A DNA stretch of 64,000 bases from a virus. This document shows positions 1-64,000 of the stretch, in pieces. The stretch spans positions 1 through 64,000 of IMG/VR virus record IMGVR_UViG_3300008261_004773, one strand, 5' to 3'. The position numbers and the translations under genes were made by a program. Within the stretch, counting starts at the first letter, position 1. Every line of letters begins with the position of its first letter. The notes below the pieces were generated by a model. That model searched no databases. It worked only from the letters and a program-made list of their open reading frames with translations, and was not told the origin of the DNA.

Positions 1-483
1 GGGAGATACACAAAAATAAAATTAAATGACAAGGGAACACTGAAGTTTATACATAACGTTAATCTGACAGGTGCGTATTCCTTTGGAAATGTTTTCGGAT
101 TTTTGGGTTATAGTATCATCATGAACGCGGGAAAATATGGTATTACAGGTGCCAATATAAGTGGAGCGATTACCAAAACACCTGACGATAAAAATCTTTT
201 TATAAGTCCATCGATTACTGCATTTTATACTAAACCTTTTCAAGCGGGGAAGAAGTTGAGTATTTCTCCTGAGATTTACGTTATTTCCACACCAGTTGTA
301 TACTCATCAGTGGATAAAATCACTGTATCTGATAGATATTTTAGTGGATTTATTGGATCAGGATTCGATTACCAAATATCAAGAAGATTTAAGTTTAATA
401 TAAACTATAAAGCGAATGTGAGTACCAATCCTGAATTTCCAATTCTTTCTTTTTTCTTGGTTGGTTCGAAAATTAACTTATGA
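1..483 (+). CDS. Outer-membrane beta-barrel-like protein, 3' part only
   Basis: The reading frame is open from the first base, so this is the C-terminal 160 residues of a longer protein whose start lies outside the window. The translation alternates hydrophobic and polar residues in short strands (for example FLISPSITAFYTKPF, RFKFNINYKANVS) and ends in an aromatic/hydrophobic strand, as in outer-membrane beta barrels of Bacteroidota. Its TGA stop overlaps the ATG of the next gene (ATGA), so the two are translationally coupled. The barrel call is inferred from the strand pattern only; I do not recognise the family. A virion beta-rich protein is the alternative. Confidence 0.55.
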   Translation, partial: GRYTKIKLNDKGTLKFIHNVNLTGAYSFGNVFGFLGYSIIMNAGKYGITGANISGAITKTPDDKNLFISPSITAFYTKPFQAGKKLSISPEIYVISTPVVYSSVDKITVSDRYFSGFIGSGFDYQISRRFKFNINYKANVSTNPEFPILSFFLVGSKINL

Positions 484-1913
484 GATTTGTATTTTTAATA
501 TTATTTTTTATACCAATAATTCTTTTCGGGCAAAGTATTACTTCACCTCCCGCAAGAGTTTATCAATTTAATACTTCAAACCAAGATGGTAGTGGATTCA
601 TTCTTAACGGTTTCAATGCATCAAGTACATTATTGGCATCAGTTGGATTTGTAAACCCACCTGCCGGAACAACATTTAGTATCACAACAACCACAGGTCT
701 TTCATTTGCTACAGGGTATAATACTTGGAGTAACATTACTCGGATAGCGTTTACGGGAACTATGGTTAATATTAATAATGCATTGGCATCTCTCAAAGTT
801 AATACAGGGGGAACACTTGGTAATGTTCAGATATCTGTGTCGGCAACAGTGAACCCCGTTGGTTATTATTATAATCCCGTGAATGGTCACTTCTACCTAC
901 CAGTCTCATCAGGACAATTCTATACAACCGCTAAATCACTTGCATCGCAACAGACATTTAAAGGGCAGACAGGATATTTGGTAACAATTACCTCAGCCAA
1001 TGAGGAATCTTTCATTTTTTCTAACGTACCACAAAGTAACATTTGGTTTGCATTATCTGATGCAGCACAAGAAGGTTATTGGAGAGTGGATGCCGGTCCT
1101 GAAAATGGTACTTTAATCAAAACACAAAACGGACAACTAGCAGGTAATATCTCAGGTCAATATAACAACTGGTGTGGTGGTGAACCAAACAATGCAGGTG
1201 GGGAACATTATGCGGTAACAAAATGGGGTGGTGGAAATTGTTGGAATGATCTACCAAACAACTATTCTTGCGCTTATATTATTGAATTCGGTACATGGAC
1301 AAATCCTGAACAACAGACATTTACAGATTTTTATAGTGCGAATGTTACAAATCAAGTTTCTTTAGGATCAATATCGGGAACCATCTCAGTACCAACACTA
1401 TCATCATATCCAACAATAAGTTTATTTAGTGTAGTAAACGGTGTAGATAATTTGATTCAGACCAAAACGGTTACATCCTCAGGATACTACACATTTAGTG
1501 TACCTTCACAGAACACTGTCTACAAATTAGTTCCTTCTTTTTCTTCAGTTGGAATCACATCATCAGACTTTAATTTGGTTTTTAATGAGACACAAAATAT
1601 CTCGACGCCACCTATCATTGCACCAGGTCAATTTATGACAGGTACAAAACAATGGAAGGCTGCAGATGTCAATAAAAATGGTATTTTGGATTTCGGTGAT
1701 GCATACCTTGTTGCTGCGCATATTACGGGATTCAGACCATTGACTGAAGTACTTTGGTTCTCATCAACAAACTACGACTCTATCAATAGAACTAACTTCG
1801 GAACAATAAGTCCCGTAACATCATTTACTTTGAATTTTGTTACATCAAGTTTAGTACAGAACATAAAGTATTGTGTTTTAGGTGATGTTAACCTATCACA
1901 TTCATCTCAATAA
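480..1913 (+). CDS. Secreted C-type-lectin-like protein with dockerin-like C-terminus
   Basis: A 477-residue protein with a clear signal peptide (residues 1-18, hydrophobic core ending LFGQ). Residues about 125-271 look like a C-type lectin domain: WFALSDAAQEGYWRVDAG, then YNNWCGGEPNNAGGEHY and the closing GNCWNDLPNNYSCAYIIEF give the expected WIGL-like, EPN, WND and final Cys landmarks. Residues about 395-419 contain a dockerin-type calcium loop (ADVNKNGILDFGDAYLVA). The C-terminus ends GDVNLSHSS, a sorting-like tail I have no firm name for. It probably acts outside the cell or in the envelope, binding glycan or protein. It is coupled to the upstream barrel-like gene. Confidence 0.75.
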   Translation: MRFVFLILFFIPIILFGQSITSPPARVYQFNTSNQDGSGFILNGFNASSTLLASVGFVNPPAGTTFSITTTTGLSFATGYNTWSNITRIAFTGTMVNINNALASLKVNTGGTLGNVQISVSATVNPVGYYYNPVNGHFYLPVSSGQFYTTAKSLASQQTFKGQTGYLVTITSANEESFIFSNVPQSNIWFALSDAAQEGYWRVDAGPENGTLIKTQNGQLAGNISGQYNNWCGGEPNNAGGEHYAVTKWGGGNCWNDLPNNYSCAYIIEFGTWTNPEQQTFTDFYSANVTNQVSLGSISGTISVPTLSSYPTISLFSVVNGVDNLIQTKTVTSSGYYTFSVPSQNTVYKLVPSFSSVGITSSDFNLVFNETQNISTPPIIAPGQFMTGTKQWKAADVNKNGILDFGDAYLVAAHITGFRPLTEVLWFSSTNYDSINRTNFGTISPVTSFTLNFVTSSLVQNIKYCVLGDVNLSHSSQ

Positions 1914-1920
1914 AAAAACT

Positions 1921-2811
1921 ATGAAAAAGTTATTATTATTTTTGACATTGGTACCATCATTATCAATCGGTCAGGTTTCGAATTGGAGACAAGGATCAAA
2001 TAACTCGTCATCACAAAGCAACTCAACTCCACCCCCATCATCGACTAACAATACAAACAGAAGTGTTGATAGGAGTCCTCAAATAAGTAATTGGAGACAA
2101 GATCCGCCGAGTAGACAAACTCAAAATTATTATACACCACCAAGAAGACCACTAAGTCCTTTCTATTCACCAAATTATTTTGGACCGAATAGATGGTTCG
2201 GATGGGGAGCTCCAATGTATTTCGATTATTGGACACCATCATTCTATTACAATAATTGGGGTTACAGAGAACCTGCAAGAATATATTACAGAGAAGGTAG
2301 ACAAGATACAGTTAGAGGAAGAAAAGTTCATTTTTCATTTGGTTTCCAAACAACGGCATTCAAGGATCAGGTTGGTGGATGGTTTACAATAGGTGATAGA
2401 ACTTATTTTATTGGTGAATTTAATGTTACAATCAATAGAGATGATTCCTATTTTGTATCAAATAAAACCATTTGGAATTATTATAATGATGTAATGATTG
2501 TTAACGGAACGAGATTCACAATTAATCAATTATTTCCACTTCAGAAAGATGTGGAAAGAAACAATTCATATTACGTAGGATTAGGTAGAAAAATCAAAAG
2601 AACTGGTTTCCATTTTATGGTTGGTTTGGATAACACTAACCTGAGATACAGATACAAAGATGATATTGGTTTTATAACTTTCCCGAAGTCTGATAAAAAA
2701 ATGTTTACAGTCAAAGTAGGTGCATTGAGAGATATTGGAATATTCACAGTAAAATTGGATGTTGATCCTGTTACGAGAAGAGTGACAGCAGGAACTGGTT
2801 TAAATTTTTAA
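1921..2811 (+). CDS. Exported protein of unknown function
   Basis: I take the ATG at 1921, which gives a proper signal peptide (MKKLLLFLTLVPSLSIG, cleavage after SIG); an in-frame ATG at 1882 lies inside the upstream gene and would bury the signal. Residues about 20-75 are low complexity (Ser, Asn, Pro, Gln), followed by a Trp/Tyr-rich stretch and then a C-terminal beta-rich region with many basic residues. No recognised domain. It is the third consecutive exported or membrane protein at this end, suggesting a small envelope-directed gene block. Confidence 0.7.
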   Translation: MKKLLLFLTLVPSLSIGQVSNWRQGSNNSSSQSNSTPPPSSTNNTNRSVDRSPQISNWRQDPPSRQTQNYYTPPRRPLSPFYSPNYFGPNRWFGWGAPMYFDYWTPSFYYNNWGYREPARIYYREGRQDTVRGRKVHFSFGFQTTAFKDQVGGWFTIGDRTYFIGEFNVTINRDDSYFVSNKTIWNYYNDVMIVNGTRFTINQLFPLQKDVERNNSYYVGLGRKIKRTGFHFMVGLDNTNLRYRYKDDIGFITFPKSDKKMFTVKVGALRDIGIFTVKLDVDPVTRRVTAGTGLNF

Positions 2812-2817
2812 CTATTT

Positions 2818-3456
2818 ATGAAAAAAGACACTATGGATTTGAAATCTATTATAAAGGAGGCTTTAGAAAAGCATGTTGAAAAAACATTGGTATTGACTGA
2901 ATCAACTCAGATATCAGAAAGTTTGAAGTACCACGTTGATAACAATCTATCTTTAACCAACAATGTATTCAGAGTTTATTCTGAAAAATACTTTGAATTG
3001 GTAAACGAGGTGAGACAACTTTGGAAAGAGGGAAAAATCAAATTGAATGAAGAAGATACTTTGATGGTAGAGTCTGATTTAGGTGAAAAAATTAAGATCG
3101 GAAAAGAGTATGTTTATCTTGATGCACCATACATTTCTGAGACATGGACAGAAGAAGAAATATTAGAGGAGGCAGAACACAGAGGTAAGAAAGTAAACTT
3201 AGGGAAACCGTTCAGAACACCAGGTGGTCCTAAAAAGTTTGCAGTATATGTTAGGAAACCCGGTGGTGGAGTGAAGAAAGTAACTTTCGGAGATCCTAAT
3301 CTAAGAGTGAGAAATAGAAATAAAGGCGCTGCCAAGTCTTTTAGAGCAAGACATAGATGTGATCAGAAAAAAGATAGAACTACTGCAGGATATTGGTCTT
3401 GTAACGTAGGTAGATATGCAAAACAATTAGGATTATCAAGCAAAAACTCTTGGTAA
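2818..3456 (+). CDS. Conserved phage protein with FGDP / KSFRARH.C C-terminal motif
   Basis: 212 residues. The N-terminus is an amphipathic helical segment (MDLKSIIKEALEKHVEK) followed by LVLTESTQISES, resembling leaders on several other proteins in this window. The C-terminal half has GPKKFAVYV, KVTFGDPNLRVR, KSFRARHRCDQKK and TAGYWSCNVGRY, an arrangement I associate with a conserved protein of T4-like marine phages near head-maturation genes; the exact role is unknown to me. It starts at the ATG inside the sequence ctatttatg and overlaps the next gene by one base (taATG). Confidence 0.7.
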   Translation: MKKDTMDLKSIIKEALEKHVEKTLVLTESTQISESLKYHVDNNLSLTNNVFRVYSEKYFELVNEVRQLWKEGKIKLNEEDTLMVESDLGEKIKIGKEYVYLDAPYISETWTEEEILEEAEHRGKKVNLGKPFRTPGGPKKFAVYVRKPGGGVKKVTFGDPNLRVRNRNKGAAKSFRARHRCDQKKDRTTAGYWSCNVGRYAKQLGLSSKNSW

Positions 3457-3722
3457 TGGACTTCCCATTTCAACAGCAAATTATTGAAGGTAAAATTGTT
3501 AGAACTTTCACCCCTGATGTTGATGTCGCTGAGCTGAAATGGCATCAAGATCTGAAAGACAGGAAAGTTAGAATAATCGAAGACGGAGGATGGTCATTCC
3601 AAATAGAAGATGACTTGCCAAACAAATTATCAGTTGACCAACAAATCTTTATACCCAAATTTGTCTGGCATAGAGTAATTAAAGGTAAGGACAATCTCGT
3701 TGTTGAGATTGAAGAAATATAA
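3456..3722 (+). CDS. Small cupin-like or beta-rich protein
   Basis: 88 residues starting at the ATG that overlaps the previous stop (taATG), chosen over an upstream in-frame TTG. The protein is beta-rich: KVRIIEDGGWSFQIEDDLP and QIFIPKFVWHRVIKGKDNLVVEI. The pattern of a short beta domain with PKFVWHRVIKG is reminiscent of a cupin core, but too short to assign. Its stop is adjacent to the ATG of the next gene. Function unknown; probably one transcription unit with its neighbours. Confidence 0.65.
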   Translation: MDFPFQQQIIEGKIVRTFTPDVDVAELKWHQDLKDRKVRIIEDGGWSFQIEDDLPNKLSVDQQIFIPKFVWHRVIKGKDNLVVEIEEI

Positions 3723-4369
3723 TGTCGTATTTAGTTGCAAATATTCCACCAATAGAGGTTTACATAGATAAAAAATTTTTATTCGATTTCCAAAAAGATG
3801 AAAAAGGTAATTACTTGGGTGATGGAGAATGGGAAAAAGGTCATTGGGTTACTGTTAAAAGTATTCCCAACCAAGCGTTGTTGTTCGAAACATACATAGA
3901 TAAATTCTCTGCAGTATACGATAAATTACCTTTACATGCTTTCAGATGGAGATTACCTGAAGAGGGAGATGTAATCTACCCGTTGGACTTTCTACAGTTA
4001 TGGGATTGCCTTTCTTACAATATAAGTGTGATTCAGAAAAGAGTTTTACGTAAAACAAAAACTTTGACTACTCTTAAAGATCAGACGACAGTTGAAGGAG
4101 AGTATCTTTTTACAATTGACACAGCTAGTTCAGAACCAAATGAGGTTGATTGTGGATGGTCTGAAACACCAAATGAACACAAGTGTTATAACATATCCAA
4201 AATATCTAACGGACAATTTGTTGCTCAGCCAAACAACCGAACTAGATGGTTTCAGCCATCTAGATCGGGTGATTTAAGTGAAATACCATATTTCAGATAT
4301 TCAACTAAAGTTTGGACTTGTGAAGGTTTTTCGAAGTGGAGACCTTCAGAGGAAAATTGGATCTACTAG
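3722..4369 (+). CDS. Conserved phage protein of unknown function
   Basis: 215 residues beginning MSYLVANIPPIEVYIDKKFL. It has a hydrophilic, Trp-rich composition with no membrane segment and a Cys-containing C-terminal half (VDCGWSETPNEHKCYN, CEGFSKWRP). The N-terminal pattern (IPPIE.Y..K.FL.DF) recalls a widely distributed small protein of T4-like environmental phages, but I cannot name a function. It ends convergently with the minus-strand gene at 4366 with a 4-base overlap of the stop regions. Confidence 0.65.
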   Translation: MSYLVANIPPIEVYIDKKFLFDFQKDEKGNYLGDGEWEKGHWVTVKSIPNQALLFETYIDKFSAVYDKLPLHAFRWRLPEEGDVIYPLDFLQLWDCLSYNISVIQKRVLRKTKTLTTLKDQTTVEGEYLFTIDTASSEPNEVDCGWSETPNEHKCYNISKISNGQFVAQPNNRTRWFQPSRSGDLSEIPYFRYSTKVWTCEGFSKWRPSEENWIY

Positions 4370-5292
4370 GCTATCGAGGGTCTTTCTTCGTATACAGGTA
4401 CTGGCTCCGATACACACTCAGGCTCCTCCGCTATCATATCAAATTCAATTGCTCTCATTTTGGGATAGTACTCCTCAACACATTCTTTGTGTACCTGTTG
4501 TTGAATTTCATCTGAACATAAATTCTTATTTGTTGCATTAGATTTAAAAATCTTTCTGACTATTGGAAACAAATAATCATCTGCATCAACGTCAAGATAG
4601 TCGACTCTATTATCTTCAGCATTCCAAAAAGAAAATTCGTGATCATCATGTAATCCTTTGTAACCCGCAAACTTATATCCTGTCTCTTTATTGATGAAGT
4701 AAACTAAAATACCTCTTCTCCAATATTTTTCGAAGTAATTTTTCTCTCTTTGGTAAGTTGTACACCATCTTGTTGATGTACCATATTTTGAAGAAGCCGA
4801 AAAAGTTAAAGGCCTCAAAATTAACCACTTCTGATCTTCATACTCTCTGATTATTTGACCTTCGAGTTCTTTAGTTAATTCTTTCATTGACGCTAATGTC
4901 AGAGCACCTCTAATATCATCAATGTTTTTATAACTGGTTACATCTTTGTTCTCGATTAACCCTTTTTCCATTAAGGACATGAAATGGGTTAAAGTCTGAT
5001 AAGTATCGTTTGTGAAATGTTCAGAAATATAATTTTGAAGGTAAAATAGTTGGTTATCTGTTAACTCATTAGTTGAAATTCCTTTTGAGATAAGATTGGA
5101 TTGAATTTCCAACATACCCTTGGATAAGTCATCTGGGTGAAAATGATTTTTTACATTGAATCTACTTCCAAATATTTTACACATAAGTGGGAAATACTTG
5201 TAGGACTTCGAAGTATCCAATCTTTTCATCATATCGAACACCGTCATATTCAGTTCGGGATATTGTTTTTTCAACTCATCTAATCGAGACAT
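4366..5292 (-). CDS. KYGxxTxWCTT-family phage protein
   Basis: 308 residues. The centre carries SASSKYGTSTRWCTTYQRE followed by YWRRGILVYFINKETGYKFAGYKG, the same block seen in the protein at 38923 (KYGSGTKWCTT...LLFYIIDKK) and in degenerate form in the protein at 40919. The N-terminal 130 residues are helical; the C-terminal 40 residues are acidic and Pro-rich (EEPECVSEPVPVYEER). The invariant Trp-Cys-Thr-Thr and Lys-Tyr-Gly suggest a catalytic or nucleotide-binding site, but the function is not known to me. It is transcribed alone on this strand, back to back with the oxygenase gene at 5346. Confidence 0.75.
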   Translation of the reverse strand: MSRLDELKKQYPELNMTVFDMMKRLDTSKSYKYFPLMCKIFGSRFNVKNHFHPDDLSKGMLEIQSNLISKGISTNELTDNQLFYLQNYISEHFTNDTYQTLTHFMSLMEKGLIENKDVTSYKNIDDIRGALTLASMKELTKELEGQIIREYEDQKWLILRPLTFSASSKYGTSTRWCTTYQREKNYFEKYWRRGILVYFINKETGYKFAGYKGLHDDHEFSFWNAEDNRVDYLDVDADDYLFPIVRKIFKSNATNKNLCSDEIQQQVHKECVEEYYPKMRAIEFDMIAEEPECVSEPVPVYEERPSIA

Positions 5293-5345
5293 AATTTTTC
5301 TTTTGGAAAAAAATAGGAGAAAATAAAATTACAGTCAAATGAGGG

Positions 5346-5918
5346 CTAGTCAAACCAAAAAATAAGGGCTTTACGAATTCCACTTGTTACAGGTGTAACA
5401 CCGTGAATATGATCTTTATCACAATGAAAACCAACTATTTTTTTTGATTCTGGCATCACCATTAAATTGTGAATTGGGAAATGTGTACCTCCACCACCAA
5501 CTTCATTCAGATATGTTACAGTTGTAAAAATTCGGGTTGGAACGTAGTTCGGTATCCATCTACCTTTAGGGGGTATGAAACCATTTCCGTTTTCATCAGG
5601 GGTTCCCATATATCTATCTTCAGGGTTTTCTGAATAAGTGTTGTCTGCGTGATAAATATATCCCTCAGTTTGATATGCAAATCCTACGTAATTAACTAAC
5701 CATTCCCTCCTTTCTACTTTTTCGTTTAGAAAGGATATTTGTTTTTTTATAATATTTTGGAAAAATACGGTGGTGTAAATTGGATCGTCAGGGTCAATAG
5801 TTTCCCACTTGTAGAACGGTTCACTTGGTGGTTGAAAGTAGGACAACTTATAATCCATCATTTCTAACAGAGTCTTAAGTTCGTAGTCAGTTAAAAAATT
5901 TTGTTCTTGGATTATCAT
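5346..5918 (-). CDS. 2OG-Fe(II) dioxygenase (prolyl-4-hydroxylase type)
   Basis: 190 residues with the double-stranded beta-helix signature of 2-oxoglutarate/Fe(II) oxygenases: an HxD iron ligand pair in YIYHADNTYSENP, the turn FTTVTYLNEVGGGGTHFP, the distal His in DHIHGVTPVTSG and the 2OG-binding Arg in GIRKALIFWF. Length fits compact phage hydroxylases. The substrate is unknown; related phage enzymes are thought to hydroxylate protein side chains. Its start lies 13 bases from the tRNA-Ser gene on the same strand, so the two may share a transcript. Confidence 0.88.
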   Translation of the reverse strand: MIIQEQNFLTDYELKTLLEMMDYKLSYFQPPSEPFYKWETIDPDDPIYTTVFFQNIIKKQISFLNEKVERREWLVNYVGFAYQTEGYIYHADNTYSENPEDRYMGTPDENGNGFIPPKGRWIPNYVPTRIFTTVTYLNEVGGGGTHFPIHNLMVMPESKKIVGFHCDKDHIHGVTPVTSGIRKALIFWFD

Positions 5919-5931
5919 CGAGTAAAAGTTG

Positions 5932-6018
5932 CGGAGGCTCAGGGATTCGAACCCCAGTTACAGTTTCCCGTAATTCAGTTTTCAAGACTGACGCATTCAA
6001 CCGCTCTGCCAAACCTCC
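5932..6018 (-). tRNA. tRNA-Ser(TGA)
   Basis: 87-nt type II tRNA on the minus strand. Acceptor stem GGAGGTT/AGCCTCC with discriminator G, anticodon arm TCAGT-CTTGAAA-ACTGA giving anticodon TGA, a long variable arm (TTACGGGAAACTGTAA) as expected for serine, and a TTCGAAT T loop. The 3' CCA is not encoded. Confidence 0.95.
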
Positions 6019-6045
6019 GTAGGATACAAATATACTAAATTAAAT

Positions 6046-6651
6046 ATGAATATCAAAGACTATTTATCTGTTATGAATCATAAATTATTAGTTGAAGGTA
6101 GATTAGATGTGATCACGAGAGCAATTGTGAGAGACATAATTACATTTTTCAAATACCAAAGACAGGGGGAGTTTGGGTTACCCAAAGAATTGACAGGAGA
6201 AGAAGTTTATGATTTTGAGAATCTTGATACCAAGTTCGAAATTTTTTTAGATCTACAACAAAACGAAAATGTAAATGGTTTTGACGTTGATGCTGAATAT
6301 TGGGACGATGAACAAATATTGTATATTACGATTATCACCAAACCTGATCCATCACATTCCATTTTACAAGATTTATTGAAAGAATTGAATGAAGTTGTAA
6401 GACATGAGTTGGAACACATCAAACAACATGAAGAATCTTATGACTTTCCAAAAGAACCAAAGAGTCACGAAAAATATTATACACAACCTCATGAGCTTGA
6501 CGCCCAAAGAGTGGGATTCAAAAGAAGATCCAAGATCGAGAAAATTCCGATGGAAAAAATGGTTAGGGATTGGTTTGAAAAAAACAAACACAAGTATAAA
6601 ATGAAACCTGATCAGGTCGAAAGAGTTGTTCAGAAAATATTGGAAAGATGA
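6046..6651 (+). CDS. Predicted zinc metallopeptidase (HExxH)
   Basis: 201 residues. The sequence VVRHELEHIKQHEESYDF carries the HExxH zinc-binding and catalytic motif, and YYTQPHELDAQRVGF about 30 residues later supplies a Glu and context typical of small phage metallopeptidases in which the third ligand follows a P.E.DA pattern. The N-terminus (MNIKDYLSVMNHKLLVEGRLD) resembles the leader with an L-x-E site seen on other proteins here, which would fit a packaged protein. It overlaps the next gene by 4 bases (ATGA), so co-translation is likely. Confidence 0.75.
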   Translation: MNIKDYLSVMNHKLLVEGRLDVITRAIVRDIITFFKYQRQGEFGLPKELTGEEVYDFENLDTKFEIFLDLQQNENVNGFDVDAEYWDDEQILYITIITKPDPSHSILQDLLKELNEVVRHELEHIKQHEESYDFPKEPKSHEKYYTQPHELDAQRVGFKRRSKIEKIPMEKMVRDWFEKNKHKYKMKPDQVERVVQKILER

Positions 6652-7403
6652 TAGACGAAAAGAAAATATTCGATAAATTTTTCAGAGGTCAAACATTTGA
6701 ATATCACGGTTCTAAGTACCGATTCGATGATATTCAGAAAATTGATGATGGAAAAAATCTATTCAAAATTTGTTGGATCCCTGATTTTTATCCTCATTCC
6801 TACTTTTTTGAAAAACTTGTCATGGACTGTAATAACATTTTACAGGAGAGGTTAAGATATCTTAGTCTCCAAGTTGATGGGAATGATTCTGTGGACATTT
6901 ATACTGAAGTATCTGATTTGACTAAAAAACTATTTGTTAGAAAATCATTACTCAAAGAAATTGACAAAGAAATTTCGAAATGGAAAGTTATAAGAATGGA
7001 AGTCCCCAAAGAAAAGAAAACATACATCTTGGGTGTCGACATTCGTCTATCAGAAAAACCCTACCATCAAAATGACAACAATGAATATATCACTATGCAT
7101 TTCGATATTGATATTAACTACATAGAAGATGTTGACGGTCCAACAAACAATAGATTGAAATTAAATCCCGATTTAAGTTCTACAATGATTTGGAATTTTA
7201 TCTTGGATTCTCTTTATGATCAAGATTTACCATCACAAATGGATGAGGTAATAATTCCAATATTAGAACCTGAAATGAAAATAGGTGACTATGATATCTA
7301 CTATAACAGTTCTTTCGGAATTTCTAGTATTTTGGGGTTACCTTTTGGAAAAAAACAAGTTCGTCAGGGTCATTTGTCAAATAATGATTCTATATTCATT
7401 TAA
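6648..7403 (+). CDS. Hypothetical phage protein
   Basis: 251 residues, coupled to the metallopeptidase gene through an ATGA overlap. The N-terminal third has a helical segment (YFFEKLVMDCNNILQERLRYL); the middle is a beta-strand/acidic region (ITMHFDIDINYIEDVDG) and the C-terminus is Gly/Ser-rich. No motif I recognise. The coupling suggests it is a partner or substrate of the predicted peptidase. Confidence 0.6.
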   Translation: MIDEKKIFDKFFRGQTFEYHGSKYRFDDIQKIDDGKNLFKICWIPDFYPHSYFFEKLVMDCNNILQERLRYLSLQVDGNDSVDIYTEVSDLTKKLFVRKSLLKEIDKEISKWKVIRMEVPKEKKTYILGVDIRLSEKPYHQNDNNEYITMHFDIDINYIEDVDGPTNNRLKLNPDLSSTMIWNFILDSLYDQDLPSQMDEVIIPILEPEMKIGDYDIYYNSSFGISSILGLPFGKKQVRQGHLSNNDSIFI

Positions 7404-8029
7404 CGTTTTTCTTGAAACTTCTGAATCATTTTTTTAATAAGATTAGATAAAACAGATCCTGTCACGACCATCGCACCTGAAGAGACTAACCTTTTTCCTA
7501 TCAACTGAATTAAAGCTTGAGTATTATCTGCACCGATTGACAGATGATATAAATCCTCCAATATAGGTAAAATAAATGCGTATGACATTGTATTGATCAT
7601 ACTTGTAGAGGTTATGGCTAACATGGATATGAAATCTACAAATGCTCTTCTAAGTTCATCCGCCTTTATTTGTACAACCTCAAATTCGCTAGATAAACCC
7701 TTATCGGATATTTTTTTGTATAAATTTTTTAGTTTTCTATCGTTATCATAGTAAAATTGTGCAACTGCACCTAAAACTAAAAGAGAAACCTCATACTCTG
7801 TAAGATTGGGAATATTACCCTCAACCCAATTTTTCAAAGGACCTATCATTCCTCCAATAGATGCACCCCAAGTCAAAAGGAATTTGAAATTCAATTTGTA
7901 AACAGTCTGAACGTCATCAATAACCTTTTTGGTAATTTCATTCAACTGTCTCATATTATCTCCAAATCTTTCTTTTAAAGATTCAGTTATAATCACTTGC
8001 ATTTGAGACTCTGATATCAAATAATTCAT
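7400..8029 (-). CDS. Membrane-associated protein with LISESQ leader
   Basis: 209 residues. It starts MNYLISESQMQVIITESLKE, an N-terminal pattern shared with the protein at 18537 (MKFQISESQRKEI). Two or three hydrophobic helices follow (FLLTWGASIGGMIGPL, AFVDFISMLAITSTSMINTM, LVSSGAMVVTGSVLSNLI), so it probably inserts in a membrane, with a basic C-terminus. The start is preceded on the coding strand by AGTATTTATTG, a close variant of the TATTTATA motif of other virion-type genes. Function unknown. Confidence 0.65.
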   Translation of the reverse strand: MNYLISESQMQVIITESLKERFGDNMRQLNEITKKVIDDVQTVYKLNFKFLLTWGASIGGMIGPLKNWVEGNIPNLTEYEVSLLVLGAVAQFYYDNDRKLKNLYKKISDKGLSSEFEVVQIKADELRRAFVDFISMLAITSTSMINTMSYAFILPILEDLYHLSIGADNTQALIQLIGKRLVSSGAMVVTGSVLSNLIKKMIQKFQEKR

Positions 8030-8063
8030 ACAAACAATAAATACTTAAATTATATTTATTAGT

Positions 8064-8672
8064 ATGATGAATCCAGAAGTAAAGGAAGGTGACAGAATAA
8101 TCTGTTATCATATGGAGGGTGAATTAGGTGTCCCTCCCGGTACAAAAGGTACTGTTAGAGGAGTTGGTCGTGATCCTTTTGAACTCGTTAATGATGAAAA
8201 AATCATAAGAGTTAATTGGGACAACGGAAGTCAACTGAGTCTACTTACAACAACTGATTTTTGGAAGTTGGATAAGGAAAGTATGTCTGAGCAGGTACGT
8301 GAACCGGCAGAATATAGTGCTTTCAAAAAGGCAACTGATATATTTGAAAACTTCGATTGGAGATATCTCAGAGACTTTCTTGTTGCGGTAAGAGATGCGG
8401 GGCCAGTCAATATGTTCGAGGCCGGTCCTTTTTTAATTGGGGGTAAGGAGTGGATTGATAGGTATTACGGTGAGGGTAGAGAGGATGATGAAAGGTTTCA
8501 AAAGGTTCTTGAGATGGCCGATACCGCGAGAGACAAAATGATTGCAGGTACAGTAAATTATCTAAATAAGAATAAAGAAGGTTGGGAGTTGGAAGACGCT
8601 GAAAGATATTTGAGAACTTTTGCCAAAAAAATGATGTCGGTTTACATCGGTTTCCCAATACCACAACGTTAA
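8064..8672 (+). CDS. DUF4314-like N-domain protein
   Basis: 202 residues. The first 70 residues (EGDRIICYHMEG...PPGTKGTVRGVG...IRVNWDNGSQLSLL..TDFWKL) match the pattern of the small DUF4314 domain found in phage and mobile-element proteins, a compact SH3-like fold. The C-terminal 130 residues are helical and charged with no recognised motif. The start is preceded by tatatttattagt, a variant of the TATTTATA motif. Role unknown. Confidence 0.6.
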   Translation: MMNPEVKEGDRIICYHMEGELGVPPGTKGTVRGVGRDPFELVNDEKIIRVNWDNGSQLSLLTTTDFWKLDKESMSEQVREPAEYSAFKKATDIFENFDWRYLRDFLVAVRDAGPVNMFEAGPFLIGGKEWIDRYYGEGREDDERFQKVLEMADTARDKMIAGTVNYLNKNKEGWELEDAERYLRTFAKKMMSVYIGFPIPQR

Positions 8673-8722
8673 ACAAAACACTCGGGAATGTCTTCCCACT
8701 TAGTAGTGTATTTTTTTGGATA

Positions 8723-8953
8723 TCATGACATCAACTCTTTGTCAAACGTGACAATTACTTCTCCAGAATTGTGAGCTGGAGTATAATAATCAAATTTGTG
8801 GTGATCTAAAATTTCACAAACTCTGTTTTTCATAAATTCAGACTTACCTGTGATAATACGCAAAGGTAGTTCTTTTGAGTTTAATAACACAAAATTTTCA
8901 ACCTCATCTTGAACCTTGTGATGATAATAACCGTGTAAGTCTAATTCTTTCAT
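8723..8953 (-). CDS. Smr-domain protein
   Basis: 76 residues covering a stand-alone Smr domain: KELDLHGYYHHKVQDEVENFV supplies the LDLHG motif, and LPLRIITGKSEFMKNRVCEIL corresponds to the TGxG-like helix-cap motif (here TGKS). Smr domains nick or bind branched DNA or structured RNA; a single domain this small is plausible for a phage. Its start overlaps the stop of thyA, so it is the last gene of the thyA operon. Confidence 0.85.
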   Translation of the reverse strand: MKELDLHGYYHHKVQDEVENFVLLNSKELPLRIITGKSEFMKNRVCEILDHHKFDYYTPAHNSGEVIVTFDKELMS

Positions 8954-10044
8954 TAGTTGGATAACGGGGCTTTGATAGACGGGTGTGATTGATAATCTCT
9001 CAGAACAAAATCATTGACATTGATTTTATCCCAATCAACCAAATACCCATCTCTGAATTTAAACTCGAAGTTCAAATCTACTTTTGGTAACTCAAACCAA
9101 CTACGGCCAATCTGTTCTTTGGCTTGATCAATGTGGTTTTGATACAAATGAGTGTCACCCAAATTTCCTATCAGTTGATCAGGTACCATATTTACCAATT
9201 TGCCGAGCAACATGAGGAGTAATCCGTATGAGGCGATATTGAAGGGCAACCCCAAGAAGGTATCAACACTTCGTTGATTCCACATCAGGGAGATTGCTCT
9301 TTTGGGTGTTGGTTCATAATAAACATTGTCAAAGTCAGGAATATTATTTTCATCATACTCCATTCCTGTTTCATAGTTTTGAGTGAACCACAATTTATAT
9401 CTTTCAGAATAACTTAATTCTCTTGTAAAAACTTGGAACCCATAATGACAAGGTGGTAAAACCATTTCATCTAATTCTGCAACATTCCAAGCAGAGACCA
9501 TCATTCTTCTACTGTCAGGATCAACTCTCAATAAATTGATTAGACGCGATATTTGATCATACCATATTGAACCTCTTCTAAGACCATCTTTTAGATCCAT
9601 CCAGCCTTGCCATTGTCTCCATTGTTTACCATAAATTGGTCCTAATTCACCCCACTCCTTTGCAAACTCATCATCTGTTTTGATTTTGTTGATGAACTCT
9701 TCTTTGTTAGTAATGGCATAACCTGCAATTGTGGTATCATCCATAAACTTTTCTAACGTCTTTCTTTGATAGTTAGCCCAAGCATCACCATCCCAAATAT
9801 GACAATCATTATCAACCAGGTATTTGATGTTGGTGTCTCCACGAAGAAACCATAACAGCTCTGTTACCATAGTTTTCCAAGCCATTTTTTTGGTGGTGAG
9901 CAAGGGGAAACCCTCACTCATGTTATGGCGAATCTGACGACCAAAAACCGATATAGTACCGGTTCCCGTTCTGTCTGTTTTTTTTACACCTGAGTGTATA
10001 ATTTCTTCAAGTAAAGCCTGATATCTTGCGTCTAAGTTATTCAT
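8953..10044 (-). CDS. thyA: Thymidylate synthase
   Basis: 363 residues, converting dUMP to dTMP with methylene-tetrahydrofolate. Landmarks: the N-terminal DRTGTGTISVFG, GDLxxIYG-like LGPIYGKQWR, the phosphate-binding Arg pair at about 179-180 (DPDSRRMMVSAWN), the catalytic Cys199 in LPPCHYGFQVF, and LPFNIASYGLLLMLL. The protein is about 100 residues longer than the E. coli enzyme (264); the extra sequence falls mainly at about 98-128 and 207-250. It overlaps the small gene upstream at 10037-10204 and the Smr gene downstream, so it sits in the middle of a nucleotide/RNA-repair operon. Confidence 0.97.
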   Translation of the reverse strand: MNNLDARYQALLEEIIHSGVKKTDRTGTGTISVFGRQIRHNMSEGFPLLTTKKMAWKTMVTELLWFLRGDTNIKYLVDNDCHIWDGDAWANYQRKTLEKFMDDTTIAGYAITNKEEFINKIKTDDEFAKEWGELGPIYGKQWRQWQGWMDLKDGLRRGSIWYDQISRLINLLRVDPDSRRMMVSAWNVAELDEMVLPPCHYGFQVFTRELSYSERYKLWFTQNYETGMEYDENNIPDFDNVYYEPTPKRAISLMWNQRSVDTFLGLPFNIASYGLLLMLLGKLVNMVPDQLIGNLGDTHLYQNHIDQAKEQIGRSWFELPKVDLNFEFKFRDGYLVDWDKINVNDFVLRDYQSHPSIKAPLSN

Positions 10045-10204
10045 AACTAGATTTTATATGGTTCATTGCTAACTCTACTGATTCTAGCATAGTCATCTGA
10101 TTATTTTTTTCTCTCAAAGTCCTTGAAAGATCTAATACCTGATCACGAATTTTCAATTGGAAAGCTTCGTGCATGAGTTCATCTAAAATTTCTTCGTTTG
10201 TCAT
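10037..10204 (-). CDS. Small helical protein
   Basis: A 55-residue reading frame starting MTNEEILDELMHEAFQLKIR and ending in a TAA that lies just inside the thyA start region. Its ATG overlaps the TGA of the upstream gene (ATGA), and its stop overlaps the thyA start by 8 bases, exactly the packing seen between the other genes of this operon, which is why I accept it. Predicted almost wholly alpha-helical; no known family. Confidence 0.65.
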   Translation of the reverse strand: MTNEEILDELMHEAFQLKIRDQVLDLSRTLREKNNQMTMLESVELAMNHIKSSYE

Positions 10205-10401
10205 GACCTATTTTGGTTATTCCACTCTTCAATAATGTATTTGACGTTGTCAGAAAGATGATCCATTTTGGATAACCAATCTAACACATCATTAACACCT
10301 AAATTATAAGATTCCTCGACACATTTTTCAACTGATTGTCTGTCCAAAAGCGTGTTGTGAACAATATTGTTTTCGATTATTTTTTCAAGTTCTATTTTCA
10401 T
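10201..10401 (-). CDS. Small helical acidic protein
   Basis: 66 residues when started at the ATG at 10399-10401, which overlaps the stop of the RNA ligase gene (ATGA); an earlier in-frame ATG at 10458 lies inside the ligase gene and is rejected. The sequence (KIELEKIIENNIVHN, VEESYNLGVNDVLDWLSKM) is helical and acidic. No known family. Position between ligase and thyA suggests operon membership only. Confidence 0.65.
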   Translation of the reverse strand: MKIELEKIIENNIVHNTLLDRQSVEKCVEESYNLGVNDVLDWLSKMDHLSDNVKYIIEEWNNQNRS

Positions 10402-11438
10402 GATTCTTCTTCTTTTTGCCAAAATGGTTTTGAATATTGTGGTCTGATGGATTTCCATATAATTTGAGAATAATCTCTACCGTCCAACATACTGAATAAT
10501 ATAGATGGGTGGGTATATCTTTTTGCTTGATCGGCGAATTCTTTCCTATCGAGACCTTTAGTGTTTAGGTCATCAAATATTCCTCTGTAATCCCTGTCTA
10601 TGTTTTCGTATCTGATTACTAAATCTTTGACGGTGTTTTTTACCCATGAATCAAATTCATCGGGCACACGATCTAAAAGGTCGGTGAGATCTTTCTTATC
10701 TTTCAAGTACTCCCAAATATCCACATTAGAAAATCCGGTGAGAATTCTGTGTAACCTAACGTACTCTTCACCTTTGATTTTCATTCTAAACCCTTTTCTG
10801 AAACGAACAACAAATCCTTCAGCGTTTTGTAAAATTTTGGACTTCAATTCGGTAAAATCCCGAATTCCATCGTATCTGTTTACAATATCCCAACCGTCCA
10901 TTTCAATATCATCATACATCAATTCCTTGCCTTCAGGATTGACAATAGATAAAAGTACCAATCTTTCATCATTGGAATAATCTACGACAATCCTGTTTTC
11001 AGGGTAAATAATTTCAAAAAGATAGGTGAACCCTGGAACACAAATCTTATCGTAGTTGTATTTCTTTGCAATCTCAAGACCTTTAATTGCTTGATCAGAG
11101 GTAAAAGAACCTTTGGTTGCCATGTGCCACTCACCGTTATAATGGAAAAAAATACCCAAGGATCCGTCCATCTTTTCGAAAACCTCAAACGGTTCTGTTG
11201 GGATTTCATTTGGGTCAATTTCTTCCATGTTGAAGAACTTGTTGAAGGATTTAGCAATTGTATTACCATCGCCATCCATAATCAAACCTCGGCACATCAG
11301 AGTAATTTCATCCCACTTACCCTCGTATTGTGTTTTACGAGAATAATTGTAGATGGCAAGAGGAAGGGTTGTGTGAAGATTTCTCTCCACCAACCCTAAT
11401 TCTACGTAGTCATTCAATATGTCTAATAATCTATTCAC
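10398..11438 (-). CDS. T4 RNA ligase 1-like RNA ligase
   Basis: 346 residues. It belongs to the nucleotidyltransferase ligases: motif I is FEKMDGSLG with the AMP-accepting Lys89 (KxDG), preceded by CRGLIMDGDGNTIAKSFNKFF, the T4 Rnl1-type substrate block; ILQNAEGFVVRFR is motif IV and FRMKIKGEEYVRLH is motif V. Such enzymes seal 5'-phosphate and 3'-hydroxyl RNA ends, classically repairing tRNA cut by host anticodon nucleases. The P-loop kinase and phosphoesterase encoded just upstream in the same operon could prepare the ends. The phage's own large tRNA set provides an obvious client. Confidence 0.93.
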   Translation of the reverse strand: MNRLLDILNDYVELGLVERNLHTTLPLAIYNYSRKTQYEGKWDEITLMCRGLIMDGDGNTIAKSFNKFFNMEEIDPNEIPTEPFEVFEKMDGSLGIFFHYNGEWHMATKGSFTSDQAIKGLEIAKKYNYDKICVPGFTYLFEIIYPENRIVVDYSNDERLVLLSIVNPEGKELMYDDIEMDGWDIVNRYDGIRDFTELKSKILQNAEGFVVRFRKGFRMKIKGEEYVRLHRILTGFSNVDIWEYLKDKKDLTDLLDRVPDEFDSWVKNTVKDLVIRYENIDRDYRGIFDDLNTKGLDRKEFADQAKRYTHPSILFSMLDGRDYSQIIWKSIRPQYSKPFWQKEEES

Positions 11439-11439
11439 A

Positions 11440-11652
11440 CTATTTTTTGATAATCATGTTGGTAGATTGAATACCCAATCTTAAGACAGGTAGTTGTTTT
11501 TCAAATTCGTCTCTTTGCATCACTTCGTAATAACCGTCTAATATTTTTACTGTTGGTGTATTTTCCATTTCTAATAGGATAGTTCCACTCGCAGAGGGTC
11601 CATCATAAAGTTTAATTGTTTTTGTTGTTGTGTTGAAAAGGAGTGTTTGCAT
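11440..11652 (-). CDS. Small hypothetical protein
   Basis: 70 residues, beta-rich with a basic C-terminus (LRLGIQSTNMIIKK). It lies between the P-loop kinase and the RNA ligase, spaced by 12 and 1 bases, so it is part of the repair operon. No recognised motif. Confidence 0.6.
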   Translation of the reverse strand: MQTLLFNTTTKTIKLYDGPSASGTILLEMENTPTVKILDGYYEVMQRDEFEKQLPVLRLGIQSTNMIIKK

Positions 11653-11664
11653 TTTTTTTGTATT

Positions 11665-12072
11665 TTAAAGTTTAATTTGAAATCTGTTTCTCATTACGTC
11701 TAGTTTTTCTTCAGGGACACCATGAACATTTTGTCCTCCATGACGATTCTCTACAATTATGGTATGGATCCTGTAACCATATTTTTTTGCAATTATTTGA
11801 TAAAATCTCATTTCCCATTCTTGAGTAAATGTATTTGAGACAACAATATTACGAAAGAAAATCCAACCAAAGATACTTGGGTGCATCCAATATGAGACTT
11901 TTCTTTTACACCAATTGTGAGCATCCTTCAATTTTGTAGAATCAAAATTATAAGATCCGTCTTTCATAAAAAATTGGTCGGCTTCAAAAATTTGCCATGA
12001 CTTACCTAAAGATCTGGCAACGGTGGATTTACCTGACCCTGGTAAACCTCTTACGAGATAAAGATTTTTCAT
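11665..12072 (-). CDS. P-loop kinase (polynucleotide-kinase-like AAA fold)
   Basis: 135 residues. The Walker A motif is GLPGSGKST at residues 9-17; ADQFFMKDG and HNWCKRKVSYWM form the lid/substrate region, and IIVENRHGGQNVHGVP is the late conserved block of the zeta-toxin/NEDD4BP2-like kinases often annotated as phage polynucleotide kinase. It would phosphorylate a nucleic-acid 5'-OH or a small substrate. Its ATG overlaps the stop of the phosphoesterase gene, and RNA ligase follows, which supports an RNA-end-healing role by context. Confidence 0.8.
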   Translation of the reverse strand: MKNLYLVRGLPGSGKSTVARSLGKSWQIFEADQFFMKDGSYNFDSTKLKDAHNWCKRKVSYWMHPSIFGWIFFRNIVVSNTFTQEWEMRFYQIIAKKYGYRIHTIIVENRHGGQNVHGVPEEKLDVMRNRFQIKL

Positions 12073-12722
12073 GTGTCTATGTTTACGAGTTGTTCTGTGT
12101 GATGATCTTTTTGCATCTCGGAAAGTTTTTCTCTATGACGTAGCATTGGTATGACTTCAGTCCTCAAATTATAAGGTCTAAACTCAGGGTGACCATCCAT
12201 ACCAACATCCATTCTCTGTCCTTTTCCCAATCGAAGATGGGTTGGAAGGTGACAGTGACCGTGTATGTGCATAACACCTTTTGCTAATCCATCCCAAGAT
12301 GATATTGGGTAGTGCATCATACGGAATTTGAATTGTCCGTATTCAAGCGTGTTGTAGTGACTAACACTTTTGAATAACCCTTGACAACCGTCACGGTTTC
12401 TTTCTATGTGGTGATCGTGGTTACCAAGTACCAAGTGTATATTTTTACAAACTAATCTATCCCAAAACTCACGTATTTTTTCATATCCACTGAATGACCA
12501 ATCACCCAAATGTATTAAGATATCATCTTGGCCAACAACTTCGTTTATGTTGTTCACTATTGTTGCATCCATTCTGTCGAGATCAGGGAAATCGCGGGTT
12601 TGGCCGACAGGTATTTCACCTTCAGCTGTTCTCCAATTTGTTATACCACGACATATATTTTTGTGGTGGTAATGCGTGTCGGAGGTAACCCATACGTTTG
12701 TATCGTAGTCTATTTTTATCAT
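12069..12722 (-). CDS. Calcineurin-like metallophosphoesterase
   Basis: 217 residues from the ATG at 12720-12722. Metal-binding motifs are all visible: WVTSDTHYHHKN (DxH), DILIHLGDWSFSG (GDxx), LVLGNHDHH (GNHD), MMHYP and MHIHGHCHLPTH (GHxH). The start is chosen because the alternative ATG at 12767 overlaps the upstream gene and adds a spurious hydrophobic stretch; a host-type -7 element TATCTTTG lies 5 bases upstream of the chosen start, implying a leaderless or near-leaderless message. In an operon with kinase and RNA ligase it could act as the phosphatase of a three-enzyme RNA-healing set. Nucleic-acid specificity is inference. Confidence 0.88.
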   Translation of the reverse strand: MIKIDYDTNVWVTSDTHYHHKNICRGITNWRTAEGEIPVGQTRDFPDLDRMDATIVNNINEVVGQDDILIHLGDWSFSGYEKIREFWDRLVCKNIHLVLGNHDHHIERNRDGCQGLFKSVSHYNTLEYGQFKFRMMHYPISSWDGLAKGVMHIHGHCHLPTHLRLGKGQRMDVGMDGHPEFRPYNLRTEVIPMLRHREKLSEMQKDHHTEQLVNIDT

Positions 12723-12745
12723 CACAACAAAGATAAGAAAAAAAA

Positions 12746-13057
12746 TTATTTCGGAGATAAAACCCATGTAATTTTTCCAAACACATTAGATTGACCTGAA
12801 AATTTTCTGACTTTGAAGTGGTTGGATTCGGTTAAAACACAAAGGTCCCCCACCTCAGGATCGTCGGCTTTAGAAACTACCAAGATACTATCAGTCGGGA
12901 TACCGAGAGTGGAGGGACCTTTATATTTTAGGTAGAAGGTTGAGTATAAATCTTCTACTATTAATTCATTGAGATCTAATCTTTTTGATACGTAAGTCTC
13001 AGCGGGAGATGCAAAACCTGTTGTTCTTGTTTTTACCTCTAATTGTGACTGTATCAT
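12746..13057 (-). CDS. UmuD'-like S24-family protein
   Basis: 103 residues. The N-terminus TTGFASPAETYVSKRLDLNELIV matches the segment of UmuD that directly follows the RecA-stimulated cleavage site, and GPSTLGIPTDSILVVSKAD covers the UmuD GDSM..GI.DGDLLIV region; the nucleophile position reads GPS and the general-base region reads FKVRKF. The protein therefore begins almost where processed UmuD' begins and lacks the N-terminal arm. It may modulate a translesion polymerase or host SOS response without needing cleavage. A host-type promoter sits directly upstream, placing transcription start near the ATG. Confidence 0.8.
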   Translation of the reverse strand: MIQSQLEVKTRTTGFASPAETYVSKRLDLNELIVEDLYSTFYLKYKGPSTLGIPTDSILVVSKADDPEVGDLCVLTESNHFKVRKFSGQSNVFGKITWVLSPK

Positions 13058-13061
13058 GTAA

Positions 13062-13093
13062 CAAATTTAGACCATTCTTGTTACAACGTCAAA
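13062..13093 (-). promoter_or_regulatory. Bacteroidota-type promoter of the UmuD-like gene
   Basis: On the minus strand TTTG (13093-13090), 20-bp spacer, TAAATTTG (13069-13062). This matches the Bacteroidota vegetative consensus TTTG-N19/21-TAnnTTTG. The G of the -7 element is 5 bases from the ATG, so the transcript would be essentially leaderless. Confidence 0.65.
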
Positions 13094-13757
13094 CAAACTT
13101 GTAATTATTTTCATCAATTTTTTCACCAACGTATCCGAACTTTTCCAGAAAATTGATAATATCCGTTGAAGTATAAGAATAGTTTTGGAAGTTGCTTTCA
13201 ATCATTTCTAAATATAAAACAGGTTTTTGTTCTAATATTCTTTTCATTCCCCTCAAAACAAACATTTCATAACCCTCGACATCGATTTTTACATGGGTAA
13301 TATTCGTGTTAAAAGGGATCATGTGATCCAATTGGTGTATTGGTATTTTTACATCTGACTCTTGATCGATGATTCTATTATAACCGTAACCCCATAGTTC
13401 TTGATGTTGACTCATGAAAGCAGTACCATCATGGTTACCAAGAGCAACGTTATAACAAAAAGTATTACAATCATTACTAACAACGTTATTTACCAATTCA
13501 TTAAATGCTGTTGGGTTTGGTTCAAAAGAAAATATCAAAAATCTTCTATTCTTATTGAATAAAGAAAGACATCCTGTGCTGGCGCCTATGTCAATTACCA
13601 TTGGTCCTGAATGAGATTGGATGTCGTTGTAAATGGTCTGAAATAGAAGGTTTTCAGATAAAACCAAGTTATTTTCGGATTCCCATATCCCCCCAATGAA
13701 AGGACTCATTTCAGATATGTTGAGAGTCAGTTCATCAAATAGAGTTGTTTTATTCAT
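13089..13757 (-). CDS. FkbM-family methyltransferase
   Basis: 222 residues with a class I SAM-binding fold: motif I VIDIGASTGCLSLF, motif II ISFEPNPTAFNELVNNV (acidic Glu binding ribose), VALGNHDGTAFM, and the FkbM hallmark HVKIDVEGYEMFVLRGM. FkbM enzymes usually methylate sugar hydroxyls on surface glycans or secondary metabolites. In this window it is near a GT17 glycosyltransferase and further from carbamoyl- and sulfotransferases, which together suggest glycan decoration. Confidence 0.92.
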   Translation of the reverse strand: MNKTTLFDELTLNISEMSPFIGGIWESENNLVLSENLLFQTIYNDIQSHSGPMVIDIGASTGCLSLFNKNRRFLIFSFEPNPTAFNELVNNVVSNDCNTFCYNVALGNHDGTAFMSQHQELWGYGYNRIIDQESDVKIPIHQLDHMIPFNTNITHVKIDVEGYEMFVLRGMKRILEQKPVLYLEMIESNFQNYSYTSTDIINFLEKFGYVGEKIDENNYKFV

Positions 13758-13772
13758 TTCCTAAAACTAAAC

Positions 13773-13780
13773 TATTTATA
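13773..13780 (+). promoter_or_regulatory. TATTTATA motif (putative phage late promoter)
   Basis: Exact TATTTATA, 13 bases upstream of the zinc-ribbon gene at 13794. One of ten exact copies found just upstream of genes in this window. Confidence 0.5.
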
Positions 13781-13793
13781 GAAAAAGTAATTT

Positions 13794-14333
13794 ATGCCAG
13801 CATATTTTTTTAATTTAAGCGACGGTGAAAGAGAAAATATATTAGATCAACACAAAAAACCTTATGATGGTCTAAGAACAATGGGATGGGAGTCAAAAAA
13901 CCCTCAAACTCTTTATATTCAAGATTTTGCCAATGACAAAATGGGTGTGACAATCAACAATAAGGGAGAAGCGAAGGGATATACTCACCTGAAGATTAAT
14001 GAACAACTTGGAATTCCATATACAAAATCACCTGATCTTACTTCAGAATTTTCTGAGGGAGAGATGTGTGAGCAGTGTGGTTCAGGTACAATGATGGAAG
14101 GTATGTGTAACGAATGTGGGTATAAGATGGAGAATTTAGAAGAAATGACACCACAAGAAGAAGATCTTGATGACGTTGAAGATTTGAATCCATCTGCAGA
14201 ATTTGATTATGTGGGTGGAGCAGACAACACTACAGACACATACGAAGGTATGGACGAGGATTTAGTTGAATCAGTTGAAGGGGAAAGATCCACTATTATG
14301 GAGATGTTCCAAAGAATGAGAGTTATTAAATAA
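13794..14333 (+). CDS. Zinc-ribbon acidic protein
   Basis: 179 residues. Residues about 90-108 read GEMCEQCGSGTMMEGMCNEC, a four-cysteine zinc ribbon (CxxC...CxxC). The flanking C-terminal half is very acidic (EEDLDDVEDLNPSAE, DEDLVESVEGE) and the end is helical and basic (MEMFQRMRVIK). It is preceded by TATTTATA, so it is likely expressed with virion-type genes. Function unknown; possibly a structural or scaffold-associated protein. Confidence 0.65.
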   Translation: MPAYFFNLSDGERENILDQHKKPYDGLRTMGWESKNPQTLYIQDFANDKMGVTINNKGEAKGYTHLKINEQLGIPYTKSPDLTSEFSEGEMCEQCGSGTMMEGMCNECGYKMENLEEMTPQEEDLDDVEDLNPSAEFDYVGGADNTTDTYEGMDEDLVESVEGERSTIMEMFQRMRVIK

Positions 14334-15606
14334 GAGGTCTATAACCCTCTTTATCATAGATTAGTTGATGGCCATGGATATCCAAATTCATGGTCATTTT
14401 TGTTTCCACATCCTCCCTTGACATTTCTCTCAGTTCTTGATGTGCAAATGACCTTAACTTGTCCATTACGGCATCTGTTCCTCCAAACCATGAACAATGC
14501 CAACCAAAAGGTTCCTTCGTGTGTTGTTTATTTTCAGAATATCTATTTTTTCTTATTTCTTGTGGAGTTGATTTCAGAAGAGTTTCCCATCTTACTCCAG
14601 CAGTTCCTGGCCAAAGTCCATTATAAAATCTATCGAAGTCCCAAATACACCATTTTTGTAATTGGAAACAATAGTCGTCTTCAGGGATCATTTCTATAAA
14701 ATCATCTAATTTATTAGGATCGGGGATTTCATCCAAATCAGATATAAGGATTACATCATTTTTATTCAAACCCAATTTGTATAATCCTTTTAGAATCTCA
14801 TTTCTTTGGAAGTTTTCTCTAAACCAATGAATGTGAAGATTTTCTGGTACATCAATTTCGCTTGGTGAATATATCATTTTACTTGGAAATTCATCAATTA
14901 CAATATTGATAATTTTGTCAGAATATTCATCAAATAGTTCTTTATTCTGTTCAAAAAAGGCCGGTTTTGGTATACCTGAGTGGGTTTGTTTTGACTCAAC
15001 GAGTATGAACTTGTCCACCTTATCATTCAAAAGTTTCAACCTCAAAGAAAGGATTTCAAATTCATTATTGAATACGAAACAATCGTATATCCTCGAATTT
15101 TGTTCACTATGAATTGTTTTGTTAGTTTTTGCCTTAATCAAATCAATTTCCACTGAATTTATTTTTTTACATTCGGTAGTAATCCATTCAAAAAATTCAC
15201 GTTTTCTCAAAAAATGGGAATAATTGAATATCGTCGGTCCGTCCTTATAATATCCTTCTTTATTGAAAGCCAAAACTATTGGATTAGAACTAAGAGCAAT
15301 TTCCCATTTTTCCAATTCACAGGTAAACGAATCATTCTGTTCCGATAAAACAAAAATGTCTGTGGGGATCAACTCAAAATTCATCTCATAAAAGTGAATT
15401 ATTCTTTTCAAAACGAGAGGTAAGGTTTCATCCTTCCTATGATAAAAGACGTTGTACTCTTTTTCTTTGACATCTCCCTCTGATTCTATATCAAATTGGT
15501 ATAAAAAAGTTGTGTATGTCGTGGATTGTATCTTAGGTGATAAAAGATTTCTTTGAAAGGTAGACGGATCGTTCAATAATATAATTTCGAAAATCCTATT
15601 TTTCAT
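14326..15606 (-). CDS. Glycosyltransferase family 17-like protein
   Basis: 426 residues. The C-terminal ~270 residues match GT17 (beta-1,4-N-acetylglucosaminyltransferase type): IYDCFVFNNEFEILSLRL, DKFILVESKQTHSG, VILISDLDEIPDPN with the metal-binding DLDE, and FGWHCSWFGG. The N-terminal ~150 residues are an extra domain I cannot identify. It probably adds sugar to a glycan or glycoprotein. It converges on the zinc-ribbon gene with an 8-base overlap. Confidence 0.88.
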   Translation of the reverse strand: MKNRIFEIILLNDPSTFQRNLLSPKIQSTTYTTFLYQFDIESEGDVKEKEYNVFYHRKDETLPLVLKRIIHFYEMNFELIPTDIFVLSEQNDSFTCELEKWEIALSSNPIVLAFNKEGYYKDGPTIFNYSHFLRKREFFEWITTECKKINSVEIDLIKAKTNKTIHSEQNSRIYDCFVFNNEFEILSLRLKLLNDKVDKFILVESKQTHSGIPKPAFFEQNKELFDEYSDKIINIVIDEFPSKMIYSPSEIDVPENLHIHWFRENFQRNEILKGLYKLGLNKNDVILISDLDEIPDPNKLDDFIEMIPEDDYCFQLQKWCIWDFDRFYNGLWPGTAGVRWETLLKSTPQEIRKNRYSENKQHTKEPFGWHCSWFGGTDAVMDKLRSFAHQELREMSREDVETKMTMNLDIHGHQLIYDKEGYRPLI

Positions 15607-15667
15607 ATTGATGTATTTCTTATTTCAAATAATAACCTTATATTTTGGATATTAAACGTTTTTTAAT

Positions 15668-16261
15668 ATGCATGAATCAATCCAATTTATAACACGTCAC
15701 AGAAATTTGAATATAGACTATTCAAACTACTATTATTACACAAACGCATTCACTGATCAAGAACTAATTGATCTTAAAACACTTGGTGAAAACACTCCGA
15801 AAGAAAAGGGAAGTGTTACGAACGAAGGTAAGGTAACTGAGACAAGAATTAGCGAAGTTGGATGGATAATGCCCAACCAAGATTCAATGTGGTTATACAA
15901 TAAGATTACAAAAATGGTTTTGGAGGCGAATGATACGATGTGGGGATTCGATCTTTTGGGTTATCACGACAACTTACAATATACAACATATTACGGAGGT
16001 GGAGGTCACTATGATTGGCACACTGACGTAGGGCCTGGAATGGCAAACAGAAAAATATCTGTAGTTGTACAACTTTCTGATCCAAGTGAATATACTGGAG
16101 GTACACTAAATTTAAATGGTGGTAACGGAATTATTGAAGCTCCTCAGGAAAAAAATACAGTAATTATATTTCCGTCATTTGTTTTACATAGAGTTACTCC
16201 TGTAATGACAGGAATAAGAAAATCTTTAGTTACATGGATAGCAGGACCCCCACTAAGATAA
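15668..16261 (+). CDS. 2OG-Fe(II) oxygenase (PKHD-type hydroxylase)
   Basis: 197 residues. Iron and 2OG ligands are clear: HYDWHTDVGPG (HxD), the strand RKISVVVQLSDPSEYTGGTL, distal His in VLHRVTPVMTG and Arg in GIRKSLVTWIAGPP. This arrangement is common in phage hydroxylases related to PiuC/prolyl hydroxylases. It is distinct in sequence from the oxygenase at 5346. Its 3' end overlaps the next gene by 28 bases in a different frame. Confidence 0.92.
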   Translation: MHESIQFITRHRNLNIDYSNYYYYTNAFTDQELIDLKTLGENTPKEKGSVTNEGKVTETRISEVGWIMPNQDSMWLYNKITKMVLEANDTMWGFDLLGYHDNLQYTTYYGGGGHYDWHTDVGPGMANRKISVVVQLSDPSEYTGGTLNLNGGNGIIEAPQEKNTVIIFPSFVLHRVTPVMTGIRKSLVTWIAGPPLR

Positions 16262-16683
16262 GAAAAGAGATCGATCCGAAAGAACTCAGAAAATTACTAC
16301 AAGAAAACGAAACTTTTCTACTGAACCTTACTTCTAATTTCGATCAACCAACATGGTTCCAGCCTCTATCAAAAATTGAGGCCAGGAAAAAATGGTTAGG
16401 TGCAGATCCTTTCGAAATATGGTTGGAAAATATAAACATGGATTACTATGAAATGCCCATGAGTCAGGCTGTGGAGTTCATGTTAGAATTTGGATATACT
16501 ACGGAATGGATTATAGATACAGGTCCTGTCGGAGAAACAAGTATTTCTATATTCCGTAATGCAATGTTGATTATAGACAAGGGAAAGGTTTTCTATAATT
16601 CTACCTCAGATTGTTACTGTTCAGAAAGTGTTTTAGAAAACATTATCAGATTAAATCCTGATTTTGTTAGTGTACCTGATTAA
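16234..16683 (+). CDS. Hypothetical protein
   Basis: 149 residues starting at the ATG inside the end of the oxygenase gene; no other ATG is near, so the long overlap is accepted, though a non-ATG start near 16262 is possible. Contains helical N-terminal segment (DPKELRKLLQENETFLLNL) and a C-terminal beta-like region with CYCSESVLENIIRL. No recognised family; co-transcribed with the oxygenase. Confidence 0.6.
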   Translation: MDSRTPTKIRKEIDPKELRKLLQENETFLLNLTSNFDQPTWFQPLSKIEARKKWLGADPFEIWLENINMDYYEMPMSQAVEFMLEFGYTTEWIIDTGPVGETSISIFRNAMLIIDKGKVFYNSTSDCYCSESVLENIIRLNPDFVSVPD

Positions 16684-17255
16684 TATTCGGTGTTAAAAAA
16701 GAATACTTGGAATAATCTTCCATCATAAATGTTCTTTCCAAAATAATCTAACGACACGTGGAAATTGTCGGCTCTGTATAGGATCAGACGGTTGAATATG
16801 TTTCCTATTCTGTCAACCATTTCCCATTTTGTCATGTCTTGACACTCATCCCAAGCTTCTTGTGCGTCTTCAGGTTTTTCAGTTTTGTAATCATATGATC
16901 TTCTTCCTGTTTCTATATGTCTGAAAAGACCTGTACCTGATGAAAGAGGTGCATCTGGTGTGAGATAACAAACACCTGCCCAATCTGTTGTTGAGTCTGC
17001 ATGTATCCATGACCTGTCAGTTGCAATTGTATACTGATAAGATCCTGTATATTGATCTTCACTCCAATATGTTACATTCCCTGCGTGAGGTCCTACAATC
17101 GATTGTATGGTGGTTTTGAGACTATCATTTAAGAAGGATATGGTTCTCTGACCTGGATAGTTTCCTCTAACTGCAAATTCTTGTTTTAATGCAAAATCTC
17201 TGACTTGCCAAGGATTGATATAGAAGTCATCTACAACGATTGAATTGATTCTCAT
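16680..17255 (-). CDS. 2OG-oxygenase-like protein (DUF6445 type)
   Basis: 191 residues. RSWIHADSTTDWAGVCYLTP contains an HxD pair, followed by DAPLSSGTGLFRH, and the C-terminal RADNFHVSLDYFGKN...GRLFQVFFFN supplies a His and an Arg in the positions expected for the distal iron ligand and 2OG anchor. This is the layout of the DUF6445 oxygenase-like family found in phages and tailoring clusters. Enzymatic activity is inferred from conserved ligands. It ends convergently with the gene at 16234. Confidence 0.75.
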   Translation of the reverse strand: MRINSIVVDDFYINPWQVRDFALKQEFAVRGNYPGQRTISFLNDSLKTTIQSIVGPHAGNVTYWSEDQYTGSYQYTIATDRSWIHADSTTDWAGVCYLTPDAPLSSGTGLFRHIETGRRSYDYKTEKPEDAQEAWDECQDMTKWEMVDRIGNIFNRLILYRADNFHVSLDYFGKNIYDGRLFQVFFFNTEY

Positions 17256-17342
17256 GTCTCTTTTTTTTAAAATATAGAAAGAAATATTTCTTTTTGAAAT
17301 AGACTTTTCGCTTTAAATGTAATATTTCTTATAAAAAGTTTT

Positions 17343-17645
17343 ATGGAGATTAAAGAAATTGTGTCTTACACTGTTTTACCTTCAGCCAACATTTTGGAGG
17401 TAACATTCAGAACAATAGACGATACGGACGATCACATTAGAAATGTCGAGATAGAATATAACGAGGTTGCCAATTATGGGTTTGAATTAGAAACAGAATC
17501 TATCGACTTTTTTTTCGATGACGACGATGACTTTGAAAAAGAAGAAAGTGAATCAGTAGAATTGGATGAAGAAGAGTTGGTAACTTTCCTCAACGAATAT
17601 TTCCTTCTCAATCCTGAAAAATTACCTGAAGCAACAATTTTCTAA
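17343..17645 (+). CDS. Acidic hypothetical protein
   Basis: 100 residues, strongly acidic in the C-terminal half (FFFDDDDDFEKEESESVELDEEEL). The N-terminal half is beta-rich (ILEVTFRTIDDTDDH). The charge suggests a nucleic-acid mimic or a chaperone-like role, but nothing specific can be assigned. Converges with the lipoprotein gene at 17642. Confidence 0.6.
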   Translation: MEIKEIVSYTVLPSANILEVTFRTIDDTDDHIRNVEIEYNEVANYGFELETESIDFFFDDDDDFEKEESESVELDEEELVTFLNEYFLLNPEKLPEATIF

Positions 17646-18184
17646 GGACCTACCCTTGTAAGGTTGATTATCATTATTTTTTTCCCACCAAATTGATAGA
17701 ATGGCCAAATACCACTGCTTGTGAGTTCCAAACTTTCAAATTTATCTTCAGTGATTTGAAAAGTGAAAGTGTGTCTCGAGTTTGTTCTGATGGGATCATT
17801 ATATGAAAATTGTAAATAACCTTCTTGCCATTGGTTATTTCCCCAAATCCAATAAGAGGAACGATATCTCGAATCCCAAAGATCTGATCCAAAATTATTA
17901 ACGCCCAAATATCTCAAATTCAAGATGCTATAATCAAAATGAATAAATGTGTGACCCACTTTAATTCTATCAAAAGGTATGGGAGTGGATCTACTTGTAT
18001 CAATGTAAACATCACCTGATCTGTAAGTTGAATCTTTTGCTGTATTCTGATCAACGTATTTGATTGTAATACGATTGATTAGATATTTTCCACTAAGGGT
18101 TACAGTTGTACCTGCAACATATTTTTCACAACTTGAAAAAAGTAGAGATAGGAGTAGTACGGGTAGTATGATTATTTTTTTCAT
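17642..18184 (-). CDS. Lipoprotein of unknown function
   Basis: 180 residues from the ATG at 18182-18184, chosen because it gives a classic lipoprotein signal (MKKIIILPVLLLSLLFSSCEK, lipobox LFSSC); the upstream in-frame start adds ten polar residues before the signal. The mature part is beta-rich with several Trp/Tyr (SYWIWGNNQWQEGYLQFSY). It should be lipidated and anchored in the host envelope. It may contribute to superinfection exclusion or envelope change, as one of three phage lipoproteins here. Confidence 0.75.
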   Translation of the reverse strand: MKKIIILPVLLLSLLFSSCEKYVAGTTVTLSGKYLINRITIKYVDQNTAKDSTYRSGDVYIDTSRSTPIPFDRIKVGHTFIHFDYSILNLRYLGVNNFGSDLWDSRYRSSYWIWGNNQWQEGYLQFSYNDPIRTNSRHTFTFQITEDKFESLELTSSGIWPFYQFGGKKIMIINLTRVGP

Positions 18185-18231
18185 TTTGCGAAGATATGAG
18201 TTATTTACCGACATAACAAATATTTATCTAC

Positions 18232-18531
18232 ATGGTTTTGGATATAGATAGAATTATTTCATTTTTAAATAAATTTTCTTCAGGTGGTGATTCTGAATTA
18301 AAGGAACAAGAAGCCGCATCCTCTTCGACAGGAGATGCTGGAGGGTCAACAGCTTCAACCGGAACTCCGATGAAAAAGTGGGAGTCAGGTAGGAAATTCG
18401 GAAAAAGTTACATGAACGATCCTAAATACAAATGGAATAGTGATAGAGCTCTTGGTAAGACATACATGAACGATCCTAAATACAAATGGGAGTCAGGTGT
18501 TACCAGAGGTCACGCAAATCCTGTACCTTAA
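18232..18531 (+). CDS. Small protein with tandem 18-residue repeats
   Basis: 99 residues. After a Ser/Gly/Ala-rich linker, residues from about 44 contain WESGRKFGKSYMNDPKYK, WNSDRALGKTYMNDPKYK and a partial third WESGVTRGHANP. The repeats are Lys/Asp/Tyr-rich and could bind nucleic acid or a structural partner. The start is preceded by tatttatcta, a variant of the virion-gene motif, and it lies directly ahead of other virion-type genes. Confidence 0.65.
   Translation: MVLDIDRIISFLNKFSSGGDSELKEQEAASSSTGDAGGSTASTGTPMKKWESGRKFGKSYMNDPKYKWNSDRALGKTYMNDPKYKWESGVTRGHANPVP
18409..18489 (+). repeat. 27-bp direct repeat, period 54 bp
   Basis: Two identical 27-base copies (18409-18435 and 18463-18489) beginning tacatgaacgatcctaaat. 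They encode the YMNDPKYKW part of the 18-residue protein repeat, so identity at DNA level indicates a recent duplication. Confidence 0.85.
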
Positions 18532-18536
18532 TATTT

Positions 18537-19838
18537 ATGAGTATGAAATTCCAAATAAGCGAAAGCCAAAGAAAAGAAATCCAAGGTTTCTATAACTCCA
18601 ATAAGGGGAATATTGCTATTGTTGAGCTACTTTCATTAAATGAAAATTATGCAATTTTCTTAGATATGTTGATTGATATCAAGAACAAAAAAATGATTGG
18701 AAACGTTTGGGAAAGTATGGATAACTTCAAACTATTCTTTAACGACTCAAACACGATTTTAGGAGAAGAGCAAAGTCTGATCAGAAATCAAATCAATTCT
18801 TTGGTAATTGTTGAGGGGTCTATGGATTTGATGGTTCTCAAACAACAGTATATTTTGATGAATGAGCAGGTGATGGATTGGCTCAAAAGTGCTGGTCAAA
18901 GTGTTTCTAATGTTGCTGGTGATGTTTGGGATTATGCTAAAGAAAAAGGATCTGAGGCGGTACAAGGAGTAAAAAAATTCGCCAATGATGCTTGGGAAGG
19001 AACTAAGGAATTTGTAGGAAAGGTTAGTGATTTAGCCCTCCAACAAGCATTTGCCCTTTTGAAAAAGGGGACCCTTTATCTTGCAAGAAGTATAAGAAGT
19101 GGTCTTTATCACCCGGGTGGAATGATTTTGGATGCGATATTAATTGCCACAGGAATTGGTAAGGCCGCACAATTTATCTTGTGGGGTATAGTGGTGGCGT
19201 TAGACATTTACGAACTAACAACGGGTAATTATGAAAATAAAGATGAGACATTCGGTACAAGATTACTTTTCACAGGTGTTGACCTTCTTGGTTTAGTTTT
19301 TGCGGGAGTTGCTGCTGGAACTGCAAGAACAGCTGTAACAGGGTTTATAAAAAAATTCGGATCATCCGTTCAAGGTATTAGTAAGGGAATTAAAGAATCA
19401 CCTGTGATTTTATCCATTTTGACAAAAATGAAACAAGCCGTATCTGCAGCACCTACTAAACTCAGAGAAGCTCAAAGCTGGATAATGACTAAAAATCCAA
19501 CAATCGGAAATTGGATTGGTGGTATACTTGGAAGTGCCGCTAAGATCTTCGAAAAAATCATAACATTTATTGGACAAGTTACTATAGGTACTGGTAAGGC
19601 AGCACTAAAAGTTGTATCAGCTCCTGGCAAAATCGTCCAAAAGGGTAGTGAGAAGTTGGCACGAGGAGTTGGTGTTGGTAAACAAACGGCTCAGAAAATT
19701 GGTGCGGGTGGCCAAGCAGCGGTCAATGTCGGAGGAGTAAACTACGGACTTGAAAGATACGGACAAATGAAGGCCGCAGATCAACTACAAGGAATAAACT
19801 TAGCAAGTGCGGAGTTTGATTTTGAATCATCTCTATAA
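18537..19838 (+). CDS. Membrane-segment protein with ISESQ leader
   Basis: 433 residues, starting at the ATG at 18537 (or the ATG two codons on); the upstream in-frame start overlaps the preceding gene. It begins MSMKFQISESQRKEI, like the protein at 7400. A helical N-terminal third is followed by hydrophobic segments (GLYHPGGMILDAILIATGIG, AAQFILWGIVVALDIYELTT, LLFTGVDLLGLVFAGVAAGT) and a Gly/Ala/Lys-rich tail. Candidate internal virion or membrane-interacting protein; no known family. The start lies within a tatttatg motif. Confidence 0.65.
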   Translation: MSMKFQISESQRKEIQGFYNSNKGNIAIVELLSLNENYAIFLDMLIDIKNKKMIGNVWESMDNFKLFFNDSNTILGEEQSLIRNQINSLVIVEGSMDLMVLKQQYILMNEQVMDWLKSAGQSVSNVAGDVWDYAKEKGSEAVQGVKKFANDAWEGTKEFVGKVSDLALQQAFALLKKGTLYLARSIRSGLYHPGGMILDAILIATGIGKAAQFILWGIVVALDIYELTTGNYENKDETFGTRLLFTGVDLLGLVFAGVAAGTARTAVTGFIKKFGSSVQGISKGIKESPVILSILTKMKQAVSAAPTKLREAQSWIMTKNPTIGNWIGGILGSAAKIFEKIITFIGQVTIGTGKAALKVVSAPGKIVQKGSEKLARGVGVGKQTAQKIGAGGQAAVNVGGVNYGLERYGQMKAADQLQGINLASAEFDFESSL

Positions 19839-19846
19839 TATTTATA
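19839..19846 (+). promoter_or_regulatory. TATTTATA motif
   Basis: Exact TATTTATA, only 4 bases before the ATG at 19851 and overlapping the end of the previous gene. Confidence 0.5.
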
Positions 19847-19850
19847 CAAT

Positions 19851-20888
19851 ATGGAAAATATACTTAATGAACAATTAAAAAGAGTAAAATTACTCATGGA
19901 ATATGACACCAGTCTTACTCTCACAGATAACGAATTTTTAATCTTTGAACAAGCACAGTTTCTACGTACTTTTACTGATGATGCATTAAAGGTATTAAGT
20001 GGTGAAATTAAAGCATTCAAAATGTTCGGTAACAGTGCTGAGGCTGCAGAAACTTTCTTGAAAAATGCAAGAGCAGGTAGAGCAACTGCACAGGAAATGG
20101 GGATGTTTACAAAAGAAGTTTTGAAGAACCCGAGTTTAGCAAAATCCAACATCGGTGTGTTTGATGATGCGGCAGCAAACTACACTAAACAACTGATGAA
20201 TGCTAAAGGTAGTAAGGCAGTTCAATTCCAAAATGCTACTCAAGCCGATAGAATTAGTATGTTGAAGAACGATGGTTATTCAGAGGCGGCAATCAATAGA
20301 ATCATAAAACAAGCCGATGATATTAAACCAACAGTAGGTCAGACCTCTGTTACAACAGCTGTAGATGCTGGTACCGGAGTAGCTTCAGGTGTTGGGAGAG
20401 GTAACATAATGAAAAGAGGTTATGATAAACTGAAAGACAAGTTGGGTGAATTGAGAACGGTGGCTAAAGGTGGATGGAAGAAAGCCTTAATTTGGGCTGC
20501 GGGTCTTGGTATTTCAGGGGCGGCACTTTGGTATTTTATGCAAGATAACGGAGTTCAGGCTCAAGACACACCTACTACTCCACCTACAGACGGAGGTCAA
20601 GGAGTTGGAACTGCAGCTGCTATACCAACAGAATTAGCTGATGTTGAGGGAGTAAAAAAATTTCAAGATTGGTTGGACACTAACAAGAAAGGATGGGCTA
20701 CAGGATATCCTGGTGGTGTTTTGAACAAAGCCGGAGGATACGGTAGATTCGGTCCAAGAACACAAAAACAATGGAATGACGAAACAGTTAAGGCTGAATA
20801 TATGAAAGGATCTACCCCACCAACGACAACGGGTGAAGAAGGATTAGAAGGTGGTGGCGGAACATCAACAGAAGAACAACCAGATTAA
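19851..20888 (+). CDS. Helical protein with membrane segment and peptidoglycan-binding-like C-terminus
   Basis: 345 residues. The N-terminus MENILNEQLKRVKLLMEYDT is a helical leader; residues about 20-160 are Ala-rich and helical; one transmembrane segment follows (ALIWAAGLGISGAALWYFM); a Thr/Pro linker leads to VKKFQDWLDTNKKGWA...GGYGRFGPRTQKQWN, which resembles a PGBD-type peptidoglycan-binding unit ending in the FGPxT pattern. This layout suits a virion protein that reaches the cell wall during entry. The tail is Gly/Glu-rich. Confidence 0.6.
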   Translation: MENILNEQLKRVKLLMEYDTSLTLTDNEFLIFEQAQFLRTFTDDALKVLSGEIKAFKMFGNSAEAAETFLKNARAGRATAQEMGMFTKEVLKNPSLAKSNIGVFDDAAANYTKQLMNAKGSKAVQFQNATQADRISMLKNDGYSEAAINRIIKQADDIKPTVGQTSVTTAVDAGTGVASGVGRGNIMKRGYDKLKDKLGELRTVAKGGWKKALIWAAGLGISGAALWYFMQDNGVQAQDTPTTPPTDGGQGVGTAAAIPTELADVEGVKKFQDWLDTNKKGWATGYPGGVLNKAGGYGRFGPRTQKQWNDETVKAEYMKGSTPPTTTGEEGLEGGGGTSTEEQPD

Positions 20889-20892
20889 TTTT

Positions 20893-21822
20893 ATGAAAAA
20901 GAACATATTCGAACAACCTCAACCTAATACGGGTACTGATTTAGATAAATTGAAAAGAGCAATCGATGCTGGATGTATTGCAAAATACAAGTGGTTCGTT
21001 CCCTTGACAGGTGGAAAGGATCAAAAATACCCGTCCTTGAGAAAGGAAACTGCTTCAGGTAAAGATGTCATAGCGGGAAAGGGTACCAAAGATGGAACTG
21101 TGTTCCTTTTTTATGCTGACGGAACTCTGAAGAATCTCAAAAGTGGTAAATCACATCCTTGGGCATGTGACGCCATGAATGTTGTACCTGAAACTCCATT
21201 GACTGTGAATCAGTCAAAGGTTTTGGAAATTATTGGAAGAACAGAAAATGGTGGATGGTTTGTTAAACCAGTACCTACAGACGTAGAAGTTGAGGATGGT
21301 ACTTTTACAAAAGAAGATTTAAGTGCTCCATCATCAGGAGAGACAATTTTATTAAGATATAAAAAATATTTTCCTAATGAGTTTTTCGTTTATAGAAAAG
21401 GAGGAAAAAAACCTCAGGTTAATCCAACCACACCAGTAACACCTACAGTAATTCCTACACCTGGAGGATCAACAAACCCATCGACAATTTCTCAAGGACT
21501 TAAAGACCAATTAGAAAAAGTAAAAGTCGACTTCAATGAAGTTGCTTGTGAAGGACTCATAAACTCGTATTTCGAAATGGCTCAATATGGTGGACAACAA
21601 GATCCAAAAGCACTTGACGAAATCAAGAATGCAGTATATGGATGTTACAGAAAGAATATGAGAAACATGAGTGCTAATACCAAAGACCAACTTAGATGGT
21701 TGAGTGGTAATGAAGAAAATGCTAAGAATATTCTTGGTATGAAAAAGTTCAAAAAGATAGGAAACATTAGACAAGATAACGAAAGAAGAGTTTATAGACT
21801 CGACAAATTACCATCATTTTAA
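20893..21822 (+). CDS. Hypothetical virion-associated protein
   Basis: 309 residues from the ATG at 20893, 5 bases after the previous stop; an earlier ATG lies inside the upstream gene. Begins MKKNIFEQPQPNTGTD. The N-terminal half is Lys/Gly-rich with AKYKWFVPLTGGKDQKYPS, the middle is a Thr/Pro linker (NPTTPVTPTVIPTPGG), and the C-terminal helical part contains Cys (EVACEGLINSYFEM, NAVYGCYRKNMRNMS). No recognised domain; likely same unit as its neighbours. Confidence 0.6.
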   Translation: MKKNIFEQPQPNTGTDLDKLKRAIDAGCIAKYKWFVPLTGGKDQKYPSLRKETASGKDVIAGKGTKDGTVFLFYADGTLKNLKSGKSHPWACDAMNVVPETPLTVNQSKVLEIIGRTENGGWFVKPVPTDVEVEDGTFTKEDLSAPSSGETILLRYKKYFPNEFFVYRKGGKKPQVNPTTPVTPTVIPTPGGSTNPSTISQGLKDQLEKVKVDFNEVACEGLINSYFEMAQYGGQQDPKALDEIKNAVYGCYRKNMRNMSANTKDQLRWLSGNEENAKNILGMKKFKKIGNIRQDNERRVYRLDKLPSF

Positions 21823-21825
21823 TAT

Positions 21826-22518
21826 ATGAAAAACTTAAAAAAAGATATTAGAAAGTCTCTTGTGGAGGCAAAAAAACAAAAGGAAAATAGATTGATTGAA
21901 GCGAAAATCGTTCAATCAAGACTTTTAACACTTTTGGAATCTACACCTGATTTCAAAAATTTCAAGGATCTACCCTTCGAAAGACAATGGGAAATAGGTG
22001 TTCCATTTATGCAAGAAATTGCTTATTTGAAACAACTTGGAGTTGATGATAATTTGATCAATGAACAAGGTATTGTTGAGATTTTAGGAAAACTCTTTGG
22101 TACTACTGCTTCTGCAGGTACGGAAACAATTTTCGAGGCAATGATTTCATCTTTTTTGAAAAAATTGGGAATGGAAGGATTTTTGGCAGATGCAGTAACA
22201 TTCTTCTTTGTTAGAAACCCAAAAAAGATTTGGGAATCATTTGGTGATTGTAATGCATTTTCTGCTAACGTGGGACAAGCGATTATGGAAGCTTTCATTG
22301 TGAAATTACAGAGAGATTACAAGGCTACAGGTGCGGGAATGGACTTCATCAGAAATGCCTTGATCGAGACTATGGAAAATAGTGACTTCGGTCAAAAATT
22401 AGGTGAAAAATTTACAAGTTTTGTTTGTAATTTCTTCTCTAACGTAAAAGATAAGGGAACACAAGTTCTGAATACAATCAATCAACCTTCACAACAACCA
22501 GCACTAGCTACTAAGTGA
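21826..22518 (+). CDS. Hypothetical helical protein with leader
   Basis: 230 residues starting 3 bases after the previous stop. The N-terminus MKNLKKDIRKSLVEAKKQ and RLIEAKIVQSRLLTLLES contains repeated L/I-x-E sites like those cut by T4-type prohead proteases. The rest is helical with moderately hydrophobic segments. Last gene of the 18.2-22.5 kb run, followed by a terminator. Function unknown. Confidence 0.6.
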   Translation: MKNLKKDIRKSLVEAKKQKENRLIEAKIVQSRLLTLLESTPDFKNFKDLPFERQWEIGVPFMQEIAYLKQLGVDDNLINEQGIVEILGKLFGTTASAGTETIFEAMISSFLKKLGMEGFLADAVTFFFVRNPKKIWESFGDCNAFSANVGQAIMEAFIVKLQRDYKATGAGMDFIRNALIETMENSDFGQKLGEKFTSFVCNFFSNVKDKGTQVLNTINQPSQQPALATK

Positions 22519-22586
22519 TATCAAGGGGTGAAGACCCCTGATTATAAATGGGTGAAAAATAAGGGAGGTATTTCGAATCTTAAGGA

Positions 22587-22610
22587 GAGGGTGTTGTCAC
22601 CCTCTTTTTA
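22587..22610 (+). terminator. Rho-independent terminator
   Basis: Stem GAGGGTG / CACCCTC with a TTGT loop followed by TTTTTATTT. It closes the plus-strand run ending at 22518. Confidence 0.85.
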
Positions 22611-22618
22611 TTTATAAA

Positions 22619-22646
22619 AAAAAGGTTCTTACGAACCTTTTTTCTT
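22619..22646 (-). terminator. Terminator of clpP
   Basis: Stem AAAGGTTC / GAACCTTT flanked by A- and T-tracts; on the minus strand it overlaps the clpP stop codon and runs into a long T-tract. It may act on both strands. Confidence 0.75.
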
Positions 22647-23309
22647 TGTCTTAACAACTTCATCGATGATTCCATAATCAACTGCCTCATCGGCACTCAA
22701 CCAAAAATCTCTGGCGGCATCTTCAGTAACTTGTTCTGCGGATTTACCACAGAATTCACCTAAAAGTTCGAAAAGAATTTTGTTGGTCTTTTCCCATTCG
22801 ATAAAGTTAATACGGGCATCTTGAATGTTACCACCAGCACCTCCTGAAGTTTGATGTAACATTGTCTTTGAGAAACGTAATGATGATCTTTTACCTTTGG
22901 TTCCTGCTCCAAGTAGAACTGACCCCATTGATGCTGCCATACCTGTATTCACAGTTCTAATATCACAACTGATGTACTGCATCACATCCACCATAGAAAG
23001 TCCTGATTTAACACTTCCACCAGGAGAATCAATGTGCATTGTAATATCGGTTTTATCTGTTGAATCTAAGAACATCAATTGGGCTTGAACAACTGTACTC
23101 ATGTTATCGTTCACAGGTCCTGCAACCCATAGAAGACGGTCTCTCATCAAACGTGAGAAGATATCCATCTGAGTTACTCTCATTTCTCTTTCCTCCAAAA
23201 TATAAGGGGTCATTGACGACTCTATTTGGGATCCGAAGTAATGTAAATCTAATGATCCTTTACCCAAATGTTTTACGTAATAGTTTTGGAAGTCTTTAGT
23301 AATATCCAT
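22629..23309 (-). CDS. clpP: ClpP-family serine protease
   Basis: 226 residues. The catalytic triad is visible: Ser127 in GMAASMGSVLL, His152 in KTMLHQTSGG, and Asp201 in AARDFWLSADEAVDYGIID. MHIDSPGGSVKSGLSM is the substrate-strand/oxyanion region. Length and order match bacterial ClpP with a somewhat longer N-terminus. It would assemble as a barrel and degrade proteins delivered by an AAA+ unfoldase; the ClpC-type protein encoded at 49381, which keeps an IGF loop, is the natural partner. A -7-like element TACCTTTG lies 13 bases upstream of the start. Confidence 0.93.
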   Translation of the reverse strand: MDITKDFQNYYVKHLGKGSLDLHYFGSQIESSMTPYILEEREMRVTQMDIFSRLMRDRLLWVAGPVNDNMSTVVQAQLMFLDSTDKTDITMHIDSPGGSVKSGLSMVDVMQYISCDIRTVNTGMAASMGSVLLGAGTKGKRSSLRFSKTMLHQTSGGAGGNIQDARINFIEWEKTNKILFELLGEFCGKSAEQVTEDAARDFWLSADEAVDYGIIDEVVKTKKKGS

Positions 23310-23344
23310 AATTGTTTTTTTTCAAAGGTAATAAAAAATATGAA

Positions 23345-25036
23345 TTAGAAATTTTTTCTTTTGATCAAAAAGTTACCTATAACTAAAATATCCAATTTTC
23401 TTCCCACAAATGTGTTTAGTGCGTCGTATGGGGTTTCTACAATTGGCTCATCAGGTCCATTGAAACTTGTGTTCAATAAAACAGGTATTTTTGTTTTCTT
23501 ATAAAATTCACTAATCAATTTGTAAAACTTGGGGTTTGTATCAGGTGTTACAGATTGATGTCTTGAAGAATTATCAATGTGAGTGACTGCTGGTATTTTG
23601 TCTCTCCATTCTTCTTTCACAGTTGTAGTCACTAACATGTAAGGAGAAAAAACATCTGATTCAAAAACTTCAGATTGTTTTTCAAAAAGAACTGCAGGTG
23701 CAAAAGGTCTATACCATTCACGACCTTTCAAACCATTTATGTTTTTTTCCATCCATGGTTTGGACGGATTGGCTAAAATAGATCGATTACCCAAAGCCCT
23801 TGGTCCAATTTCAGAACCACCTTGCATCCAACCGATTACTTTATTCTCTGATAGATATTGTGAGGTAATGTCAACTAAGTCATCAAAATTTTCAAAATAT
23901 TCAGATTCACATTCGGGAAACTTGTCTATTTCTGTTTTGATTTCACCTTTTGTATAACTTTTACCGAGATAAGGGCTTAAGAAAGTTGTTTTTTCCATTT
24001 TGGAAATACTTTGATACCCATACCAAGCACAACCCAAAGGTATACCTGAGTCGTCTGCGGGTGGAACAAAATAACAATTCTTGTAAAGGTCAGATTTTAT
24101 GATCAATTCATTCGAATTGCAGTTCAAAAATGAACCACCTGCAACACATATATTTTGTGAACCTGTTAATCTTTTTGCCATTCTTGCAAGAATTAAAGAA
24201 GACTGTTCTTGTTCACGTTGATATAAACCCGCAACATTCGCTCTTTGGTAAAAGTCACTGTAATACCTAACCTCAGGATAAAACTCTATTAATTGGATTG
24301 AAATATCGTATTCAAGTTCCTTAACTGACAGAGAATGACTATCAACAAAATCTTTTTCGGCGTAAGATGCCAAACCCATAAGTTTACCTGCGGACCAATC
24401 ATTCTTTTCTTTATTATAAACAAGTTGGTAGGTTCCCATACCATACATTGTTCCTAATGATCCCTGACCATCGGTTTGATAGGGATGAGGAAATGGTTGC
24501 CACTTTTTGAATACTTCATTATATCCATCCATTTTGAAATGGTAGATACTGATTGATTCACCCCAACTGCTACCCTCGGGAAGTTGAGGTAATTTTAGGT
24601 CAGGATACCAATTTTCAGTTCTACGTCCAAATGAATTTGTTTCCTCTATGAGGTTACCCATAGCGTCTGCAACTACTACGGCACTTTCTTTAAAGCCAGA
24701 ACTGTAGAATGAAGAATAGGCGTGTGCTAAATGGTGTGGGATGAATTTTAGTTTCTCGATTGGCAGCTTTAAATGATATTCGAACTGATCTTCCATACCT
24801 TCGAAAGACTCGGTTGAAGAGTAAACATACAGGTCTACATCATCATAACTCAGTCCATATTGATTTAAACAATAGTCTATAGACAAAAGAGGAAGACCCT
24901 CTCCACCATCTCTATATTTACCACCATCACCTTTTATTCGGGATAGTCTTGATTGGGTAATTCCAATCAGAATTTTACCGTCCTTAATCAAAACGACACC
25001 TCTGTCGTGACCTGCTGACATTCCTAATACAATCAT
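23345..25036 (-). CDS. NodU/CmcH-type carbamoyltransferase
   Basis: 563 residues from the ATG at 25034-25036, preferred because the longer frame would run into the tRNA-Leu gene. The N-terminal Kae1-like domain has VLGMSAGHDRGVVLI, HHLAHAYSSFY (metal-binding His residues) and VVVADAMGN; CVAGGSFLNCNSN and PPADDSGIPLGCAW follow; the C-terminal domain has GGSEIGPRALGNRSILA and GREWYRPFAPAVL. These enzymes transfer carbamoyl from carbamoyl phosphate to sugar or metabolite hydroxyls. Homologues occur in some phages. It may decorate a glycan along with FkbM and GT17. Confidence 0.93.
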   Translation of the reverse strand: MIVLGMSAGHDRGVVLIKDGKILIGITQSRLSRIKGDGGKYRDGGEGLPLLSIDYCLNQYGLSYDDVDLYVYSSTESFEGMEDQFEYHLKLPIEKLKFIPHHLAHAYSSFYSSGFKESAVVVADAMGNLIEETNSFGRRTENWYPDLKLPQLPEGSSWGESISIYHFKMDGYNEVFKKWQPFPHPYQTDGQGSLGTMYGMGTYQLVYNKEKNDWSAGKLMGLASYAEKDFVDSHSLSVKELEYDISIQLIEFYPEVRYYSDFYQRANVAGLYQREQEQSSLILARMAKRLTGSQNICVAGGSFLNCNSNELIIKSDLYKNCYFVPPADDSGIPLGCAWYGYQSISKMEKTTFLSPYLGKSYTKGEIKTEIDKFPECESEYFENFDDLVDITSQYLSENKVIGWMQGGSEIGPRALGNRSILANPSKPWMEKNINGLKGREWYRPFAPAVLFEKQSEVFESDVFSPYMLVTTTVKEEWRDKIPAVTHIDNSSRHQSVTPDTNPKFYKLISEFYKKTKIPVLLNTSFNGPDEPIVETPYDALNTFVGRKLDILVIGNFLIKRKNF

Positions 25037-25073
25037 AGGAGAAATATAATAAAAATTTTCTTTAAATAAAATG

Positions 25074-25155
25074 TGCCCCATGAGAGACTCGAACTCTCAC
25101 ATCTCACGATACTAGATCCTAAGTCTAGCGCGTCTACCAATTTCGCCAACGGGGC
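25074..25155 (-). tRNA. tRNA-Leu(TAG)
   Basis: 82 nt. Acceptor GCCCCGT/ATGGGGC, discriminator A, anticodon arm CTAGA-CTTAGGA-TCTAG giving TAG, leucine-type D arm (TGGCGAAATTGGTAGACGC) and a type II variable arm. Confidence 0.96.
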
Positions 25156-25158
25156 ATG

Positions 25159-25245
25159 TACCTCAGGCGGGGGTCGAACCCGCACGGACATTTTCTGTCC
25201 ACAAGATTTTAAGTCTTGCGCGTATACCTATTTCGCCACCAAGGT
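25159..25245 (-). tRNA. tRNA-Leu(TAA)
   Basis: 87 nt. Acceptor ACCTTGG/CTGAGGT with wobble pairs, anticodon arm CAAGA-CTTAAAA-TCTTG giving TAA, long variable arm, T arm GCGGG-TTCGACC-CCCGC. Separated by 3 bases from tRNA-Leu(TAG), so co-transcribed. Confidence 0.95.
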
Positions 25246-25251
25246 ATTCAT

Positions 25252-25542
25252 TTACTCAGTTTCCTCAGAAATAATTGTTCCATACTGTTGTGCGGCTTTT
25301 GGATTCCTTTGCATGAAGAGTTCATAGGCGACTTGGTATCGACCTAATTCAACCTGACATGGGAAGTTCTCCATGTACAACGAGTCGGATGCAATCCTAA
25401 GACTGTCATTTTCGGAAGTTAATTTTTGAATTTCAACTTCTTGTTTTCTTACAATACTATCGGATTTATTCCACATAGCACCTGCATAACAGAAGAGTAA
25501 TCCCCAAACTACAACCAATATTCTGAGTGTTCTGTTGTTCAT
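25252..25542 (-). CDS. Single-pass membrane coiled-coil protein
   Basis: 96 residues. N-terminal transmembrane helix (TLRILVVVWGLLFCYAGAM) followed by a heptad-like coiled coil (IVRKQEVEIQKLTSENDSLRI) and a short C-terminal domain containing one Cys. The size and topology resemble phage spanin or inner-membrane accessory proteins, but no lysis genes are adjacent. Ends 6 bases before tRNA-Leu. Confidence 0.65.
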   Translation of the reverse strand: MNNRTLRILVVVWGLLFCYAGAMWNKSDSIVRKQEVEIQKLTSENDSLRIASDSLYMENFPCQVELGRYQVAYELFMQRNPKAAQQYGTIISEETE

Positions 25543-25553
25543 TTTATTTTGGT

Positions 25554-26039
25554 TTAGATGAATGATTTTTGATAATCATTCCAAATATTAACAATAATAT
25601 TGTCTTCAGTCAAAAGACTTGGGATGTGTGGTTTTTTATTCATGACCATTCTAGCTTCTTCAGGAGTTCGGTTGGCCTTCTTCAAATTACACTTCATGCA
25701 AGAAGTCACTAAATTGGTCCAATCATTAGTACCTCCCCTACTTTTGGGAACTACGTGATCCAATGTCAAATTTCGTTTGGACCCACAATAAACACATTCA
25801 TGCCCGTCTCTTTTATAAATTCTGTTTCTGTTGGGTCTAAGACCTCTTGAAAAGTGTCTAATGTAATTCAGTAGTCGAATTATAACGGGACGTACGTATG
25901 TCTTGTAACCTGTTGTAATAGGATTGTCAGATGATTTTACAATCTCCGCTTTCCCTTTATCAACCAATATGAATCCTCTCCGAACGGAAGTAACGTTCAG
26001 AGGGGTGTAATCAAAATTCAATACTAATACTCCGTCCAT
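25554..26039 (-). CDS. HNH endonuclease
   Basis: 161 residues from the ATG at 26037-26039. The HNH zinc-finger nuclease core is CVYCGSKRNLTLDHVVPKSR, GGTNDWTNLVTSCMKCNLKK: the first His in LDHVVP, the Asn in WTNLV and two CxxC zinc knuckles. The N-terminal VLVLNFDYTPLNVTSVRRG is typical of the stand-alone bacterial HNH family often found in Bacteroidota and their phages. It may be a homing nuclease or a packaging-associated nicking enzyme. Confidence 0.92.
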   Translation of the reverse strand: MDGVLVLNFDYTPLNVTSVRRGFILVDKGKAEIVKSSDNPITTGYKTYVRPVIIRLLNYIRHFSRGLRPNRNRIYKRDGHECVYCGSKRNLTLDHVVPKSRGGTNDWTNLVTSCMKCNLKKANRTPEEARMVMNKKPHIPSLLTEDNIIVNIWNDYQKSFI

Positions 26040-26051
26040 GATCAATTTTTA

Positions 26052-26083
26052 CAAAAGTATATGATTTATGTTTAAAAAACAAA
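26052..26083 (-). promoter_or_regulatory. Bacteroidota-type promoter of the HNH gene
   Basis: Minus strand TTTG (26083-26080), 20-bp spacer, TACTTTTG (26059-26052), 12 bases before the ATG. Matches the Bacteroidota -33/-7 consensus; the -33 element abuts the terminator of the small gene upstream. Confidence 0.65.
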
Positions 26084-26110
26084 AAAGGGTCAATTTTACT
26101 CGACCCTTTT
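26083..26110 (-). terminator. Rho-independent terminator
   Basis: Perfect 9-bp stem AAAAGGGTC / GACCCTTTT with a 10-base loop; on the minus strand it is followed by TTTTTTGTTTTTT. It terminates the short gene at 26125-26229 just before the HNH promoter. Confidence 0.85.
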
Positions 26111-26124
26111 GAATATATTACAAT

Positions 26125-26229
26125 TTAGCAATAGTTTATGGTTCGAGATTTTCCACGTCTCAGTGTAACCGAATTCTCATATAAACATGTTGTTCCCAAA
26201 AGACACAATATATCTTGTCTCATATTCAT
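26125..26229 (-). CDS. 34-residue small protein
   Basis: A short frame, MNMRQDILCLLGTTCLYENS..., ending in Cys. Support: a TATTTAT element lies 8 bases upstream of its ATG on the same strand and a strong terminator follows its stop by 15 bases, so it forms a complete mini-unit in what would otherwise be empty sequence. Three cysteines and a basic C-terminal part (TLRRGKSRTINYC). Function unknown. Confidence 0.5.
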   Translation of the reverse strand: MNMRQDILCLLGTTCLYENSVTLRRGKSRTINYC

Positions 26230-26264
26230 GATGATAAATATAATATTCCAATGTATTTATTTGT

Positions 26265-26951
26265 ATGAAATTTTTTGATTTTTATACAGATTTGATTTCT
26301 GAAGCAAGATATTCCTCAGATGAAAAATTTGATTGGATTGCATCGAAGATGGAATCTTGGTTATTTGATAAGATGGTGGGATCTCCTTATTTGATGAAGG
26401 GAATGAGATGGGCACCAAAATTCAGAGAATATATTAAAAACAATACTCGTGAACCATTTGACACAGAATCAAACCTTGTGATGGCTTTGGATCATATCGA
26501 AGATTTTCTACAATCCCTATCCAAAAGAGACAGTCAGGATGTAATCAAAGATATTATGATTTCATTTCCTGACATTAAAGCCAAAATTTCAAGATTCGGT
26601 AAACCTGAAGTACCTGGTAAAAGAGGTAGACCTGCAGGATCTAAAAATATGCCAAAAACAGATAGAGAACTTGACATAGACGTTTCTTTATCTACACCGA
26701 AAATCTCGGAACCTGAAGTCTCAAGTGAACCAATTTCAGTTACCCCAAAAAGAGCTGGTAGACCCAAAATATACAATGATGATTTCACAGCAATTGAGAG
26801 GTCAAAATACAAAAAAGAAGGACCTGCAATGATCAAAAGTTTGGAGGCGAAAGTTGAATCATTGGACAACGAAGTTAATATGACCATAGCAAGGATCAGA
26901 AAGATTATGGCAGATATTGACAAGAGAAAAAAATTTTTCGGGATAGAATAA
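26265..26951 (+). CDS. AT-hook-containing protein with leader
   Basis: 228 residues. Begins MKFFDFYTDLISEARYSS, with an I-S-E site after a short amphipathic helix as in other leaders here. Two AT-hook-like minor-groove motifs are present, GKRGRPAGSKN and KRAGRPKIYND, separated by a Ser/Pro/Glu linker, followed by a C-terminal coiled coil (IKSLEAKVESLDNEVNMTIA). A packaged DNA-binding protein would fit. The ATG follows gtatttatttgt. Confidence 0.65.
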   Translation: MKFFDFYTDLISEARYSSDEKFDWIASKMESWLFDKMVGSPYLMKGMRWAPKFREYIKNNTREPFDTESNLVMALDHIEDFLQSLSKRDSQDVIKDIMISFPDIKAKISRFGKPEVPGKRGRPAGSKNMPKTDRELDIDVSLSTPKISEPEVSSEPISVTPKRAGRPKIYNDDFTAIERSKYKKEGPAMIKSLEAKVESLDNEVNMTIARIRKIMADIDKRKKFFGIE

Positions 26952-26968
26952 GTTTTCAATTTTTTATT

Positions 26969-26976
26969 TATCTTTG
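26969..26976 (+). promoter_or_regulatory. -7 element before tRNA-Met
   Basis: TATCTTTG, matching the Bacteroidota TAnnTTTG -7 element, 4 bases before tRNA-Met. The same octamer occurs 9 bases before tRNA-Pro (28112-28119). No clear TTTG -33 partner here. Confidence 0.4.
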
Positions 26977-26980
26977 TGTC

Positions 26981-27057
26981 GGACTTGTAGCTCAGTCGGT
27001 CAGAGCGGCACACTCATAATGTGAAGGTCGATGGTTCGAACCCGTCCTAGTCCACCA
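26981..27057 (+). tRNA. tRNA-Met(CAT)
   Basis: 77 nt including an encoded CCA. Acceptor GGACTTG/CTAGTCC with one mismatch, D stem GCTC/GAGC, anticodon loop CTCATAA giving CAT. A paired first base pair (G-C) argues for elongator rather than initiator; a lysidine-modified tRNA-Ile cannot be excluded. Confidence 0.92.
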
Positions 27058-27068
27058 AATTTTATCCC

Positions 27069-27335
27069 ATGGTAAGTATAGATATCGAAATTTATGAGTT
27101 CGTTAGAGCTTGTTCCAGTTATGACATAAAGGAGCTGATTAAAGAATTGGTTGATGAAGGTCATTTACCTAAAGACCTTTTCAATGAAAAAGGTGAGGTC
27201 AAAAAAGAAATGACAAGAAAGTCTGTAAACGAAATTGATTTCCAAGAAAATTTAGAAAAACTCAAACTAAAATATTTTTCGTTAAATCGAGAAGAAGAAC
27301 TATATTTGCAACAATTATTCAACAAATACAATTAA
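27069..27335 (+). CDS. Small helical protein
   Basis: 88 residues, ATG 11 bases after the end of tRNA-Met. Predicted helical and charged (YDIKELIKELVDEGHLPKDL, YFSLNREEELYLQQLFNKY). I recall similar small proteins in environmental T4-like phages but no function. Probably translated from the processed tRNA transcript. Confidence 0.6.
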   Translation: MVSIDIEIYEFVRACSSYDIKELIKELVDEGHLPKDLFNEKGEVKKEMTRKSVNEIDFQENLEKLKLKYFSLNREEELYLQQLFNKYN

Positions 27336-27340
27336 CAATT

Positions 27341-28054
27341 ATGAAAAAAATCACATCACTTTTACTCGTTGGTATTCTTTTTTTGGCTTCTTGTACCAAA
27401 CAAGATATTCAAACACCACAACAAACTGTTTCTGAACAGATCACATCAACATCAGTTCAAAGTAATTCAGTTTCAGAAACTCCTATGGCTTATGTGTTTA
27501 TCGAACCACAATCGAAAACGGGTTTGGTTACAAAGTACATGAAGGACACTGCTAAGGTTATCCGATTTTACTCTTTTTGGGTTGGTTTAAACTTACAACA
27601 ATCCAATGTTACTGATCTGAACAAATACATTGATATGCCTTATTGGTACAATGGTGTTCTACCAAGTGTTAGACAAGTGGAAGTACCCCAAACTTCAGGT
27701 GGTACAGATATGAATGGTAAACCTGTGGTTGCACACAATTTTAAATCTTTCATGATCCCAAAAAATACAATCAATGATTTCGTTTGGGTTACAATATTTG
27801 TTCCAACTTCATCTATGTTAAACGACACAAAACGCCAAAAAAGAATAGAGTATTCATATAAAAGAAACGGTGCGACTGCTTTGACTCAAAACTACACACT
27901 CACAGGTAGTGCACCTTACTCAGTGATTGTGAACTACACAGGTAACCGAATTCCACAAGGGACTTACCGTGTAATCTCTACTTGGACAAATACCAACATG
28001 AGAGTGAGACTTAATACGACCGACGACGTTTACTTCAGAGGTAACGGTAACTAA
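27341..28054 (+). CDS. Lipoprotein
   Basis: 237 residues. Signal peptide with lipobox: MKKITSLLLVGILFLASCTK. A Gln/Ser/Thr-rich linker is followed by a beta-rich domain (AKVIRFYSFWVGLNLQQSNV, FMIPKNTINDFVWVTIFVP, RVISTWTNTNMRVRLNTTDD). No family recognised. It should be anchored in the host outer or inner membrane. A terminator follows directly. Confidence 0.75.
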   Translation: MKKITSLLLVGILFLASCTKQDIQTPQQTVSEQITSTSVQSNSVSETPMAYVFIEPQSKTGLVTKYMKDTAKVIRFYSFWVGLNLQQSNVTDLNKYIDMPYWYNGVLPSVRQVEVPQTSGGTDMNGKPVVAHNFKSFMIPKNTINDFVWVTIFVPTSSMLNDTKRQKRIEYSYKRNGATALTQNYTLTGSAPYSVIVNYTGNRIPQGTYRVISTWTNTNMRVRLNTTDDVYFRGNGN

Positions 28055-28076
28055 TTGATTTGAAACAATATTTATA

Positions 28077-28109
28077 AAAACCCTGAACCTTGAACGTTTG
28101 GGGTTTTTT
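28077..28109 (+). terminator. Rho-independent terminator
   Basis: AAAACCC / GGGGTTTTTT stem with an AT-rich loop and T-tract, 22 bases after the lipoprotein stop. Confidence 0.75.
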
Positions 28110-28128
28110 ATTATCTTTGAATCAAAAT

Positions 28129-28202
28129 TGGGAAGTGGCTCAGCCCGGTAGAGCACCTGGTTTGGGACCAGGGGGCCGCAGGTTCGAATCCTGTCTTCCC
28201 AA
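28129..28202 (+). tRNA. tRNA-Pro(TGG)
   Basis: 74 nt. Acceptor TGGGAAG/CTTCCCA, discriminator A, anticodon arm CCTGG-TTTGGGA-CCAGG giving TGG, T arm GCAGG-TTCGAAT-CCTGT. Confidence 0.95.
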
Positions 28203-28216
28203 CATATTTAGAACAT

Positions 28217-28726
28217 ATGTTTGAAAAAATAATTTATGGTGAGACCTATGGGTACAAAAACTTCATAACTGAAGATGAGAGAGTCTATCTTTTGGAGTCG
28301 GCACGTAAGTTATCAAGTTCAATGAATGTAGTGGGTTCTAAAAGAATGTTCTATTTAGATAATATTTCTGATTATCCCCATGATTTGATAAGGGAAATTA
28401 GAGATAGAATCGTAGTGACAGAACAATTGGAGAACTACAAAGAACCTGAAAAGGGAAAAAATTTTTTCGCTGAGTATGGGAAGGATTCAGAATGTCGTTT
28501 ACATCGGGATCCCACTTTTGAAACCGATTACATTCATGTCCGTTATAATTTGATGCTGTCTAAGCCCGATAGAGGAGGTCAAACAGTACACGGAGATGAG
28601 TTTTTGGACATTGATGAAAGAGTCCTTTGGAAGTGTTTCGCAGAACACCTTGAGCACGGTTCTGACGTAGTTATGGGAAACAAACCAAGATCAATAATCT
28701 CGATGGGATTTTTGATAAAAAAATAA
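28217..28726 (+). CDS. 2OG-oxygenase-like protein
   Basis: 169 residues. SECRLHRDPTFETDYIHVRYNLML provides an HxD pair and the following strand, and AEHLEHGSDVVMGNKPRSIISMGFLI gives a distal His and Arg/Ser strand similar to the oxygenases at 5346 and 15668. A core jelly roll is likely; the substrate is unknown. It begins 14 bases after tRNA-Pro and ends 3 bases before tRNA-Asn, so its mRNA is probably released from the tRNA transcript by tRNA processing. Confidence 0.7.
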   Translation: MFEKIIYGETYGYKNFITEDERVYLLESARKLSSSMNVVGSKRMFYLDNISDYPHDLIREIRDRIVVTEQLENYKEPEKGKNFFAEYGKDSECRLHRDPTFETDYIHVRYNLMLSKPDRGGQTVHGDEFLDIDERVLWKCFAEHLEHGSDVVMGNKPRSIISMGFLIKK

Positions 28727-28729
28727 AAA

Positions 28730-28801
28730 GTCTCCTTAGCTCAGCGGTAGAGCATCTCGCTGTTAACGAGAGGGTCCAAGGTTCGAAACCTTGAGGGGAC
28801 G
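28730..28801 (+). tRNA. tRNA-Asn(GTT)
   Basis: 72 nt. Acceptor GTCTCCT/AGGGGAC, discriminator G, anticodon arm TCTCG-CTGTTAA-CGAGA giving GTT. Confidence 0.96.
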
Positions 28802-28806
28802 CAAAA

Positions 28807-28880
28807 GGATCGGTAGTTCAGTTGGTTAGAATGCTGCCCTGTCACGGCAGAGGTCGCGGGTTCGAGTCCCGTCCGGTCCG
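28807..28880 (+). tRNA. tRNA-Asp(GTC)
   Basis: 74 nt. Acceptor GGATCGG/CCGGTCC, discriminator G, anticodon arm CTGCC-CTGTCAC-GGCAG giving GTC. Confidence 0.96.
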
Positions 28881-28895
28881 CAAAGAGGGTAAAAC

Positions 28896-28931
28896 GTGTA
28901 GTAGCCTCAGGTGTGATATCCGCCACTACAC
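28896..28931 (+). other. 7-bp hairpin in the tRNA spacer
   Basis: GTGTAGT (28896-28902) pairs perfectly with ACTACAC (28925-28931) around a 22-base loop containing GTGATATC. Lies between tRNA-Asp and tRNA-Gly; could be a processing signal or part of a small RNA. Confidence 0.4.
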
Positions 28932-28935
28932 TCCA

Positions 28936-29008
28936 GCGGAAGTAGCTCATTCGGTAGAGCACAACCTTGCCAAGGTTGGGGTAGCCAGTTCGAGCCTGGT
29001 CTTCCGCT
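28936..29008 (+). tRNA. tRNA-Gly(GCC)
   Basis: 73 nt. Acceptor GCGGAAG/CTTCCGC, discriminator T, anticodon arm CAACC-TTGCCAA-GGTTG giving GCC. Confidence 0.96.
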
Positions 29009-29020
29009 CTGATAGGGTTT

Positions 29021-29110
29021 GTAGGTTGTAACGTCCCTTTTGGACACCCGTATTCAAAATCCAATTGATGTCAACGGTCAGTTGGGATAATCTGTTGACG
29101 AAAAACCTAC
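29021..29110 (+). ncRNA. Candidate structured RNA with pseudoknot
   Basis: Sits in a 106-base gap between two tRNAs. GTAGGTT (29021-29027) closes with AACCTAC (29104-29110). Inside are a hairpin GTCC/GGAC (29033-29036 with 29042-29045), a 7-bp helix CCAATTG/CAGTTGG (29061-29067 with 29079-29085) and a 6-bp helix GTCAAC/GTTGAC (29070-29075 with 29094-29099). The last two interleave as an H-type pseudoknot. No anticodon arm or T arm, so not a tRNA. T4 also carries non-tRNA stable RNAs in its tRNA cluster. Confidence 0.5.
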
Positions 29111-29114
29111 TCAA

Positions 29115-29188
29115 GGGCTGTTAGCTCAGTTGGCTAGAGCACCTGCCTTGCACGCAGGGGGTCCACGGTTCGAATCCGTGACGGTCCA
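29115..29188 (+). tRNA. tRNA-Ala(TGC)
   Basis: 74 nt. Acceptor GGGCTGT/ACGGTCC, discriminator A, anticodon arm CCTGC-CTTGCAC-GCAGG giving TGC. Only two bases separate its end from the ATG of the next gene. Confidence 0.96.
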
Positions 29189-29190
29189 CA

Positions 29191-29772
29191 ATGAATTATT
29201 CTGATGATCTGAAAGTAGTTTGGATTACCCCTATGAGGACGGGGACAAGGTCCTCTAATGCCTTGATGAAGAAACTAAACTTCAGTGGTATGAATCACGA
29301 AATAAAAGTTCCTGATGGCAAAGAAAATTATTTTGTGGTTATGAATATTAGGAACCCATACTCTAGGTTGGTATCCTTGTATAATATGTTCAGATTCTCA
29401 CAAAAGAATATGAACTATGAATTTGAAACTTGGATCAAAAAGGACCACTATGTGTTAATGGATAATGTTCATGATACATTCCTTTCGAACAGGATAAAAA
29501 AACTCAAAACAACACCATCTGTTTTTATTAGAATGGAAAATTTTGTAGAAGATATTCTTTCTTTAGACTTTATTGAAGAAAACTACGAATTGCTAAAAGA
29601 GGATATTGAAGAGAATATTTTAAAAAACAGATATGAAAATGACTATGTTCCGTCTGGTACTCAAAAAAAATTTTGGAAAGAGTATTATACGGATGAACTG
29701 GCGGAAATGGTTCAATACAAAATGAAGCACGAATTCGAATACTTAAATTATAATCTCAATTCTTGGAAATAA
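29191..29772 (+). CDS. Sulfotransferase-family protein
   Basis: 193 residues. VVWITPMRTGTRSSNALM is the 5'-phosphosulfate-binding loop of PAPS-dependent sulfotransferases and YFVVMNIRNPYSRLVSLYNMF carries the 3'-phosphate-binding Arg/Ser block. Short for the family but both cofactor motifs are present. It may sulfate a glycan. The ATG lies 2 bases after tRNA-Ala, so cleavage of the tRNA 3' end would produce a nearly leaderless mRNA. Stop overlaps the next start (taATG). Confidence 0.82.
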   Translation: MNYSDDLKVVWITPMRTGTRSSNALMKKLNFSGMNHEIKVPDGKENYFVVMNIRNPYSRLVSLYNMFRFSQKNMNYEFETWIKKDHYVLMDNVHDTFLSNRIKKLKTTPSVFIRMENFVEDILSLDFIEENYELLKEDIEENILKNRYENDYVPSGTQKKFWKEYYTDELAEMVQYKMKHEFEYLNYNLNSWK

Positions 29773-30146
29773 TGGCACATCCTAACGTACATGCAGAATC
29801 ATCTGCAAAAAAATTTGGTGGAAAACCTGAGGACTATATTCATTTACATGAATGGCTTGATGAGACTAAGGGTTGGATTGGTGATTCACTTCACAGAATG
29901 TTCAGACATCATGCCGAGGGTATCTTTGAAATGGAAAAAAAATTTGGTAGTGAATTCAGAAATTCTGATGGTAGAACCGTTTACACAAGATATGTTGGAG
30001 AACAACACGTCAAAGAAGATTGCTACGGATACATTCCTTCTGCTAAAGAATGGTTGATGAATTTGCAAAGCAAGAATAGACCCCAGTGGATGATCAGGAC
30101 ACTTAAAATGAATAATACAGATCCCGAAAATCAGACATCTCAATAA
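29772..30146 (+). CDS. DUF6915-like protein
   Basis: 124 residues from the ATG overlapping the previous stop. Conserved features: MAHPNVHAESSAKKFGGKPE, IHLHEWLDETKGW, HRMFRHHAEGIFEMEKKFG, NSDGRTVYTRYVGEQHVKED and a closing IPSAKEWL. This matches a small phage and bacterial family (DUF6915) rich in His whose function is unknown; the His pattern (HLHEW, HRMFRHHAEG, GEQHV) looks metal-binding. Overlaps the methyltransferase gene convergently by 44 bases. Confidence 0.8.
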   Translation: MAHPNVHAESSAKKFGGKPEDYIHLHEWLDETKGWIGDSLHRMFRHHAEGIFEMEKKFGSEFRNSDGRTVYTRYVGEQHVKEDCYGYIPSAKEWLMNLQSKNRPQWMIRTLKMNNTDPENQTSQ

Positions 30147-30774
30147 TTCCTAAATCCCTGTATCTGTTTTTTGCCATTTGATTATATTCATAAAACGGGT
30201 TATCGAATCTTACAGGAAGAGAATTACCTCTCTTTATTACACCAACACCCCAATCTGTATTGATAGTATTAACCACTAAATCATCTCTGTGGGACCTTAG
30301 GTTATAGATTACTTTCCATACAGTTCCATTCCAAGGTTGTTGTTGTCCGTCTACATAATAATCTTCTCTTTGCATGAAGTATGACTCAGGATTACAATCA
30401 TGTAGGAATATGAAGCCATTTGGTTTCAGATGATATAGAGAATTCTGAACGTCTCTCATTACTTGTGATGATATGTGTAAACCATCTATGAATACCACAT
30501 CCCATTGAAATCCCGGATCTAAATCCAAATATCCTTTTTCCAAACTATCAAAAAATTGATCGGAAGTCATTTGATATTTCACTGGATTGTCGGGAAATTC
30601 TACACCTGGATCAACACCCATTTTGTTTTCGCAGTTTACCAAATCAAAACAATCGGAAGGGTTGCATACACCAATCTCCAAGTAGTTTTTGAAATTATTA
30701 ACTCTAATTACTTCGTTGATTATGTCGTATCTATAAATGTAATCCATGGTAGAATGATACAACGTCTTTTCCAA
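30103..30774 (-). CDS. Class I SAM methyltransferase (Methyltransf_24 type)
   Basis: 223 residues. Motif I is YLEIGVCNPSDCFD, then MGVDPGVEFPDNP (acidic residue for ribose), WDVVFIDGLHISSQVMRDV (motif with FIDG.H) and GFIFLHDCNPES. This is the pattern of small O- or N-methyltransferases associated with glycan and nucleotide-sugar clusters. Possibly cooperates with the sulfotransferase encoded on the other strand. Confidence 0.88.
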   Translation of the reverse strand: MEKTLYHSTMDYIYRYDIINEVIRVNNFKNYLEIGVCNPSDCFDLVNCENKMGVDPGVEFPDNPVKYQMTSDQFFDSLEKGYLDLDPGFQWDVVFIDGLHISSQVMRDVQNSLYHLKPNGFIFLHDCNPESYFMQREDYYVDGQQQPWNGTVWKVIYNLRSHRDDLVVNTINTDWGVGVIKRGNSLPVRFDNPFYEYNQMAKNRYRDLGIIEMSDFRDLYYSF

Positions 30775-30802
30775 TTTGTAAACTTAGATTATATTTACTT
30801 AT

Positions 30803-31498
30803 ATGAAGATTATTTTAACACCTGAAGATAAAAAGTATTTGAGATTCTACGGTAAATACATCCAATCTTATGGGGAAAAAGAAACCACATTTAGAATCGA
30901 TGATTGGAACCCTGACTACACAGATATACATGATGGAAGATTACACGCCGATGAGAATTATTACTTGGACATTCCCGAGAGAATAACACCAATCATCAGA
31001 AAAATCTCTGAGTCTTTGTCCGATTATGAACCTAATTATGAGAGTGATGATGTAGGATCAACTTGGGCGGATTTCAAAATTGATAGCCAAGACAATAGTG
31101 TTCACGTTGAATTTTGCTACAGTTATTTCACAAGGGATGAACAGGGTATGAGTTGGGATGAGGTGGAGATTTCGGCAGACGACACCCTTTCAAAAATTAT
31201 GGATGAATTGAGGGAGTCTAACGTACCATATATGTCAGTAAAATTTGATGGTAATGGTGATAGTGGATCTATCGAAGGTGCAGAGGATGAAGATGGTGCA
31301 ATTATTGATTTACCTGCAGACATTGAAGATTGGTGTTATAATCAATTGGAGAGTAATTACGGTGGATGGGAGATCAATGAAGGATCCAACGGATCTTTTA
31401 TCTTCAATACCGAAAAAAATGAAGTAATTCTTGATTTTGCGTGGAATAACGAAAATACAGAATGTGATACAATTTACGAAGAAAAGTTTGATATCTAA
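30803..31498 (+). CDS. Acidic protein with DUF6878-like C-terminal region
   Basis: 231 residues, strongly acidic. The C-terminal ~100 residues contain SVKFDGNGDSGSIEGAEDED, followed by WCYNQLESNYGGWEINEGSN and GSFIFNTEKNEVILDF, matching the pattern of DUF6878 (F.G.GDSG.IE.., GWE...G..G.F.F). The charge is suggestive of DNA mimicry, but no function is known. Preceded by atatttacttat. Confidence 0.65.
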   Translation: MKIILTPEDKKYLRFYGKYIQSYGEKETTFRIDDWNPDYTDIHDGRLHADENYYLDIPERITPIIRKISESLSDYEPNYESDDVGSTWADFKIDSQDNSVHVEFCYSYFTRDEQGMSWDEVEISADDTLSKIMDELRESNVPYMSVKFDGNGDSGSIEGAEDEDGAIIDLPADIEDWCYNQLESNYGGWEINEGSNGSFIFNTEKNEVILDFAWNNENTECDTIYEEKFDI

Positions 31499-31518
31499 GA
31501 AAGTTTTACTATCTTTGA
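31487..31518 (+). promoter_or_regulatory. Bacteroidota-type promoter for the tRNA-Val unit
   Basis: TTTG (31487-31490), 20-bp spacer, TATCTTTG (31511-31518). Fits the Bacteroidota vegetative consensus exactly. It would drive a leader, a terminator-like hairpin and tRNA-Val with downstream genes. Confidence 0.7.
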
Positions 31519-31643
31519 TATAATTATAAAAACATGAGAACTACAATGCGTCATACAGTCTTCAGTAAACAACAAGTGATTTGTTGGTACCAAGACACGC
31601 CCGTAGTTCAGAGTTAAGAATATCCTGATGTATAGTAATATAC

Positions 31644-31682
31644 AAACCCTGAACGACAGAAATGAAGTTCGGGGTTTTTTAT
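31644..31682 (+). terminator. Rho-independent terminator or attenuator
   Basis: AAACCCTGAAC pairs with GTTCGGGGTTT (one T-G wobble) around a 12-base loop, then TTTTATTTTT. It lies between the promoter at 31487 and tRNA-Val, with no gene longer than 27 codons between, so it may attenuate rather than end a transcript. Confidence 0.75.
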
Positions 31683-31726
31683 TTTTGGGATGTTTGGCTC
31701 TTTGGAATATTGGTTGTAAATTTGAC

Positions 31727-31799
31727 GGTCCTTTAGCTCAGTTGGAAGAGCACTTGCCTTACATGCAAGGTGTCGTAGGTTCGATTCCTACAGGGACTA
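31727..31799 (+). tRNA. tRNA-Val(TAC)
   Basis: 73 nt. Acceptor GGTCCTT/AGGGACT, discriminator A, anticodon arm CTTGC-CTTACAT-GCAAG giving TAC. Confidence 0.95.
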
Positions 31800-31809
31800 C
31801 AAAAAATGA

Positions 31810-31868
31810 CAAAGTCGGAAGTGAAACCTGTCCAAAGTCGGAAGTAAAAACAAGACAAAATCGGAAGT
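31810..31868 (+). repeat. Three 13-bp iterons with 23-bp period
   Basis: caaagtcggaagt at 31810-31822 and 31833-31845, and caaaatcggaagt at 31856-31868. The exact 23-bp spacing and position between tRNA-Val and the next start codon suggest a protein- or RNA-level binding site. Confidence 0.75.
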
Positions 31869-31869
31869 T

Positions 31870-32214
31870 ATGAAACCAAAACAATTACTACAGATGTGGG
31901 TTGAGAGATTCAACCAGTACGATTACGATGGATTATCTGAAATGTATTCAGAAAACGCCATCAACCATCAAACCCCATTAGGGATTCTTGAAGGTAAAGA
32001 AAAGTTGAAACAGTTTTTTAAGGAGGACTTTGAAAAACACGAGATGGTCTGTATTGTTGAAAATATTTTCGAAGATGGGAATGTCGGTATTTTGGAGTGG
32101 AAAGACCCAAAAGGGCTGAGAGGTTGTGGGTTTTTTTGGTTCGATAATGATAAAATAGTTTATCAAAGAGGGTATTGGGATAGATTAAGTTTTATGGAAC
32201 AGCAACAAAAGTAG
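31870..32214 (+). CDS. SnoaL-like (NTF2-fold) protein
   Basis: 114 residues. LLQMWVERFNQYDYDGLSEMY, SENAINHQTPLG and LKQFFKEDFEKH, with a C-terminal sheet ending FFWFDNDKIVYQRGYWD, follow the SnoaL-like small ketosteroid-isomerase fold. Such domains act as enzymes or ligand binders; the substrate is unknown. The ATG follows the third iteron by one base, so the repeats lie in its 5' region. Confidence 0.8.
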   Translation: MKPKQLLQMWVERFNQYDYDGLSEMYSENAINHQTPLGILEGKEKLKQFFKEDFEKHEMVCIVENIFEDGNVGILEWKDPKGLRGCGFFWFDNDKIVYQRGYWDRLSFMEQQQK

Positions 32215-32217
32215 GTT

Positions 32218-32433
32218 ATGAAATATATTTTTAGAGGACATACTGTGTTTGAGTACAAACCAGATGATAAGTTTGATAAGGTAGTACAAGGTCAAATTCA
32301 TGGTGCAATTCCTGCTTTTGACTTTTGTAAGATGATTGACGAAGACTATAAATTGTTAGGAGAATTTTTCAACACAGTTTATAGGCATACTCAGGGAGAA
32401 GATGTACCTTTGGAAGATATTGAAGTTTATTAG
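32218..32433 (+). CDS. Small hypothetical protein
   Basis: 71 residues starting 3 bases after the previous stop. Mixed alpha/beta (MKYIFRGHTVFEYKP, CKMIDEDYKLLGEFFNTVYR). No family recognised. Its TAG stop is one base before tRNA-Phe. Confidence 0.6.
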   Translation: MKYIFRGHTVFEYKPDDKFDKVVQGQIHGAIPAFDFCKMIDEDYKLLGEFFNTVYRHTQGEDVPLEDIEVY

Positions 32434-32434
32434 A

Positions 32435-32507
32435 GGTGACGTAGCTCAGTTGGTAGAGCACTTGACTGAAGATCAAGGTGTCGTCAGTTCGATTCTGACC
32501 GTTACCA
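32435..32507 (+). tRNA. tRNA-Phe(GAA)
   Basis: 73 nt. Acceptor GGTGACG/CGTTACC, discriminator A, anticodon arm CTTGA-CTGAAGA-TCAAG giving GAA. Confidence 0.96.
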
Positions 32508-32511
32508 CGGA

Positions 32512-32612
32512 TGTTGAGTAGTGGATACGTTATTGGGCTCAAGCTCATTAAGGCGAAACGGTACGCTTCTCTTTTCGAGACCACGTTATGGGTTCGAGTC
32601 CCATCTCAACAA
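32512..32612 (+). other. Atypical tRNA-like element
   Basis: 101 bases with a perfect 7-bp acceptor TGTTGAG/CTCAACA, discriminator A and a canonical T arm ATGGG-TTCGAGT-CCCAT, but about 31 extra bases between acceptor and a plausible D arm (GGCGAAACGGTACGCT), and only a 4-bp stem with a 5-base loop (TCTC-TTTTC-GAGA) where the anticodon arm should be. It also contains a direct repeat (acgttattgggctcaag against acgttatgggttcgag). It may be a degenerate or intron-like tRNA or a tRNA mimic. Confidence 0.5.
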
Positions 32613-32617
32613 CAACC

Positions 32618-32689
32618 GACCTCTTAGCTCAGTGGAAGAGCTCTTCACTTTTAATGAAGAAGTCGATGGTTCGAATCCATCAGGGGTCA
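32618..32689 (+). tRNA. tRNA-Lys(TTT)
   Basis: 72 nt. Acceptor GACCTCT/AGGGGTC, discriminator A, anticodon arm CTTCA-CTTTTAA-TGAAG giving TTT. Confidence 0.96.
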
Positions 32690-32695
32690 CAATAA

Positions 32696-32767
32696 GGTCG
32701 AGTGGCCGAGTGGCTCAGGCGCTAGTCTGCAAAACTAGCTACCCCAGTTCGATTCTGGGTTCGACCT
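32696..32767 (+). tRNA. tRNA-Cys(GCA)
   Basis: 72 nt. Acceptor GGTCGAG/TTCGACC, discriminator T as expected for cysteine, anticodon arm CTAGT-CTGCAAA-ACTAG giving GCA. Confidence 0.95.
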
Positions 32768-32782
32768 CGAAAAAAGAAAGTT

Positions 32783-33025
32783 ATGGAAACAGATACAAAA
32801 GTATTGGATGATTTCAGAAGGAGAATGACAAAACTTGGAATTGAATGCAAGTTTGTAGGGAATTTTCCATGGGTATATCTTGACGAGATCAATGGGAAAA
32901 GAGTTACTGAACGTTTCTGTGGTAACCATGGTTTCACAATTGCTTTCCTACCTATCCGTAAGGGACAAAAAATGAATCTCACAGATATTGGGGAGATAAT
33001 GAAAGTGGTAAGAAAGTATAGATGA
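32783..33025 (+). CDS. Small conserved phage protein
   Basis: 80 residues starting 15 bases after tRNA-Cys. Contains a basic helix (LDDFRRRMTKLGIECKF) and NFPWVYLDEINGKRVTERF with CGNHGFTIAF, a pattern I have seen in other environmental phages without known role. Embedded in the tRNA array; likely translated from a processed transcript. Confidence 0.65.
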   Translation: METDTKVLDDFRRRMTKLGIECKFVGNFPWVYLDEINGKRVTERFCGNHGFTIAFLPIRKGQKMNLTDIGEIMKVVRKYR

Positions 33026-33029
33026 TAAA

Positions 33030-33104
33030 ACGCGTGTGTAGCTCAGCTGGAAGAGCAGTGGTCTCCAAAACCAAAGGTCGTAGGTTCGATTCCTACCATG
33101 CGTG
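33030..33104 (+). tRNA. tRNA-Trp(CCA)
   Basis: 75 nt. Acceptor ACGCGTG/CATGCGT, discriminator G, anticodon loop CTCCAAA giving CCA, T arm GTAGG-TTCGATT-CCTAC. The 5' end could be off by one or two bases because the acceptor-D junction is longer than usual. Confidence 0.9.
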
Positions 33105-33112
33105 CAAAAGGT

Positions 33113-33203
33113 TGATTGGGGAATGGTGATATCAATGACTCGAGAGTGTATTTCGGTCGGTATCATCGGAGTTGGGAGAAATACACCTGAGTAATGCCAA
33201 TCA
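33113..33203 (+). ncRNA. Candidate structured RNA with pseudoknot
   Basis: Fills the 142-base gap between tRNA-Trp and tRNA-Tyr. TGATTGG (33113-33119) closes with CCAATCA (33197-33203). Inside, ACTC/GAGT (33138-33141 with 33089-equivalent at 33189-33192) leads to GTGTATTT/AAATACAC (33146-33153 with 33179-33186). The hairpin loop segment TATCATCG (33161-33168) pairs over 8 bp (two wobbles) with TGGTGATA (33124-33131) outside the hairpin, an H-type pseudoknot. No tRNA arms are present. Confidence 0.55.
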
Positions 33204-33205
33204 TA

Positions 33206-33238
33206 AAAGGGGTCGTCCACGCAACCATCTTCCCCTTT
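33206..33238 (+). other. Hairpin after the structured RNA
   Basis: AAAGGGG (33206-33212) pairs with CCCCTTT (33232-33238), loop of 19 bases. Could be a weak terminator or processing stem; no strong T-tract follows. Confidence 0.45.
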
Positions 33239-33246
33239 CCTAATTT

Positions 33247-33328
33247 GGGAGTATTGCCTAGCGGCAATGGCAGAAGACTGTAAATCTTCCCTCTTTCGAG
33301 TTCGTTGGTTCGAGTCCAGCTACTCCCA
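33247..33328 (+). tRNA. tRNA-Tyr(GTA)
   Basis: 82 nt type II. Acceptor GGGAGTA/TACTCCC, discriminator A, anticodon arm GAAGA-CTGTAAA-TCTTC giving GTA. Confidence 0.96.
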
Positions 33329-33333
33329 CTTAT

Positions 33334-33404
33334 TGTCGTATGGTGTAACGGTAACACAGCAGATTTTGGTTCTGCTTTTCAAGGTTCGAATCCTTGTGCG
33401 ACAA
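33334..33404 (+). tRNA. tRNA-Gln(TTG)
   Basis: 71 nt. Acceptor TGTCGTA/TGCGACA, discriminator A, anticodon arm GCAGA-TTTTGGT-TCTGC giving TTG. Confidence 0.95.
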
Positions 33405-33409
33405 CTCAT

Positions 33410-33482
33410 GGTGGATGTAGTTCAGAGGAAGAACACTTGATTGTGGTTCAAGATGTCGTGGGTTCGAGTCCCATCATTCACC
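33410..33482 (+). tRNA. tRNA-His(GTG)
   Basis: 73 nt counting the extra G-1. Acceptor GTGGATG/CATTCAC with G-1 opposite discriminator C, the histidine identity feature; anticodon arm CTTGA-TTGTGGT-TCAAG giving GTG. Confidence 0.95.
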
Positions 33483-33488
33483 CAACAT

Positions 33489-33563
33489 TGGAATGTAGCT
33501 CAGTTGGTTTAGAGCGCTAATCTGATACGTTAGATGTCGGCGGTTCGAGTCCGCCCATTCCAA
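33489..33563 (+). tRNA. tRNA-Ile(GAT)
   Basis: 75 nt. Acceptor TGGAATG/CATTCCA, discriminator A, anticodon arm CTAAT-CTGATAC-GTTAG giving GAT. Confidence 0.95.
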
Positions 33564-33570
33564 CAAAAGA

Positions 33571-33655
33571 GGAGAGTTGCCTGAGTGGTTAAAGGAGCGG
33601 TTTGCTAAACCGTGGTCGGGAAACTGATCCATTGGTTCGAATCCAATACTCTCCG
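33571..33655 (+). tRNA. tRNA-Ser(GCT)
   Basis: 85 nt type II. Acceptor GGAGAGT/ACTCTCC, discriminator G, anticodon arm GCGGT-TTGCTAA-ACCGT giving GCT, long variable arm. Confidence 0.95.
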
Positions 33656-33705
33656 CATTTGACAATTAAAATCTATTTTACTATTATTTCATACAAACTT
33701 TTTTT

Positions 33706-34146
33706 ATGACTATCAAACAAGCTTTAAAGTACAAAAACAAACTTGCTAAGAAAATTTCTGAAGAGATGATCAAAATCTCGCATTATAACTCAATAGAAGT
33801 AGGATCTGTTCGTCCTTACGATGTTAATGAGTCTTACCAAAAATATTACACCATGGTAAATGAATTGGTGGATTTAAAAAACAAAATACATCTTGCAAAC
33901 GCACCTGTTTATTACCAAATTTTCCGTTTATCTGAATTAAAAGGAATGGTGAGTAACCTAAAACAATTGGATTGTTCTGAAGGTAAAGTTGCATCAAGAT
34001 ATGGTAGAAGTATGGGTGAAGAACCTACAATTAAGACCGCTGTAATTACAGTCAAAATGAGAGATGAGGCGGTGGAAACTTTGGAAACTGAGATTGAAAA
34101 AATTCAAGAAGAATTGGATCATCACAACGCAATTACAACAATTTAA
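33706..34146 (+). CDS. Helical conserved hypothetical protein
   Basis: 146 residues, mostly alpha-helical. TIKQALKYKNKLAKKISEEM, SVRPYDVNESYQKYYTMVNE, LVDLKNKIHLANAPVYYQIF and LSELKGMVSNLKQLDC give the conserved blocks of a small family found in bacteria and phages; a coiled coil closes the protein (VETLETEIEKIQEELDHH). Possibly the DUF6847 family, but I am not sure. First gene after the tRNA array. Confidence 0.65.
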   Translation: MTIKQALKYKNKLAKKISEEMIKISHYNSIEVGSVRPYDVNESYQKYYTMVNELVDLKNKIHLANAPVYYQIFRLSELKGMVSNLKQLDCSEGKVASRYGRSMGEEPTIKTAVITVKMRDEAVETLETEIEKIQEELDHHNAITTI

Positions 34147-34246
34147 AAATATTGGGTCAAGTGAAGAGGAGAGATAATTAAAAGTTAAGCTAGCAATGGC
34201 TCTACAATCAAATATTTCTGATGCAGGAACTCGAATTGTGTATTCA

Positions 34247-34311
34247 AAAATTAAAATTCATCAGTTCAAAAATTAAACGTCAGATGTCAACATTCTTTCA
34301 ATTTTAATTTT
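34247..34311 (+). other. 12-bp inverted repeat in a gene-free gap
   Basis: AAAATTAAAATT (34247-34258) and AATTTTAATTTT (34300-34311) are perfect complements 41 bases apart in the 200-base gap 34147-34348. No convincing gene is present there (only a 25-codon frame from 34195). Could be a transcript-stabilising or regulatory structure. Confidence 0.4.
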
Positions 34312-34348
34312 CAAACCTTTTCCTTGATCCTCCTTAAAACAATTTATT

Positions 34349-34591
34349 ATGGAACTTTTTTGGACTTATTATGTTATCTGTGTGATTTATTGTCACATTC
34401 AACTCTACAAAAGATATCGTAGAGACATGACGCCTGGAGCGTTGAATATAACACCGGCTCTAGATTCAATCATGGTTATTATTCTCGGTTGGGCTTTGGC
34501 TCCTGTGGACTTTTTCCTAACTTGGATCAGGCTTTACAAAGAAGCTGAGGAAGCACGTAGAAGAAATTCAGACGATAAGAAAGTATTCTAA
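34349..34591 (+). CDS. Small membrane protein
   Basis: 80 residues with two hydrophobic segments (LFWTYYVICVIYCHIQLY and SIMVIILGWALAPVDFFLTW) separated by a basic loop, and a charged C-terminus (EEARRRNSDDKK). Two-pass inner-membrane topology is likely. Function unknown. Confidence 0.65.
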   Translation: MELFWTYYVICVIYCHIQLYKRYRRDMTPGALNITPALDSIMVIILGWALAPVDFFLTWIRLYKEAEEARRRNSDDKKVF

Positions 34592-34620
34592 TTTGACCTT
34601 TCGATATAGTTTTGATATAT
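34592..34620 (+). promoter_or_regulatory. Sigma70-like promoter of the small lipoprotein
   Basis: TTGACC (34592-34597), 17-bp spacer, TATATT (34615-34620), about 50 bases before the ATG of the small lipoprotein. A TATTTAT element overlaps the -10 region. Confidence 0.45.
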
Positions 34621-34672
34621 TTATAATCTATTGGTAAACTATTTTTTACATAAACTAAAACAAAAAAAACAA

Positions 34673-34846
34673 ATGAAAAAAGTATTGTTTTCTCTTTTGG
34701 TAATCGCAGGTTTAGCGGCTTGTAATGGTTCTACTTCTACTGAAGTTGCAACTAAAGATTCAGTTGTAGTTGATTCTACAGCAGTTTCTACAGAGGTTGT
34801 TGCTGATTCAACTAAAGTTGATTCAGTTGCTGCTGAAGTTAAGTAA
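34673..34846 (+). CDS. Small lipoprotein
   Basis: 57 residues from the ATG at 34673, which gives a clean lipoprotein signal (MKKVLFSLLVIAGLAACNGS, lipobox LAAC); the longer in-frame version adds a basic pre-sequence. The mature peptide is a Thr/Ser/Val/Asp repeat-like stretch (TEVATKDSVVVDSTAVS, ADSTKVDSVAAEVK). It looks like a short spacer anchored in the membrane. Own promoter and terminator, so a monocistronic unit. Confidence 0.75.
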   Translation: MKKVLFSLLVIAGLAACNGSTSTEVATKDSVVVDSTAVSTEVVADSTKVDSVAAEVK

Positions 34847-34867
34847 TTTATCTTCTCACCGAAATAG

Positions 34868-34893
34868 AAAACCCACTTTTTGAGTGGGTTTTT
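34868..34893 (+). terminator. Rho-independent terminator
   Basis: AAAACCCACT / AGTGGGTTTT with a 5-base loop and TTTTTTATTT. Ends the small lipoprotein transcript; the A-tract side may also serve the convergent M23 gene. Confidence 0.9.
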
Positions 34894-34896
34894 TAT

Positions 34897-36105
34897 TTAT
34901 AGTAATCTTTTGATCTGTTTTATATTTTCTCTGATGGATTCGTTTTTACTTACAGTATTCTTCTTTACCCAATCTACCCATTTGTAAGGTTGTACCTCAT
35001 CAGTTTTTGAGACAGTTTTGATATTACTTGTATCCACGTCTAACGCTCTTAAAGGTTTCGTTAATAGGTCTAATATTGGATCTTTTCTTGAGTCGAGTTT
35101 AGGTCTTTCAGGTTTGATCTCCTTTCTTTTCTTGTCTTTGTCATCAACCTCTGTGTCACTGTCGAATTGTCTAAAACTTATTTTTGACTTAGATCTATCT
35201 AATATTCTTGCAACAGTATCACGACCGGCAGTTCCAATAACTTTATTCTTTGACAATGTCTGATCCGGTCTTACTTTGATATTAGATACAGAGCAAAATT
35301 CTGTGTAATAAATTTTCTTTTCAATCATATGTTGTATGATTACAGAATCTTTACAGTTGTCTCTGTTACCAACAAAAACAACTTTACCATCCTCTGGATT
35401 CAAAACTTTCTTATCATTATCGACTGAATATTCTACGCTTGATATGTAACGACCATTAGACAACTCGTATACTTCGTTGATTGGGGTTATCATATCTCTG
35501 TGTTCAAGTTTCATCATCACAGCATTTTTCAGTGGCTCTAATATCTTTTTCAATATTGGATCCTCACTACGTTCTTTGGATGTGGTGTCTTTTTTGACTT
35601 GAGTATCTTTACTAAAAAAGTCATCCCAATTAGTTTCGGATGATTTTGTCCCTGCAGACATAGGAATATTTTGTGTACCAACGTCGAACTTATCAACGTA
35701 ATTCATTGGATCAACCAATTTACCATCTTTTTTCAATGTGAAATGTAAATGCGGACCACGTGAGTTACCTCTACCCGGATCATCCGATCCTCCACCTGAA
35801 AGCCCGACCACCTGACCTCTTTTTACAGTACTACCCTGAGATACATCAACGCGTTTTACGTGACAAAATCTACTCCAAAAACCATTACCATAATCAATAT
35901 CGATTGTACCACCACATTGTCTGTTATGATTTGGGTGTGCTGTTTTTACAATACCATCTGCTGGTGCCTTTATAGCTGTGCCTGAAGGTACGGGAATGTC
36001 CACACCTGGATGTGTTTCATAACTTCTTTTGGCACCAAATGGAGAAGATACTTGGGATGATCCTACAGGATTCATAAATGTGACTTCTCTCAGTAACTTT
36101 TTCAT
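34897..36105 (-). CDS. M23 endopeptidase with second degenerate M23-like domain
   Basis: 402 residues. Residues about 10-140 form an M23 (lysostaphin-type) domain: SSPFGAKRSYETHPGVDIPV gives HxxxD, GFWSRFCHVKRV, VKRGQVVGLSGGG and SRGPHLHFTLKKDG gives HxH. A second region (NPEDGKVVFVGNRDN, VIIQHMIEKKIYYTEFC, KNKVIGTAGRD) follows the same fold outline but lacks the metal ligands. It cuts peptidoglycan cross-links. The N-terminus MKKLLREVTF resembles the leaders of packaged proteins; the start is preceded by GGTATTTATC. Confidence 0.88.
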   Translation of the reverse strand: MKKLLREVTFMNPVGSSQVSSPFGAKRSYETHPGVDIPVPSGTAIKAPADGIVKTAHPNHNRQCGGTIDIDYGNGFWSRFCHVKRVDVSQGSTVKRGQVVGLSGGGSDDPGRGNSRGPHLHFTLKKDGKLVDPMNYVDKFDVGTQNIPMSAGTKSSETNWDDFFSKDTQVKKDTTSKERSEDPILKKILEPLKNAVMMKLEHRDMITPINEVYELSNGRYISSVEYSVDNDKKVLNPEDGKVVFVGNRDNCKDSVIIQHMIEKKIYYTEFCSVSNIKVRPDQTLSKNKVIGTAGRDTVARILDRSKSKISFRQFDSDTEVDDKDKKRKEIKPERPKLDSRKDPILDLLTKPLRALDVDTSNIKTVSKTDEVQPYKWVDWVKKNTVSKNESIRENIKQIKRLL

Positions 36106-36142
36106 ATAAGATAAATACCCATAAAAAAGAAAAACCGATTTT

Positions 36143-36364
36143 TCAATCGGCTTCTTTTTTTCTGTCTAATCCATATTTGATATACTTGTACCAAATACGT
36201 TCATGGATATAATATTGTATTGGTTTGTAAAGTAATTCTGCAACTCCGAAAGCGGCACCAACTTTTACAGAACCAGTTGCAAACCACATGATAAGAAAAC
36301 CTATTAGTGTACTAATAATTCTGTAACTTATGGTTTTAGCAACGTGTCTTTTATTTTGTACCAT
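36143..36364 (-). CDS. DUF2061-like membrane protein
   Basis: 73 residues. KTISYRIISTLIGFLIMWFA, VGAAFGVAELLYKPIQYYIH and ERIWYKYIKYG follow the two-helix DUF2061 pattern (SYR..., YY.HER.W). Found in bacteria and in many phages; function unknown. Its ATG abuts the stop of the HAD phosphatase gene. Confidence 0.85.
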   Translation of the reverse strand: MVQNKRHVAKTISYRIISTLIGFLIMWFATGSVKVGAAFGVAELLYKPIQYYIHERIWYKYIKYGLDRKKEAD

Positions 36365-36756
36365 TATACTTCGTACGAATTAACCATCTCAGTGATATCT
36401 AATCCTTCCCATCCCTGATTACGGTTCAAATTTATACCTATAGCTCTCGGTATTTGTTCATTCTCAGGATCTTTGTCGTTAAGTATTACTCTTGTACCTC
36501 TACCTAAGTCCATAACAAGTTGATGGTATTTGACACCAATTTTTTCGAGTTCCTGTTTTGTGAACAATTCGTATGAGCTTGGTCTAGCTGTTGTTATTAC
36601 TATTACTGCCCCCTCGTCGTAGTATTTGTTTATTACATCGATAACCTCTTGTATGGGGGTCAAAACTGAAGTTGATAGTTCATTGAACTTTCTATATTGA
36701 ACTAATGTTCCATCGATATCGACGAAGAAAGTTGGGTTTTTAATTGTTTTATTCAT
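36364..36756 (-). CDS. HAD-family phosphatase
   Basis: 130 residues. FFVDIDGTLVQYRKF carries the nucleophile DxD; VIVITTARPSSYELF is motif II with the Thr and the ARP seen in the capsule-biosynthesis and magnesium-dependent phosphatase subgroup; NDKDPENEQIPRAIGIN lies near motif IV. A small-molecule or polynucleotide phosphatase is likely. Overlaps the neighbouring genes on both sides by a few bases, so it is in one operon with 36143 and 36749. Confidence 0.85.
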   Translation of the reverse strand: MNKTIKNPTFFVDIDGTLVQYRKFNELSTSVLTPIQEVIDVINKYYDEGAVIVITTARPSSYELFTKQELEKIGVKYHQLVMDLGRGTRVILNDKDPENEQIPRAIGINLNRNQGWEGLDITEMVNSYEV

Positions 36757-37273
36757 TGCTTAAGAAAAAATGTATTCCTTTACTCCAGTAATCACCAAAT
36801 GAACCTTCAATATCTTTGTATTTTATCGATGTCACGTAGTCTTCACCTTCAATATCGGTAATGTTTATTTTTAGTTTTGATACGTCAAAATTCTCCTCAT
36901 CGTCAATTGTAATTTCGAAGAACTGACCTTTGATATTATCTTCAACATATAACGTATTAGAGTTGTAGATTTCCGTCATTTCAGAGTTGGGATCATGTGT
37001 TTCTTGGAATAGAATTATCTGAACTTCCTCTTTAAATATGGTTGCATTTTCATCATCAAACACAGTTATTTCAGTGTTTTCAGGAATTCCACCAACTATT
37101 GAGGATTCCGTAGAGACTAAATGTTCCATGTCAACGTTGAGGATATCGGCAACGTCCTCTAATATACACTCTTGTAAATTTAGATGTTCGAGTTGTTCTC
37201 TCTGATCCGAATCAATCGGATGTTGATAAATTTCTGAACCTCTACCTTGTAATACAATGGTGAATTTGGGCAT
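36749..37273 (-). CDS. Acidic beta-rich hypothetical protein
   Basis: 174 residues, acidic, mostly beta (PKFTIVLQGRGSEIYQHP, EITVFDDENATIFKEEVQII, FEITIDDEENFDVSKLKINI). No recognised motif. First gene of the operon with the HAD phosphatase and the DUF2061 protein, 15 bases downstream of tRNA-Gly on the same strand. Confidence 0.6.
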   Translation of the reverse strand: MPKFTIVLQGRGSEIYQHPIDSDQREQLEHLNLQECILEDVADILNVDMEHLVSTESSIVGGIPENTEITVFDDENATIFKEEVQIILFQETHDPNSEMTEIYNSNTLYVEDNIKGQFFEITIDDEENFDVSKLKINITDIEGEDYVTSIKYKDIEGSFGDYWSKGIHFFLSNE

Positions 37274-37288
37274 ATGTTTTATTTTTTG

Positions 37289-37361
37289 AGCGGGAAACCG
37301 GGCTCGAACCGGCCACCTATAGCTTGGAAGGCTATCGCTCTACCAAATGAGCTACTCCCGC
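37289..37361 (-). tRNA. tRNA-Gly(TCC)
   Basis: 73 nt. Acceptor GCGGGAG/TTCCCGC, discriminator T, anticodon arm ATAGC-CTTCCAA-GCTAT giving TCC. Directly abuts the end of the PspC-like gene. Confidence 0.95.
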
Positions 37362-37544
37362 TTAATATCTTTTTGGAATTATAATCCAAAATAAAATATA
37401 AATCAAAATTATTGGTAGTGGAGAAAAAATAAGTCCTGCAAACAATATTCTGAAAAAAACAGGATCTGTGTTGAAGTATTCACCTAATCCTGAGCAAACA
37501 CCACCGAAAACTTTATCGACGGGATCTCTGAAAATTCGTTTCAT
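37362..37544 (-). CDS. PspC-domain protein
   Basis: 60 residues consisting of one PspC domain: KRIFRDPVDKVFGGVCSGLG, EYFNTDPVFFRILFAGLIF and a second hydrophobic helix (LPIILIYILFWIIIP). PspC proteins sense or counter envelope stress at the inner membrane. A phage copy could blunt the host response to membrane damage. Its stop is immediately followed by tRNA-Gly on the same transcript. Confidence 0.9.
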   Translation of the reverse strand: MKRIFRDPVDKVFGGVCSGLGEYFNTDPVFFRILFAGLIFSPLPIILIYILFWIIIPKRY

Positions 37545-37646
37545 AAATTATATTATTTAAGTGAACAGTGGTTGGTGGGATACTATACCTCGGAGTCGAC
37601 TTCCTTTCACTGCTGCAGACAGTTACACCAACATGTTCACCATCCG

Positions 37647-37742
37647 TTAAAATGTGATATTGTCCCCATGTTCAGGATAATCATCTCCCTGTCCATTGTT
37701 GGGATCGAGTTCTACCTCGTATTTCAAATCATAACTCATCAT
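37647..37742 (-). CDS. Possible 31-residue acidic peptide
   Basis: MMSYDLKYEVELDPNNGQ... ending NITF, acidic, starting 12 bases downstream of tRNA-Thr on the same strand like other genes placed after tRNAs. No other evidence, and the gap 37545-37754 otherwise shows nothing clear. Confidence 0.3.
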   Translation of the reverse strand: MMSYDLKYEVELDPNNGQGDDYPEHGDNITF

Positions 37743-37754
37743 CAACGGTTTTGT

Positions 37755-37828
37755 GAGCCAGAGACAGGAATCGAACCTGCGACCTACTGATTACAAATCA
37801 GTTGCTCTACCTGCTGAGCTACTCGGGC
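37755..37828 (-). tRNA. tRNA-Thr(TGT)
   Basis: 74 nt. Acceptor GCCCGAG/CTCTGGC with one C-T mismatch, discriminator T, anticodon arm ACTGA-TTTGTAA-TCAGT giving TGT. Confidence 0.93.
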
Positions 37829-37839
37829 ATTCATTCTAA

Positions 37840-38052
37840 TTACTTCAAAGATAACGTTTTTTCTTCCAAATCAAAATTTTTTTTATTCATTTCTTTGATT
37901 GTTTTTCTTCCAGTTTTCCAATCAAGCCAAGTGTCCATATCACGGAGATCCATGAGGGTTTTCTCATGAACGAGAATGAAACCCTCAGGAGCAACCCCCG
38001 CGAACTTACGAACCTCACCCTCTCTTTCGAGAATCTCTTTGATATTAACCAT
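37840..38052 (-). CDS. Small hypothetical protein
   Basis: 70 residues, charged, alpha/beta (NIKEILEREGEVRKFAGVAP, GFILVHEKTLMDLRDMDTWL). It overlaps the stop region of the HAD gene by 8 bases, so it is translated after it, and is followed by tRNA-Thr. No known family. Confidence 0.6.
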   Translation of the reverse strand: MVNIKEILEREGEVRKFAGVAPEGFILVHEKTLMDLRDMDTWLDWKTGRKTIKEMNKKNFDLEEKTLSLK

Positions 38053-38635
38053 TATTCAAGAATTTTAAAATTTTTTCTTTGATTCCTGTTTGTTTGATTC
38101 CTTCATTAGATTTCTTTGTATGGACGAAATTATCTAAACCCCAATCATAAACAAACTCTAAATCGTTCTCAGTTTGAAACTTACCCATATTCAAATCATC
38201 AACAGCAACCCAAGATGTTATCTCAGGATGATCATTCAAATAGGTTTTAATTTCTAATGATCTTTCTTCTTCTAATTTGGCGTAGTTCCTAAAATTTTTT
38301 TCCCAATTTTTTGGATCAATTTCACTTACTCTTTTTGTAACGCCAATAGGACCTTTGGTAATACCTTGATCCATATAGTACTTCTGAAGTTCTTCCAAAC
38401 TCGCATAGTACCTCCAATCAGAGGAAACAACAATTTCTGCACCAGTCTCCTCTAAAACTTCATTTAGAACCTTTACAGCCTTTTTATTAAAGTTATCGAA
38501 TCTATATTCAAAAGGGATCTCACTTGGAGTCATGGATAACTTTCGTCCTCCCCATTTTTTCTGTTTTTTGTAACGTCCACCCCATTCTGTGGACAAACAG
38601 ATTACACCATCATTATCTAAGAAAATCACTTTCAT
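38045..38635 (-). CDS. HAD phosphatase (Swiss Army Knife RNA-repair type)
   Basis: 196 residues. VIFLDNDGVICLSTEWGGRY supplies the catalytic DxDGV; EIVVSSDWRYYASLEELQKY is the motif II block with SSDWR; WVAVDDLNMGKF is the C-terminal acidic motif. This combination matches the HAD domains called SAK, first noted in multidomain RNA-repair proteins. It could remove 3'- or 5'-phosphates before RNA ligation, complementing the ligase operon at 10-12.7 kb. A host-type promoter sits directly upstream. Confidence 0.85.
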   Translation of the reverse strand: MKVIFLDNDGVICLSTEWGGRYKKQKKWGGRKLSMTPSEIPFEYRFDNFNKKAVKVLNEVLEETGAEIVVSSDWRYYASLEELQKYYMDQGITKGPIGVTKRVSEIDPKNWEKNFRNYAKLEEERSLEIKTYLNDHPEITSWVAVDDLNMGKFQTENDLEFVYDWGLDNFVHTKKSNEGIKQTGIKEKILKFLNNG

Positions 38636-38639
38636 AAGA

Positions 38640-38670
38640 CAAATGTACGAATATTTATTATAACACCAAA
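38640..38670 (-). promoter_or_regulatory. Bacteroidota-type promoter of the HAD gene
   Basis: Minus strand TTTG (38670-38667), 19-bp spacer, TACATTTG (38647-38640). The -7 element ends 4 bases before the ATG, so the message would be leaderless. Confidence 0.65.
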
Positions 38671-38711
38671 AAGTCTAAAGACATAAACTTTAAACACCCC
38701 TCAGATGGACG

Positions 38712-38936
38712 ATGCAAATAAACAGGGAAACGTGGCAGAAAACACTCCAAGAGAATCTGTCTCAAATATTTTTAATGCTCGCTTTGTTCTTCAATCCATT
38801 TGGATTCGATGCCGTTCAGTATTCCCTAATATTACTGACAGGAAGTTTATGGAAAGCGAACTTCGTTTTGTATTGTATTGCGGGGGTATTTTTTGGGCTT
38901 TATATCTACTTTCGAAGATTATCTAAAGCGCCTTGA
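38712..38936 (+). CDS. Two-helix membrane protein
   Basis: 74 residues. Two hydrophobic helices (LSQIFLMLALFFNPFGFDAV and FVLYCIAGVFFGLYIYFRR) with WQKTLQENLS at the N-terminus. The frame at 38712 is chosen over the overlapping one at 38705 because only it gives coherent membrane helices. Function unknown. Converges with the gene at 38923 by 14 bases. Confidence 0.7.
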   Translation: MQINRETWQKTLQENLSQIFLMLALFFNPFGFDAVQYSLILLTGSLWKANFVLYCIAGVFFGLYIYFRRLSKAP

Positions 38937-40407
38937 GTTTTCCTTCTTTGAATAACTCAAAATTGGGACCTTTGGTTAAAAAATAGTCTTTTCCAACCTT
39001 TCTATATCCTAAGATACCTGCGTTCTTAGCTGCGGCGAAGAATGAAGAATGTTGACCTCTTAATTCTCTTGGTTCCATTGTATAGTTACCTCTTTTGTAT
39101 TTGGTTTTTCCATTGTCTGTAATTTTCTCGATGTAACCGATGTCAACTAAAAAGTCTAATTTGGTTCCTATTTTACCTGCCTCCAAGAATTTAACAAGTT
39201 TTGAAATCATCCCTTTGTTTTTTCCGAATGTATATCCATATGTTGGAGTAAAAACGGCTTGATCGCCAATTACTTTTTTCTGTAACTCACGGTTATTCTC
39301 CACTTTATTCATAACACTAGAAAGTATCCACCTCCTCATTGTATCTGTAGTGTTTTCAACAGTATCCAAAACCATAGGTGATTTCAGTTCGAAATTTTCT
39401 AAACCTAAATCTATGTAATCACTATCTTCCGAAGGATCATTACCTTGAAAACCAAGATCAATTTTGAATACATTCCTTTGGAACCTATGATTGAATTCCA
39501 CATCACCATATGAGATCATGATTTGGTAAGAATCTAATACCTTACTCTCATTTAATTTTGATAGATATATTGTTAACTCACCCACAGCGTGATTTGGCAT
39601 ACCCTGTACGTTTTCAAATGCATCGATCCCGATTCCTAACTTTGTACCGGGCATCAAATAGTTTTTTGTTTGATCTAAACGTTGGTAATCGTTGAATACT
39701 TGAAATAACAATTCGTTCTTCTGAGATTCCGTGGATTTCTTTTTGTGTTCGTAGATTGCATCTGTAATATCCGAGAATGCGTATTTGAATACCTCAACTT
39801 CCCTATCCGACATTTTGTTGTCTGCTGTGTCCCACCAAGATTCTTTACCTGAGTTATCAAAGTGTACTGCAACTTTTGTGTAGTTACCTGGCTTTGAACT
39901 TTTCTTGTCGATGATGTAAAATAAAAGTTGACCTCCTGATGTATATCTACCAAAATGTCCCGCACCTTTTGAAGTTGTGCACCACTTTGTTCCTGATCCG
40001 TATTTACATGAAGATTCTTCATTTTTCGGTATTATAACAACGAATTTATCGTCCTCATAAATCTTATCAATTTGTTTTTCTAGTTCTTTTTCTTTTTGTT
40101 TTTGTTTGATAGGGAATAAAGCTGAATCTAATTCTTCAAAACTTTCATATTGATTGATGTCTTTTTTATCAAGTTGGGATTGATACTTATCAAAACTTTT
40201 AATCAAATTAATCCCAATTTCAGCGTCACCTTCAATATGATCAGGATGAACTCCTTTCAGAACAAAATCCGTGTATTTGTGATTGAAATCTTGTAAATCA
40301 GCAATATTCAGAAACCAATCTAAAGTTTTTTCATCAAACTTGTTGGTATATTTTTTCTTTAAATCTTCTTTACGTCCTTCCCCTAATAAAATTGATATGA
40401 ACTTCAT
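38923..40407 (-). CDS. KYGxGTxWCTT-family phage protein
   Basis: 494 residues. Leader-like start MKFISILLGEGRKEDLKKKY, then ADLQDFNHKYTDFVLKG, a block I recall from N-termini of other phage proteins. At about residues 131-170: ESSCKYGSGTKWCTTSKGAG, HFGRYTSGGQLLFYIIDKK. The 4366 protein shares this core. The rest includes a beta-rich middle and a C-terminal helical, winged-helix-like part (LDFLVDIGYIEKI, FAAAKNAGILGYRKVG). Function unknown. A TATTTATA motif lies 4 bases upstream of the ATG. Confidence 0.75.
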   Translation of the reverse strand: MKFISILLGEGRKEDLKKKYTNKFDEKTLDWFLNIADLQDFNHKYTDFVLKGVHPDHIEGDAEIGINLIKSFDKYQSQLDKKDINQYESFEELDSALFPIKQKQKEKELEKQIDKIYEDDKFVVIIPKNEESSCKYGSGTKWCTTSKGAGHFGRYTSGGQLLFYIIDKKSSKPGNYTKVAVHFDNSGKESWWDTADNKMSDREVEVFKYAFSDITDAIYEHKKKSTESQKNELLFQVFNDYQRLDQTKNYLMPGTKLGIGIDAFENVQGMPNHAVGELTIYLSKLNESKVLDSYQIMISYGDVEFNHRFQRNVFKIDLGFQGNDPSEDSDYIDLGLENFELKSPMVLDTVENTTDTMRRWILSSVMNKVENNRELQKKVIGDQAVFTPTYGYTFGKNKGMISKLVKFLEAGKIGTKLDFLVDIGYIEKITDNGKTKYKRGNYTMEPRELRGQHSSFFAAAKNAGILGYRKVGKDYFLTKGPNFELFKEGKLKAL

Positions 40408-40411
40408 ATGG

Positions 40412-40419
40412 TATAAATA
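40412..40419 (-). promoter_or_regulatory. TATTTATA motif
   Basis: TATTTATA on the minus strand (plus strand tataaata), 4 bases upstream of the ATG of the KYGxGTxWCTT protein. Confidence 0.5.
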
Positions 40420-40422
40420 TAC

Positions 40423-40452
40423 AAAAGGGGAGATCTATGTCTCCCCTTTTTT
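40423..40452 (-). terminator. Rho-independent terminator
   Basis: Perfect 11-bp stem AAAAGGGGAGA / TCTCCCCTTTT with a 6-base loop. T-tract continues on the plus strand; on the minus strand it ends the tRNA-Arg transcript just before the next promoter motif. Confidence 0.85.
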
Positions 40453-40453
40453 G

Positions 40454-40525
40454 TAGTCCCGCCAAGAATCGAACTTGGAATTACTGCTTAGAAGGCAGTA
40501 GTTATATCCATTTAACTACAGGACC
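40454..40525 (-). tRNA. tRNA-Arg(TCT)
   Basis: 72 nt. Acceptor GGTCCTG/CGGGACT, discriminator A, anticodon arm ACTGC-CTTCTAA-GCAGT giving TCT. Confidence 0.95.
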
Positions 40526-40530
40526 ATGTT

Positions 40531-40881
40531 TTATTTCCAAAATAGTTGGATCAAAAGTATAATAAAACTTAATGATAAACAAATTATTGTTTTAGTTGTC
40601 ATGGGTTCTTTGAGTATAAACCAAGCCATTATGCTAAATACAATAACACCAATACTGAATCCAATAATACGGTTTGGCCAAGTCTGACCATCGTAGAGAC
40701 TAACCATTTCCCTACTTGCCAAAATTACAAAATAACCAACAGGGACACCCATCAAAGTCATTAGGAAGGGGTGTTCTTTGATCCATTTATTCCAAAGGTG
40801 ACCTTGTAATTGATAAAATGTGAAAGCCTGTGAAAACAGGTAGACTGTTAAAATAAAAATAATCGAGTAAATCTTGTTCAT
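40531..40881 (-). CDS. Multi-pass membrane protein
   Basis: 116 residues from the ATG at 40879-40881 (an upstream in-frame start adds a second hydrophobic stretch and is less likely). About four hydrophobic helices: IYSIIFILTVYLFSQAFTF, FLMTLMGVPVGYFVILA, IIGFSIGVIVFSIMAWFIL and TIICLSLSFIILLIQLFW. Small multi-pass proteins of this type are common in large phages with unknown role. Upstream of tRNA-Arg by 5 bases on the same strand. Confidence 0.7.
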   Translation of the reverse strand: MNKIYSIIFILTVYLFSQAFTFYQLQGHLWNKWIKEHPFLMTLMGVPVGYFVILASREMVSLYDGQTWPNRIIGFSIGVIVFSIMAWFILKEPMTTKTIICLSLSFIILLIQLFWK

Positions 40882-40918
40882 TGTCACAAATATAAAAAAA
40901 AGTTGTGACAAAAAAAAA

Positions 40919-42496
40919 TTACCTAAAAGAGTACAAATTGAAAGCTACGTGATGCCAATATTCCTCAGGTTCGAAATCTTCGATCTTGGCGTTTTTTATA
41001 AATTTTCCTGAACTATCGGAAACCTTGATTTTATTTCTTGCTACATCGGGAAAAGATCCCTGTAAAATTAATTTGGTGTTATCTTTTGTTTTCACAACAT
41101 CAATCCACTCTCCATCACGAGTTCCGTAACGATTGAATTTTCCTTTAGCCCTTAAACTTCCATCAGGGTAATAATACACCCAATCTCCGAGTCTATTATC
41201 ATTTTTACCGTATCTGCCCACAGCAAAAACCTTCCCTGATGGATAGAAAATGGTGATCTTACCATTTACAGTTGCGTTTTGGTAACGAGAGCCTCTCGAA
41301 CCACTACTTATAAATCTCAATTTTCCTTGTTCAGTAAATCCTGATATTTTAAGGTTCTTTTCGGAATAGTCTACTAATCTATGACCTCTCGAGTAGTAAC
41401 TTTTTTCAAACCAAACTCCATCTTTATAACCGTCAGGGCCATAAATTCCTTTAATTTCAAGTTTTCCATCATGATATCTTTCAAATGGCCCCTCCAAGGT
41501 TTCGAGACCTACTAATGAGTGATTACCTTTGACTGAAATTCCACCTTTGGAATCGTACACCACAAAAGGCCCTTTCAGTTTACCTTTTTCATATGTAGAT
41601 ACTCCAATAAGTTTGCCTCGATCATATTGTTTCCAAAGACCATTCTTCCTTCTTCTACTATCTAAATAACCCTTATCCTTAACAGGAATTTCCATATTAC
41701 CAGGAAATGGGTCTTGTGTCATACTATATTGTGGGACTCTTTCACCTACAAATTCATAGAATTTATATTGATCTAAACTCGCTTCATTATCATTCTTATC
41801 CATGAATTGATCGGACTCGAAATGTAATTGGTATGGAGATTTGGGGTCATCCAAGTTGAAGAGTAAAAAGTAATTCGAACCTTTAGGATCTGTAAGGTAA
41901 CTTTTGAAATATTTGTAATTACCAATAGTACATATGTCAATCTTAGCACCTCTATTTCTACCTTTACACCTACCTAATATATCTCTGTAAATTTTCCATG
42001 TGTCTTGGTCGTAACCGAACACTTGAAAAACCTGATATTTGTATTTTTTATCTTGATACATACCAAGGTATTTCATACCTCCTGTAGATTCTAATTTTTC
42101 TATTTCGTTTTGTGTGACGTAGTTGTCCAGTCCTTGAATTTCATCGTAAACGATATCAGATTCTCTCACCGAAATTGCATCTTTAAGAAAATTTTTTACG
42201 TCCTCTGAAGTCTTATACAGGTGAATATCTTTGTGTTGGAATTTGTTTTTGTTTTTTTCGAAAAGCTCAAAGTATTCTTTGTATTTGTAGATATCCTCGG
42301 GCTTAATCATTCCCGTACCCACTTTCTTTGTCAACCAACTTAATAGGTAAAATTTATTACCCGTAACCTCCACAATTTTATTGAAGTCGTCCTCAGAAAC
42401 AGGTTTGTCTTCACCAACATATTTGTTTTTCAAATTGACGGTGTTCTGATCTAACTGTTCTTTAAGAAGTTTCCAAATTAAACTGCGTAATTCCAT
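40919..42496 (-). CDS. Phage protein with WCTT-like domain and MORN/YwqK-type repeats
   Basis: 525 residues from the ATG at 42494-42496. Leader MELRSLIWKLLKEQLDQN. Residues about 170-240 (KIYRDILGRCKGRN, IDICTIGNYKYFKSYL, YFLLFNLDDPKSPYQLHF) look like a diverged copy of the KYGxGTxWCTT domain. From about 280 a run of repeats follows (KKNGLWKQYDRGKLIGVSTY, YKDGVWFEKSYY, RLGDWVYYYPDGSLRAKG, TRDGEWIDV), the MORN-like pattern of YwqK antitoxin-type repeats. TATTTATA lies 3 bases upstream of the start. Role unknown. Confidence 0.75.
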   Translation of the reverse strand: MELRSLIWKLLKEQLDQNTVNLKNKYVGEDKPVSEDDFNKIVEVTGNKFYLLSWLTKKVGTGMIKPEDIYKYKEYFELFEKNKNKFQHKDIHLYKTSEDVKNFLKDAISVRESDIVYDEIQGLDNYVTQNEIEKLESTGGMKYLGMYQDKKYKYQVFQVFGYDQDTWKIYRDILGRCKGRNRGAKIDICTIGNYKYFKSYLTDPKGSNYFLLFNLDDPKSPYQLHFESDQFMDKNDNEASLDQYKFYEFVGERVPQYSMTQDPFPGNMEIPVKDKGYLDSRRRKNGLWKQYDRGKLIGVSTYEKGKLKGPFVVYDSKGGISVKGNHSLVGLETLEGPFERYHDGKLEIKGIYGPDGYKDGVWFEKSYYSRGHRLVDYSEKNLKISGFTEQGKLRFISSGSRGSRYQNATVNGKITIFYPSGKVFAVGRYGKNDNRLGDWVYYYPDGSLRAKGKFNRYGTRDGEWIDVVKTKDNTKLILQGSFPDVARNKIKVSDSSGKFIKNAKIEDFEPEEYWHHVAFNLYSFR

Positions 42497-42499
42497 TCC

Positions 42500-42507
42500 T
42501 ATAAATA
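42500..42507 (-). promoter_or_regulatory. TATTTATA motif
   Basis: TATTTATA on the minus strand, 3 bases upstream of the ATG at 42494-42496. Confidence 0.5.
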
Positions 42508-42526
42508 CCACTTACCCAAAATAAAA

Positions 42527-42548
42527 AACCCCATCCGAAGACGGGGTT
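42527..42548 (-). terminator. Terminator of the DoxX-like gene
   Basis: AACCCC / GGGGTT stem with an inner TC/GA pair; on the minus strand followed by TTTTTTATTTT. Just after the DoxX-like stop. Confidence 0.8.
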
Positions 42549-42555
42549 AATTAAA

Positions 42556-42894
42556 TTAAAGTGATCTGAGAACGTAGGAGAGTAGTGATAACACACCAAC
42601 CAAAATTGGCATGTAAGTTTTTGCTCCCCCCATAAGTGCGAGATGTAAAACAACCGCAGCACTCATAAATGAAGTAACCAATACCATTCCGTAAAGGGAC
42701 GTTACTGGAATACAAAGTAAGATAACACCCAAAAGTTCTCCAACCCCTGTTAGTAATCTATACTTTTCTAACTTCATAAATGCGAAGTTTCCGACCATTT
42801 CTTGAGTTCCGATGATTTTTTCTACAGCACCTTTACCTAACATAACGGCTACAACTGCAGTTAAAACCCATCCGAGAATTGCTAAAATTGTCAT
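42556..42894 (-). CDS. DoxX-like membrane protein
   Basis: 112 residues with four hydrophobic helices; VMLGKGAVEKIIGTQEMVGN, KYRLLTGVGELLGVILLCIP and SAAVVLHLALMGG follow the DoxX/DoxX_2 arrangement (FxxxGxxK...G..E..g...L). DoxX-family proteins are inner-membrane proteins with poorly defined redox or transport roles. It is flanked by its own terminator and by the receptor gene's terminator, so it may be transcribed separately. Confidence 0.8.
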   Translation of the reverse strand: MTILAILGWVLTAVVAVMLGKGAVEKIIGTQEMVGNFAFMKLEKYRLLTGVGELLGVILLCIPVTSLYGMVLVTSFMSAAVVLHLALMGGAKTYMPILVGVLSLLSYVLRSL

Positions 42895-42947
42895 ATAATT
42901 TATTTTGAAATTAAAGAATAGTTAAACAACATGACATTGTCAAATAA

Positions 42948-42975
42948 AAAACCCCCACCGTAGTGAGGGTTTTAT
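42948..42975 (-). terminator. Terminator of the TonB-dependent receptor gene
   Basis: AAAACCC-CAC / GTG-GGGTTTT stem; on the minus strand followed by TTTTTTATTT, 20 bases after the receptor stop. Confidence 0.85.
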
Positions 42976-42992
42976 ATTCTATGATGTTTAGA

Positions 42993-45900
42993 TTACTTAC
43001 CAAAAGTATATCTGATACCTAACTGTGCAGACCATACATCAAATACTGATGAATTGAATTGATATGTGTCTTTGATCAAGTAAGTACCGCTTGCATCTCT
43101 TTGAGTTGCCAATCTATACGTTGGAATGTTACTAGCATCTCTGCTAACGAAGTTTAACAACTGAGGGTTTGTAGCTCTTTGAGATACACCCCATTTGTTG
43201 TTTACCATGTTTCCAAAGTTTAAAATGTCAGCTCTAATTTGGAAAGAATTTCTTTTTCCACCGATTTTAACAAATACATCCTGAGCTATTGAAAGATCGA
43301 ATCTATGTAGGAAAGGAAGATCAAGTGCGTTTCTTTCAGCGTACTGTCCTCTTCTTGTTGATAGATATGGATCTTGAGATATGAAAGCTTCGAATGATGC
43401 TTGTTGTTCAGCTTCAGTGTAAACTCTTGTTCCTACTGTAAGTGGTGCAAAACGAATGTCAGATCCTTTGTTTGGTACAAATACCAAATCATTGTTATTT
43501 ACTCTGTCACCGTTCAAATCACCAGCTACAATGTAAGAGAATGGATTGTTCTGTGAACCAACATAACCAAGAGTGATTGTTGTTGCTCCACCATATTTTT
43601 TACCGTAGTCAATTCTGTAACCTAACAAACCTACGATTCTATTTCTAACAACAAAGTCAGAAATTGATAGTCCTAAGTTATTGTTACCGTTTACAGATAC
43701 TGCTGACTGCCAGCTACCACTCGCGATTGAACCCGCACTCATGAAATCTTCAGCCATAGCGTTTGTGTAAGCTACGTAACCCCAAAGACCTTTTGATACA
43801 GGTTTTTCTAATTTGAATGTTGCTGAACGATTGTAAGCACCATTTCTGTTTGTTAGAACTGCTGCCATTGATACGTTATCATTTACTCTTACACCATTAT
43901 CATTTCCTGCGAAAAGGTCTCTAGTATCAACACCACCTAACTTACCAACTGGTTTATCTAAGTTAGCGTTGTAATAATGAACCGCATTGATGGTTTTGTT
44001 GTAGAGTAATTCAGCACTCAAAATTAAACCAAGCCAAGGTAGTTTCTGATCAATAGCGATGTTGTTTTTCCAAACTTGTGGAAATTTATAATTCTGATTA
44101 GTGAATGCTAAATCAAACGTAGAAGGTAAAGTTGGTGTTGATGGGATGAAGTATTGATTAGGATTTGCAGTGAAACCATATTGTGCCGCTGCCGCTCCTG
44201 ATACATCGATAAATCCTGTTAACACACCGTTGTTACCAACTTGGTTAGAAAGGAACACGTATGGTGGTCTACCTGTGAATACACCTGTACCACCACGGAT
44301 TTGTGTTTTTTTCTGACCTTTGAGGTCGTAGTTGAATCCGAAACGAGGTTCTATTAAGAACTGTGTTTTTGGAAGAACACTTGTATTGAATCCTTCACCA
44401 TTTGCGAAGATCATTGAAGACACCGCTTTATTTTCTAAAGCTGTGTTACCTAAATCAATAACATTTGCTCTGATACCAAAAGTCAACTTCAGTTCTTTGG
44501 TTGCGTTGAATTCATCTTGAACGTAAAGATCCAAACGATTAGCTTCCAAAACCTGCATTGGTTCTACCGCTCCAGGAAGTGCAGAATAACGTAATTGGAA
44601 TCTTGCCGGTGCGAATGTTGAAGGTCTACCACCGTTAGCAATTGATTGTCTTGCTGCGGTATAGAAGTCGTTCAGACTGTTGAAGATGTAAACTCCGTTA
44701 GAAGCTGGGAAGAATAAGTTATTTGATTGATAACTTTGATAGTTGAAACCACCAACCAAAGTATGTTTGTTCAAATACTTTGTCAAGTTATTTGTTACGT
44801 TGAACGTCCAATAGTTCAATTTGTTACCAGGTGTGAAAGGGTCGAAACCTACTGAAGTGTAAGTTGCGGAACCTTCTCTGATATCAATAGTTGGGAACAT
44901 TTGACTCAAATATGCTCTATCCTCAATTTGCTTATCGTAAGAAACGATTAAGTTATTGTGAAGTGTGTTAGAGATTTTAGAGTTAAGTTCCAAAACCGCA
45001 GAACGAGTATTGTCCTGAATAATGTAACCACTATTTTTGAAACTCATTGCGTTGAACTGAGTAGTTCTGTTTCCTGCTCCCGCTGACTGAGAGTTTGAAA
45101 TGTTAATCTCAGCAGAAGAATTGTGATTCACATAACGAGCGGTTAACTTGTTATTCTTGTTGATGTTCCAATCCACACGAATCAAGAATTTTCTTGAATC
45201 GTTAGTGTTAGAATACCCTTCCCAAGGACCTGTGACATAACCCAAACTATCTTTCATAAAGTTTGATAGTCTTTGCATGTCAGCAAATTTAACTCTACTG
45301 ATTTGTGTACCTGTTAAAGGAGATCCTTCTGAAATCCAAGTCGTACCTGGTTCAGTTCTTACGATACTCTCATAGTTACCAAAAATGAATAATTTGTTTT
45401 TGATAATTGGAGCACCTAATCTGAAACCTTGTACCTTTTCATCAAATTTAGCCGCAGTTACTGTCGTACCCCTTGCATTGTTACCAACATAAGTAGATGA
45501 GTTGTTTCTCTGTGTTTGATACACACTTCCTTCAACCTCATTCGTACCTGAACGAGTAACAGCATTGATACCTGCACCAACGAAACCACTTTGACGAATA
45601 TCGAAAGGTGCCACGTTAACCTGAAGTTGGTCAATTGCATCCAATGATATTGCTGAAGCACCAGTTCTACCACCCGCTTGAGCTGAAGAACCCAAACCAA
45701 AGTTGTTGTTGAACTGTGATCCGTCAATAGTGAAGTTGTTTAAACGTGAGTCTTGAGCTCCAAAAGAGTTTCCGTTACCGAATGGGTTGTACTTTGTGAT
45801 ACCATCGATAGTTCTTGCTCCCGCGATCGGAATAGAAGTAAGTTCTCTACGTCCGAATTGTTGAGCAGCTCCGGTTTTGTCTTTCGAAAAAACGTTACTC

Positions 45901-46268
45901 TTTGTTCCCACGACTGTAACCTCACTGAGTTGTTTAGAGTCGGAAAGTAGAACTACGTCCACATTACTTGTCGAGCCCAACAATGTCTGAATGTCTGTGA
46001 TCTCAGCCATTTTGTAACCAACGTAACTAACGTGGATAATGTAAGGTCCACCTACACGAACTGCTGGAATGGTATACAAACCAGATTTTGTTGAGCTTGT
46101 TCGATACTCAGAACCTGAAGGTTGGTGTACTGCGTGTACAGTGGCACCTGCTAAAGTTTCTCCTTTTTCATTTTTCACAACACCTGACAGGGTAGAAGTT
46201 GTAATCTGCCCGAAAGATGTCAATGCCACCATAAAGGATAAAAGGGACATCAAGATTGCTTTTTTCAT
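42993..46268 (-). CDS. Oar-like TonB-dependent outer-membrane receptor
   Basis: 1091 residues, full length. Signal peptide MKKAILMSLLSFMVALTSFG; residues about 24-110 are a carboxypeptidase-regulatory-like domain (LSGVVKNEKGETLAGATVHA, GGPYIIHVSYVGYK); residues about 115-250 resemble a TonB plug (LSEVTVVGTK, RRELTSIPIAGARTIDGIT, FVGAGINAVTRSGTNEVEGS); the remainder is a large barrel ending AQLGIRYTFGK. The organisation is that of Oar-like receptors of Bacteroidota. It would sit in the host outer membrane. Complete, with no frameshift, carrying a TATTTATA motif and its own terminator. A phage-encoded receptor of this size is very unusual. Confidence 0.93.
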   Translation of the reverse strand: MKKAILMSLLSFMVALTSFGQITTSTLSGVVKNEKGETLAGATVHAVHQPSGSEYRTSSTKSGLYTIPAVRVGGPYIIHVSYVGYKMAEITDIQTLLGSTSNVDVVLLSDSKQLSEVTVVGTKSNVFSKDKTGAAQQFGRRELTSIPIAGARTIDGITKYNPFGNGNSFGAQDSRLNNFTIDGSQFNNNFGLGSSAQAGGRTGASAISLDAIDQLQVNVAPFDIRQSGFVGAGINAVTRSGTNEVEGSVYQTQRNNSSTYVGNNARGTTVTAAKFDEKVQGFRLGAPIIKNKLFIFGNYESIVRTEPGTTWISEGSPLTGTQISRVKFADMQRLSNFMKDSLGYVTGPWEGYSNTNDSRKFLIRVDWNINKNNKLTARYVNHNSSAEINISNSQSAGAGNRTTQFNAMSFKNSGYIIQDNTRSAVLELNSKISNTLHNNLIVSYDKQIEDRAYLSQMFPTIDIREGSATYTSVGFDPFTPGNKLNYWTFNVTNNLTKYLNKHTLVGGFNYQSYQSNNLFFPASNGVYIFNSLNDFYTAARQSIANGGRPSTFAPARFQLRYSALPGAVEPMQVLEANRLDLYVQDEFNATKELKLTFGIRANVIDLGNTALENKAVSSMIFANGEGFNTSVLPKTQFLIEPRFGFNYDLKGQKKTQIRGGTGVFTGRPPYVFLSNQVGNNGVLTGFIDVSGAAAAQYGFTANPNQYFIPSTPTLPSTFDLAFTNQNYKFPQVWKNNIAIDQKLPWLGLILSAELLYNKTINAVHYYNANLDKPVGKLGGVDTRDLFAGNDNGVRVNDNVSMAAVLTNRNGAYNRSATFKLEKPVSKGLWGYVAYTNAMAEDFMSAGSIASGSWQSAVSVNGNNNLGLSISDFVVRNRIVGLLGYRIDYGKKYGGATTITLGYVGSQNNPFSYIVAGDLNGDRVNNNDLVFVPNKGSDIRFAPLTVGTRVYTEAEQQASFEAFISQDPYLSTRRGQYAERNALDLPFLHRFDLSIAQDVFVKIGGKRNSFQIRADILNFGNMVNNKWGVSQRATNPQLLNFVSRDASNIPTYRLATQRDASGTYLIKDTYQFNSSVFDVWSAQLGIRYTFGK

Positions 46269-46289
46269 TTTGCTTTCTGTTTATTGGTT

Positions 46290-46297
46290 TATAAATA
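46290..46297 (-). promoter_or_regulatory. TATTTATA motif before the receptor gene
   Basis: TATTTATA on the minus strand, 21 bases upstream of the receptor ATG and immediately after the T-tract of a terminator. Confidence 0.5.
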
Positions 46298-46298
46298 A

Positions 46299-46332
46299 AA
46301 AATCCCGCGACTGTTACGTCAACGGGATTTGT
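46299..46332 (-). terminator. Terminator or attenuator upstream of the receptor gene
   Basis: On the minus strand AAATCCCG / CGGGATTT with a 15-base loop, followed by TTTTTATTTAT. It lies between a sigma70-like promoter (46406-46434) and the receptor, so it either insulates the receptor from the upstream unit or attenuates read-through into it. Confidence 0.8.
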
Positions 46333-46405
46333 TTAATTTCTATGTGTTTTTCGGTAATAATTAAGTTCCACAAAATTGTTTTTAAGGATTATCCTTGTTT
46401 CAATA

Positions 46406-46434
46406 AGTATAGGGCACAGTTTCCAAGTTGTCAA
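46406..46434 (-). promoter_or_regulatory. Sigma70-like promoter
   Basis: Minus strand TTGACA (46434-46429), 17-bp spacer, TATACT (46411-46406). Nearly consensus for a sigma70 promoter, reading toward the receptor gene. No gene lies between it and the hairpin at 46299. Confidence 0.5.
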
Positions 46435-46486
46435 ACTTCATGTTAAGAAAATGTAAACACGGAGATATCCAACTGATTTTCAGTAA

Positions 46487-46669
46487 TTAATTTTTTAAAG
46501 AATTAATAAGATTTTTGTCTTCGTTCGAGAGATTCTGAAACCACTCAGGACTCAGATCATTATAACTTTTTTTGTTGTCGAAATCGGGATTCCCTTTTTC
46601 GTCACATGGATACACGTAGTCCTTATCTACGTAGATGCATACGGATGCTAATTTTAATATTTCTTTCAT
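46487..46669 (-). CDS. Small hypothetical protein
   Basis: 60 residues (MKEILKLASVCIYVDKDYVY, NDLSPEWFQNLSNEDKNLIN), acidic with two Cys. It starts 17 bases after tRNA-Glu on the same strand. No known family; the N-terminal IKL-like helix is short. Confidence 0.55.
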   Translation of the reverse strand: MKEILKLASVCIYVDKDYVYPCDEKGNPDFDNKKSYNDLSPEWFQNLSNEDKNLINSLKN

Positions 46670-46685
46670 AGTTCAGGATCGTTTG

Positions 46686-46759
46686 TACTCCGTAGGGGAT
46701 TCGAACCCCTGATTTTCTCCGTGAAAGGGAGACGACTTGAGCCACTGGTCTAACGGAGC
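46686..46759 (-). tRNA. tRNA-Glu(TTC)
   Basis: 74 nt. Acceptor GCTCCGT/ACGGAGT, discriminator A, anticodon arm TCTCC-CTTTCAC-GGAGA giving TTC. Confidence 0.94.
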
Positions 46760-46848
46760 GGTAAAAAAAAAACAGGCTTTTCGTGACCTTTTACACATCA
46801 TGACCAACATATTCCTACATTGGTGGTTACATTTTCGTCGTTGGTTAA

Positions 46849-46923
46849 TTACTCCTGACTTATAGTAAACACTACCCTCACCGCTCTGATACCGCGAATC
46901 AAGACGGCGTCTTTGGGATTCAT
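46849..46923 (-). CDS. Possible 24-residue peptide after tmRNA
   Basis: MNPKDAVLIRGIRAVRVVF... ending ISQE, immediately 3' of the tmRNA in the 198-base gap 46760-46957. It is basic and hydrophobic. Only its position and intact frame support it; the gap may instead hold a tmRNA trailer structure. Confidence 0.25.
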   Translation of the reverse strand: MNPKDAVLIRGIRAVRVVFTISQE

Positions 46924-46957
46924 ATACCGAGGGGTTCCACCTCAGTCTTCACCTGTC

Positions 46958-47352
46958 TGGTGGAGATGACGGGAGTCGAACCCGTGTCTTGTTCACGAAC
47001 ACTATAAATGACTACACGTTTAGTACAACGTTGTTTCTCAACGTTACGAAATATTAGGTTAGATATATGTGGGAAACCAACCTACAAACAACCTGGTCTC
47101 AGAATTATTTTAAACGAGCTCTGACCTGTCACCCGTATATTGGACTTCTGTTCCTAGGTTAACGTCCTAATCGACCCGATATGTTGTTCTCTACGATTAC
47201 GCAGCAACAACGCTTTCTTCACGGATAAGACCGATAGCAGAAAGTTTTGCGAAAGTTTCGCCGTTTGTGTTTCAAATCAGTTTTTAAGGAGTTAATTCAG
47301 CTCCTACGTGCCATCTATAATATCACATGCCAATCAATGCCGTGACATCCCC
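46958..47352 (-). ncRNA. ssrA: tmRNA (transfer-messenger RNA)
   Basis: 395 nt. 5' end GGGGATG pairs with CATCTCC, discriminator A and an encoded CCA (46958-46960). The T arm is ACGGG-TTCGACT-CCCGT. The tag frame (47262 down to the TAA at 47199-47197) begins with a GGC resume codon and reads GETFAKLSAIGLIREESVVAA, 21 residues. GET is the usual Bacteroidota start, but the tag is longer than the common 8-15 residues and ends VVAA instead of ALAA. tmRNA rescues stalled ribosomes and marks the product for proteolysis; phage ClpP and ClpC could be the receivers. Confidence 0.93.
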
Positions 47353-47372
47353 ATGATTTCAAATAACTTTTT

Positions 47373-47404
47373 CAAAGGTAAGAATAAATAGTTTCTAATC
47401 CAAA
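47373..47404 (-). promoter_or_regulatory. Bacteroidota-type promoter of tmRNA
   Basis: Minus strand TTTG (47404-47401), 20-bp spacer, TACCTTTG (47380-47373), 21 bases before the tmRNA 5' end. The distance fits a short processed leader. Confidence 0.7.
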
Positions 47405-47435
47405 CGAATTTTATATTTATATTAAAATCATTGTT

Positions 47436-48476
47436 TTGGCATCGAGTGAATTATTTCAAATATTAAGAAAATACGTAAGGGGACAAGCGGATAGGTATGA
47501 TATTGAAAGGACCGAACCATCGATACATAGGGTTGTTGAAAATCCGGTAAAGGGGTTAACAAAAATTCAATTCGAGTTCAAAAACGACGAAGAACTACTC
47601 GAAGCTTTAGGTGTTTCTCAGGACGACGTTTTCTTTGTGAATCATGTTTACTCACCTCATTCAAATTGGGGATTCACAGATGAATCTCGTGTATTCGAAG
47701 ACTTCGAACAAGGATATATTGTTTTTTATGAATTGAACGAAGAAAATTTGGAAACAATGAATTTTATTTTGAAAGTTTTGGATCCAAATTATGATTACTC
47801 GGATCTACCGGAAGAAAACACAAACAAAAGGGCAGCGGAGATTCTTTTGAAAGTTTATCCAAAACAGACTAATAGGATTTTAGATGATTATCATTCTGAG
47901 TTTGAACATGCGGCGACTCAAAAGGCGATGGAAATTATCGACGAAGAACTTACTGAAGAACTCAAAAAAAATGAATTCACAGTTGCAAGAAAGTGGGACA
48001 CAGTGAGTATCAATGTAGGTGAATTGATAATGTTATACTTGAAAACGGGATTAGTGTGGTTGAGTTTCAAGGATCTATTTAAAGAGTTATACAAAGGAGA
48101 AGATCAAGGTTGGAATTGGTCCGAACAAAGTTATGAGTGGGGATATAACAGTGACTTCGACAAAGAATCCTTCAATCGAGATGTTGCTTGGCAACTTGAT
48201 AAGATTAAAGACAACATTGAAGAAGATGAAAATCTTCCAAAATTTATAGAGTTTTATAACAGAATCACAAAAAAATTCAAACCAATGGTCATGTATGATT
48301 TACCCAAATTGAAGGGTGTCACTTTCATGATTAAAGATTTCGATAAAGATGAAATGAAAGTTGAGGTAATCCTACGTAAAGACCTAAAATCAATATCCAG
48401 AAAAGTCTCAGAAGAAAATTTTTATAAATTATTATACCAACCTGAATTATTTGCTGGTCCGTTTGGTGATGTGTAA
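47436..48476 (+). CDS. Hypothetical phage protein
   Basis: 346 residues starting at TTG (47436); no ATG is available before residue 60, and the tatatttata element at 47411 precedes it. Acidic, helical and Trp/Tyr-rich (FVNHVYSPHSNWGFTDES, GWNWSEQSYEWGYNSDFDKE), with a basic C-terminal part. No family recognised. The frame is intact from TTG to stop and flanked by promoters on both sides. Confidence 0.6.
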   Translation: MASSELFQILRKYVRGQADRYDIERTEPSIHRVVENPVKGLTKIQFEFKNDEELLEALGVSQDDVFFVNHVYSPHSNWGFTDESRVFEDFEQGYIVFYELNEENLETMNFILKVLDPNYDYSDLPEENTNKRAAEILLKVYPKQTNRILDDYHSEFEHAATQKAMEIIDEELTEELKKNEFTVARKWDTVSINVGELIMLYLKTGLVWLSFKDLFKELYKGEDQGWNWSEQSYEWGYNSDFDKESFNRDVAWQLDKIKDNIEEDENLPKFIEFYNRITKKFKPMVMYDLPKLKGVTFMIKDFDKDEMKVEVILRKDLKSISRKVSEENFYKLLYQPELFAGPFGDV

Positions 48477-48493
48477 AAGTTTACTTACTTTTG
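48462..48493 (+). promoter_or_regulatory. Bacteroidota-type promoter of the peptidase gene
   Basis: TTTG (48462-48465), 20-bp spacer, TACTTTTG (48486-48493), 16 bases before the ATG at 48510. Confidence 0.65.
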
Positions 48494-48509
48494 TAGTAAA
48501 TTTTTATTA

Positions 48510-49349
48510 ATGAATCAAGAATTAGAATTTCTAAAATCTGTTTTGAGTGTTCCAACCAAGACTTACCAAGAAGGTGAGATGGTAAAATATCTTATCAATT
48601 GGTGTAATAAAGAAGGTTTGGATTACGAAGTAGATCAAAATTACAACGTTTACGTCACAAAAAAAACAGGTGAAATAAATGAAGGATTTTACTATCCGTG
48701 TGTAGTTGCACACACAGATACTGTACATAACATAGACATCATCAATGTGGTTGAAGAACAACTACCAAACGCACAAGGAGAAATCAAACTCGCATTGAAG
48801 GCCTACAATGACCAAGGTCAACCAACAGGTATTGGTGGTGATGATAAAGCTGGCGTTTTTGCTTGTCTGACTTTATTGAAAGAACTTCCATTTCTGAAAG
48901 CAGCCTTCTTCGTTTCAGAGGAAACTGGTTGTCATGGATCACAGAAAGCCAACACAAAATTTTTTGAAAATGTGGGGTATGTTATTCAGTTTGATGCTCC
49001 CGAAAATTGGATGATTACCGAAAGATGTTTCGGACAAGTTCTGTTCGACAGAGACTCAGAATTCTTCGAAGTTTGTGATAAGGTATTATCTGAGGGGATG
49101 GTTATGGAAGACATGGATTATATGACTCACCCTTATACTGATGTTTGGGCGTTGAGGTCTAAATTTGATTTTTCTTGTATTAACTTTTCTATTGGGTACT
49201 ACAACTACCACACCAAAAATGAATATGTAGTTGTTGAAGACGTTTACAATGGAATTAATATGGGTAGAAAAATGATTGAGAATTTAGGATATAAGTTACA
49301 TTACAAACAGAACGTACCACAGAAATCTTTTAATAGATTATGGGATTAA
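48510..49349 (+). CDS. M20/M28-like zinc aminopeptidase
   Basis: 279 residues. YPCVVAHTDTVHNIDI gives the first metal His and Asp; GQPTGIGGDDKAGVFACLTL gives the bridging Asp; FFVSEETGCHGSQKAN gives the catalytic and metal Glu pair; YVIQFDAPENW supplies another Asp; a final His appears in YYNYHTKNEYV. This is the di-zinc exopeptidase order of the peptidase T/M20 group, though shorter than usual. It could digest peptides from the phage ClpCP system. Own host-type promoter and a terminator follow. Confidence 0.85.
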   Translation: MNQELEFLKSVLSVPTKTYQEGEMVKYLINWCNKEGLDYEVDQNYNVYVTKKTGEINEGFYYPCVVAHTDTVHNIDIINVVEEQLPNAQGEIKLALKAYNDQGQPTGIGGDDKAGVFACLTLLKELPFLKAAFFVSEETGCHGSQKANTKFFENVGYVIQFDAPENWMITERCFGQVLFDRDSEFFEVCDKVLSEGMVMEDMDYMTHPYTDVWALRSKFDFSCINFSIGYYNYHTKNEYVVVEDVYNGINMGRKMIENLGYKLHYKQNVPQKSFNRLWD

Positions 49350-49350
49350 T

Positions 49351-49380
49351 AAAAAAGGGGGTTTTTCAACCCCCTTTTTT
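49351..49380. terminator. Bidirectional terminator
   Basis: Perfect 11-bp stem AAAAAAGGGGG / CCCCCTTTTTT with an 8-base loop between convergent peptidase and clpC genes. Confidence 0.9.
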
Positions 49381-51390
49381 TTATTTACCCTTCTTCAGTT
49401 TTATTTCTTCACCATCTACAATCACTTTGTAAGATGTCCCTTCTTTCACATTTCCCTTCAAAACTTCTTCTGACACAAGATCTTCCACTTTGTCCTGAAT
49501 TGCTCTCTTGAGTGGTCTTGCTCCGTAAAGTTCATCATACCCAACATTAGAAATATAATCTACGAGTGTTTGGTCATAAGAGATCTTATAGTTCATTTCA
49601 TTCAAACGTGAGATCAACTTCTTGATTTCAATTTCACTGATTTTCTTGATGTCATCTTCTTTGAGTGCATTGAATGTAATGATGTCATCAACACGGTTCA
49701 AGAATTCGGGAGAGAAGAAATTTTTCATTTCTTTCATCAAGATTTCTTTTTTCTGTTCATCAGAACCATACTTGGACGAACCGAATCCGATACCCGTACC
49801 GAAGTCTTGTAGTTTTTTTACACCCAAGTTAGAAGTCATGATAATCAACGTATTTCTGAAGTTGATTTTTCTACCCAAACTATCGGTAACATGACCGTCA
49901 TCCAATATTTGTAGTAAGACAGAGAATATATCTTTGTGAGCTTTCTCTACCTCATCGAATAGGATTACAGAATAAGGTTTGTTTTTAACTTGCTCTGTAA
50001 GTTGACCACCTTCATCGTAACCAACATAGCCTGGAGGAGCACCTACTAATTTGGAGATAGTATGTTTTTCTTGATATTCACTCATGTCCACTCTGATCAA
50101 AGAATCCTCAGTACCGAAAATTTCTTTTGCGAGTTGTTTTGCTAAGTGAGTTTTACCTACACCTGTTGATCCTAAGAAAATGAATGAACCGATTGGACGA
50201 TTTGGATCTTTGATACCCAAACGATTTCTACGAATAGATTTTACAATCTTGAGAACCGCAGCATCTTGACCGATAACTCTATCCTTGAGGACTGAATCCA
50301 AATTAACAAGAGCCTTGGTGTCATCGATAGACATCTTGGATACCGGAATTTTGGTCATTGTAGAAACAACTTCATAAACCAAGTCCAAAGAGATTTCCTT
50401 CTTTGATTGAGACATTTCTTCTTCGAACTTTTTCTTTGCGTCTTCGAGTTTTACAATGATCTTCCTTTCTTTATCACGTAATTCTGCGGCTTGCTCGTAG
50501 TTCTGTTTCTTAACAACATCCATTTTGAGTTGTTTGATCTCAGAAGCCTTTTGTTTCAATTCTTCGATAGCTGCGGGAATTTTAGTTTCGAGTTGTGTAC
50601 GAGCACCAACCTCGTCAAGGATATCGAAAGCTTTATCGGGAAACTCACGATCAGTAATATAACGATCGGCCAATTTCACACAAGCCTCCAAAACAGAATC
50701 AGAATAAGTTACCTTATGGTAAGCTTCATACTTGTCTTTGGAATTTTTGAGAATAAGGAGTGTTTCTTCCTTGGTTGCACCTTCAACCATAATTTTTTGG
50801 AAACGTCTCTCGAGTGCTCCATCTTTTTCAAAGTTGGTACGGTATTCATCAAGTGTAGTTGCACCAATACATTGAATCTCTCCACGAGATAATGCTGGTT
50901 TGAAGATGTTTGATGCATCCAATGAACCTGACGCATTTCCTGCTCCAACCATTGTGTGAATTTCATCGATGAACACAACCACATTTGGGTTAGCCTGTAA
51001 TTCTTCGATGATCACTTTCAACCTTTCTTCGAACTGACCACGGTATTTTGTACCGGCAACAATTGAGTTGATATCGAGATTCACAATCCTTTTATCCATC
51101 AAATTTTTTGGACACTCACCGTTATAAATCTTCATAGCCAAACCCTCAACGATTGCGGTCTTACCACAACCAGGTTCTCCGATGATAATTGGATTGTTCT
51201 TTTTTCTTCTCGAAAGAATTTGAGCAATCCTCATGATTTCTTTATCTCGGCCGATAACGGGATCCAATTTACCTTGTTCGGCTAATTTGATAAGATCCCT
51301 ACTGAAATTATCCAACACTGGTGTTGGGCTGTCAGAAGATTGTTTCTTCTTACTCATCATTTTGTCATCGTCATCAAGTAGATCATTCAT
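49381..51390 (-). CDS. ClpC-type AAA+ unfoldase lacking the N-domain
   Basis: 669 residues with two AAA+ modules: Walker A1 GEPGCGKTA, Walker B1 VVFIDEIHTMVGAG; a UVR motif (KKQNYEQAAELRDKERK) as in ClpC; Walker A2 GSTGVGKTH, GAPPGYVGYDEGG and Walker B2 VILFDEVEKAH. The ClpP-docking loop is kept as GTGIGFG. The usual Clp N-terminal domain is missing: the protein starts near the first AAA+ module after a short Asp/Lys-rich leader. Substrate choice should therefore differ from the host enzyme. With phage ClpP this makes a complete protease. Confidence 0.93.
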   Translation of the reverse strand: MNDLLDDDDKMMSKKKQSSDSPTPVLDNFSRDLIKLAEQGKLDPVIGRDKEIMRIAQILSRRKKNNPIIIGEPGCGKTAIVEGLAMKIYNGECPKNLMDKRIVNLDINSIVAGTKYRGQFEERLKVIIEELQANPNVVVFIDEIHTMVGAGNASGSLDASNIFKPALSRGEIQCIGATTLDEYRTNFEKDGALERRFQKIMVEGATKEETLLILKNSKDKYEAYHKVTYSDSVLEACVKLADRYITDREFPDKAFDILDEVGARTQLETKIPAAIEELKQKASEIKQLKMDVVKKQNYEQAAELRDKERKIIVKLEDAKKKFEEEMSQSKKEISLDLVYEVVSTMTKIPVSKMSIDDTKALVNLDSVLKDRVIGQDAAVLKIVKSIRRNRLGIKDPNRPIGSFIFLGSTGVGKTHLAKQLAKEIFGTEDSLIRVDMSEYQEKHTISKLVGAPPGYVGYDEGGQLTEQVKNKPYSVILFDEVEKAHKDIFSVLLQILDDGHVTDSLGRKINFRNTLIIMTSNLGVKKLQDFGTGIGFGSSKYGSDEQKKEILMKEMKNFFSPEFLNRVDDIITFNALKEDDIKKISEIEIKKLISRLNEMNYKISYDQTLVDYISNVGYDELYGARPLKRAIQDKVEDLVSEEVLKGNVKEGTSYKVIVDGEEIKLKKGK

Positions 51391-51443
51391 ATTTAATAAT
51401 TTTTTTCAAAGGTGTATCAAAATTTGGACATAAACAATTATTT

Positions 51444-51518
51444 TGACAAATTGTCATGATATATTTTTTTTGTCTGTCATTTTGTCTAAAAGATTATTCT
51501 TAGACTATCAAATTGTCA
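51444..51518. promoter_or_regulatory. Palindromic operator pair between clpC and hsp20
   Basis: TGACAAATTGTCA (51444-51456), a perfect 13-bp palindrome, and TATCAAATTGTCA (51506-51518), 11 of 13 matching, 62 bp apart in the divergent intergenic region. Additional TTGTC half sites lie between. Probable binding site for a regulator shared by the two stress genes. Confidence 0.5.
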
Positions 51519-51592
51519 CCATAAATGAATCGGCACCAATATTGATAAACTACAGAATAAATAATAAATTTTAAAATCAAAAACAAATTATT

Positions 51593-51988
51593 ATGATCTA
51601 CGGTACAAACGATTTCAATGACATCTTTGAAAAGTTTTTCAACAGTCCTAACACTTATTACAAGACTTCGGTTGTAACAAAAAACAAAGAAGATGAAAAC
51701 AACTACGAAGTAAACCAAACTAAAGATGGTGCATACCTTTTATTTGAAGCACCTGGTTTCAACAAAGAAAATTTGAAGGTTGAAATCGAAGATGGTGTAA
51801 TGACCATTGACGGTAAGAGAAAATACAAAATGAACGGTGAGGAAATTTCTAAATCGATTCACAAACAATTCAAATTAGGAACTGATTACAATGCAGAACT
51901 AATTGAAGCAACGATCGAGGACGGACTCCTTACGGTTTTCATACCAGGATTCAAGAAACAAGAAAAAAAGAAGATCTCACTTCTATAA
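51593..51988 (+). CDS. Hsp20 small heat-shock protein
   Basis: 131 residues. The alpha-crystallin domain spans about 40-125 (GAYLLFEAPGFNKENLKVEI, EDGVMTIDGKRKY, HKQFKLGTDYNAELIEATIE, DGLLTVFIPGFKK); the last gives the conserved GxLxxxxP motif as DGLLTVFIPG. Small heat-shock proteins hold unfolded proteins; phage copies are thought to assist virion assembly. Divergent from clpC with palindromic operators in between. Confidence 0.95.
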   Translation: MIYGTNDFNDIFEKFFNSPNTYYKTSVVTKNKEDENNYEVNQTKDGAYLLFEAPGFNKENLKVEIEDGVMTIDGKRKYKMNGEEISKSIHKQFKLGTDYNAELIEATIEDGLLTVFIPGFKKQEKKKISLL

Positions 51989-52009
51989 TAAATGCTCATT
52001 CAAGATCAG

Positions 52010-52037
52010 ATCCCTCACCAAATGGTGGGGGATTTGT
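52010..52037 (+). terminator. Rho-independent terminator of hsp20
   Basis: ATCCC-CACC / GGTG-GGGAT stem with an AAAT loop followed by TTTGTATTT. Its T-rich tail runs into the TATTTATA motif of the next gene. Confidence 0.8.
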
Positions 52038-52044
52038 ATTTATA
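52037..52044 (+). promoter_or_regulatory. TATTTATA motif
   Basis: Exact TATTTATA, 3 bases upstream of the ATG at 52048, directly after the hsp20 terminator. Confidence 0.5.
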
Positions 52045-52047
52045 TTC

Positions 52048-52362
52048 ATGGACAATTGGAAAAAATTTGTTGAAGATACTTTAGCCGCTCAAGAGATACT
52101 ACAAAAATATCTTGAGTTGAGACTTATGTTCCAAGAGTTGGGATACACTGAGAAACAATTGGAAAGAATTAGTTCTGGTCCCGAAAGAATGTTTGAAATC
52201 AGAGCTGAAATAGCGATGCTTATGCGTGATCTCAAAAAACAACTGAAAGGTTTCGGTTTCGATATTCAAGATGAGGATCTCATGCTTTATTTACAGTCAA
52301 AAATGAATAAAATTGATTTATTAACACCTTTAAAAGATGGCAGTAAAGAAAGAGACGATTGA
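52048..52362 (+). CDS. Small helical phage protein
   Basis: 104 residues, helical and charged (FVEDTLAAQEILQKYLELRL, FEIRAEIAMLMRDLKKQL). No recognised family. It overlaps the KTSC gene by 26 bases in another frame, and the two are the start of the late virion cluster. Confidence 0.65.
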   Translation: MDNWKKFVEDTLAAQEILQKYLELRLMFQELGYTEKQLERISSGPERMFEIRAEIAMLMRDLKKQLKGFGFDIQDEDLMLYLQSKMNKIDLLTPLKDGSKERDD

Positions 52363-52579
52363 GGGATCCAAAATTATCAACGAGATTGAGTCCTCAAATA
52401 TTAAAAAGACAACATACGACACGGAACTAAAATCACTTGTTTGTGAATTCAATAATGGATTAGTTTACGAATATAAAGATGTACCTCACGCCACGTACAC
52501 CAAATTCAGAATGGCTGAGTCACAAGGGAAATTTTTCATGAGCGAGATTTCTAAGAAGTTCACATACAAAAAACTCTAA
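52337..52579 (+). CDS. KTSC-domain protein
   Basis: 80 residues. YDTELKSLVCEFNNGLVYEY, KDVPHATYTKFRMAESQGKF and FMSEISKKFTYKKL follow the KTSC domain (YD...L.V.F.nG..Y.Y..VP....f..A.S.G.fF...I...F.Y.k). The domain is found fused to or next to phage and RNA-associated proteins; function unclear. Confidence 0.88.
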   Translation: MAVKKETIEGSKIINEIESSNIKKTTYDTELKSLVCEFNNGLVYEYKDVPHATYTKFRMAESQGKFFMSEISKKFTYKKL

Positions 52580-52588
52580 CTCACTGAG

Positions 52589-52596
52589 TATTTATA
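52589..52596 (+). promoter_or_regulatory. TATTTATA motif
   Basis: Exact TATTTATA, 4 bases upstream of the ATG at 52601. Confidence 0.5.
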
Positions 52597-52600
52597 TCAG

Positions 52601-54607
52601 ATGAGTAATTTCCAAAAAATATTAGATAGTTTCACCCTGAGGGATACTTTAAATCCGAAAATTTGGGATAATCCTGAAGATCCTGAAAAATCAAAAATGA
52701 AGCCCAAGGTTCGTAAAGCCTTGATGAAAATTGCAAACGAGTTTATTGACTACTTGGGTGAGGATGCGTTTGTTGAAGATATCACCCTAACAGGGTCACT
52801 TTCAAACTTCAATTGGTCCGAATATTCAGACTTTGATCTTCACGTAATTGTAGATCTAAAGAAGTTTGGAAAACAGGAAGATACCTACAAAGAATTATTC
52901 AATCTTAAAAAACAACTTTTCAACGAAAAACATGATATCAAAATATTCGGATATGATGTAGAATTATATGCTCAAGGTGAAGATGAAAAACATGAAAGTT
53001 CAGGAGTTTATTCATTGATGGAGGATGAGTGGATTAATAAACCACAAAAAATGAAGAACGAAATTGATAAGTCTGTTATCGAGGATAAAGTAAAAAACTG
53101 GAACGAAAAGATAGAAAATGCTTTGGAGTCTTTGGACAAAGGTGATCTTGAGAAAGGAAAGAAAAAAATAGAGGACTTGAAAGACAAGTTGAAAGAGTAT
53201 AGAAAATCTGGACTTGAAAAAGAGGGAGAACTTTCATATGAGAATTTGACATTCAAATTCTTGAGAAGAAACGGTATGATTGAAAAATTATTCAACACGT
53301 ACAACAACTACATCGATCAAGAACTTTCAATGGAACAATCAATCAAAGAAAGTATTATCAAGTTCCTTCAAGAAGCACCAATGAGTTCTCATTTGACAGG
53401 CGGTGCTGACATTACAATACCAAGAGATGGTGCACACGCAGGACAAAGTGGTTGGCACTCAAGTAATGCTTGGGATATCAAAGCAGCTGTTGGAGATCCT
53501 GTTTTTGCTTTAGCCGGTGGTACAGTACAAACCTTCTCTGATTATGGTGCAGATGTTATAAAGAGGGGTGGTAAAAAATTATATGGTCAAAGTTTCACTG
53601 TTGATAGTGAAGGTGGTTTACCTGACATCTATTATACACACTTACAAGGTGCACAAGTTAGAAAAGGAGATAAAGTTCAGTGTGGTCAACTCTTGGGGTA
53701 TGTCATGGATTTCCCTAATAGTTCCTATGATCACGTTCACATTGGTATTGAGTCAGGTCATAACATAAGAGAGTTTTTGAATGATGATGGATCTTTGAAA
53801 TGTGCTAAAGGACAAAAATTAGGAAAGTACGCCAAGAAATTTAGTGAAGACGGTGAGATATCCGATCTTGTTGGAGATTCAAGATTTTTACAAGACATCA
53901 TCAGAGTGGCTGAAGGAAATAAAACCTACAAATACGAGCCAGGTAAAATTACCTATGACAAGGACGTTGAGTTCATTCAAACCGCTTTACAGTTCTTAGG
54001 ATTCTCATTACCAAAATGGGGTGTTGACGGTAAGTATGGTCCTGAGACAGAAAACGCAGCCAAAGAATTCCAAAAATCTATGCAGATCACAACTGATGGA
54101 AAAATGGATGGTTTTGATCTTAGATACTTAACCGCGATGTTGGTTATTAGAAAATTCTCAGATGATGATTTGAGTAAAATCAAAAAACAAAAAGAGGTTG
54201 ATACTTCAAACATAACTGACAAGAACTTCTACGAAAGGATATTAAAGGAGTTAGGTGCTCCTGTCACATCAGAAAACCTTAAATTTTTATATGCGTGGAG
54301 ACAGGCCGAGGGTAAGGGAGGAAGATATAACCCATTCAATACAACATGGAAACTACCTGGTTCAACAAATATGAATAAGGTCGGAGTACAACATTACAAA
54401 TCATTGGAGGATGGTATGATTGCGACTCTTAAAACATTGAGAAATGGAAGGTACAGTTGTATTGTAGATGGTCTCAAAAACGACATTGGGGCATCCCAAA
54501 TATCAAAATGTTCATCACTTAAAACTTGGGGAACTGGAGATTTGGTTGCTAAAGTGGTTAATAGTTACGAAAAGGGAGCGTCTCCGAGTATCAAAGACCT
54601 CGCATAA
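52601..54607 (+). CDS. Fusion of nucleotidyltransferase-like, M23 and peptidoglycan-binding domains
   Basis: 668 residues. Residues about 50-110 show a nucleotidyltransferase core: ITLTGSLSNFNWSEYSDFDL with GS and DxD, then HVIVDLKKFG. A charged helical linker follows, then SIKESIIKFLQEAPMSSH, which looks like a leader with an L-x-E site inside the protein. Next is an M23 domain (GWHSSNAWDIKAAVGDPVFA, YYTHLQGAQVRKGDKVQCGQ, YDHVHIGIESG), a PGBD-type unit (VEFIQTALQFLGFSLPKWGV, DGKYGPETENAAKEFQ) and a C-terminal lysozyme-like region (YAWRQAEGKGGRYNPFN). Likely virion-borne and active on the wall during entry; the N-terminal domain may be cut off during head maturation. Confidence 0.85.
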   Translation: MSNFQKILDSFTLRDTLNPKIWDNPEDPEKSKMKPKVRKALMKIANEFIDYLGEDAFVEDITLTGSLSNFNWSEYSDFDLHVIVDLKKFGKQEDTYKELFNLKKQLFNEKHDIKIFGYDVELYAQGEDEKHESSGVYSLMEDEWINKPQKMKNEIDKSVIEDKVKNWNEKIENALESLDKGDLEKGKKKIEDLKDKLKEYRKSGLEKEGELSYENLTFKFLRRNGMIEKLFNTYNNYIDQELSMEQSIKESIIKFLQEAPMSSHLTGGADITIPRDGAHAGQSGWHSSNAWDIKAAVGDPVFALAGGTVQTFSDYGADVIKRGGKKLYGQSFTVDSEGGLPDIYYTHLQGAQVRKGDKVQCGQLLGYVMDFPNSSYDHVHIGIESGHNIREFLNDDGSLKCAKGQKLGKYAKKFSEDGEISDLVGDSRFLQDIIRVAEGNKTYKYEPGKITYDKDVEFIQTALQFLGFSLPKWGVDGKYGPETENAAKEFQKSMQITTDGKMDGFDLRYLTAMLVIRKFSDDDLSKIKKQKEVDTSNITDKNFYERILKELGAPVTSENLKFLYAWRQAEGKGGRYNPFNTTWKLPGSTNMNKVGVQHYKSLEDGMIATLKTLRNGRYSCIVDGLKNDIGASQISKCSSLKTWGTGDLVAKVVNSYEKGASPSIKDLA

Positions 54608-54631
54608 ATTAAATTATTCTTAAGGAACGTA

Positions 54632-54639
54632 TATTTATA
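54632..54639 (+). promoter_or_regulatory. TATTTATA motif
   Basis: Exact TATTTATA, 13 bases upstream of the ATG at 54653. Confidence 0.5.
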
Positions 54640-54652
54640 AAGAAAAAATTAA

Positions 54653-55477
54653 ATGGCTTTAGTAACATATCTCATTGGTTCATGTGCAGGGGGTCCAGCA
54701 ATACTTGTTGATTTTGACAGCAGTAATTTACCTGCGGTCAACGGTAATTATTTCCTTAGATTCTCAGGTGCAACTGCCGAGGGTTGTTATGACATTATCG
54801 ATAATGCAGAGCCAACTACAGGTGTAGACGTTGTTACGTACATGTCCGTTGATTACGGAGATTGTGCAACTTGTGAGGCAGTTGTAACACCAACTCCAAC
54901 TCCAAGTACTACTGCAACACCAACACCATCAGTTACTAAAACACCAACGGTTACACCAACAAAAACGGCTACCGCAACCCCTACTCCAAGTATAACAGCA
55001 TCACCAACGGTTACACCAACAAAAACGGCTACACCTACTCCAAGCGTGACTGCAGCGGTTACATCTACTCCAACAGTTACTCCAACAAACTCACCAACAC
55101 CGAGCACAACCGCAGGTGCAACTCCAACTCCTTCAGTAACCACAACTAAAACGCCTACTCCTACGCAGTCAGGTACAGCAAGTGTAACACCAACACCTAC
55201 GGGAACTGCTGCAGTTACACCTACACCAACTTCGAGTGTCACACCAACTGTAACACCGACAACAACACCAACACCTACACCATTCGGAGTATTCAGTGCT
55301 AATACGTACTATGAATTCACAAATGAAATGTTCGGATCTTACAGTGGGGGTACTTATGACCCAAGTGTAGGACAATTACCACGTCCAGCTAACCAAGCAA
55401 TGATTGGAAGTGAAAGAGGCACAGTTTATGACATGAGTGCAATAAAGATCGGTGGATTCGATGGATTAAATAACTAA
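54653..55477 (+). CDS. Virion protein with Thr-Pro repeat stalk
   Basis: 274 residues in three parts: an N-terminal domain of about 80 residues ([41 protein letters not shown]), a Thr/Pro/Ser repeat of about 130 residues and a C-terminal domain ([38 protein letters not shown]). The repeat should be extended and rigid, possibly glycosylated, as in bacterial surface stalks. Position among head and terminase genes and the preceding TATTTATA suggest a structural or decoration protein. Confidence 0.75.
54888..55278 (+). repeat. Degenerate acaccaac/actcc repeat encoding Thr-Pro
   Basis: Imperfect tandem units such as acaccaacggttacaccaac (two nearly identical copies near 54942 and 55002) encoding [11 protein letters not shown]-like blocks. 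A coding minisatellite; expected to vary in length between related phages. Confidence 0.85.
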
Positions 55478-55498
55478 AAAAAAACTAAAAAAAATATC

Positions 55499-56857
55499 AT
55501 GGCAGACATCAGACCATTAGGAAGTGAAAGATTAGAGGGTTTAGACAAAATCAAAAGAATCATGGAGATTGCAAAATACAAAGATGCATCTTCGAACCCT
55601 GTTAATGAAAACACTTCTTCAGAATACAACATTACTTTCGCCGACGGCAACAGTTTCGGTATTGTTAAAGAAAAACAAGGATATATCATTAAACAAATGT
55701 TGGAGGAAGGCCAATCAGATTATATTGAGCCAATGAAAAATAGAAAATATTTTTCAAGCTATTCTCAAGCATTAAAGAAACTGAATTTAATGATCAAAGA
55801 AAACAATTCTTTAGTTGGTAACGAAGAGGGTGTTTCTTTATTCGGAGAGCAGAAAAAATTTGTTCTTAAGGCTCCTCAAGCGGCTGCTGAACAATCTCCT
55901 GTGGCACCTGAAGAACCAGTTGCACCGACTCTACCGGAACCTGAATTACCTTCAACAGAGGAAATGCCAGCACCTGATGCTGAGGTTCCTGTTGATGATG
56001 TATCAGTAGATACTGAAATGGGGATGGAAATGGATTCTGAACCAACAGACAACGAACCTGTGTCATTTAAAGTTATTCAGAAGTTGACAGGTAAGTTAAC
56101 TCAAAAGATCAGACAATTTGGTTCAGAGAATGAAATGTCTTCTGAGGATATCAAATACGTTATAAATATGGTTCTTTCTTCAGTTGATTTGACAAATCTT
56201 TCGACAGAGGACAAGGATGAAATTATGAACAAATTTGAATCTGATGAAGCAGATGCGGTTGTAGACGGTGGTGATGACAAAGATGGTACCGATATTACAG
56301 ATGACACTGAGGTTGAAGATATACAAAACTTTATGGATGTTGAAAACGACGCTGATATGGTAGATGTGGGGGCACAACCTGAAGGATTTGGAAAAATCGA
56401 GGCAGAGGAACAGTGGCAAGCGGCTATCGCACCGGCAATTGAAAGAATGGCAATGTCATATGCGGCTAACAAAGCTGCTGATAAAGTTTCAGACATGTTT
56501 TCAAATGAAGAAGAAATTGAAGAAGAATCTGCAGTTGAGAAAAGTTTGTTAGATCATTTATTCTCAGAATCTAAAGTTGATAAAGTATTATCGAAATACT
56601 TTGAGGTTAAGGATTCTGAAAAGAGAATGATCCAAGAAAAAAGAACTGTGAAAAATATTCAATTGAAGAAAGTTATTGAAAAAGAAATGAATTCAGTAAA
56701 AAAACTATCTGAGTCAATTGAACAAGAATTAGCTGCTGAAAAATTTTTAGAAGAAAACTTTGGTTTTTCTTTGATTGGAAAAACAAACAAGAAAAACTTA
56801 GTGTTCGAAAAAAATAATAAACAAACTAAAATTTCACCTGAAGGATTGATTCTATGA
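55499..56857 (+). CDS. Conserved phage head-region protein
   Basis: 452 residues. The N-terminus (ADIRPLGSERLEGLDKIKRI, MEIAKYKDASSNP) is a block I recall from marine T4-like phages next to terminase. The middle is Ala/Pro/Glu-rich (QAAAEQSPVAPEEPVAPTLP), then highly acidic (DGGDDKDGTDITDDTEVEDI), and the C-terminus is a long coiled-coil-like Lys/Glu helix. It resembles a scaffold or internal core protein; no catalytic motif. Overlaps the next gene by 4 bases (ATGA). Confidence 0.7.
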   Translation: MADIRPLGSERLEGLDKIKRIMEIAKYKDASSNPVNENTSSEYNITFADGNSFGIVKEKQGYIIKQMLEEGQSDYIEPMKNRKYFSSYSQALKKLNLMIKENNSLVGNEEGVSLFGEQKKFVLKAPQAAAEQSPVAPEEPVAPTLPEPELPSTEEMPAPDAEVPVDDVSVDTEMGMEMDSEPTDNEPVSFKVIQKLTGKLTQKIRQFGSENEMSSEDIKYVINMVLSSVDLTNLSTEDKDEIMNKFESDEADAVVDGGDDKDGTDITDDTEVEDIQNFMDVENDADMVDVGAQPEGFGKIEAEEQWQAAIAPAIERMAMSYAANKAADKVSDMFSNEEEIEEESAVEKSLLDHLFSESKVDKVLSKYFEVKDSEKRMIQEKRTVKNIQLKKVIEKEMNSVKKLSESIEQELAAEKFLEENFGFSLIGKTNKKNLVFEKNNKQTKISPEGLIL

Positions 56858-57243
56858 GTTATCTAATCTATGTAAATGGACTTGGTCCAAATTTTAGAGG
56901 TGATAATTTGTATGAGTTTATTTTTTCGGATGAGAAAGATGTTTGGGGTGAAAATTGGGACAGTAAACCATCAAATGGTTACCCTCAACCACCCGATTTG
57001 AAATATGTAAAGAAAGTAGGAGTTCTGAAAAATACCGATATAAAATTGGATTTGATTCAGAACTCTGATTATTTTAGTATGATAGATGCGGTTGACGGAG
57101 TAATCGCATTAGCCTGGGAATCTGATGAGGTAGAAGATAGAATGGTGTTCAGGTTTGGCCAAAGTGAGGAGGAAATAACTGATATTCTATATTCTAAAGA
57201 TTTAATTCTCAAAATAGAAAAAAAGGAATCTTATGAAAATTAA
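56854..57243 (+). CDS. Conserved phage protein
   Basis: 129 residues (YLIYVNGLGPNFRGDNLYEF, IFSDEKDVWGENWDSKPSNG, VIALAWESDEVEDRMVFRFG). Alpha/beta, acidic. I associate similar proteins with the terminase region of environmental phages; no function known. Overlaps its neighbours at both ends by a few bases, so translation is coupled. Confidence 0.7.
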   Translation: MSYLIYVNGLGPNFRGDNLYEFIFSDEKDVWGENWDSKPSNGYPQPPDLKYVKKVGVLKNTDIKLDLIQNSDYFSMIDAVDGVIALAWESDEVEDRMVFRFGQSEEEITDILYSKDLILKIEKKESYEN

Positions 57244-58015
57244 TAAAAAAGCCTTGGATTTAGTTGAAGTAGGTTTAAGACCTGACACAGTTGCAAAAAT
57301 GTCAGAGTCACAAATTAACACCTTACATTCAAAAATGATCTCTGAAATCACTATGGTTTCTAAAGCAGATACGAGCACTATTAACAAACTTAAAACTGAA
57401 AAGAAACCTTTCGAGGTTTACGAAAAAGAAATCAAAGAACAACCTGATACTGAAGTTAGCATGACTGACAAGACAGCAGGAGGTACGACACAAGATCCTG
57501 TACAAGTACAAGGACCTGATGGGACTGACGACGTAGGTAATGATCAAATCAATAAAGAGAAGGAGATTTCAGAAAGAGAAACTAATCCTTGGGCTATTTG
57601 TACAGCACAACTTGGTAAAGAGTTTGGTACAACAGAGAGAAGTGATTGGTCTAAAGGACAAATGAAAAAATATGAAAGATGTGTTAAGGACGTAAAGAAA
57701 ACTGTGAAGGAAGGAAAAAATCCTGTATCTTTGTTTATTGAAAACAAGATTATGGAATTAGTATCTAAACATATCCCACCAAAAATGACTAAGGGAGAAT
57801 TGATGAAACACTTAGTTGAAGACGGACCAGCGGTAGCCCCATCAAAACCAAAAACATCTCCAACAACAAAACCAGGAAAACCTGGTACTAAACCTCAGAA
57901 GCCCGGCCATCCTTTAAGGAATCCAAATCCAGGTGAAAAACCCGCACCTAAAGCTGGCCACGAAAAGGCGAAGAAAGAGGTTATAGACTTAATTATCAAC
58001 TTATTAGACAAGTAA
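57233..58015 (+). CDS. Phage protein with NPWAICTA / YERCVKDVK motif
   Basis: 260 residues. The middle has ETNPWAICTAQLGKEFGTTE and KGQMKKYERCVKDVKKTVKE, a Cys-pair motif found in several phage structural proteins with unknown function. The C-terminal part is Pro/Lys-rich (KPKTSPTTKPGKPGTKPQKP) ending in a helix. The N-terminal 50 residues are a helical region with MSESQINTLHSKMISE. Likely head or core associated by position. Confidence 0.7.
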   Translation: MKINKKALDLVEVGLRPDTVAKMSESQINTLHSKMISEITMVSKADTSTINKLKTEKKPFEVYEKEIKEQPDTEVSMTDKTAGGTTQDPVQVQGPDGTDDVGNDQINKEKEISERETNPWAICTAQLGKEFGTTERSDWSKGQMKKYERCVKDVKKTVKEGKNPVSLFIENKIMELVSKHIPPKMTKGELMKHLVEDGPAVAPSKPKTSPTTKPGKPGTKPQKPGHPLRNPNPGEKPAPKAGHEKAKKEVIDLIINLLDK

Positions 58016-58017
58016 TC

Positions 58018-59322
58018 ATGGCAAAGAAACTGAAAGAACAATTAGATTATGGTAATAGACCGGAAAGAATGGATCCTAATTTGGAGAGAAAGTTAGCAGA
58101 TCCACAGGGTCTTTATGGACAGAATCCTGCTATGAGAAAAGGACCCCAAGATGTTGAAAGATTGGTTAGCTCAAGATTCAAAAAAGTTGCCGACAAGTTA
58201 AGGTCTGTACCCGGAATGAGAGATCTCAGTCCAAGAGTGGTACAAGCTTTCTATATGCAAATGATGAATAGCCTACCAACAATAATGAGAATTGAGGGTG
58301 CGCACAAAGATGAATTGATTGAGTTAGCTAAAAAAGCTTCACTCGAAGAAACAGAAGTTCCTGATGGTTGGGTTAATATAATTGCAGAATTAGGTATGCC
58401 AATTGATGTCTCTAATTTCAGATACGAACCTGAAGATGAAGAGGAGGAAGAAGATGAGGAGGAAAAAGAAGAAAAATTGCAATTCCAATCATTTGATGTT
58501 GAGGATCTAACAGACGCTGAACAGCTCGAGTTAGAAAAACACAAAAGAAACATCATCAACGCTATCATCCAAGGTGCTGCTAAGAAGGGACATTACATAT
58601 TTCAAAAACCCTCTGTAAAGAGAGCATTAGACCGCATTGATCCACAATTATTTCCATTGTACTTGGCTATAATGGCAGTTAATGACTACATGTACTTCAC
58701 TCAAGAACAAATGATTGAAATGATGAGTACAACAGGTCAAGGTGTTGCTGGAAAAGTTGAGTTGGATCCCGAAGGAGAAGAGGGAGATGAGGGTGGAGAA
58801 GAAGGTGAGTCTGAAATTGATACTGTAATCAAAGCTCAAGGTCTTATCTTCCCAATTTTATGCCATGAGATCATAAAAGGTATTGAAGAGTCCAAAGGAA
58901 GACATGGTTTACCGAAGGAACCCGGAATGCGTCAAAAAGTTCAACAACAAGTTGATACTTTGGCAAACGAACCAATGCAATTGAGAATCGGACCAGAAAT
59001 TGTAGAAAAAATCCGTTTTTCACTTCCTGATGAAATGTTTGATGAATCCAATAAAGGATTAATAAACTGGTTCCACATCTTGTTATACCAAATTGATGCA
59101 AAAGAATTCTTGGAAATCATAGGAGACGCTATCTCAGATGATAAATCTAAAAACAAGAAAGCTACTGCGAGATTCGAGGAGATCATGAAAGAAGCTCAGA
59201 ACATGAAGTCAGAATTCGAAAATTACAAAGAAGAAAATGACATCGATTCTGAAGATGAAGGAGACGACGATGAAGGTCTCGACGATTTCTTAGGAAGTTT
59301 GGGTATATCAAGACCCAAATAA
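58018..59322 (+). CDS. Conserved phage head-region protein
   Basis: 434 residues. Helical with two strongly acidic stretches (EPEDEEEEEDEEEKEEK and the C-terminal DSEDEGDDDEGLDDF). Between them KRNIINAIIQGAAKKGHYIF, PSVKRALDRIDPQLFPLYLA and FPILCHEIIKGIEESKGRHG look like conserved structural blocks. Starts 2 bases after the previous stop. The terminase gene follows after 6 bases. It could be a neck, tail-completion or terminase-associated protein; unknown. Confidence 0.7.
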   Translation: MAKKLKEQLDYGNRPERMDPNLERKLADPQGLYGQNPAMRKGPQDVERLVSSRFKKVADKLRSVPGMRDLSPRVVQAFYMQMMNSLPTIMRIEGAHKDELIELAKKASLEETEVPDGWVNIIAELGMPIDVSNFRYEPEDEEEEEDEEEKEEKLQFQSFDVEDLTDAEQLELEKHKRNIINAIIQGAAKKGHYIFQKPSVKRALDRIDPQLFPLYLAIMAVNDYMYFTQEQMIEMMSTTGQGVAGKVELDPEGEEGDEGGEEGESEIDTVIKAQGLIFPILCHEIIKGIEESKGRHGLPKEPGMRQKVQQQVDTLANEPMQLRIGPEIVEKIRFSLPDEMFDESNKGLINWFHILLYQIDAKEFLEIIGDAISDDKSKNKKATARFEEIMKEAQNMKSEFENYKEENDIDSEDEGDDDEGLDDFLGSLGISRPK

Positions 59323-59328
59323 TTTTCT

Positions 59329-61086
59329 GTGACCAGAGAACAATTAATTATCGAAGTTACGAAGTGTATGAAAAACACTCCGTACGCGATGAGAACTTAT
59401 TTGCAGACTTTTGACAATACCGTCAAAAGATATGTACCATTGGATCTATTCCCTGACCAAGTAACCTTAGTTGAGGATTATGATAATTACAACGAAAACA
59501 TTGCACTGAAATATAGACAGGCGGGTGTATCAACAGTAACCGCTGCATGGTCTTCGAAAAGGTTAGTTTTTGCAAAGAAGAACAATCCAGAAAAAATACT
59601 GATCATTGCAAACAAATTGGATACCGCTGTAGAATTTGCTAATAAGGTTAGAGGATTTACAGAACAATGGCCTGCTTGGGTTGGGGTTGGCTTTTCACAA
59701 GAAAAAAATTCACAAAGACATTTCAAACTCACAAATAATTGTGAAGTTAAGGCGGTTGCAACTTCCAAAGATGCCTTACGTGGTTATACACCTACAATCC
59801 TAATATTCGATGAAGCAGCATATATTGAGGCAGATGACGACTTTTGGGCAGCCTGTATGGCTTCCCTGTCTACGGGAGGTAAAGTGATTGTAATTTCTAC
59901 CCCAAATGGTTACGATCCAATTTACTATGAAATCTATGAACAGGCATTGAGAAACATGAATACGTTCAAAGTTTCTGAAATGTTTTGGTACAAGGATCCG
60001 AGATACAACAAAGATCTTTACATGGTAAAATGTGATGATCTGACTGATTATCTTTTAAACCGCGAAAATTACAAGAACACTGAAGTTATAGACCTAACGG
60101 TAGAAAATGCCTACGAAAGAGATTATGATGTTGTAAAAAATTACATCTCACAAGGATTCAAACCATGTTCATCTTGGTTCGAAGGTATGGTAAAAAAACT
60201 GAAGTATGACAAAAGAAAAGTTGCTCAGGAACTTGAGTGTAACTTTTTGGGGTCAGGTGATAATGTATTCGAATCAACTCTCCTTACTAAAATAAAAGAT
60301 AATGATATAAAAGATCCTGATGGAAAAATGATGGCAGGTAACTTGTGGATTTGGAAAGATCCTGTTATGAGTCATAGATACATCATGGGTGTGGACGTTT
60401 CGAGGGGTGATTCGGAGGATTTTTCTTGTATCCAAATTATCGATTTTGATGAGAGAGAACAAGTTTTTGAATATGTGGCTAAAACACCGCCAGACGTTTT
60501 AGCGGAAGTTGCCTACAAGTGGGGTAAGATGTATAATGCAATGATTGTCACAGATCTGACTGGAGGTATGGGAGTCGCAACGGCGAGAAAATTGCAAGAG
60601 TTAGGTTATAAGAATTTATATGTTGAAGGACTGACAGAAAGAAACAAATATAAATGGGATCCGAAAAGAGACGAAAAAATACCAGGGATTAACTTCAATG
60701 CTAAAAGGGTTCAAATTATTGCATCTTTGGAAGAATCTTTGAGACACGGTTTCAAAGTTAGATCTCAAAGACTTTTGAATGAAATGGGTAAATTCATTTA
60801 TGTGAATGGTAGACCAGATCACCAAAAAGGTCACCATGACGATACAATTATGTCAATTGCTATGGCAATTTACGTTGGAGATACTGCATTCCAAAACTTA
60901 CAGAAGGTTGTTCAACAAACTAAAGTTATGATTGATTCGTGGCACACAGAACGTAGTGAGAACAAAATGAGATCTGATTTTTTCAATCCTACAATACCCG
61001 TAGCAGGAAATCACAATCCAAGATTTATCAACGAAGCATCCAAAGAGGACTACAGGAAATATGGATGGTTATTTGGGGGTCGATAA
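59329..61086 (+). CDS. terL: Terminase large subunit
   Basis: 585 residues, GTG start. ATPase domain: IALKYRQAGVSTVTAAWSSK is a deviant Walker A with the RQxGxST form, PTILIFDEAAYIEADDDF is Walker B with the catalytic Glu, and KVIVISTPNGYDP is motif III. The nuclease domain has YIMGVDVSRGDSEDFSC, AMIVTDLTGGMGVATARKL and QKGHHDDTIMSIAMAIY, the three acidic clusters of the RNase H-like fold. It drives DNA packaging and cuts concatemers. Order terminase-portal matches the T4 type. Confidence 0.96.
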   Translation: MTREQLIIEVTKCMKNTPYAMRTYLQTFDNTVKRYVPLDLFPDQVTLVEDYDNYNENIALKYRQAGVSTVTAAWSSKRLVFAKKNNPEKILIIANKLDTAVEFANKVRGFTEQWPAWVGVGFSQEKNSQRHFKLTNNCEVKAVATSKDALRGYTPTILIFDEAAYIEADDDFWAACMASLSTGGKVIVISTPNGYDPIYYEIYEQALRNMNTFKVSEMFWYKDPRYNKDLYMVKCDDLTDYLLNRENYKNTEVIDLTVENAYERDYDVVKNYISQGFKPCSSWFEGMVKKLKYDKRKVAQELECNFLGSGDNVFESTLLTKIKDNDIKDPDGKMMAGNLWIWKDPVMSHRYIMGVDVSRGDSEDFSCIQIIDFDEREQVFEYVAKTPPDVLAEVAYKWGKMYNAMIVTDLTGGMGVATARKLQELGYKNLYVEGLTERNKYKWDPKRDEKIPGINFNAKRVQIIASLEESLRHGFKVRSQRLLNEMGKFIYVNGRPDHQKGHHDDTIMSIAMAIYVGDTAFQNLQKVVQQTKVMIDSWHTERSENKMRSDFFNPTIPVAGNHNPRFINEASKEDYRKYGWLFGGR

Positions 61087-61087
61087 G

Positions 61088-61095
61088 TATTTATA
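61088..61095 (+). promoter_or_regulatory. TATTTATA motif
   Basis: Exact TATTTATA, 28 bases upstream of the portal ATG. Confidence 0.45.
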
Positions 61096-61123
61096 TTATC
61101 AACGTAACACGTAAAATTGTAAA

Positions 61124-62965
61124 ATGGATAATAAGAATCTAACGGTATGGCAACGACTTTCTGCGGCATTTGGACCTAACGCGCTCCTTAATCAGGATTA
61201 TCCTACTTTTCATTTCGACAAAGAGGTTCTTTTAAAAACTCAAGACAAAGCCCAATACGAAAAAGAAAAACTTCAAGCCCAACAAACCTTTTACTTATCT
61301 AATCAATGGGCAAAAGTTGAAAACAATTTGTATTCTCAAGCAGTATATTATGAACCAACAAGATTGGCTTCAGTATACGACTATGAATCAATGGAGTATA
61401 CTCCTGAAATATCTGCGGCGTTAGATATCTACGCTGAGGAATCAACAACCACTAACGAAGACGGGTTCATTCTACAAATTTATTCTGAATCAAAAAGAAT
61501 CAAGGGTGTATTAGCAGATCTTTTCAATAACACATTGGATATCAATACAAACTTACCAATGTGGACAAGAAACACGTGTAAATATGGTGACAATTTTGTA
61601 TATCTGAAATTGGATCCTGAAAAAGGAGTTGTTGGTGTACAACAATTACCAAATATAGAAATCGAAAGAGTTGAAGCAGGAATGCACGAAAAAAGAGCAC
61701 AATCTTTGGAAGACCCTACAGCTCAAAGAGCCCTTCACTTCAAGTGGAAAAACAAAAACATGGAGTTCCAATCTTGGGAGATTGCACATTTCAGACTACT
61801 GGGTGACGACAGAAAACTTCCATATGGTACCTCGATGTTAGAAAAAGCAAGACGTATTTGGAAACAATTATTGTTATCTGAAGACGCAATGTTAATTTAT
61901 CGTACTTCAAGAGCACCTGAAAGAAGAATATTCAAAGTGTTCGTTGGAAATATGAATGACGAGGATGTTGAAGCATACGTTCAACGTGTAGCAAATAAGT
62001 TCAAAAGAGATCAGGTGTTGGATCAAAAGACGGGTAACGTGGACATGAGGTTCAACCAAATGGCTGTTGATCAGGACTACTTTGTTCCCGTGAGAGACCC
62101 TGCAGCTCCTTCTCCAATTGATACATTACCAGGTGCACAAAACTTAGCTGAGATTGCCGATATTGAATATATTCAGAAGAAATTACTAACTGCATTACGT
62201 GTTCCAAAAGCATTCTTGGGATTTGAAGAAGTGGTAGGAGACGGAAAAAATTTGTCATTACAAGATATTCGTTTTGCCCGTACTATTAATAGAATCCAAA
62301 AAAGTATGTTGCAAGAATTGAACAAAATTGCAATTATACATTTGTTTCTCAACGGATTTGAAGAAGAAATTGCAAACTTCACTTTAGGTCTTACAAACCC
62401 ATCTACTCAAGCTGACCTTTTAAAGATTGATGTATGGAAAGAGAAAGTTTTACTTTACAAAGATGCAGTTGCGGATCCAGGTAATGGTATTCAACCTGTA
62501 TCATCTACATGGGCTAAAAAACATATTCTCGGAATGTCTGATGAGGAAATCAAATTGGATTTACAACAACAAAGAATAGAAAAAGCGGTAGGTGAAGAAT
62601 TGAAGAATACTCCAGCCGTAATCCAAAAAACAGGTATATTTGACAATATTGACAAACTATATGGTTCTACAACAGGATCTACAGCAACTGCAGGAGCAAC
62701 ACCTAGTGGAGAAGTTTCTGAACCTGCTTTAGGGGCCTTACCTGCTGAAACAGGTGGAGCTTTACCGGGTGAAGAGGTGGCCGCTCCTGAGGCAGCACCT
62801 GAGGGAGAAGCTGCGGGTGGAACAGTACCAGAATCACGTTTCGACAACATGAATATTTTGCTAGACTCAGATATGATTAAGGGTAGAACAATCTTAGATT
62901 TGAGCCATGGTCAACAATATTTAGGAGAAATTGAAAAAGAGTTAGACAACTTACTAAACTCCTAA
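61124..62965 (+). CDS. Portal protein (T4 gp20 type)
   Basis: 613 residues. VWQRLSAAFGPNALLNQDYP at the start, SMEYTPEISAALDIYAEEST, YGDNFVYLKLDPEKGVVGVQ, ERRIFKVFVGNMNDEDVEAY, DYFVPVRDP and ALRVPKAFLGFEEVVGDG follow the order of conserved blocks in T4-like portal proteins. The C-terminal 90 residues include an Ala/Gly/Pro/Glu-rich linker (AAPEGEAAGGTVPE). It forms the dodecameric DNA gate at the head vertex. Confidence 0.94.
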   Translation: MDNKNLTVWQRLSAAFGPNALLNQDYPTFHFDKEVLLKTQDKAQYEKEKLQAQQTFYLSNQWAKVENNLYSQAVYYEPTRLASVYDYESMEYTPEISAALDIYAEESTTTNEDGFILQIYSESKRIKGVLADLFNNTLDINTNLPMWTRNTCKYGDNFVYLKLDPEKGVVGVQQLPNIEIERVEAGMHEKRAQSLEDPTAQRALHFKWKNKNMEFQSWEIAHFRLLGDDRKLPYGTSMLEKARRIWKQLLLSEDAMLIYRTSRAPERRIFKVFVGNMNDEDVEAYVQRVANKFKRDQVLDQKTGNVDMRFNQMAVDQDYFVPVRDPAAPSPIDTLPGAQNLAEIADIEYIQKKLLTALRVPKAFLGFEEVVGDGKNLSLQDIRFARTINRIQKSMLQELNKIAIIHLFLNGFEEEIANFTLGLTNPSTQADLLKIDVWKEKVLLYKDAVADPGNGIQPVSSTWAKKHILGMSDEEIKLDLQQQRIEKAVGEELKNTPAVIQKTGIFDNIDKLYGSTTGSTATAGATPSGEVSEPALGALPAETGGALPGEEVAAPEAAPEGEAAGGTVPESRFDNMNILLDSDMIKGRTILDLSHGQQYLGEIEKELDNLLNS

Positions 62966-62973
62966 TATTTATA
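62966..62973 (+). promoter_or_regulatory. TATTTATA motif
   Basis: Exact TATTTATA, 15 bases upstream of the ATG at 62989. Confidence 0.5.
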
Positions 62974-62988
62974 AAAAAATATTGTTCC

Positions 62989-63687
62989 ATGACCTTCGGA
63001 GAAGTAAAATCCATAATTGAAGAAAGCTTGATAGAATCTTATAAAGATTCCAAAAATTTCAAAAGTGTGATGAAAGAGTTTCACACAAATATCTTGACTA
63101 ACAAGTCATTGTCTAAATTGTATTCCCTATACGATGATTTGAATTCAGAAAAATCTTTGTCCGAAAAAGAAGCTAAGGAGTACTTGGAAGAAGGTATCTC
63201 TCTTATTAGATCTGTATTGGAAAATGCTAAGTTGCCAAAATTCACATCTAAAAAGATTGAAAACAAATACAAAGATTTGGATACATTAGTTTACACCAAA
63301 AATTTGAATATATCAGAGAGAGTTTCTGCTAAAAACAATCTTATTTCCAATTTAACTAAATCTCCTAACTCATTGAAAGAATCGATTAACCTACCTTTGA
63401 CATCGATGGTTTCAGTTGCAAATCAAACCCTGAAGAATTACATTGAGACTATGGATGAGTCAACAAAAAAAGATTTCTTCAAAGTAATCAAATCTGATCA
63501 GAATGATTTGGAAAAAGAGTTTGGTACAATCAAAGAAAGTGCAATTAATAAATTGCAAACTATTTTGGAAGGTGAAAACGAGTTTGAGTTGAAAACCAAA
63601 ATATCTGAAACGATTGATAGATTGAAAAACGAAGAGTTCAATCAAATGAATTTTGTAAGAATCAGCTCGTTAGAAAAATCTATTTAA
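62989..63687 (+). CDS. Helical head-core-like protein
   Basis: 232 residues, almost wholly helical and Lys/Glu/Ser-rich, with MTFGEVKSIIEESLIESYKD as a leader containing two I-x-E sites. It immediately follows the portal gene, where T4 encodes small prohead core proteins (67/68) ahead of the prohead protease. A core or scaffold role is therefore plausible; no direct homology seen. Overlaps the bS21 gene by 4 bases at the 3' end. Confidence 0.65.
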   Translation: MTFGEVKSIIEESLIESYKDSKNFKSVMKEFHTNILTNKSLSKLYSLYDDLNSEKSLSEKEAKEYLEEGISLIRSVLENAKLPKFTSKKIENKYKDLDTLVYTKNLNISERVSAKNNLISNLTKSPNSLKESINLPLTSMVSVANQTLKNYIETMDESTKKDFFKVIKSDQNDLEKEFGTIKESAINKLQTILEGENEFELKTKISETIDRLKNEEFNQMNFVRISSLEKSI

Positions 63688-63869
63688 TTTCCTATCTTCT
63701 GTTGTGTATAAATAGCTTTAAGCTTTTGAGTCCTTTTTTTGACTGAAGGTTTAACATACTCTTTTCTTTCGAAAAGTGTTTTTTGTTGCTTAGTCTTCAT
63801 CACCTTAGATTTCAAGGTCTTAAGTGCTCTTTCAATGTTTTCGTTTTTTCCGATTTCAATAATTAACAT
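63684..63869 (-). CDS. rpsU: Ribosomal protein bS21
   Basis: 61 residues. MLIIEIGKNENIERALKTLK, SKVMKTKQQKTLFERKEYVK and PSVKKRTQKLKAIYTQQ match the compact bS21 of Flavobacteriia (IxxGENIxxALKxxKxK...R..F.KPSV.KR.Q..KA.Y). bS21 joins the 30S platform near the anti-Shine-Dalgarno sequence; in Bacteroidota it helps occlude that sequence. A phage copy can replace the host one and bias initiation toward phage messages. Alone on this strand, ending convergently with the core-like gene. Confidence 0.92.
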   Translation of the reverse strand: MLIIEIGKNENIERALKTLKSKVMKTKQQKTLFERKEYVKPSVKKRTQKLKAIYTQQKIGN

Positions 63870-63960
63870 AATAACATATATTTCGAAAAGTCAATTTTGA
63901 CAATTATATTCCTTTTTCATAATATTTTAAAAACAAATAAACTATTGTATATGAAACAAA

Positions 63961-64000
63961 ATGAAGAAAGGAAAAACCTCAAAAATAAATAACTTCGAAT
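63961..64000 (+). CDS. Start of a further plus-strand gene (truncated)
   Basis: An ATG at 63961 opens a frame (MKKGKTSKINNFE) that is still open at the window edge. A second frame from 63951 stops after 13 codons. In T4 order this would be the position of the prohead protease, but 13 residues cannot confirm it. Confidence 0.35.
   Translation, partial: MKKGKTSKINNFE

Follow-up and report, generated by a model that had tools for sequence, protein, structure and literature searches.

A structured element between two tRNA genes

The stretch analysed here (the window) comprises the first 64,000 nucleotides of IMG/VR record IMGVR_UViG_3300008261_004773, which derives from a large, uncultured phage and is 96,829 bases long. 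It carries an array of some 20 tRNA genes, among which a single copy of the element under study is found. As originally described, the element is flanked by genes for tRNA-Trp (33032-33105) and tRNA-Tyr (33247-33329), both identified by ARAGORN. It is indeed distinct from a tRNA, as neither ARAGORN nor the Rfam tRNA model gives a match within 33106-33246. The nearest named relatives of the phage terminase belong to Flavobacterium phages and are distant (27.6% identity); a Bacteroidota host is plausible on this basis.

The element had been delimited at 33113-33203. Conservation among relatives extends it to 33109-33241, thus adding a terminal helix (P0), a second hairpin (P4) and a loop-loop contact (P5). 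From sequence comparison, the predicted fold is closed by two helices, P0 and P1. It further contains an H-type pseudoknot, formed by P2, P2b and P3, and a hairpin, P4, whose loop touches loop 3 of the pseudoknot through four base pairs (P5). Its parts, all on the + strand, are as follows.

33109-33241, +: whole structured RNA, 133 nt, bounded by conservation and by terminal P0 in 83 distinct relatives
33109-33111, +: P0, 5' strand AGG, pairing with CCT at 33239-33241
33113-33119, +: P1, 5' strand TGATTGG, pairing with 33197-33203 (7 bp)
33120-33123, +: junction GGAA, conserved (GGGAA is nearly invariant among relatives)
33125-33133, +: P2, 5' strand GGTGATATC, pairing with 33159-33167
33137-33139, +: P2b, 5' strand GAC, pairing with 33156-33158
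33146-33154, +: P3, 5' strand GTGTATTTC, within the P2 loop, forming the pseudoknot helix with 33178-33186
33156-33158, +: P2b, 3' strand GTC, pairing with 33137-33139
33159-33167, +: P2, 3' strand GGTATCATC, pairing with 33125-33133
33168-33177, +: loop 3, GGAGTTGGGA, in which GTTG (33171-33174) pairs with 33222-33225 to form P5
33178-33186, +: P3, 3' strand GAAATACAC, pairing with 33146-33154
33190-33195, +: junction containing AGTAA, which is invariant in alignment A4
33197-33203, +: P1, 3' strand CCAATCA, pairing with 33113-33119
33206-33212, +: P4, 5' strand AAAGGGG, pairing with 33232-33238
33213-33231, +: P4 loop, in which GTCCAC and ACCATCTT are invariant and CAAC (33222-33225) is the partner in P5
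33232-33241, +: 3' strands of P4 and P0, CCCCTTTCCT, with the pairing and covariation of these two helices

The GGAA junction and the AGTAA opposite it resemble a loop-E (bulged-G) internal loop. No promoter-like site and no terminator-like hairpin were found at the element on the + strand.

Comparative evidence for the fold

Folding of the window sequence by itself gave a minimum free energy of -25.9 kcal/mol (z = -2.0), and 6 of 200 shuffled sequences folded equally well, so that chance remained possible from the window alone. The initial claim that such a structure is unlikely to arise by chance is thus marginal for the single sequence and gains its support from covariation among relatives. 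We regard this comparative evidence as decisive for the predicted fold.

We counted pairs over the full structure in a MAFFT alignment (A4) of the 38 members that share the window's pseudoknot arm (type A, see below). Across 42 pairs, 99.5% of 1595 cells are standard pairs, and 22 of the 42 pairs have changed on both sides. The covariation score (0.451, versus 0.199 in shuffles) was reached by no shuffle, and pairing collapses to 35-51% when partners are slid along the alignment. Far from lacking compensatory changes, the homologues thus display them in about half of all pairs, and the pseudoknotted RNA originally proposed is upheld, including its P3 helix (100% paired, double changes in 6 of 9 pairs). 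The other helices within the arm behave similarly: P2 is 98.8% paired with double changes in 6 of 9 pairs, and P2b is 99.1% paired with double changes in all three pairs. P1 is paired in every cell and has double changes at three pairs. Three of the helices originally drawn are present, as P1 (7 bp), P2 and P3 (here 9 bp, between the loop and a downstream strand). The 4-bp ACTC/GAGT helix of the original prediction did not survive, as one of its pairs fails in 13 of the 38 relatives and another in 21; the covarying GAC/GUC pairing (33137-33139/33156-33158) takes its place.

As the structure was partly picked from the same sequences, a scan blind to structure offers a more independent test. Covariation was computed between all columns of the 38 equal-length type-A members with no structure supplied, and the null distribution was obtained by reassigning each column's changes at random to the branches of one and the same tree. 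Pairs above every null value include three in P4, two in P2 (33128-33164 and 33133-33159), one in P3 (33152-33180) and one in P5. P2b was also recovered: its pairs 33137-33158 and 33138-33157, together with a third P2 pair (33130-33162, E=0.1), had E values from 0.03 to 0.12. The pair 33139-33149 also exceeded every null value though it lies outside the model; it is non-complementary in many members and probably reflects a lineage effect.

The outer frame can be followed beyond type A. P0, P1, P4 and the first three P5 pairs are kept in 79-83 of the 83 distinct full-length members, whatever their type. Each of the three P0 pairs is formed in 82-83 of the 83 members (with G-C replaced by A-U on both sides in two of them), and each P4 pair in 79-83. 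The last P5 pair (33174-33222) fits in 81 of 83 members, being G-C in 37 and U-G in 44, with two exceptions; within the 38 type-A members, the counts are 20 G-C, 17 U-G and one G-G. The same fold thus recurs in relatives with letter changes matched between partners, and we therefore consider it a real RNA family.

Two other pairings were tried and rejected. One joined GGTTG at the 5' end (33110-33114) to CAACC of the P4 loop; as the 5' strand barely varies while the P4 loop does, the partner of CAACC is loop 3, not the 5' end. The other was a stem between GGGGAATGG and CCATCTTCCCC, with an HDV-like topology, which was dropped because P4 covaries instead.

Relatives and exchange of pseudoknot arms

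A pattern built from both strands of the pseudoknot helix gave the first relatives, located in other viral contigs between tRNA-Trp and tRNA-Tyr, and a small upstream ORF used as query also led to close relatives. A covariance model (R1) from seven of these close relatives (alignment A2) then recovered divergent relatives in terminase-related records, in which the pseudoknot arm is altered and the two flanking segments are retained. With a pattern taken from the 3' segment (AANNNGNNGTCCACNNNACCATCTTC), at least 119 stretches were listed in IMG/VR. Together with the earlier loci, these yielded 83 distinct full-length elements, relatives being present in about a hundred other phage sequences overall. 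The window element itself scores 157 bits with a covariance model.

Searches elsewhere returned little. Rfam gave nothing above thresholds and only chance-level matches below them (E up to 10), and blastn against 50,697 phage records gave no match at E up to 1. Covariance model R2 found no match in Flavobacterium phage immuto (the nearest named phage), a Microcystis phage and two huge-phage records. One scan of bacterial and archaeal genome contigs with one conserved pattern produced seven matches, none of which was scored by R2; this single-pattern scan thus revealed no bacterial relative that would indicate a mimicked host RNA.

Three types of pseudoknot arm are swapped at the same locus within a nearly constant frame: among the 83 elements, 42 are of type A, 30 of type B and 11 of type C. 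Type B keeps the pseudoknot with helices of unrelated sequence, while type C has a clear and strong P2 and a weak P3. The best example of a swap concerns a type-B and a type-A locus (L202 and L205), whose flanks are 94.2% identical over 4.8 kb aligned but whose elements are only 71% identical. By comparison, with flanks at 88-92% identity, most of the listed same-type pairs have elements that are 91-98% identical, the exception being L177 and L212 (element identity of 73%). Similar flanks around dissimilar elements therefore show an exchange of alleles at the locus. Such exchange would be expected of a factor with type-specific partners, and neutral recombination can produce it as well.

Copy number is low. 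With R2, we found one copy per large phage record searched, in records of up to 321 kb, a second match in one record (G061) being at chance level. In two records (L171 and L244), a second copy lies in tandem with the first (L171:1371-1492 and L244:2327-2448, the latter on the - strand). This paralogue has the same outer frame but a different, apparently pseudoknot-free interior, and its P4 loop, which reads GCACCC, has lost the match to loop 3. L200 has a shortened copy from which the pseudoknot is missing. Together, the truncation and the paralogue show that some phages can do without the interior or replace it.

Gene neighbours

In most members, the downstream neighbour is a tRNA gene a few nucleotides away. 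The next downstream tRNA is tRNA-Tyr in 58 of 93 counted matches (a count that takes in a few chance matches); elsewhere it is Trp, Val, Met, Asn, Arg, Thr and others, and in two records an ORF follows. No consistent downstream ORF was found among relatives, the ORFs that follow being different. Upstream neighbours are variable (tRNA-Trp, Asn, Val or Lys, or ORFs), and frequently consist of an ORF or a distant tRNA. In three loci (L199, L258 and L262), ORFs resembling homing endonucleases by eye (GIY-YIG or HNH motifs) lie directly or closely upstream of the element.

Possible functions

The reading we favour, to which we give about an even chance, is that, in a group of large phages, the element would be a stand-alone gene for a non-coding RNA, kept as a unit of the tRNA array and acting in trans via a bound partner. 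Four alternatives have to be weighed against it.

The element might be a new self-cleaving ribozyme cutting a tRNA precursor. By analogy, theta ribozymes are small, structured, HDV-like RNAs adjoining phage tRNA genes, with a cleavage site within 5 nt of tRNA 3' ends (PMC10879173). A location in tRNA arrays, with many members a few nucleotides after a tRNA, and a pseudoknotted fold with invariant loop nucleotides are compatible with such an activity. However, the element differs from theta ribozymes in nesting a hairpin-type pseudoknot inside P1 and in having a second hairpin, and HDV-like and other Rfam ribozyme models do not match it (Rfam matches were at chance level only, E up to 10). Moreover, the array of some 20 tRNAs holds a single copy, and relatives are frequently preceded by an ORF or by a tRNA some distance away; both points make cleavage of tRNA precursors unlikely.

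We also consider it improbable that the element is a cis-acting part of a polycistronic tRNA transcript, namely a spacer, a stability signal or a processing signal for the downstream tRNA. The predominance of a closely following tRNA-Tyr would fit such a role, but the fold is also found ahead of many other tRNAs and, in two records, ahead of an ORF. In addition, such a signal would have little need of a pseudoknot, a loop-loop contact or discrete allele types.

A structural or scaffold role, with self-assembly through an intermolecular P5, is unlikely too. It draws on an analogy with GOLLD and ROOL, structured non-coding RNAs of phages and prophages that are often near tRNA islands, have an unknown function and form RNA-only oligomers, or cages (PMC12286853). 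Our element likewise lies near tRNA genes in phages, and its covarying 4-bp loop-loop contact could be intermolecular. Yet GOLLD and ROOL are much larger (many GOLLD members exceed 800 nt, several times the size of the element), and their Rfam covariance models give no match to it even at E up to 10.

Lastly, the element has an H-type pseudoknot, and riboswitches often contain such pseudoknots with conserved loops. Control of a protein gene in cis, by a riboswitch or otherwise, is nonetheless very unlikely and largely excluded by gene context, because a tRNA follows and no consistent ORF does, besides the lack of a terminator-like hairpin on the + strand. The structured RNAs manA and wcaG of T4-like phages differ in the same respect: manA is found in putative 5' UTRs of metabolic genes, which wcaG also seems to regulate (PMC2864571), whereas our element does not occupy a 5' UTR ahead of any consistent gene class and is mostly followed by a tRNA. 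Their Rfam models do not match the element either.

Returning to the reading of a trans-acting RNA gene, the element would be co-transcribed with the tRNAs and released by processing of its neighbours, through RNase P cleavage before the downstream tRNA and 3' processing of the upstream one. It would then bind a partner, most likely a protein, via its conserved loops, and the exchangeable pseudoknot arm would set partner specificity. An inhibitor or decoy of a host or defence protein is the role that would fit best.

Precedents exist for parts of this scheme, GOLLD and ROOL being phage RNAs that likewise lie near tRNA islands (PMC12286853). The tRNA cluster of phage T4 encodes stable RNAs other than tRNAs (species 1 and 2, RNA C and D), whose function is unknown and whose likeness to our element, by description, is one of context alone. 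The type III antitoxin ToxI is a pseudoknot, and the element is likewise an H-type pseudoknot RNA. RNA antitoxins (ToxI and the AbiF RNA) neutralise a toxic or defence protein by binding to it (PMC12373285), and an abiF-type RNA has been reported from a T4-like cyanophage (PMC9964418). However, the element lacks the tandem short repeats of ToxI, is single-copy in nearly all records searched and has no adjoining toxin gene, tRNAs rather than a consistent protein gene coming next. Rfam models of RNA antitoxins do not match it, and the resemblance would be one of functional analogy only. As no Rfam model of the closest known systems matches the element, it is a previously uncatalogued RNA family in a known setting.

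Other RNAs in the tRNA arrays

We clustered by sequence 340 inter-tRNA gaps of 45-260 nt from 83 loci. Many of them group into further conserved sequences, mostly apparently non-coding, and for several clusters the predicted fold is better than that of alignments with shuffled columns (z from -4 to -12). Examples with significant consensus folds are L069:3404-3500, L184:560-624 and L035:9342-9421. Some clusters are small ORFs, and some resemble tRNAs overlooked by ARAGORN. Among the matches listed by Rfam for ten array loci, there are only tRNA and tmRNA. Allowing for such ORFs and tRNAs, the number of new RNA families in these arrays exceeds a few.

The window itself contains a structured non-tRNA element between tRNA-Gly and tRNA-Ala (29010-29114). 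Its relatives in L019, L035, L073 and L217 keep, by eye, a closing helix and an H-type pseudoknot, the second pseudoknot helix varying in matched fashion (GTCAAC/GTTGAC, TTCGCA/TGCGAA, TTCAC/GTGAA). Similarly, L035, L037 and L045 carry, between tRNA-Trp and the RNA studied here, a second non-tRNA element of the form CTTCAG...CTGAAG (e.g. L035:8958-9040) with a similar GGAGCNGGGAG motif.

Other gaps hold tRNA-like sequences missed by ARAGORN. The one at 32512-32612 of the window (Rfam tRNA score of 26.5 bits, for a threshold of 29) has a 7-bp acceptor stem, a good T arm and a long insertion before an apparent D arm. Probable tRNA-Ser genes with odd T loops and, by eye, TGA- and GCT-like anticodon loops occur at L180:6808-6937, L192:5045-5144 and L272:7610-7782. 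Finally, the window encodes a phage tmRNA (46958-47352, - strand) with the tag GETFAKLSAIGLIREESVVAA, and another tmRNA lies at L077:11371-11765.

Implications

In phages, tRNA arrays tend to be viewed as lists of tRNAs. The one analysed here hides a well-defined RNA family, absent from Rfam, with strong covariation and more than 80 distinct full-length members. The family lends itself to direct tests, thanks to a defined fold, a single copy and natural allele types. We tentatively propose that its members, with their exchangeable pseudoknot, could act as decoys or inhibitors, specific to each type, that target host defence or RNA-processing proteins. The family could also be the best conserved within a large, uncatalogued set of structured RNAs in the tRNA arrays of these phages. 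The element shows that such arrays hold further structured RNAs worth cataloguing.

Follow-up and report, generated by a model that had tools for sequence, protein, structure and literature searches.

A conserved TonB-dependent receptor of bacterial descent in large environmental Bacteroidota phages and its putative role in uptake by the infected cell

To our knowledge, the auxiliary genes described from phages act mostly within the cell. At the cell surface, Cor and Llp are small outer-membrane lipoproteins that phages use for superinfection exclusion, and coliphage PA-2 carries a full-length porin that excludes other phages. The receptor described here would likewise act at the outer membrane, but these proteins are small lipoproteins or passive porins, whereas its architecture is that of an active transporter. 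Whole TonB-dependent receptors are also on record from very large phages. In particular, a putative SusC TonB receptor has been annotated in the marine megaphage Mar_Mega_1 (2021) and in LR745206, and the authors proposed uptake during infection (PMC9723777). One phage SusC (A0A8D9FQQ5, from an uncultured marine phage) is held in BFVD, where Foldseek matches its fold to ours. In the light of these entries, the statement in a sequence-only reading of this locus that known phages make small proteins that block receptors rather than receptors of full length was too strong. The marine phage SusC nevertheless differs from our receptor: it has 805 aa, is 11% identical in structural alignment and stands as a lone annotation without phylogeny, selection or locus analysis. 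A study of a conserved phage family of TonB receptors was not found in the open-licence literature.

Among bacterial systems, Oar of Myxococcus xanthus is needed for the secretion of the protease PopC, and transporters with the Oar architecture are common in Bacteroidetes (PMC6434023). Our receptor is likened to Oar by description (PMC6434023), with which it shares a CarboxypepD_reg domain, a plug and a barrel; Oar has PopC as its secretion partner, whereas our receptor is without a known partner of this kind. Bacteroidota Oar-like receptors (PF13620 plus PF25183) have the same domain order, and the closest of these bacterial genes (the host orthologues L095-L098) are 54-57% identical to the phage receptor in full-length alignment. 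The phage proteins differ from them in forming a clade on a long stem, in lying in several unrelated gene neighbourhoods and in being swapped between phages. As in SusCD-type pairs, a second phage receptor (~825 aa, in L306) has a lipoprotein directly behind it, but the receptor studied here has no such partner. What is new is a widespread and conserved phage receptor clade, the repeated capture of one orthologue, a locus at which receptors are swapped and a receptor-lipoprotein cassette. Our results suggest that large environmental Bacteroidota phages use a captured receptor to nourish the cell that they infect or to govern what gets into it.

The stretch of DNA analysed (hereafter the window) is 64,000 nucleotides long and belongs to a 96.8-kb IMG/VR contig. 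On its minus strand, an intact, frameshift-free open reading frame with an ATG start (42993..46268) encodes an Oar-type TonB-dependent receptor of 1091 aa. All parts of the receptor are given here on that strand. The protein opens with a signal-peptide-like N-terminus (residues 1-20, MKKAILMSLLSFMVALTSFG; 46209..46268), recognized in the sequence and by a pattern kept in the alignment, and continues with a CarboxypepD_reg domain (residues 26-107; 45948..46193; Pfam, 2.3e-16) that scores 60.3 bits against a cut-off of 32.3 for PF13620 and gives the receptor its Oar architecture. The segment LSEVTVV (residues 114-120; 45909..45929) is TonB-box-like and may function as such; its L-x-E-V pattern is kept in the alignment, and a regular expression finds it in 33 of the 38 phage copies, a count that measures sequence resemblance only. 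There follow a plug region (residues ~135-240; 45549..45866), which is the most constrained part of the protein, and an outer-membrane barrel with long surface loops (residues 241-1091; 42996..45548), where the Pfam family OMP_b-brl_4 (PF25183) covers residues 237-1023 (1.2e-47).

An AF2 model built with 83 relatives in the alignment (pLDDT 86.7, pTM 0.82) contains the plug region (135-240) and a barrel of ~22 strands, and its best Foldseek matches are all TonB-dependent transporters (FusA, YddB, PfeA, Cir and FepA; probability 1.00). That is, PF25183, the model and Foldseek agree on a 22-strand outer-membrane barrel, and the N-terminal plug inside it is recovered by fold (the model and the full-length structural matches) but not by the Pfam HMM, as the Plug model PF07715 gives no score on the window receptor. 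Neither a PDB sequence search nor PHROGs gave a match to the receptor. The full-length Oar-like receptor proposed from the sequence is therefore borne out by the reading frame, Pfam, AF2 and Foldseek, its carboxypeptidase-like domain and barrel being confirmed by Pfam and its plug by the AF2 fold and Foldseek.

Phage genes were said to flank the receptor on both sides, and they do. Two phage hallmarks, the terminase large subunit (59329..61086, plus strand) and the portal protein (61124..62965, plus strand), lie 13-17 kb from it, and the window holds one tmRNA and 23 tRNAs. The slot occupied by the receptor is bordered on one side by a conserved 346-aa protein (47436..48476, plus strand) and on the opposite side by a conserved 126-aa membrane protein (40531..40911, minus strand) and a conserved 494-aa protein (38923..40407, minus strand); a ClpA-like ATPase (49381..51390, minus strand) serves as a further synteny anchor. 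The immediate neighbours are a DoxX-like protein and, upstream, a 60-aa ORF, a tRNA and the tmRNA gene that adjoins the slot (46958..47352, minus strand). A SusD-like lipoprotein gene was not found among them, and for this reason we do not file the receptor as SusC. Small host-like membrane proteins occur nearby (DoxX-like, PspC and DUF2061, at 42556-42894, 37362-37544 and 36143-36364 of the window). The tmRNA also lies beside the slot in L284, L285, L295 and L319, and in L295 it is followed by an SmpB gene (15615-16049).

A bacterial contig mislabelled as viral was considered and rejected given the terminase, portal, DNA polymerase, primase and other phage genes. The same gene recurs in the same surroundings in two other assemblies, with 11 nucleotide differences in L001 and 17 in L012, of which 10 and 15, respectively, are synonymous codon changes in the receptor. 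Because the gene and its borders recur in these assemblies and in related phages, a chimeric assembly is excluded for practical purposes.

Searches of IMG/VR returned 24 viral loci by pattern scan and 93 viral relatives by alignment-based scan, the best 80 of which were retrieved. Receptor-bearing viral contigs reach 287-321 kb, and at least six different gene neighbourhoods surround the gene. These include DNA polymerase and GroEL (L010), primase and exonuclease (L007), helicase and PhoH (L005), and GroEL (L008). Phage GroEL (L010:13371-14990, L008:1301-2926) is often directly downstream of the receptor (L145, L166, L169, L174 and L186). The isolate phage collection gave poor matches only, to short unannotated faecal contigs, and receptor identity in plasmids is at most 34%.

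The receptor is intact in 62 of the 63 copies that are not cut by a contig end; the sole exception (L022:1369-4679) carries a frameshift, which is either decay or a sequencing error. The gene is conserved in many related phages. As far as the data allow, we find neither chimeric borders nor absence or decay in relatives, the two outcomes named beforehand as counting against the gene. A functionless chance capture or an assembly artefact would agree with the frameshifted copy in L022 and with the empty slot in four related phages (below), but we regard it as extremely improbable: the borders are the same in independent assemblies, nearly all uncut copies are intact, and the gene is under purifying selection, its synonymous sites being often close to saturated.

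The origin of the gene was examined with bacterial orthologues drawn from ~860 searched genomes, in line with the phylogeny against host Oar-like receptors proposed at the outset. The 38 distinct phage receptors fall into a single clade (SH-aLRT 100) nested deep inside Bacteroidota diversity. Its sister group is four bacteria of one family, and the stem that leads to it measures 0.43-0.46 changes per site. Within this sister family, a close orthologue occurs in 169 of 223 genomes, usually as a single gene among 10-128 first-look candidates. In six bacterial genomes inspected, the orthologue lacked conserved neighbours from which a substrate could be guessed. Some phages hold other orthologues in the slot: those of L291/L292 and L296 are 73% and 78% identical, respectively, to genes of a second bacterial family but share only 44-50% identity with the main phage clade. 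The AU test rejects one common origin for all phage copies (p 5.6e-18). The orthologue has been captured from bacteria by phages at least twice, and the L292 and L296 genes may themselves be separate captures (p 0.034). The Ferruginibacter family appears not to be the donor of these alternative orthologues, the best match there being only 45%. The 14.6-kb viral contig L023 carries, next to a UvsX-like recombinase, a distant Oar-like receptor (9031-12348; 30% identical) that is placed elsewhere in the bacterial tree and is possibly a further capture. Since the same orthologue was taken from among many paralogues on at least two occasions, the captured receptor must matter specifically. Its tree nesting and the empty sites in related phages mark it as an auxiliary gene, that is, one that is host-derived and unneeded for the virion; the empty sites also imply that it is dispensable.

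The gene moves between phages as well. Identity to the window phage in the portal and in the receptor is uncorrelated (rho 0.11, p 0.67, n = 17). For example, L172 has a portal 96% identical and a receptor 73% identical, and L009 a portal 42% and a receptor 88% identical. We therefore conclude that the receptor gene passes between phages, with the caveat that strongly unequal rates of evolution could account for part of the mismatch.

The slot was compared among phages with the gene order of the window (ClpA, M20 peptidase, and the 346-aa, 126-aa and 494-aa proteins). A search of related phage genomes for the gene in this neighbourhood had been suggested as a check, and the receptor is indeed found between the same borders: the slot holds a window-type receptor in L283, L284, L295 and L319. 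It has no receptor in L303, L301, L330 and L285, the last of which keeps the tmRNA in place. In L288, L296, L304 and L306 it holds a different TonB receptor (PF14905, ~825 aa) with a ~400-aa lipoprotein (L306:15510-19189, L288:8597-12276 and L296:15790-19466; the family also occurs in L375-L454), and the PF14905 receptor of L304 is cut or broken. This second receptor has 100 viral relatives, and the lipoprotein is directly downstream in all 66 loci whose contigs reach that far. The phage lipoprotein has no match among Pfam or NCBIfam families. Several contigs carry both receptor types. Scanning DNA with a SusC plug pattern yielded one short, uninformative contig. The swap locus provides a natural comparison set, in which similar portals come with one receptor, with another orthologue, with a receptor-lipoprotein pair or with nothing.

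Between phage copies, dN/dS is 0.07-0.20 overall and ~0.03 in the plug, values read with synonymous sites that are in many cases close to saturated. When sites are assigned by the predicted topology, 45% of those in long loops and 50% of those in strands are at least 95% identical among the 38 phage copies; the corresponding shares of sites conserved in the bacterial orthologues are 24% and 31%. Since the two groups differ in depth, only the loop-to-strand ratio is to be read. Of the residues invariant in hosts, ~80% persist in the phage proteins, in plug, strands and loops alike, and fixed differences between phage and host are limited to nine positions, four in the plug and five in loops. 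This pattern would be expected of a working transporter with a preserved ligand, whereas a phage-evading decoy should differ in its loops.

The main alternative is superinfection exclusion or receptor substitution, in which the phage copy would dilute the host receptor, take its place or compete for BAM and TonB, with the result that competing phages neither adsorb to the infected cell nor enter it. There is a rationale for it, because phages commonly adsorb to TonB receptors, and the porin with which PA-2 excludes other phages is a precedent. Bacteroides TonB receptors have been proposed as phage receptors on docking evidence (PMC10569736), and the capture of one orthologue out of many paralogues, together with receptor swapping at one locus, fits an arms race. 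Yet the surface loops are not fast-evolving and show no specific difference from those of the host, the plug and the TonB-box-like segment would be dispensable for such a role although the plug is the most constrained region, and the receptor-lipoprotein pair of sister phages is left unexplained. The blocking role put forward in the sequence-only reading therefore stays a candidate that the conserved plug and loops do not favour, and we consider it unlikely. A related idea is that a receptor displayed on the infected cell or in vesicles sensitizes resistant neighbours or soaks up competitors. This fits the strict conservation of the loops and the exchange between phages but would not require a plug or a TonB box, and we find it very improbable.

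We prefer, with moderate confidence, to see the receptor as a host-derived, putatively working transporter through which Ton-powered uptake would continue in the infected cell. The evidence leans this way through the whole transporter architecture, purifying selection, the conservation of the loops and of the TonB-box-like segment, repeated capture and the receptor-lipoprotein pair; nutrient uptake had been one of the roles first listed, and the retained plug and the presence of receptor and lipoprotein at the same site speak for it. On this model, the phage receptor would be made after infection, secreted, and inserted by the BAM machinery of the host. It would then couple to the host's own TonB-ExbBD; a TonB C-terminal domain (TonB_C) was found in none of the 15 phage records searched. 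By importing its ligand as host gene expression falls, it could sustain the long infection of a large phage. If so, phages with this conserved and repeatedly captured transporter also manage the uptake of the cell or, under exclusion, which phages enter; the choice between the two becomes testable through the expression of one gene.

Our first guess at a substrate for the proposed uptake would be nucleic-acid or protein breakdown products from lysed neighbours, because some phages have the genes of a secreted endonuclease and of a small P-loop kinase directly behind the receptor. The enzymes seen at this position in several lineages are a DNA/RNA endonuclease (PF01223, 5e-40) and an AAA_28 kinase. 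The endonuclease lies directly or closely behind the receptor at L008:13333-13986, L013:13329-13982, L022:5301-5903 and L193:13863-14480, and nuclease matches occur directly behind the lipoprotein of the second receptor in L402 and L407. The PF01223 family is present in 12 of 21 records, receptor-less phages included, and is absent from the window's own record. The nuclease as a constant receptor partner is weakened by this, and the nucleic-acid idea is a lead only. A broader version holds that the slot is a swappable uptake island, in which a phage leader drives any Ton-dependent cassette (separately captured Oar orthologues or the receptor-lipoprotein pair, with nuclease and nucleotide-kinase-like genes in some lineages) that scavenges nucleic-acid debris for phage DNA replication. 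We judge this version distinctly unlikely.

The same downstream genes can be read in terms of export or signalling, with the receptor either exporting a phage or host protein, by analogy with the part of Myxococcus xanthus Oar in PopC secretion, or taking part in cell signalling. The domain architecture (PF13620, plug and barrel) is that of Oar, for which TonB-dependent secretion has been shown (PMC6434023), and secreted proteins (the endonuclease and a CpeT-like protein) lie directly behind the receptor in some phages. However, the neighbouring secreted proteins vary between lineages and are absent in the window, and the architecture says little for export because it is the usual one in Bacteroidetes transporters. 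Export or signalling is improbable.

Signals around the gene indicate a transcription unit of its own; that it has its own terminator had been noted from the sequence. Downstream, a terminator hairpin (42948..42973, minus strand; z -6.0) is followed by a T-tract. Upstream, the promoter-like phage motif TATTTATA (46290..46297, minus strand) lies 21 nt before the ATG and overlaps the T-tract of a terminator- or attenuator-like hairpin, ATCCCG...CGGGAT (46302..46328, minus strand; z -4.2), that is kept in phages sharing the window locus. A sigma-70-like promoter match, TTGACA-17-TATACT (46406..46434, minus strand), lies 166 nt before the start codon; it is a consensus match only, with 11 of 12 positions matching, and is one of five such sites in the record.

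The receptor had been described as carrying the same motif as virion-type genes. This holds for the window, where TATTTATA is enriched: it occurs within 45 nt upstream of 15 of 126 ORFs in the sense orientation, the portal included, and of 3 of 126 in reverse. It does not extend to the orthologues in general, since the motif precedes the receptor in 12 of 51 distinct upstream regions and is absent in most other lineages, which use it elsewhere. For this reason, TATTTATA does not establish late expression of the receptor family. A T4-type late promoter was rejected, as the sense motif is TATTTATA and not TATAAATA, and it is not general before orthologues. The 96.8-kb record has 24 sites, which lie 11-36 nt before many start codons with clusters at 11-12 and 20-23 nt, and the motif is enriched in other large-phage lineages too. 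It has the appearance of a phage promoter whose transcripts have a very short leader or none.

The promoter-like TTGAC..TATACT, a TATACTTAT block, the hairpin and a TTTATA stretch make up a ~200-nt leader that is recognisably common to 14 phages and partly also to two with alternative receptors. Being common to window-type and alternative-receptor loci, the leader appears to be a property of the phage locus and not of the receptor gene. In the window (46269-46480) and in L002, L284, L157 and L291, it contains a possible short Tyr-rich ORF behind GGAGAG (e.g. MKNFYYLYTN or MKKNYYNLTTN), and a conserved leader with a short ORF and a terminator-like hairpin is possibly an attenuator.
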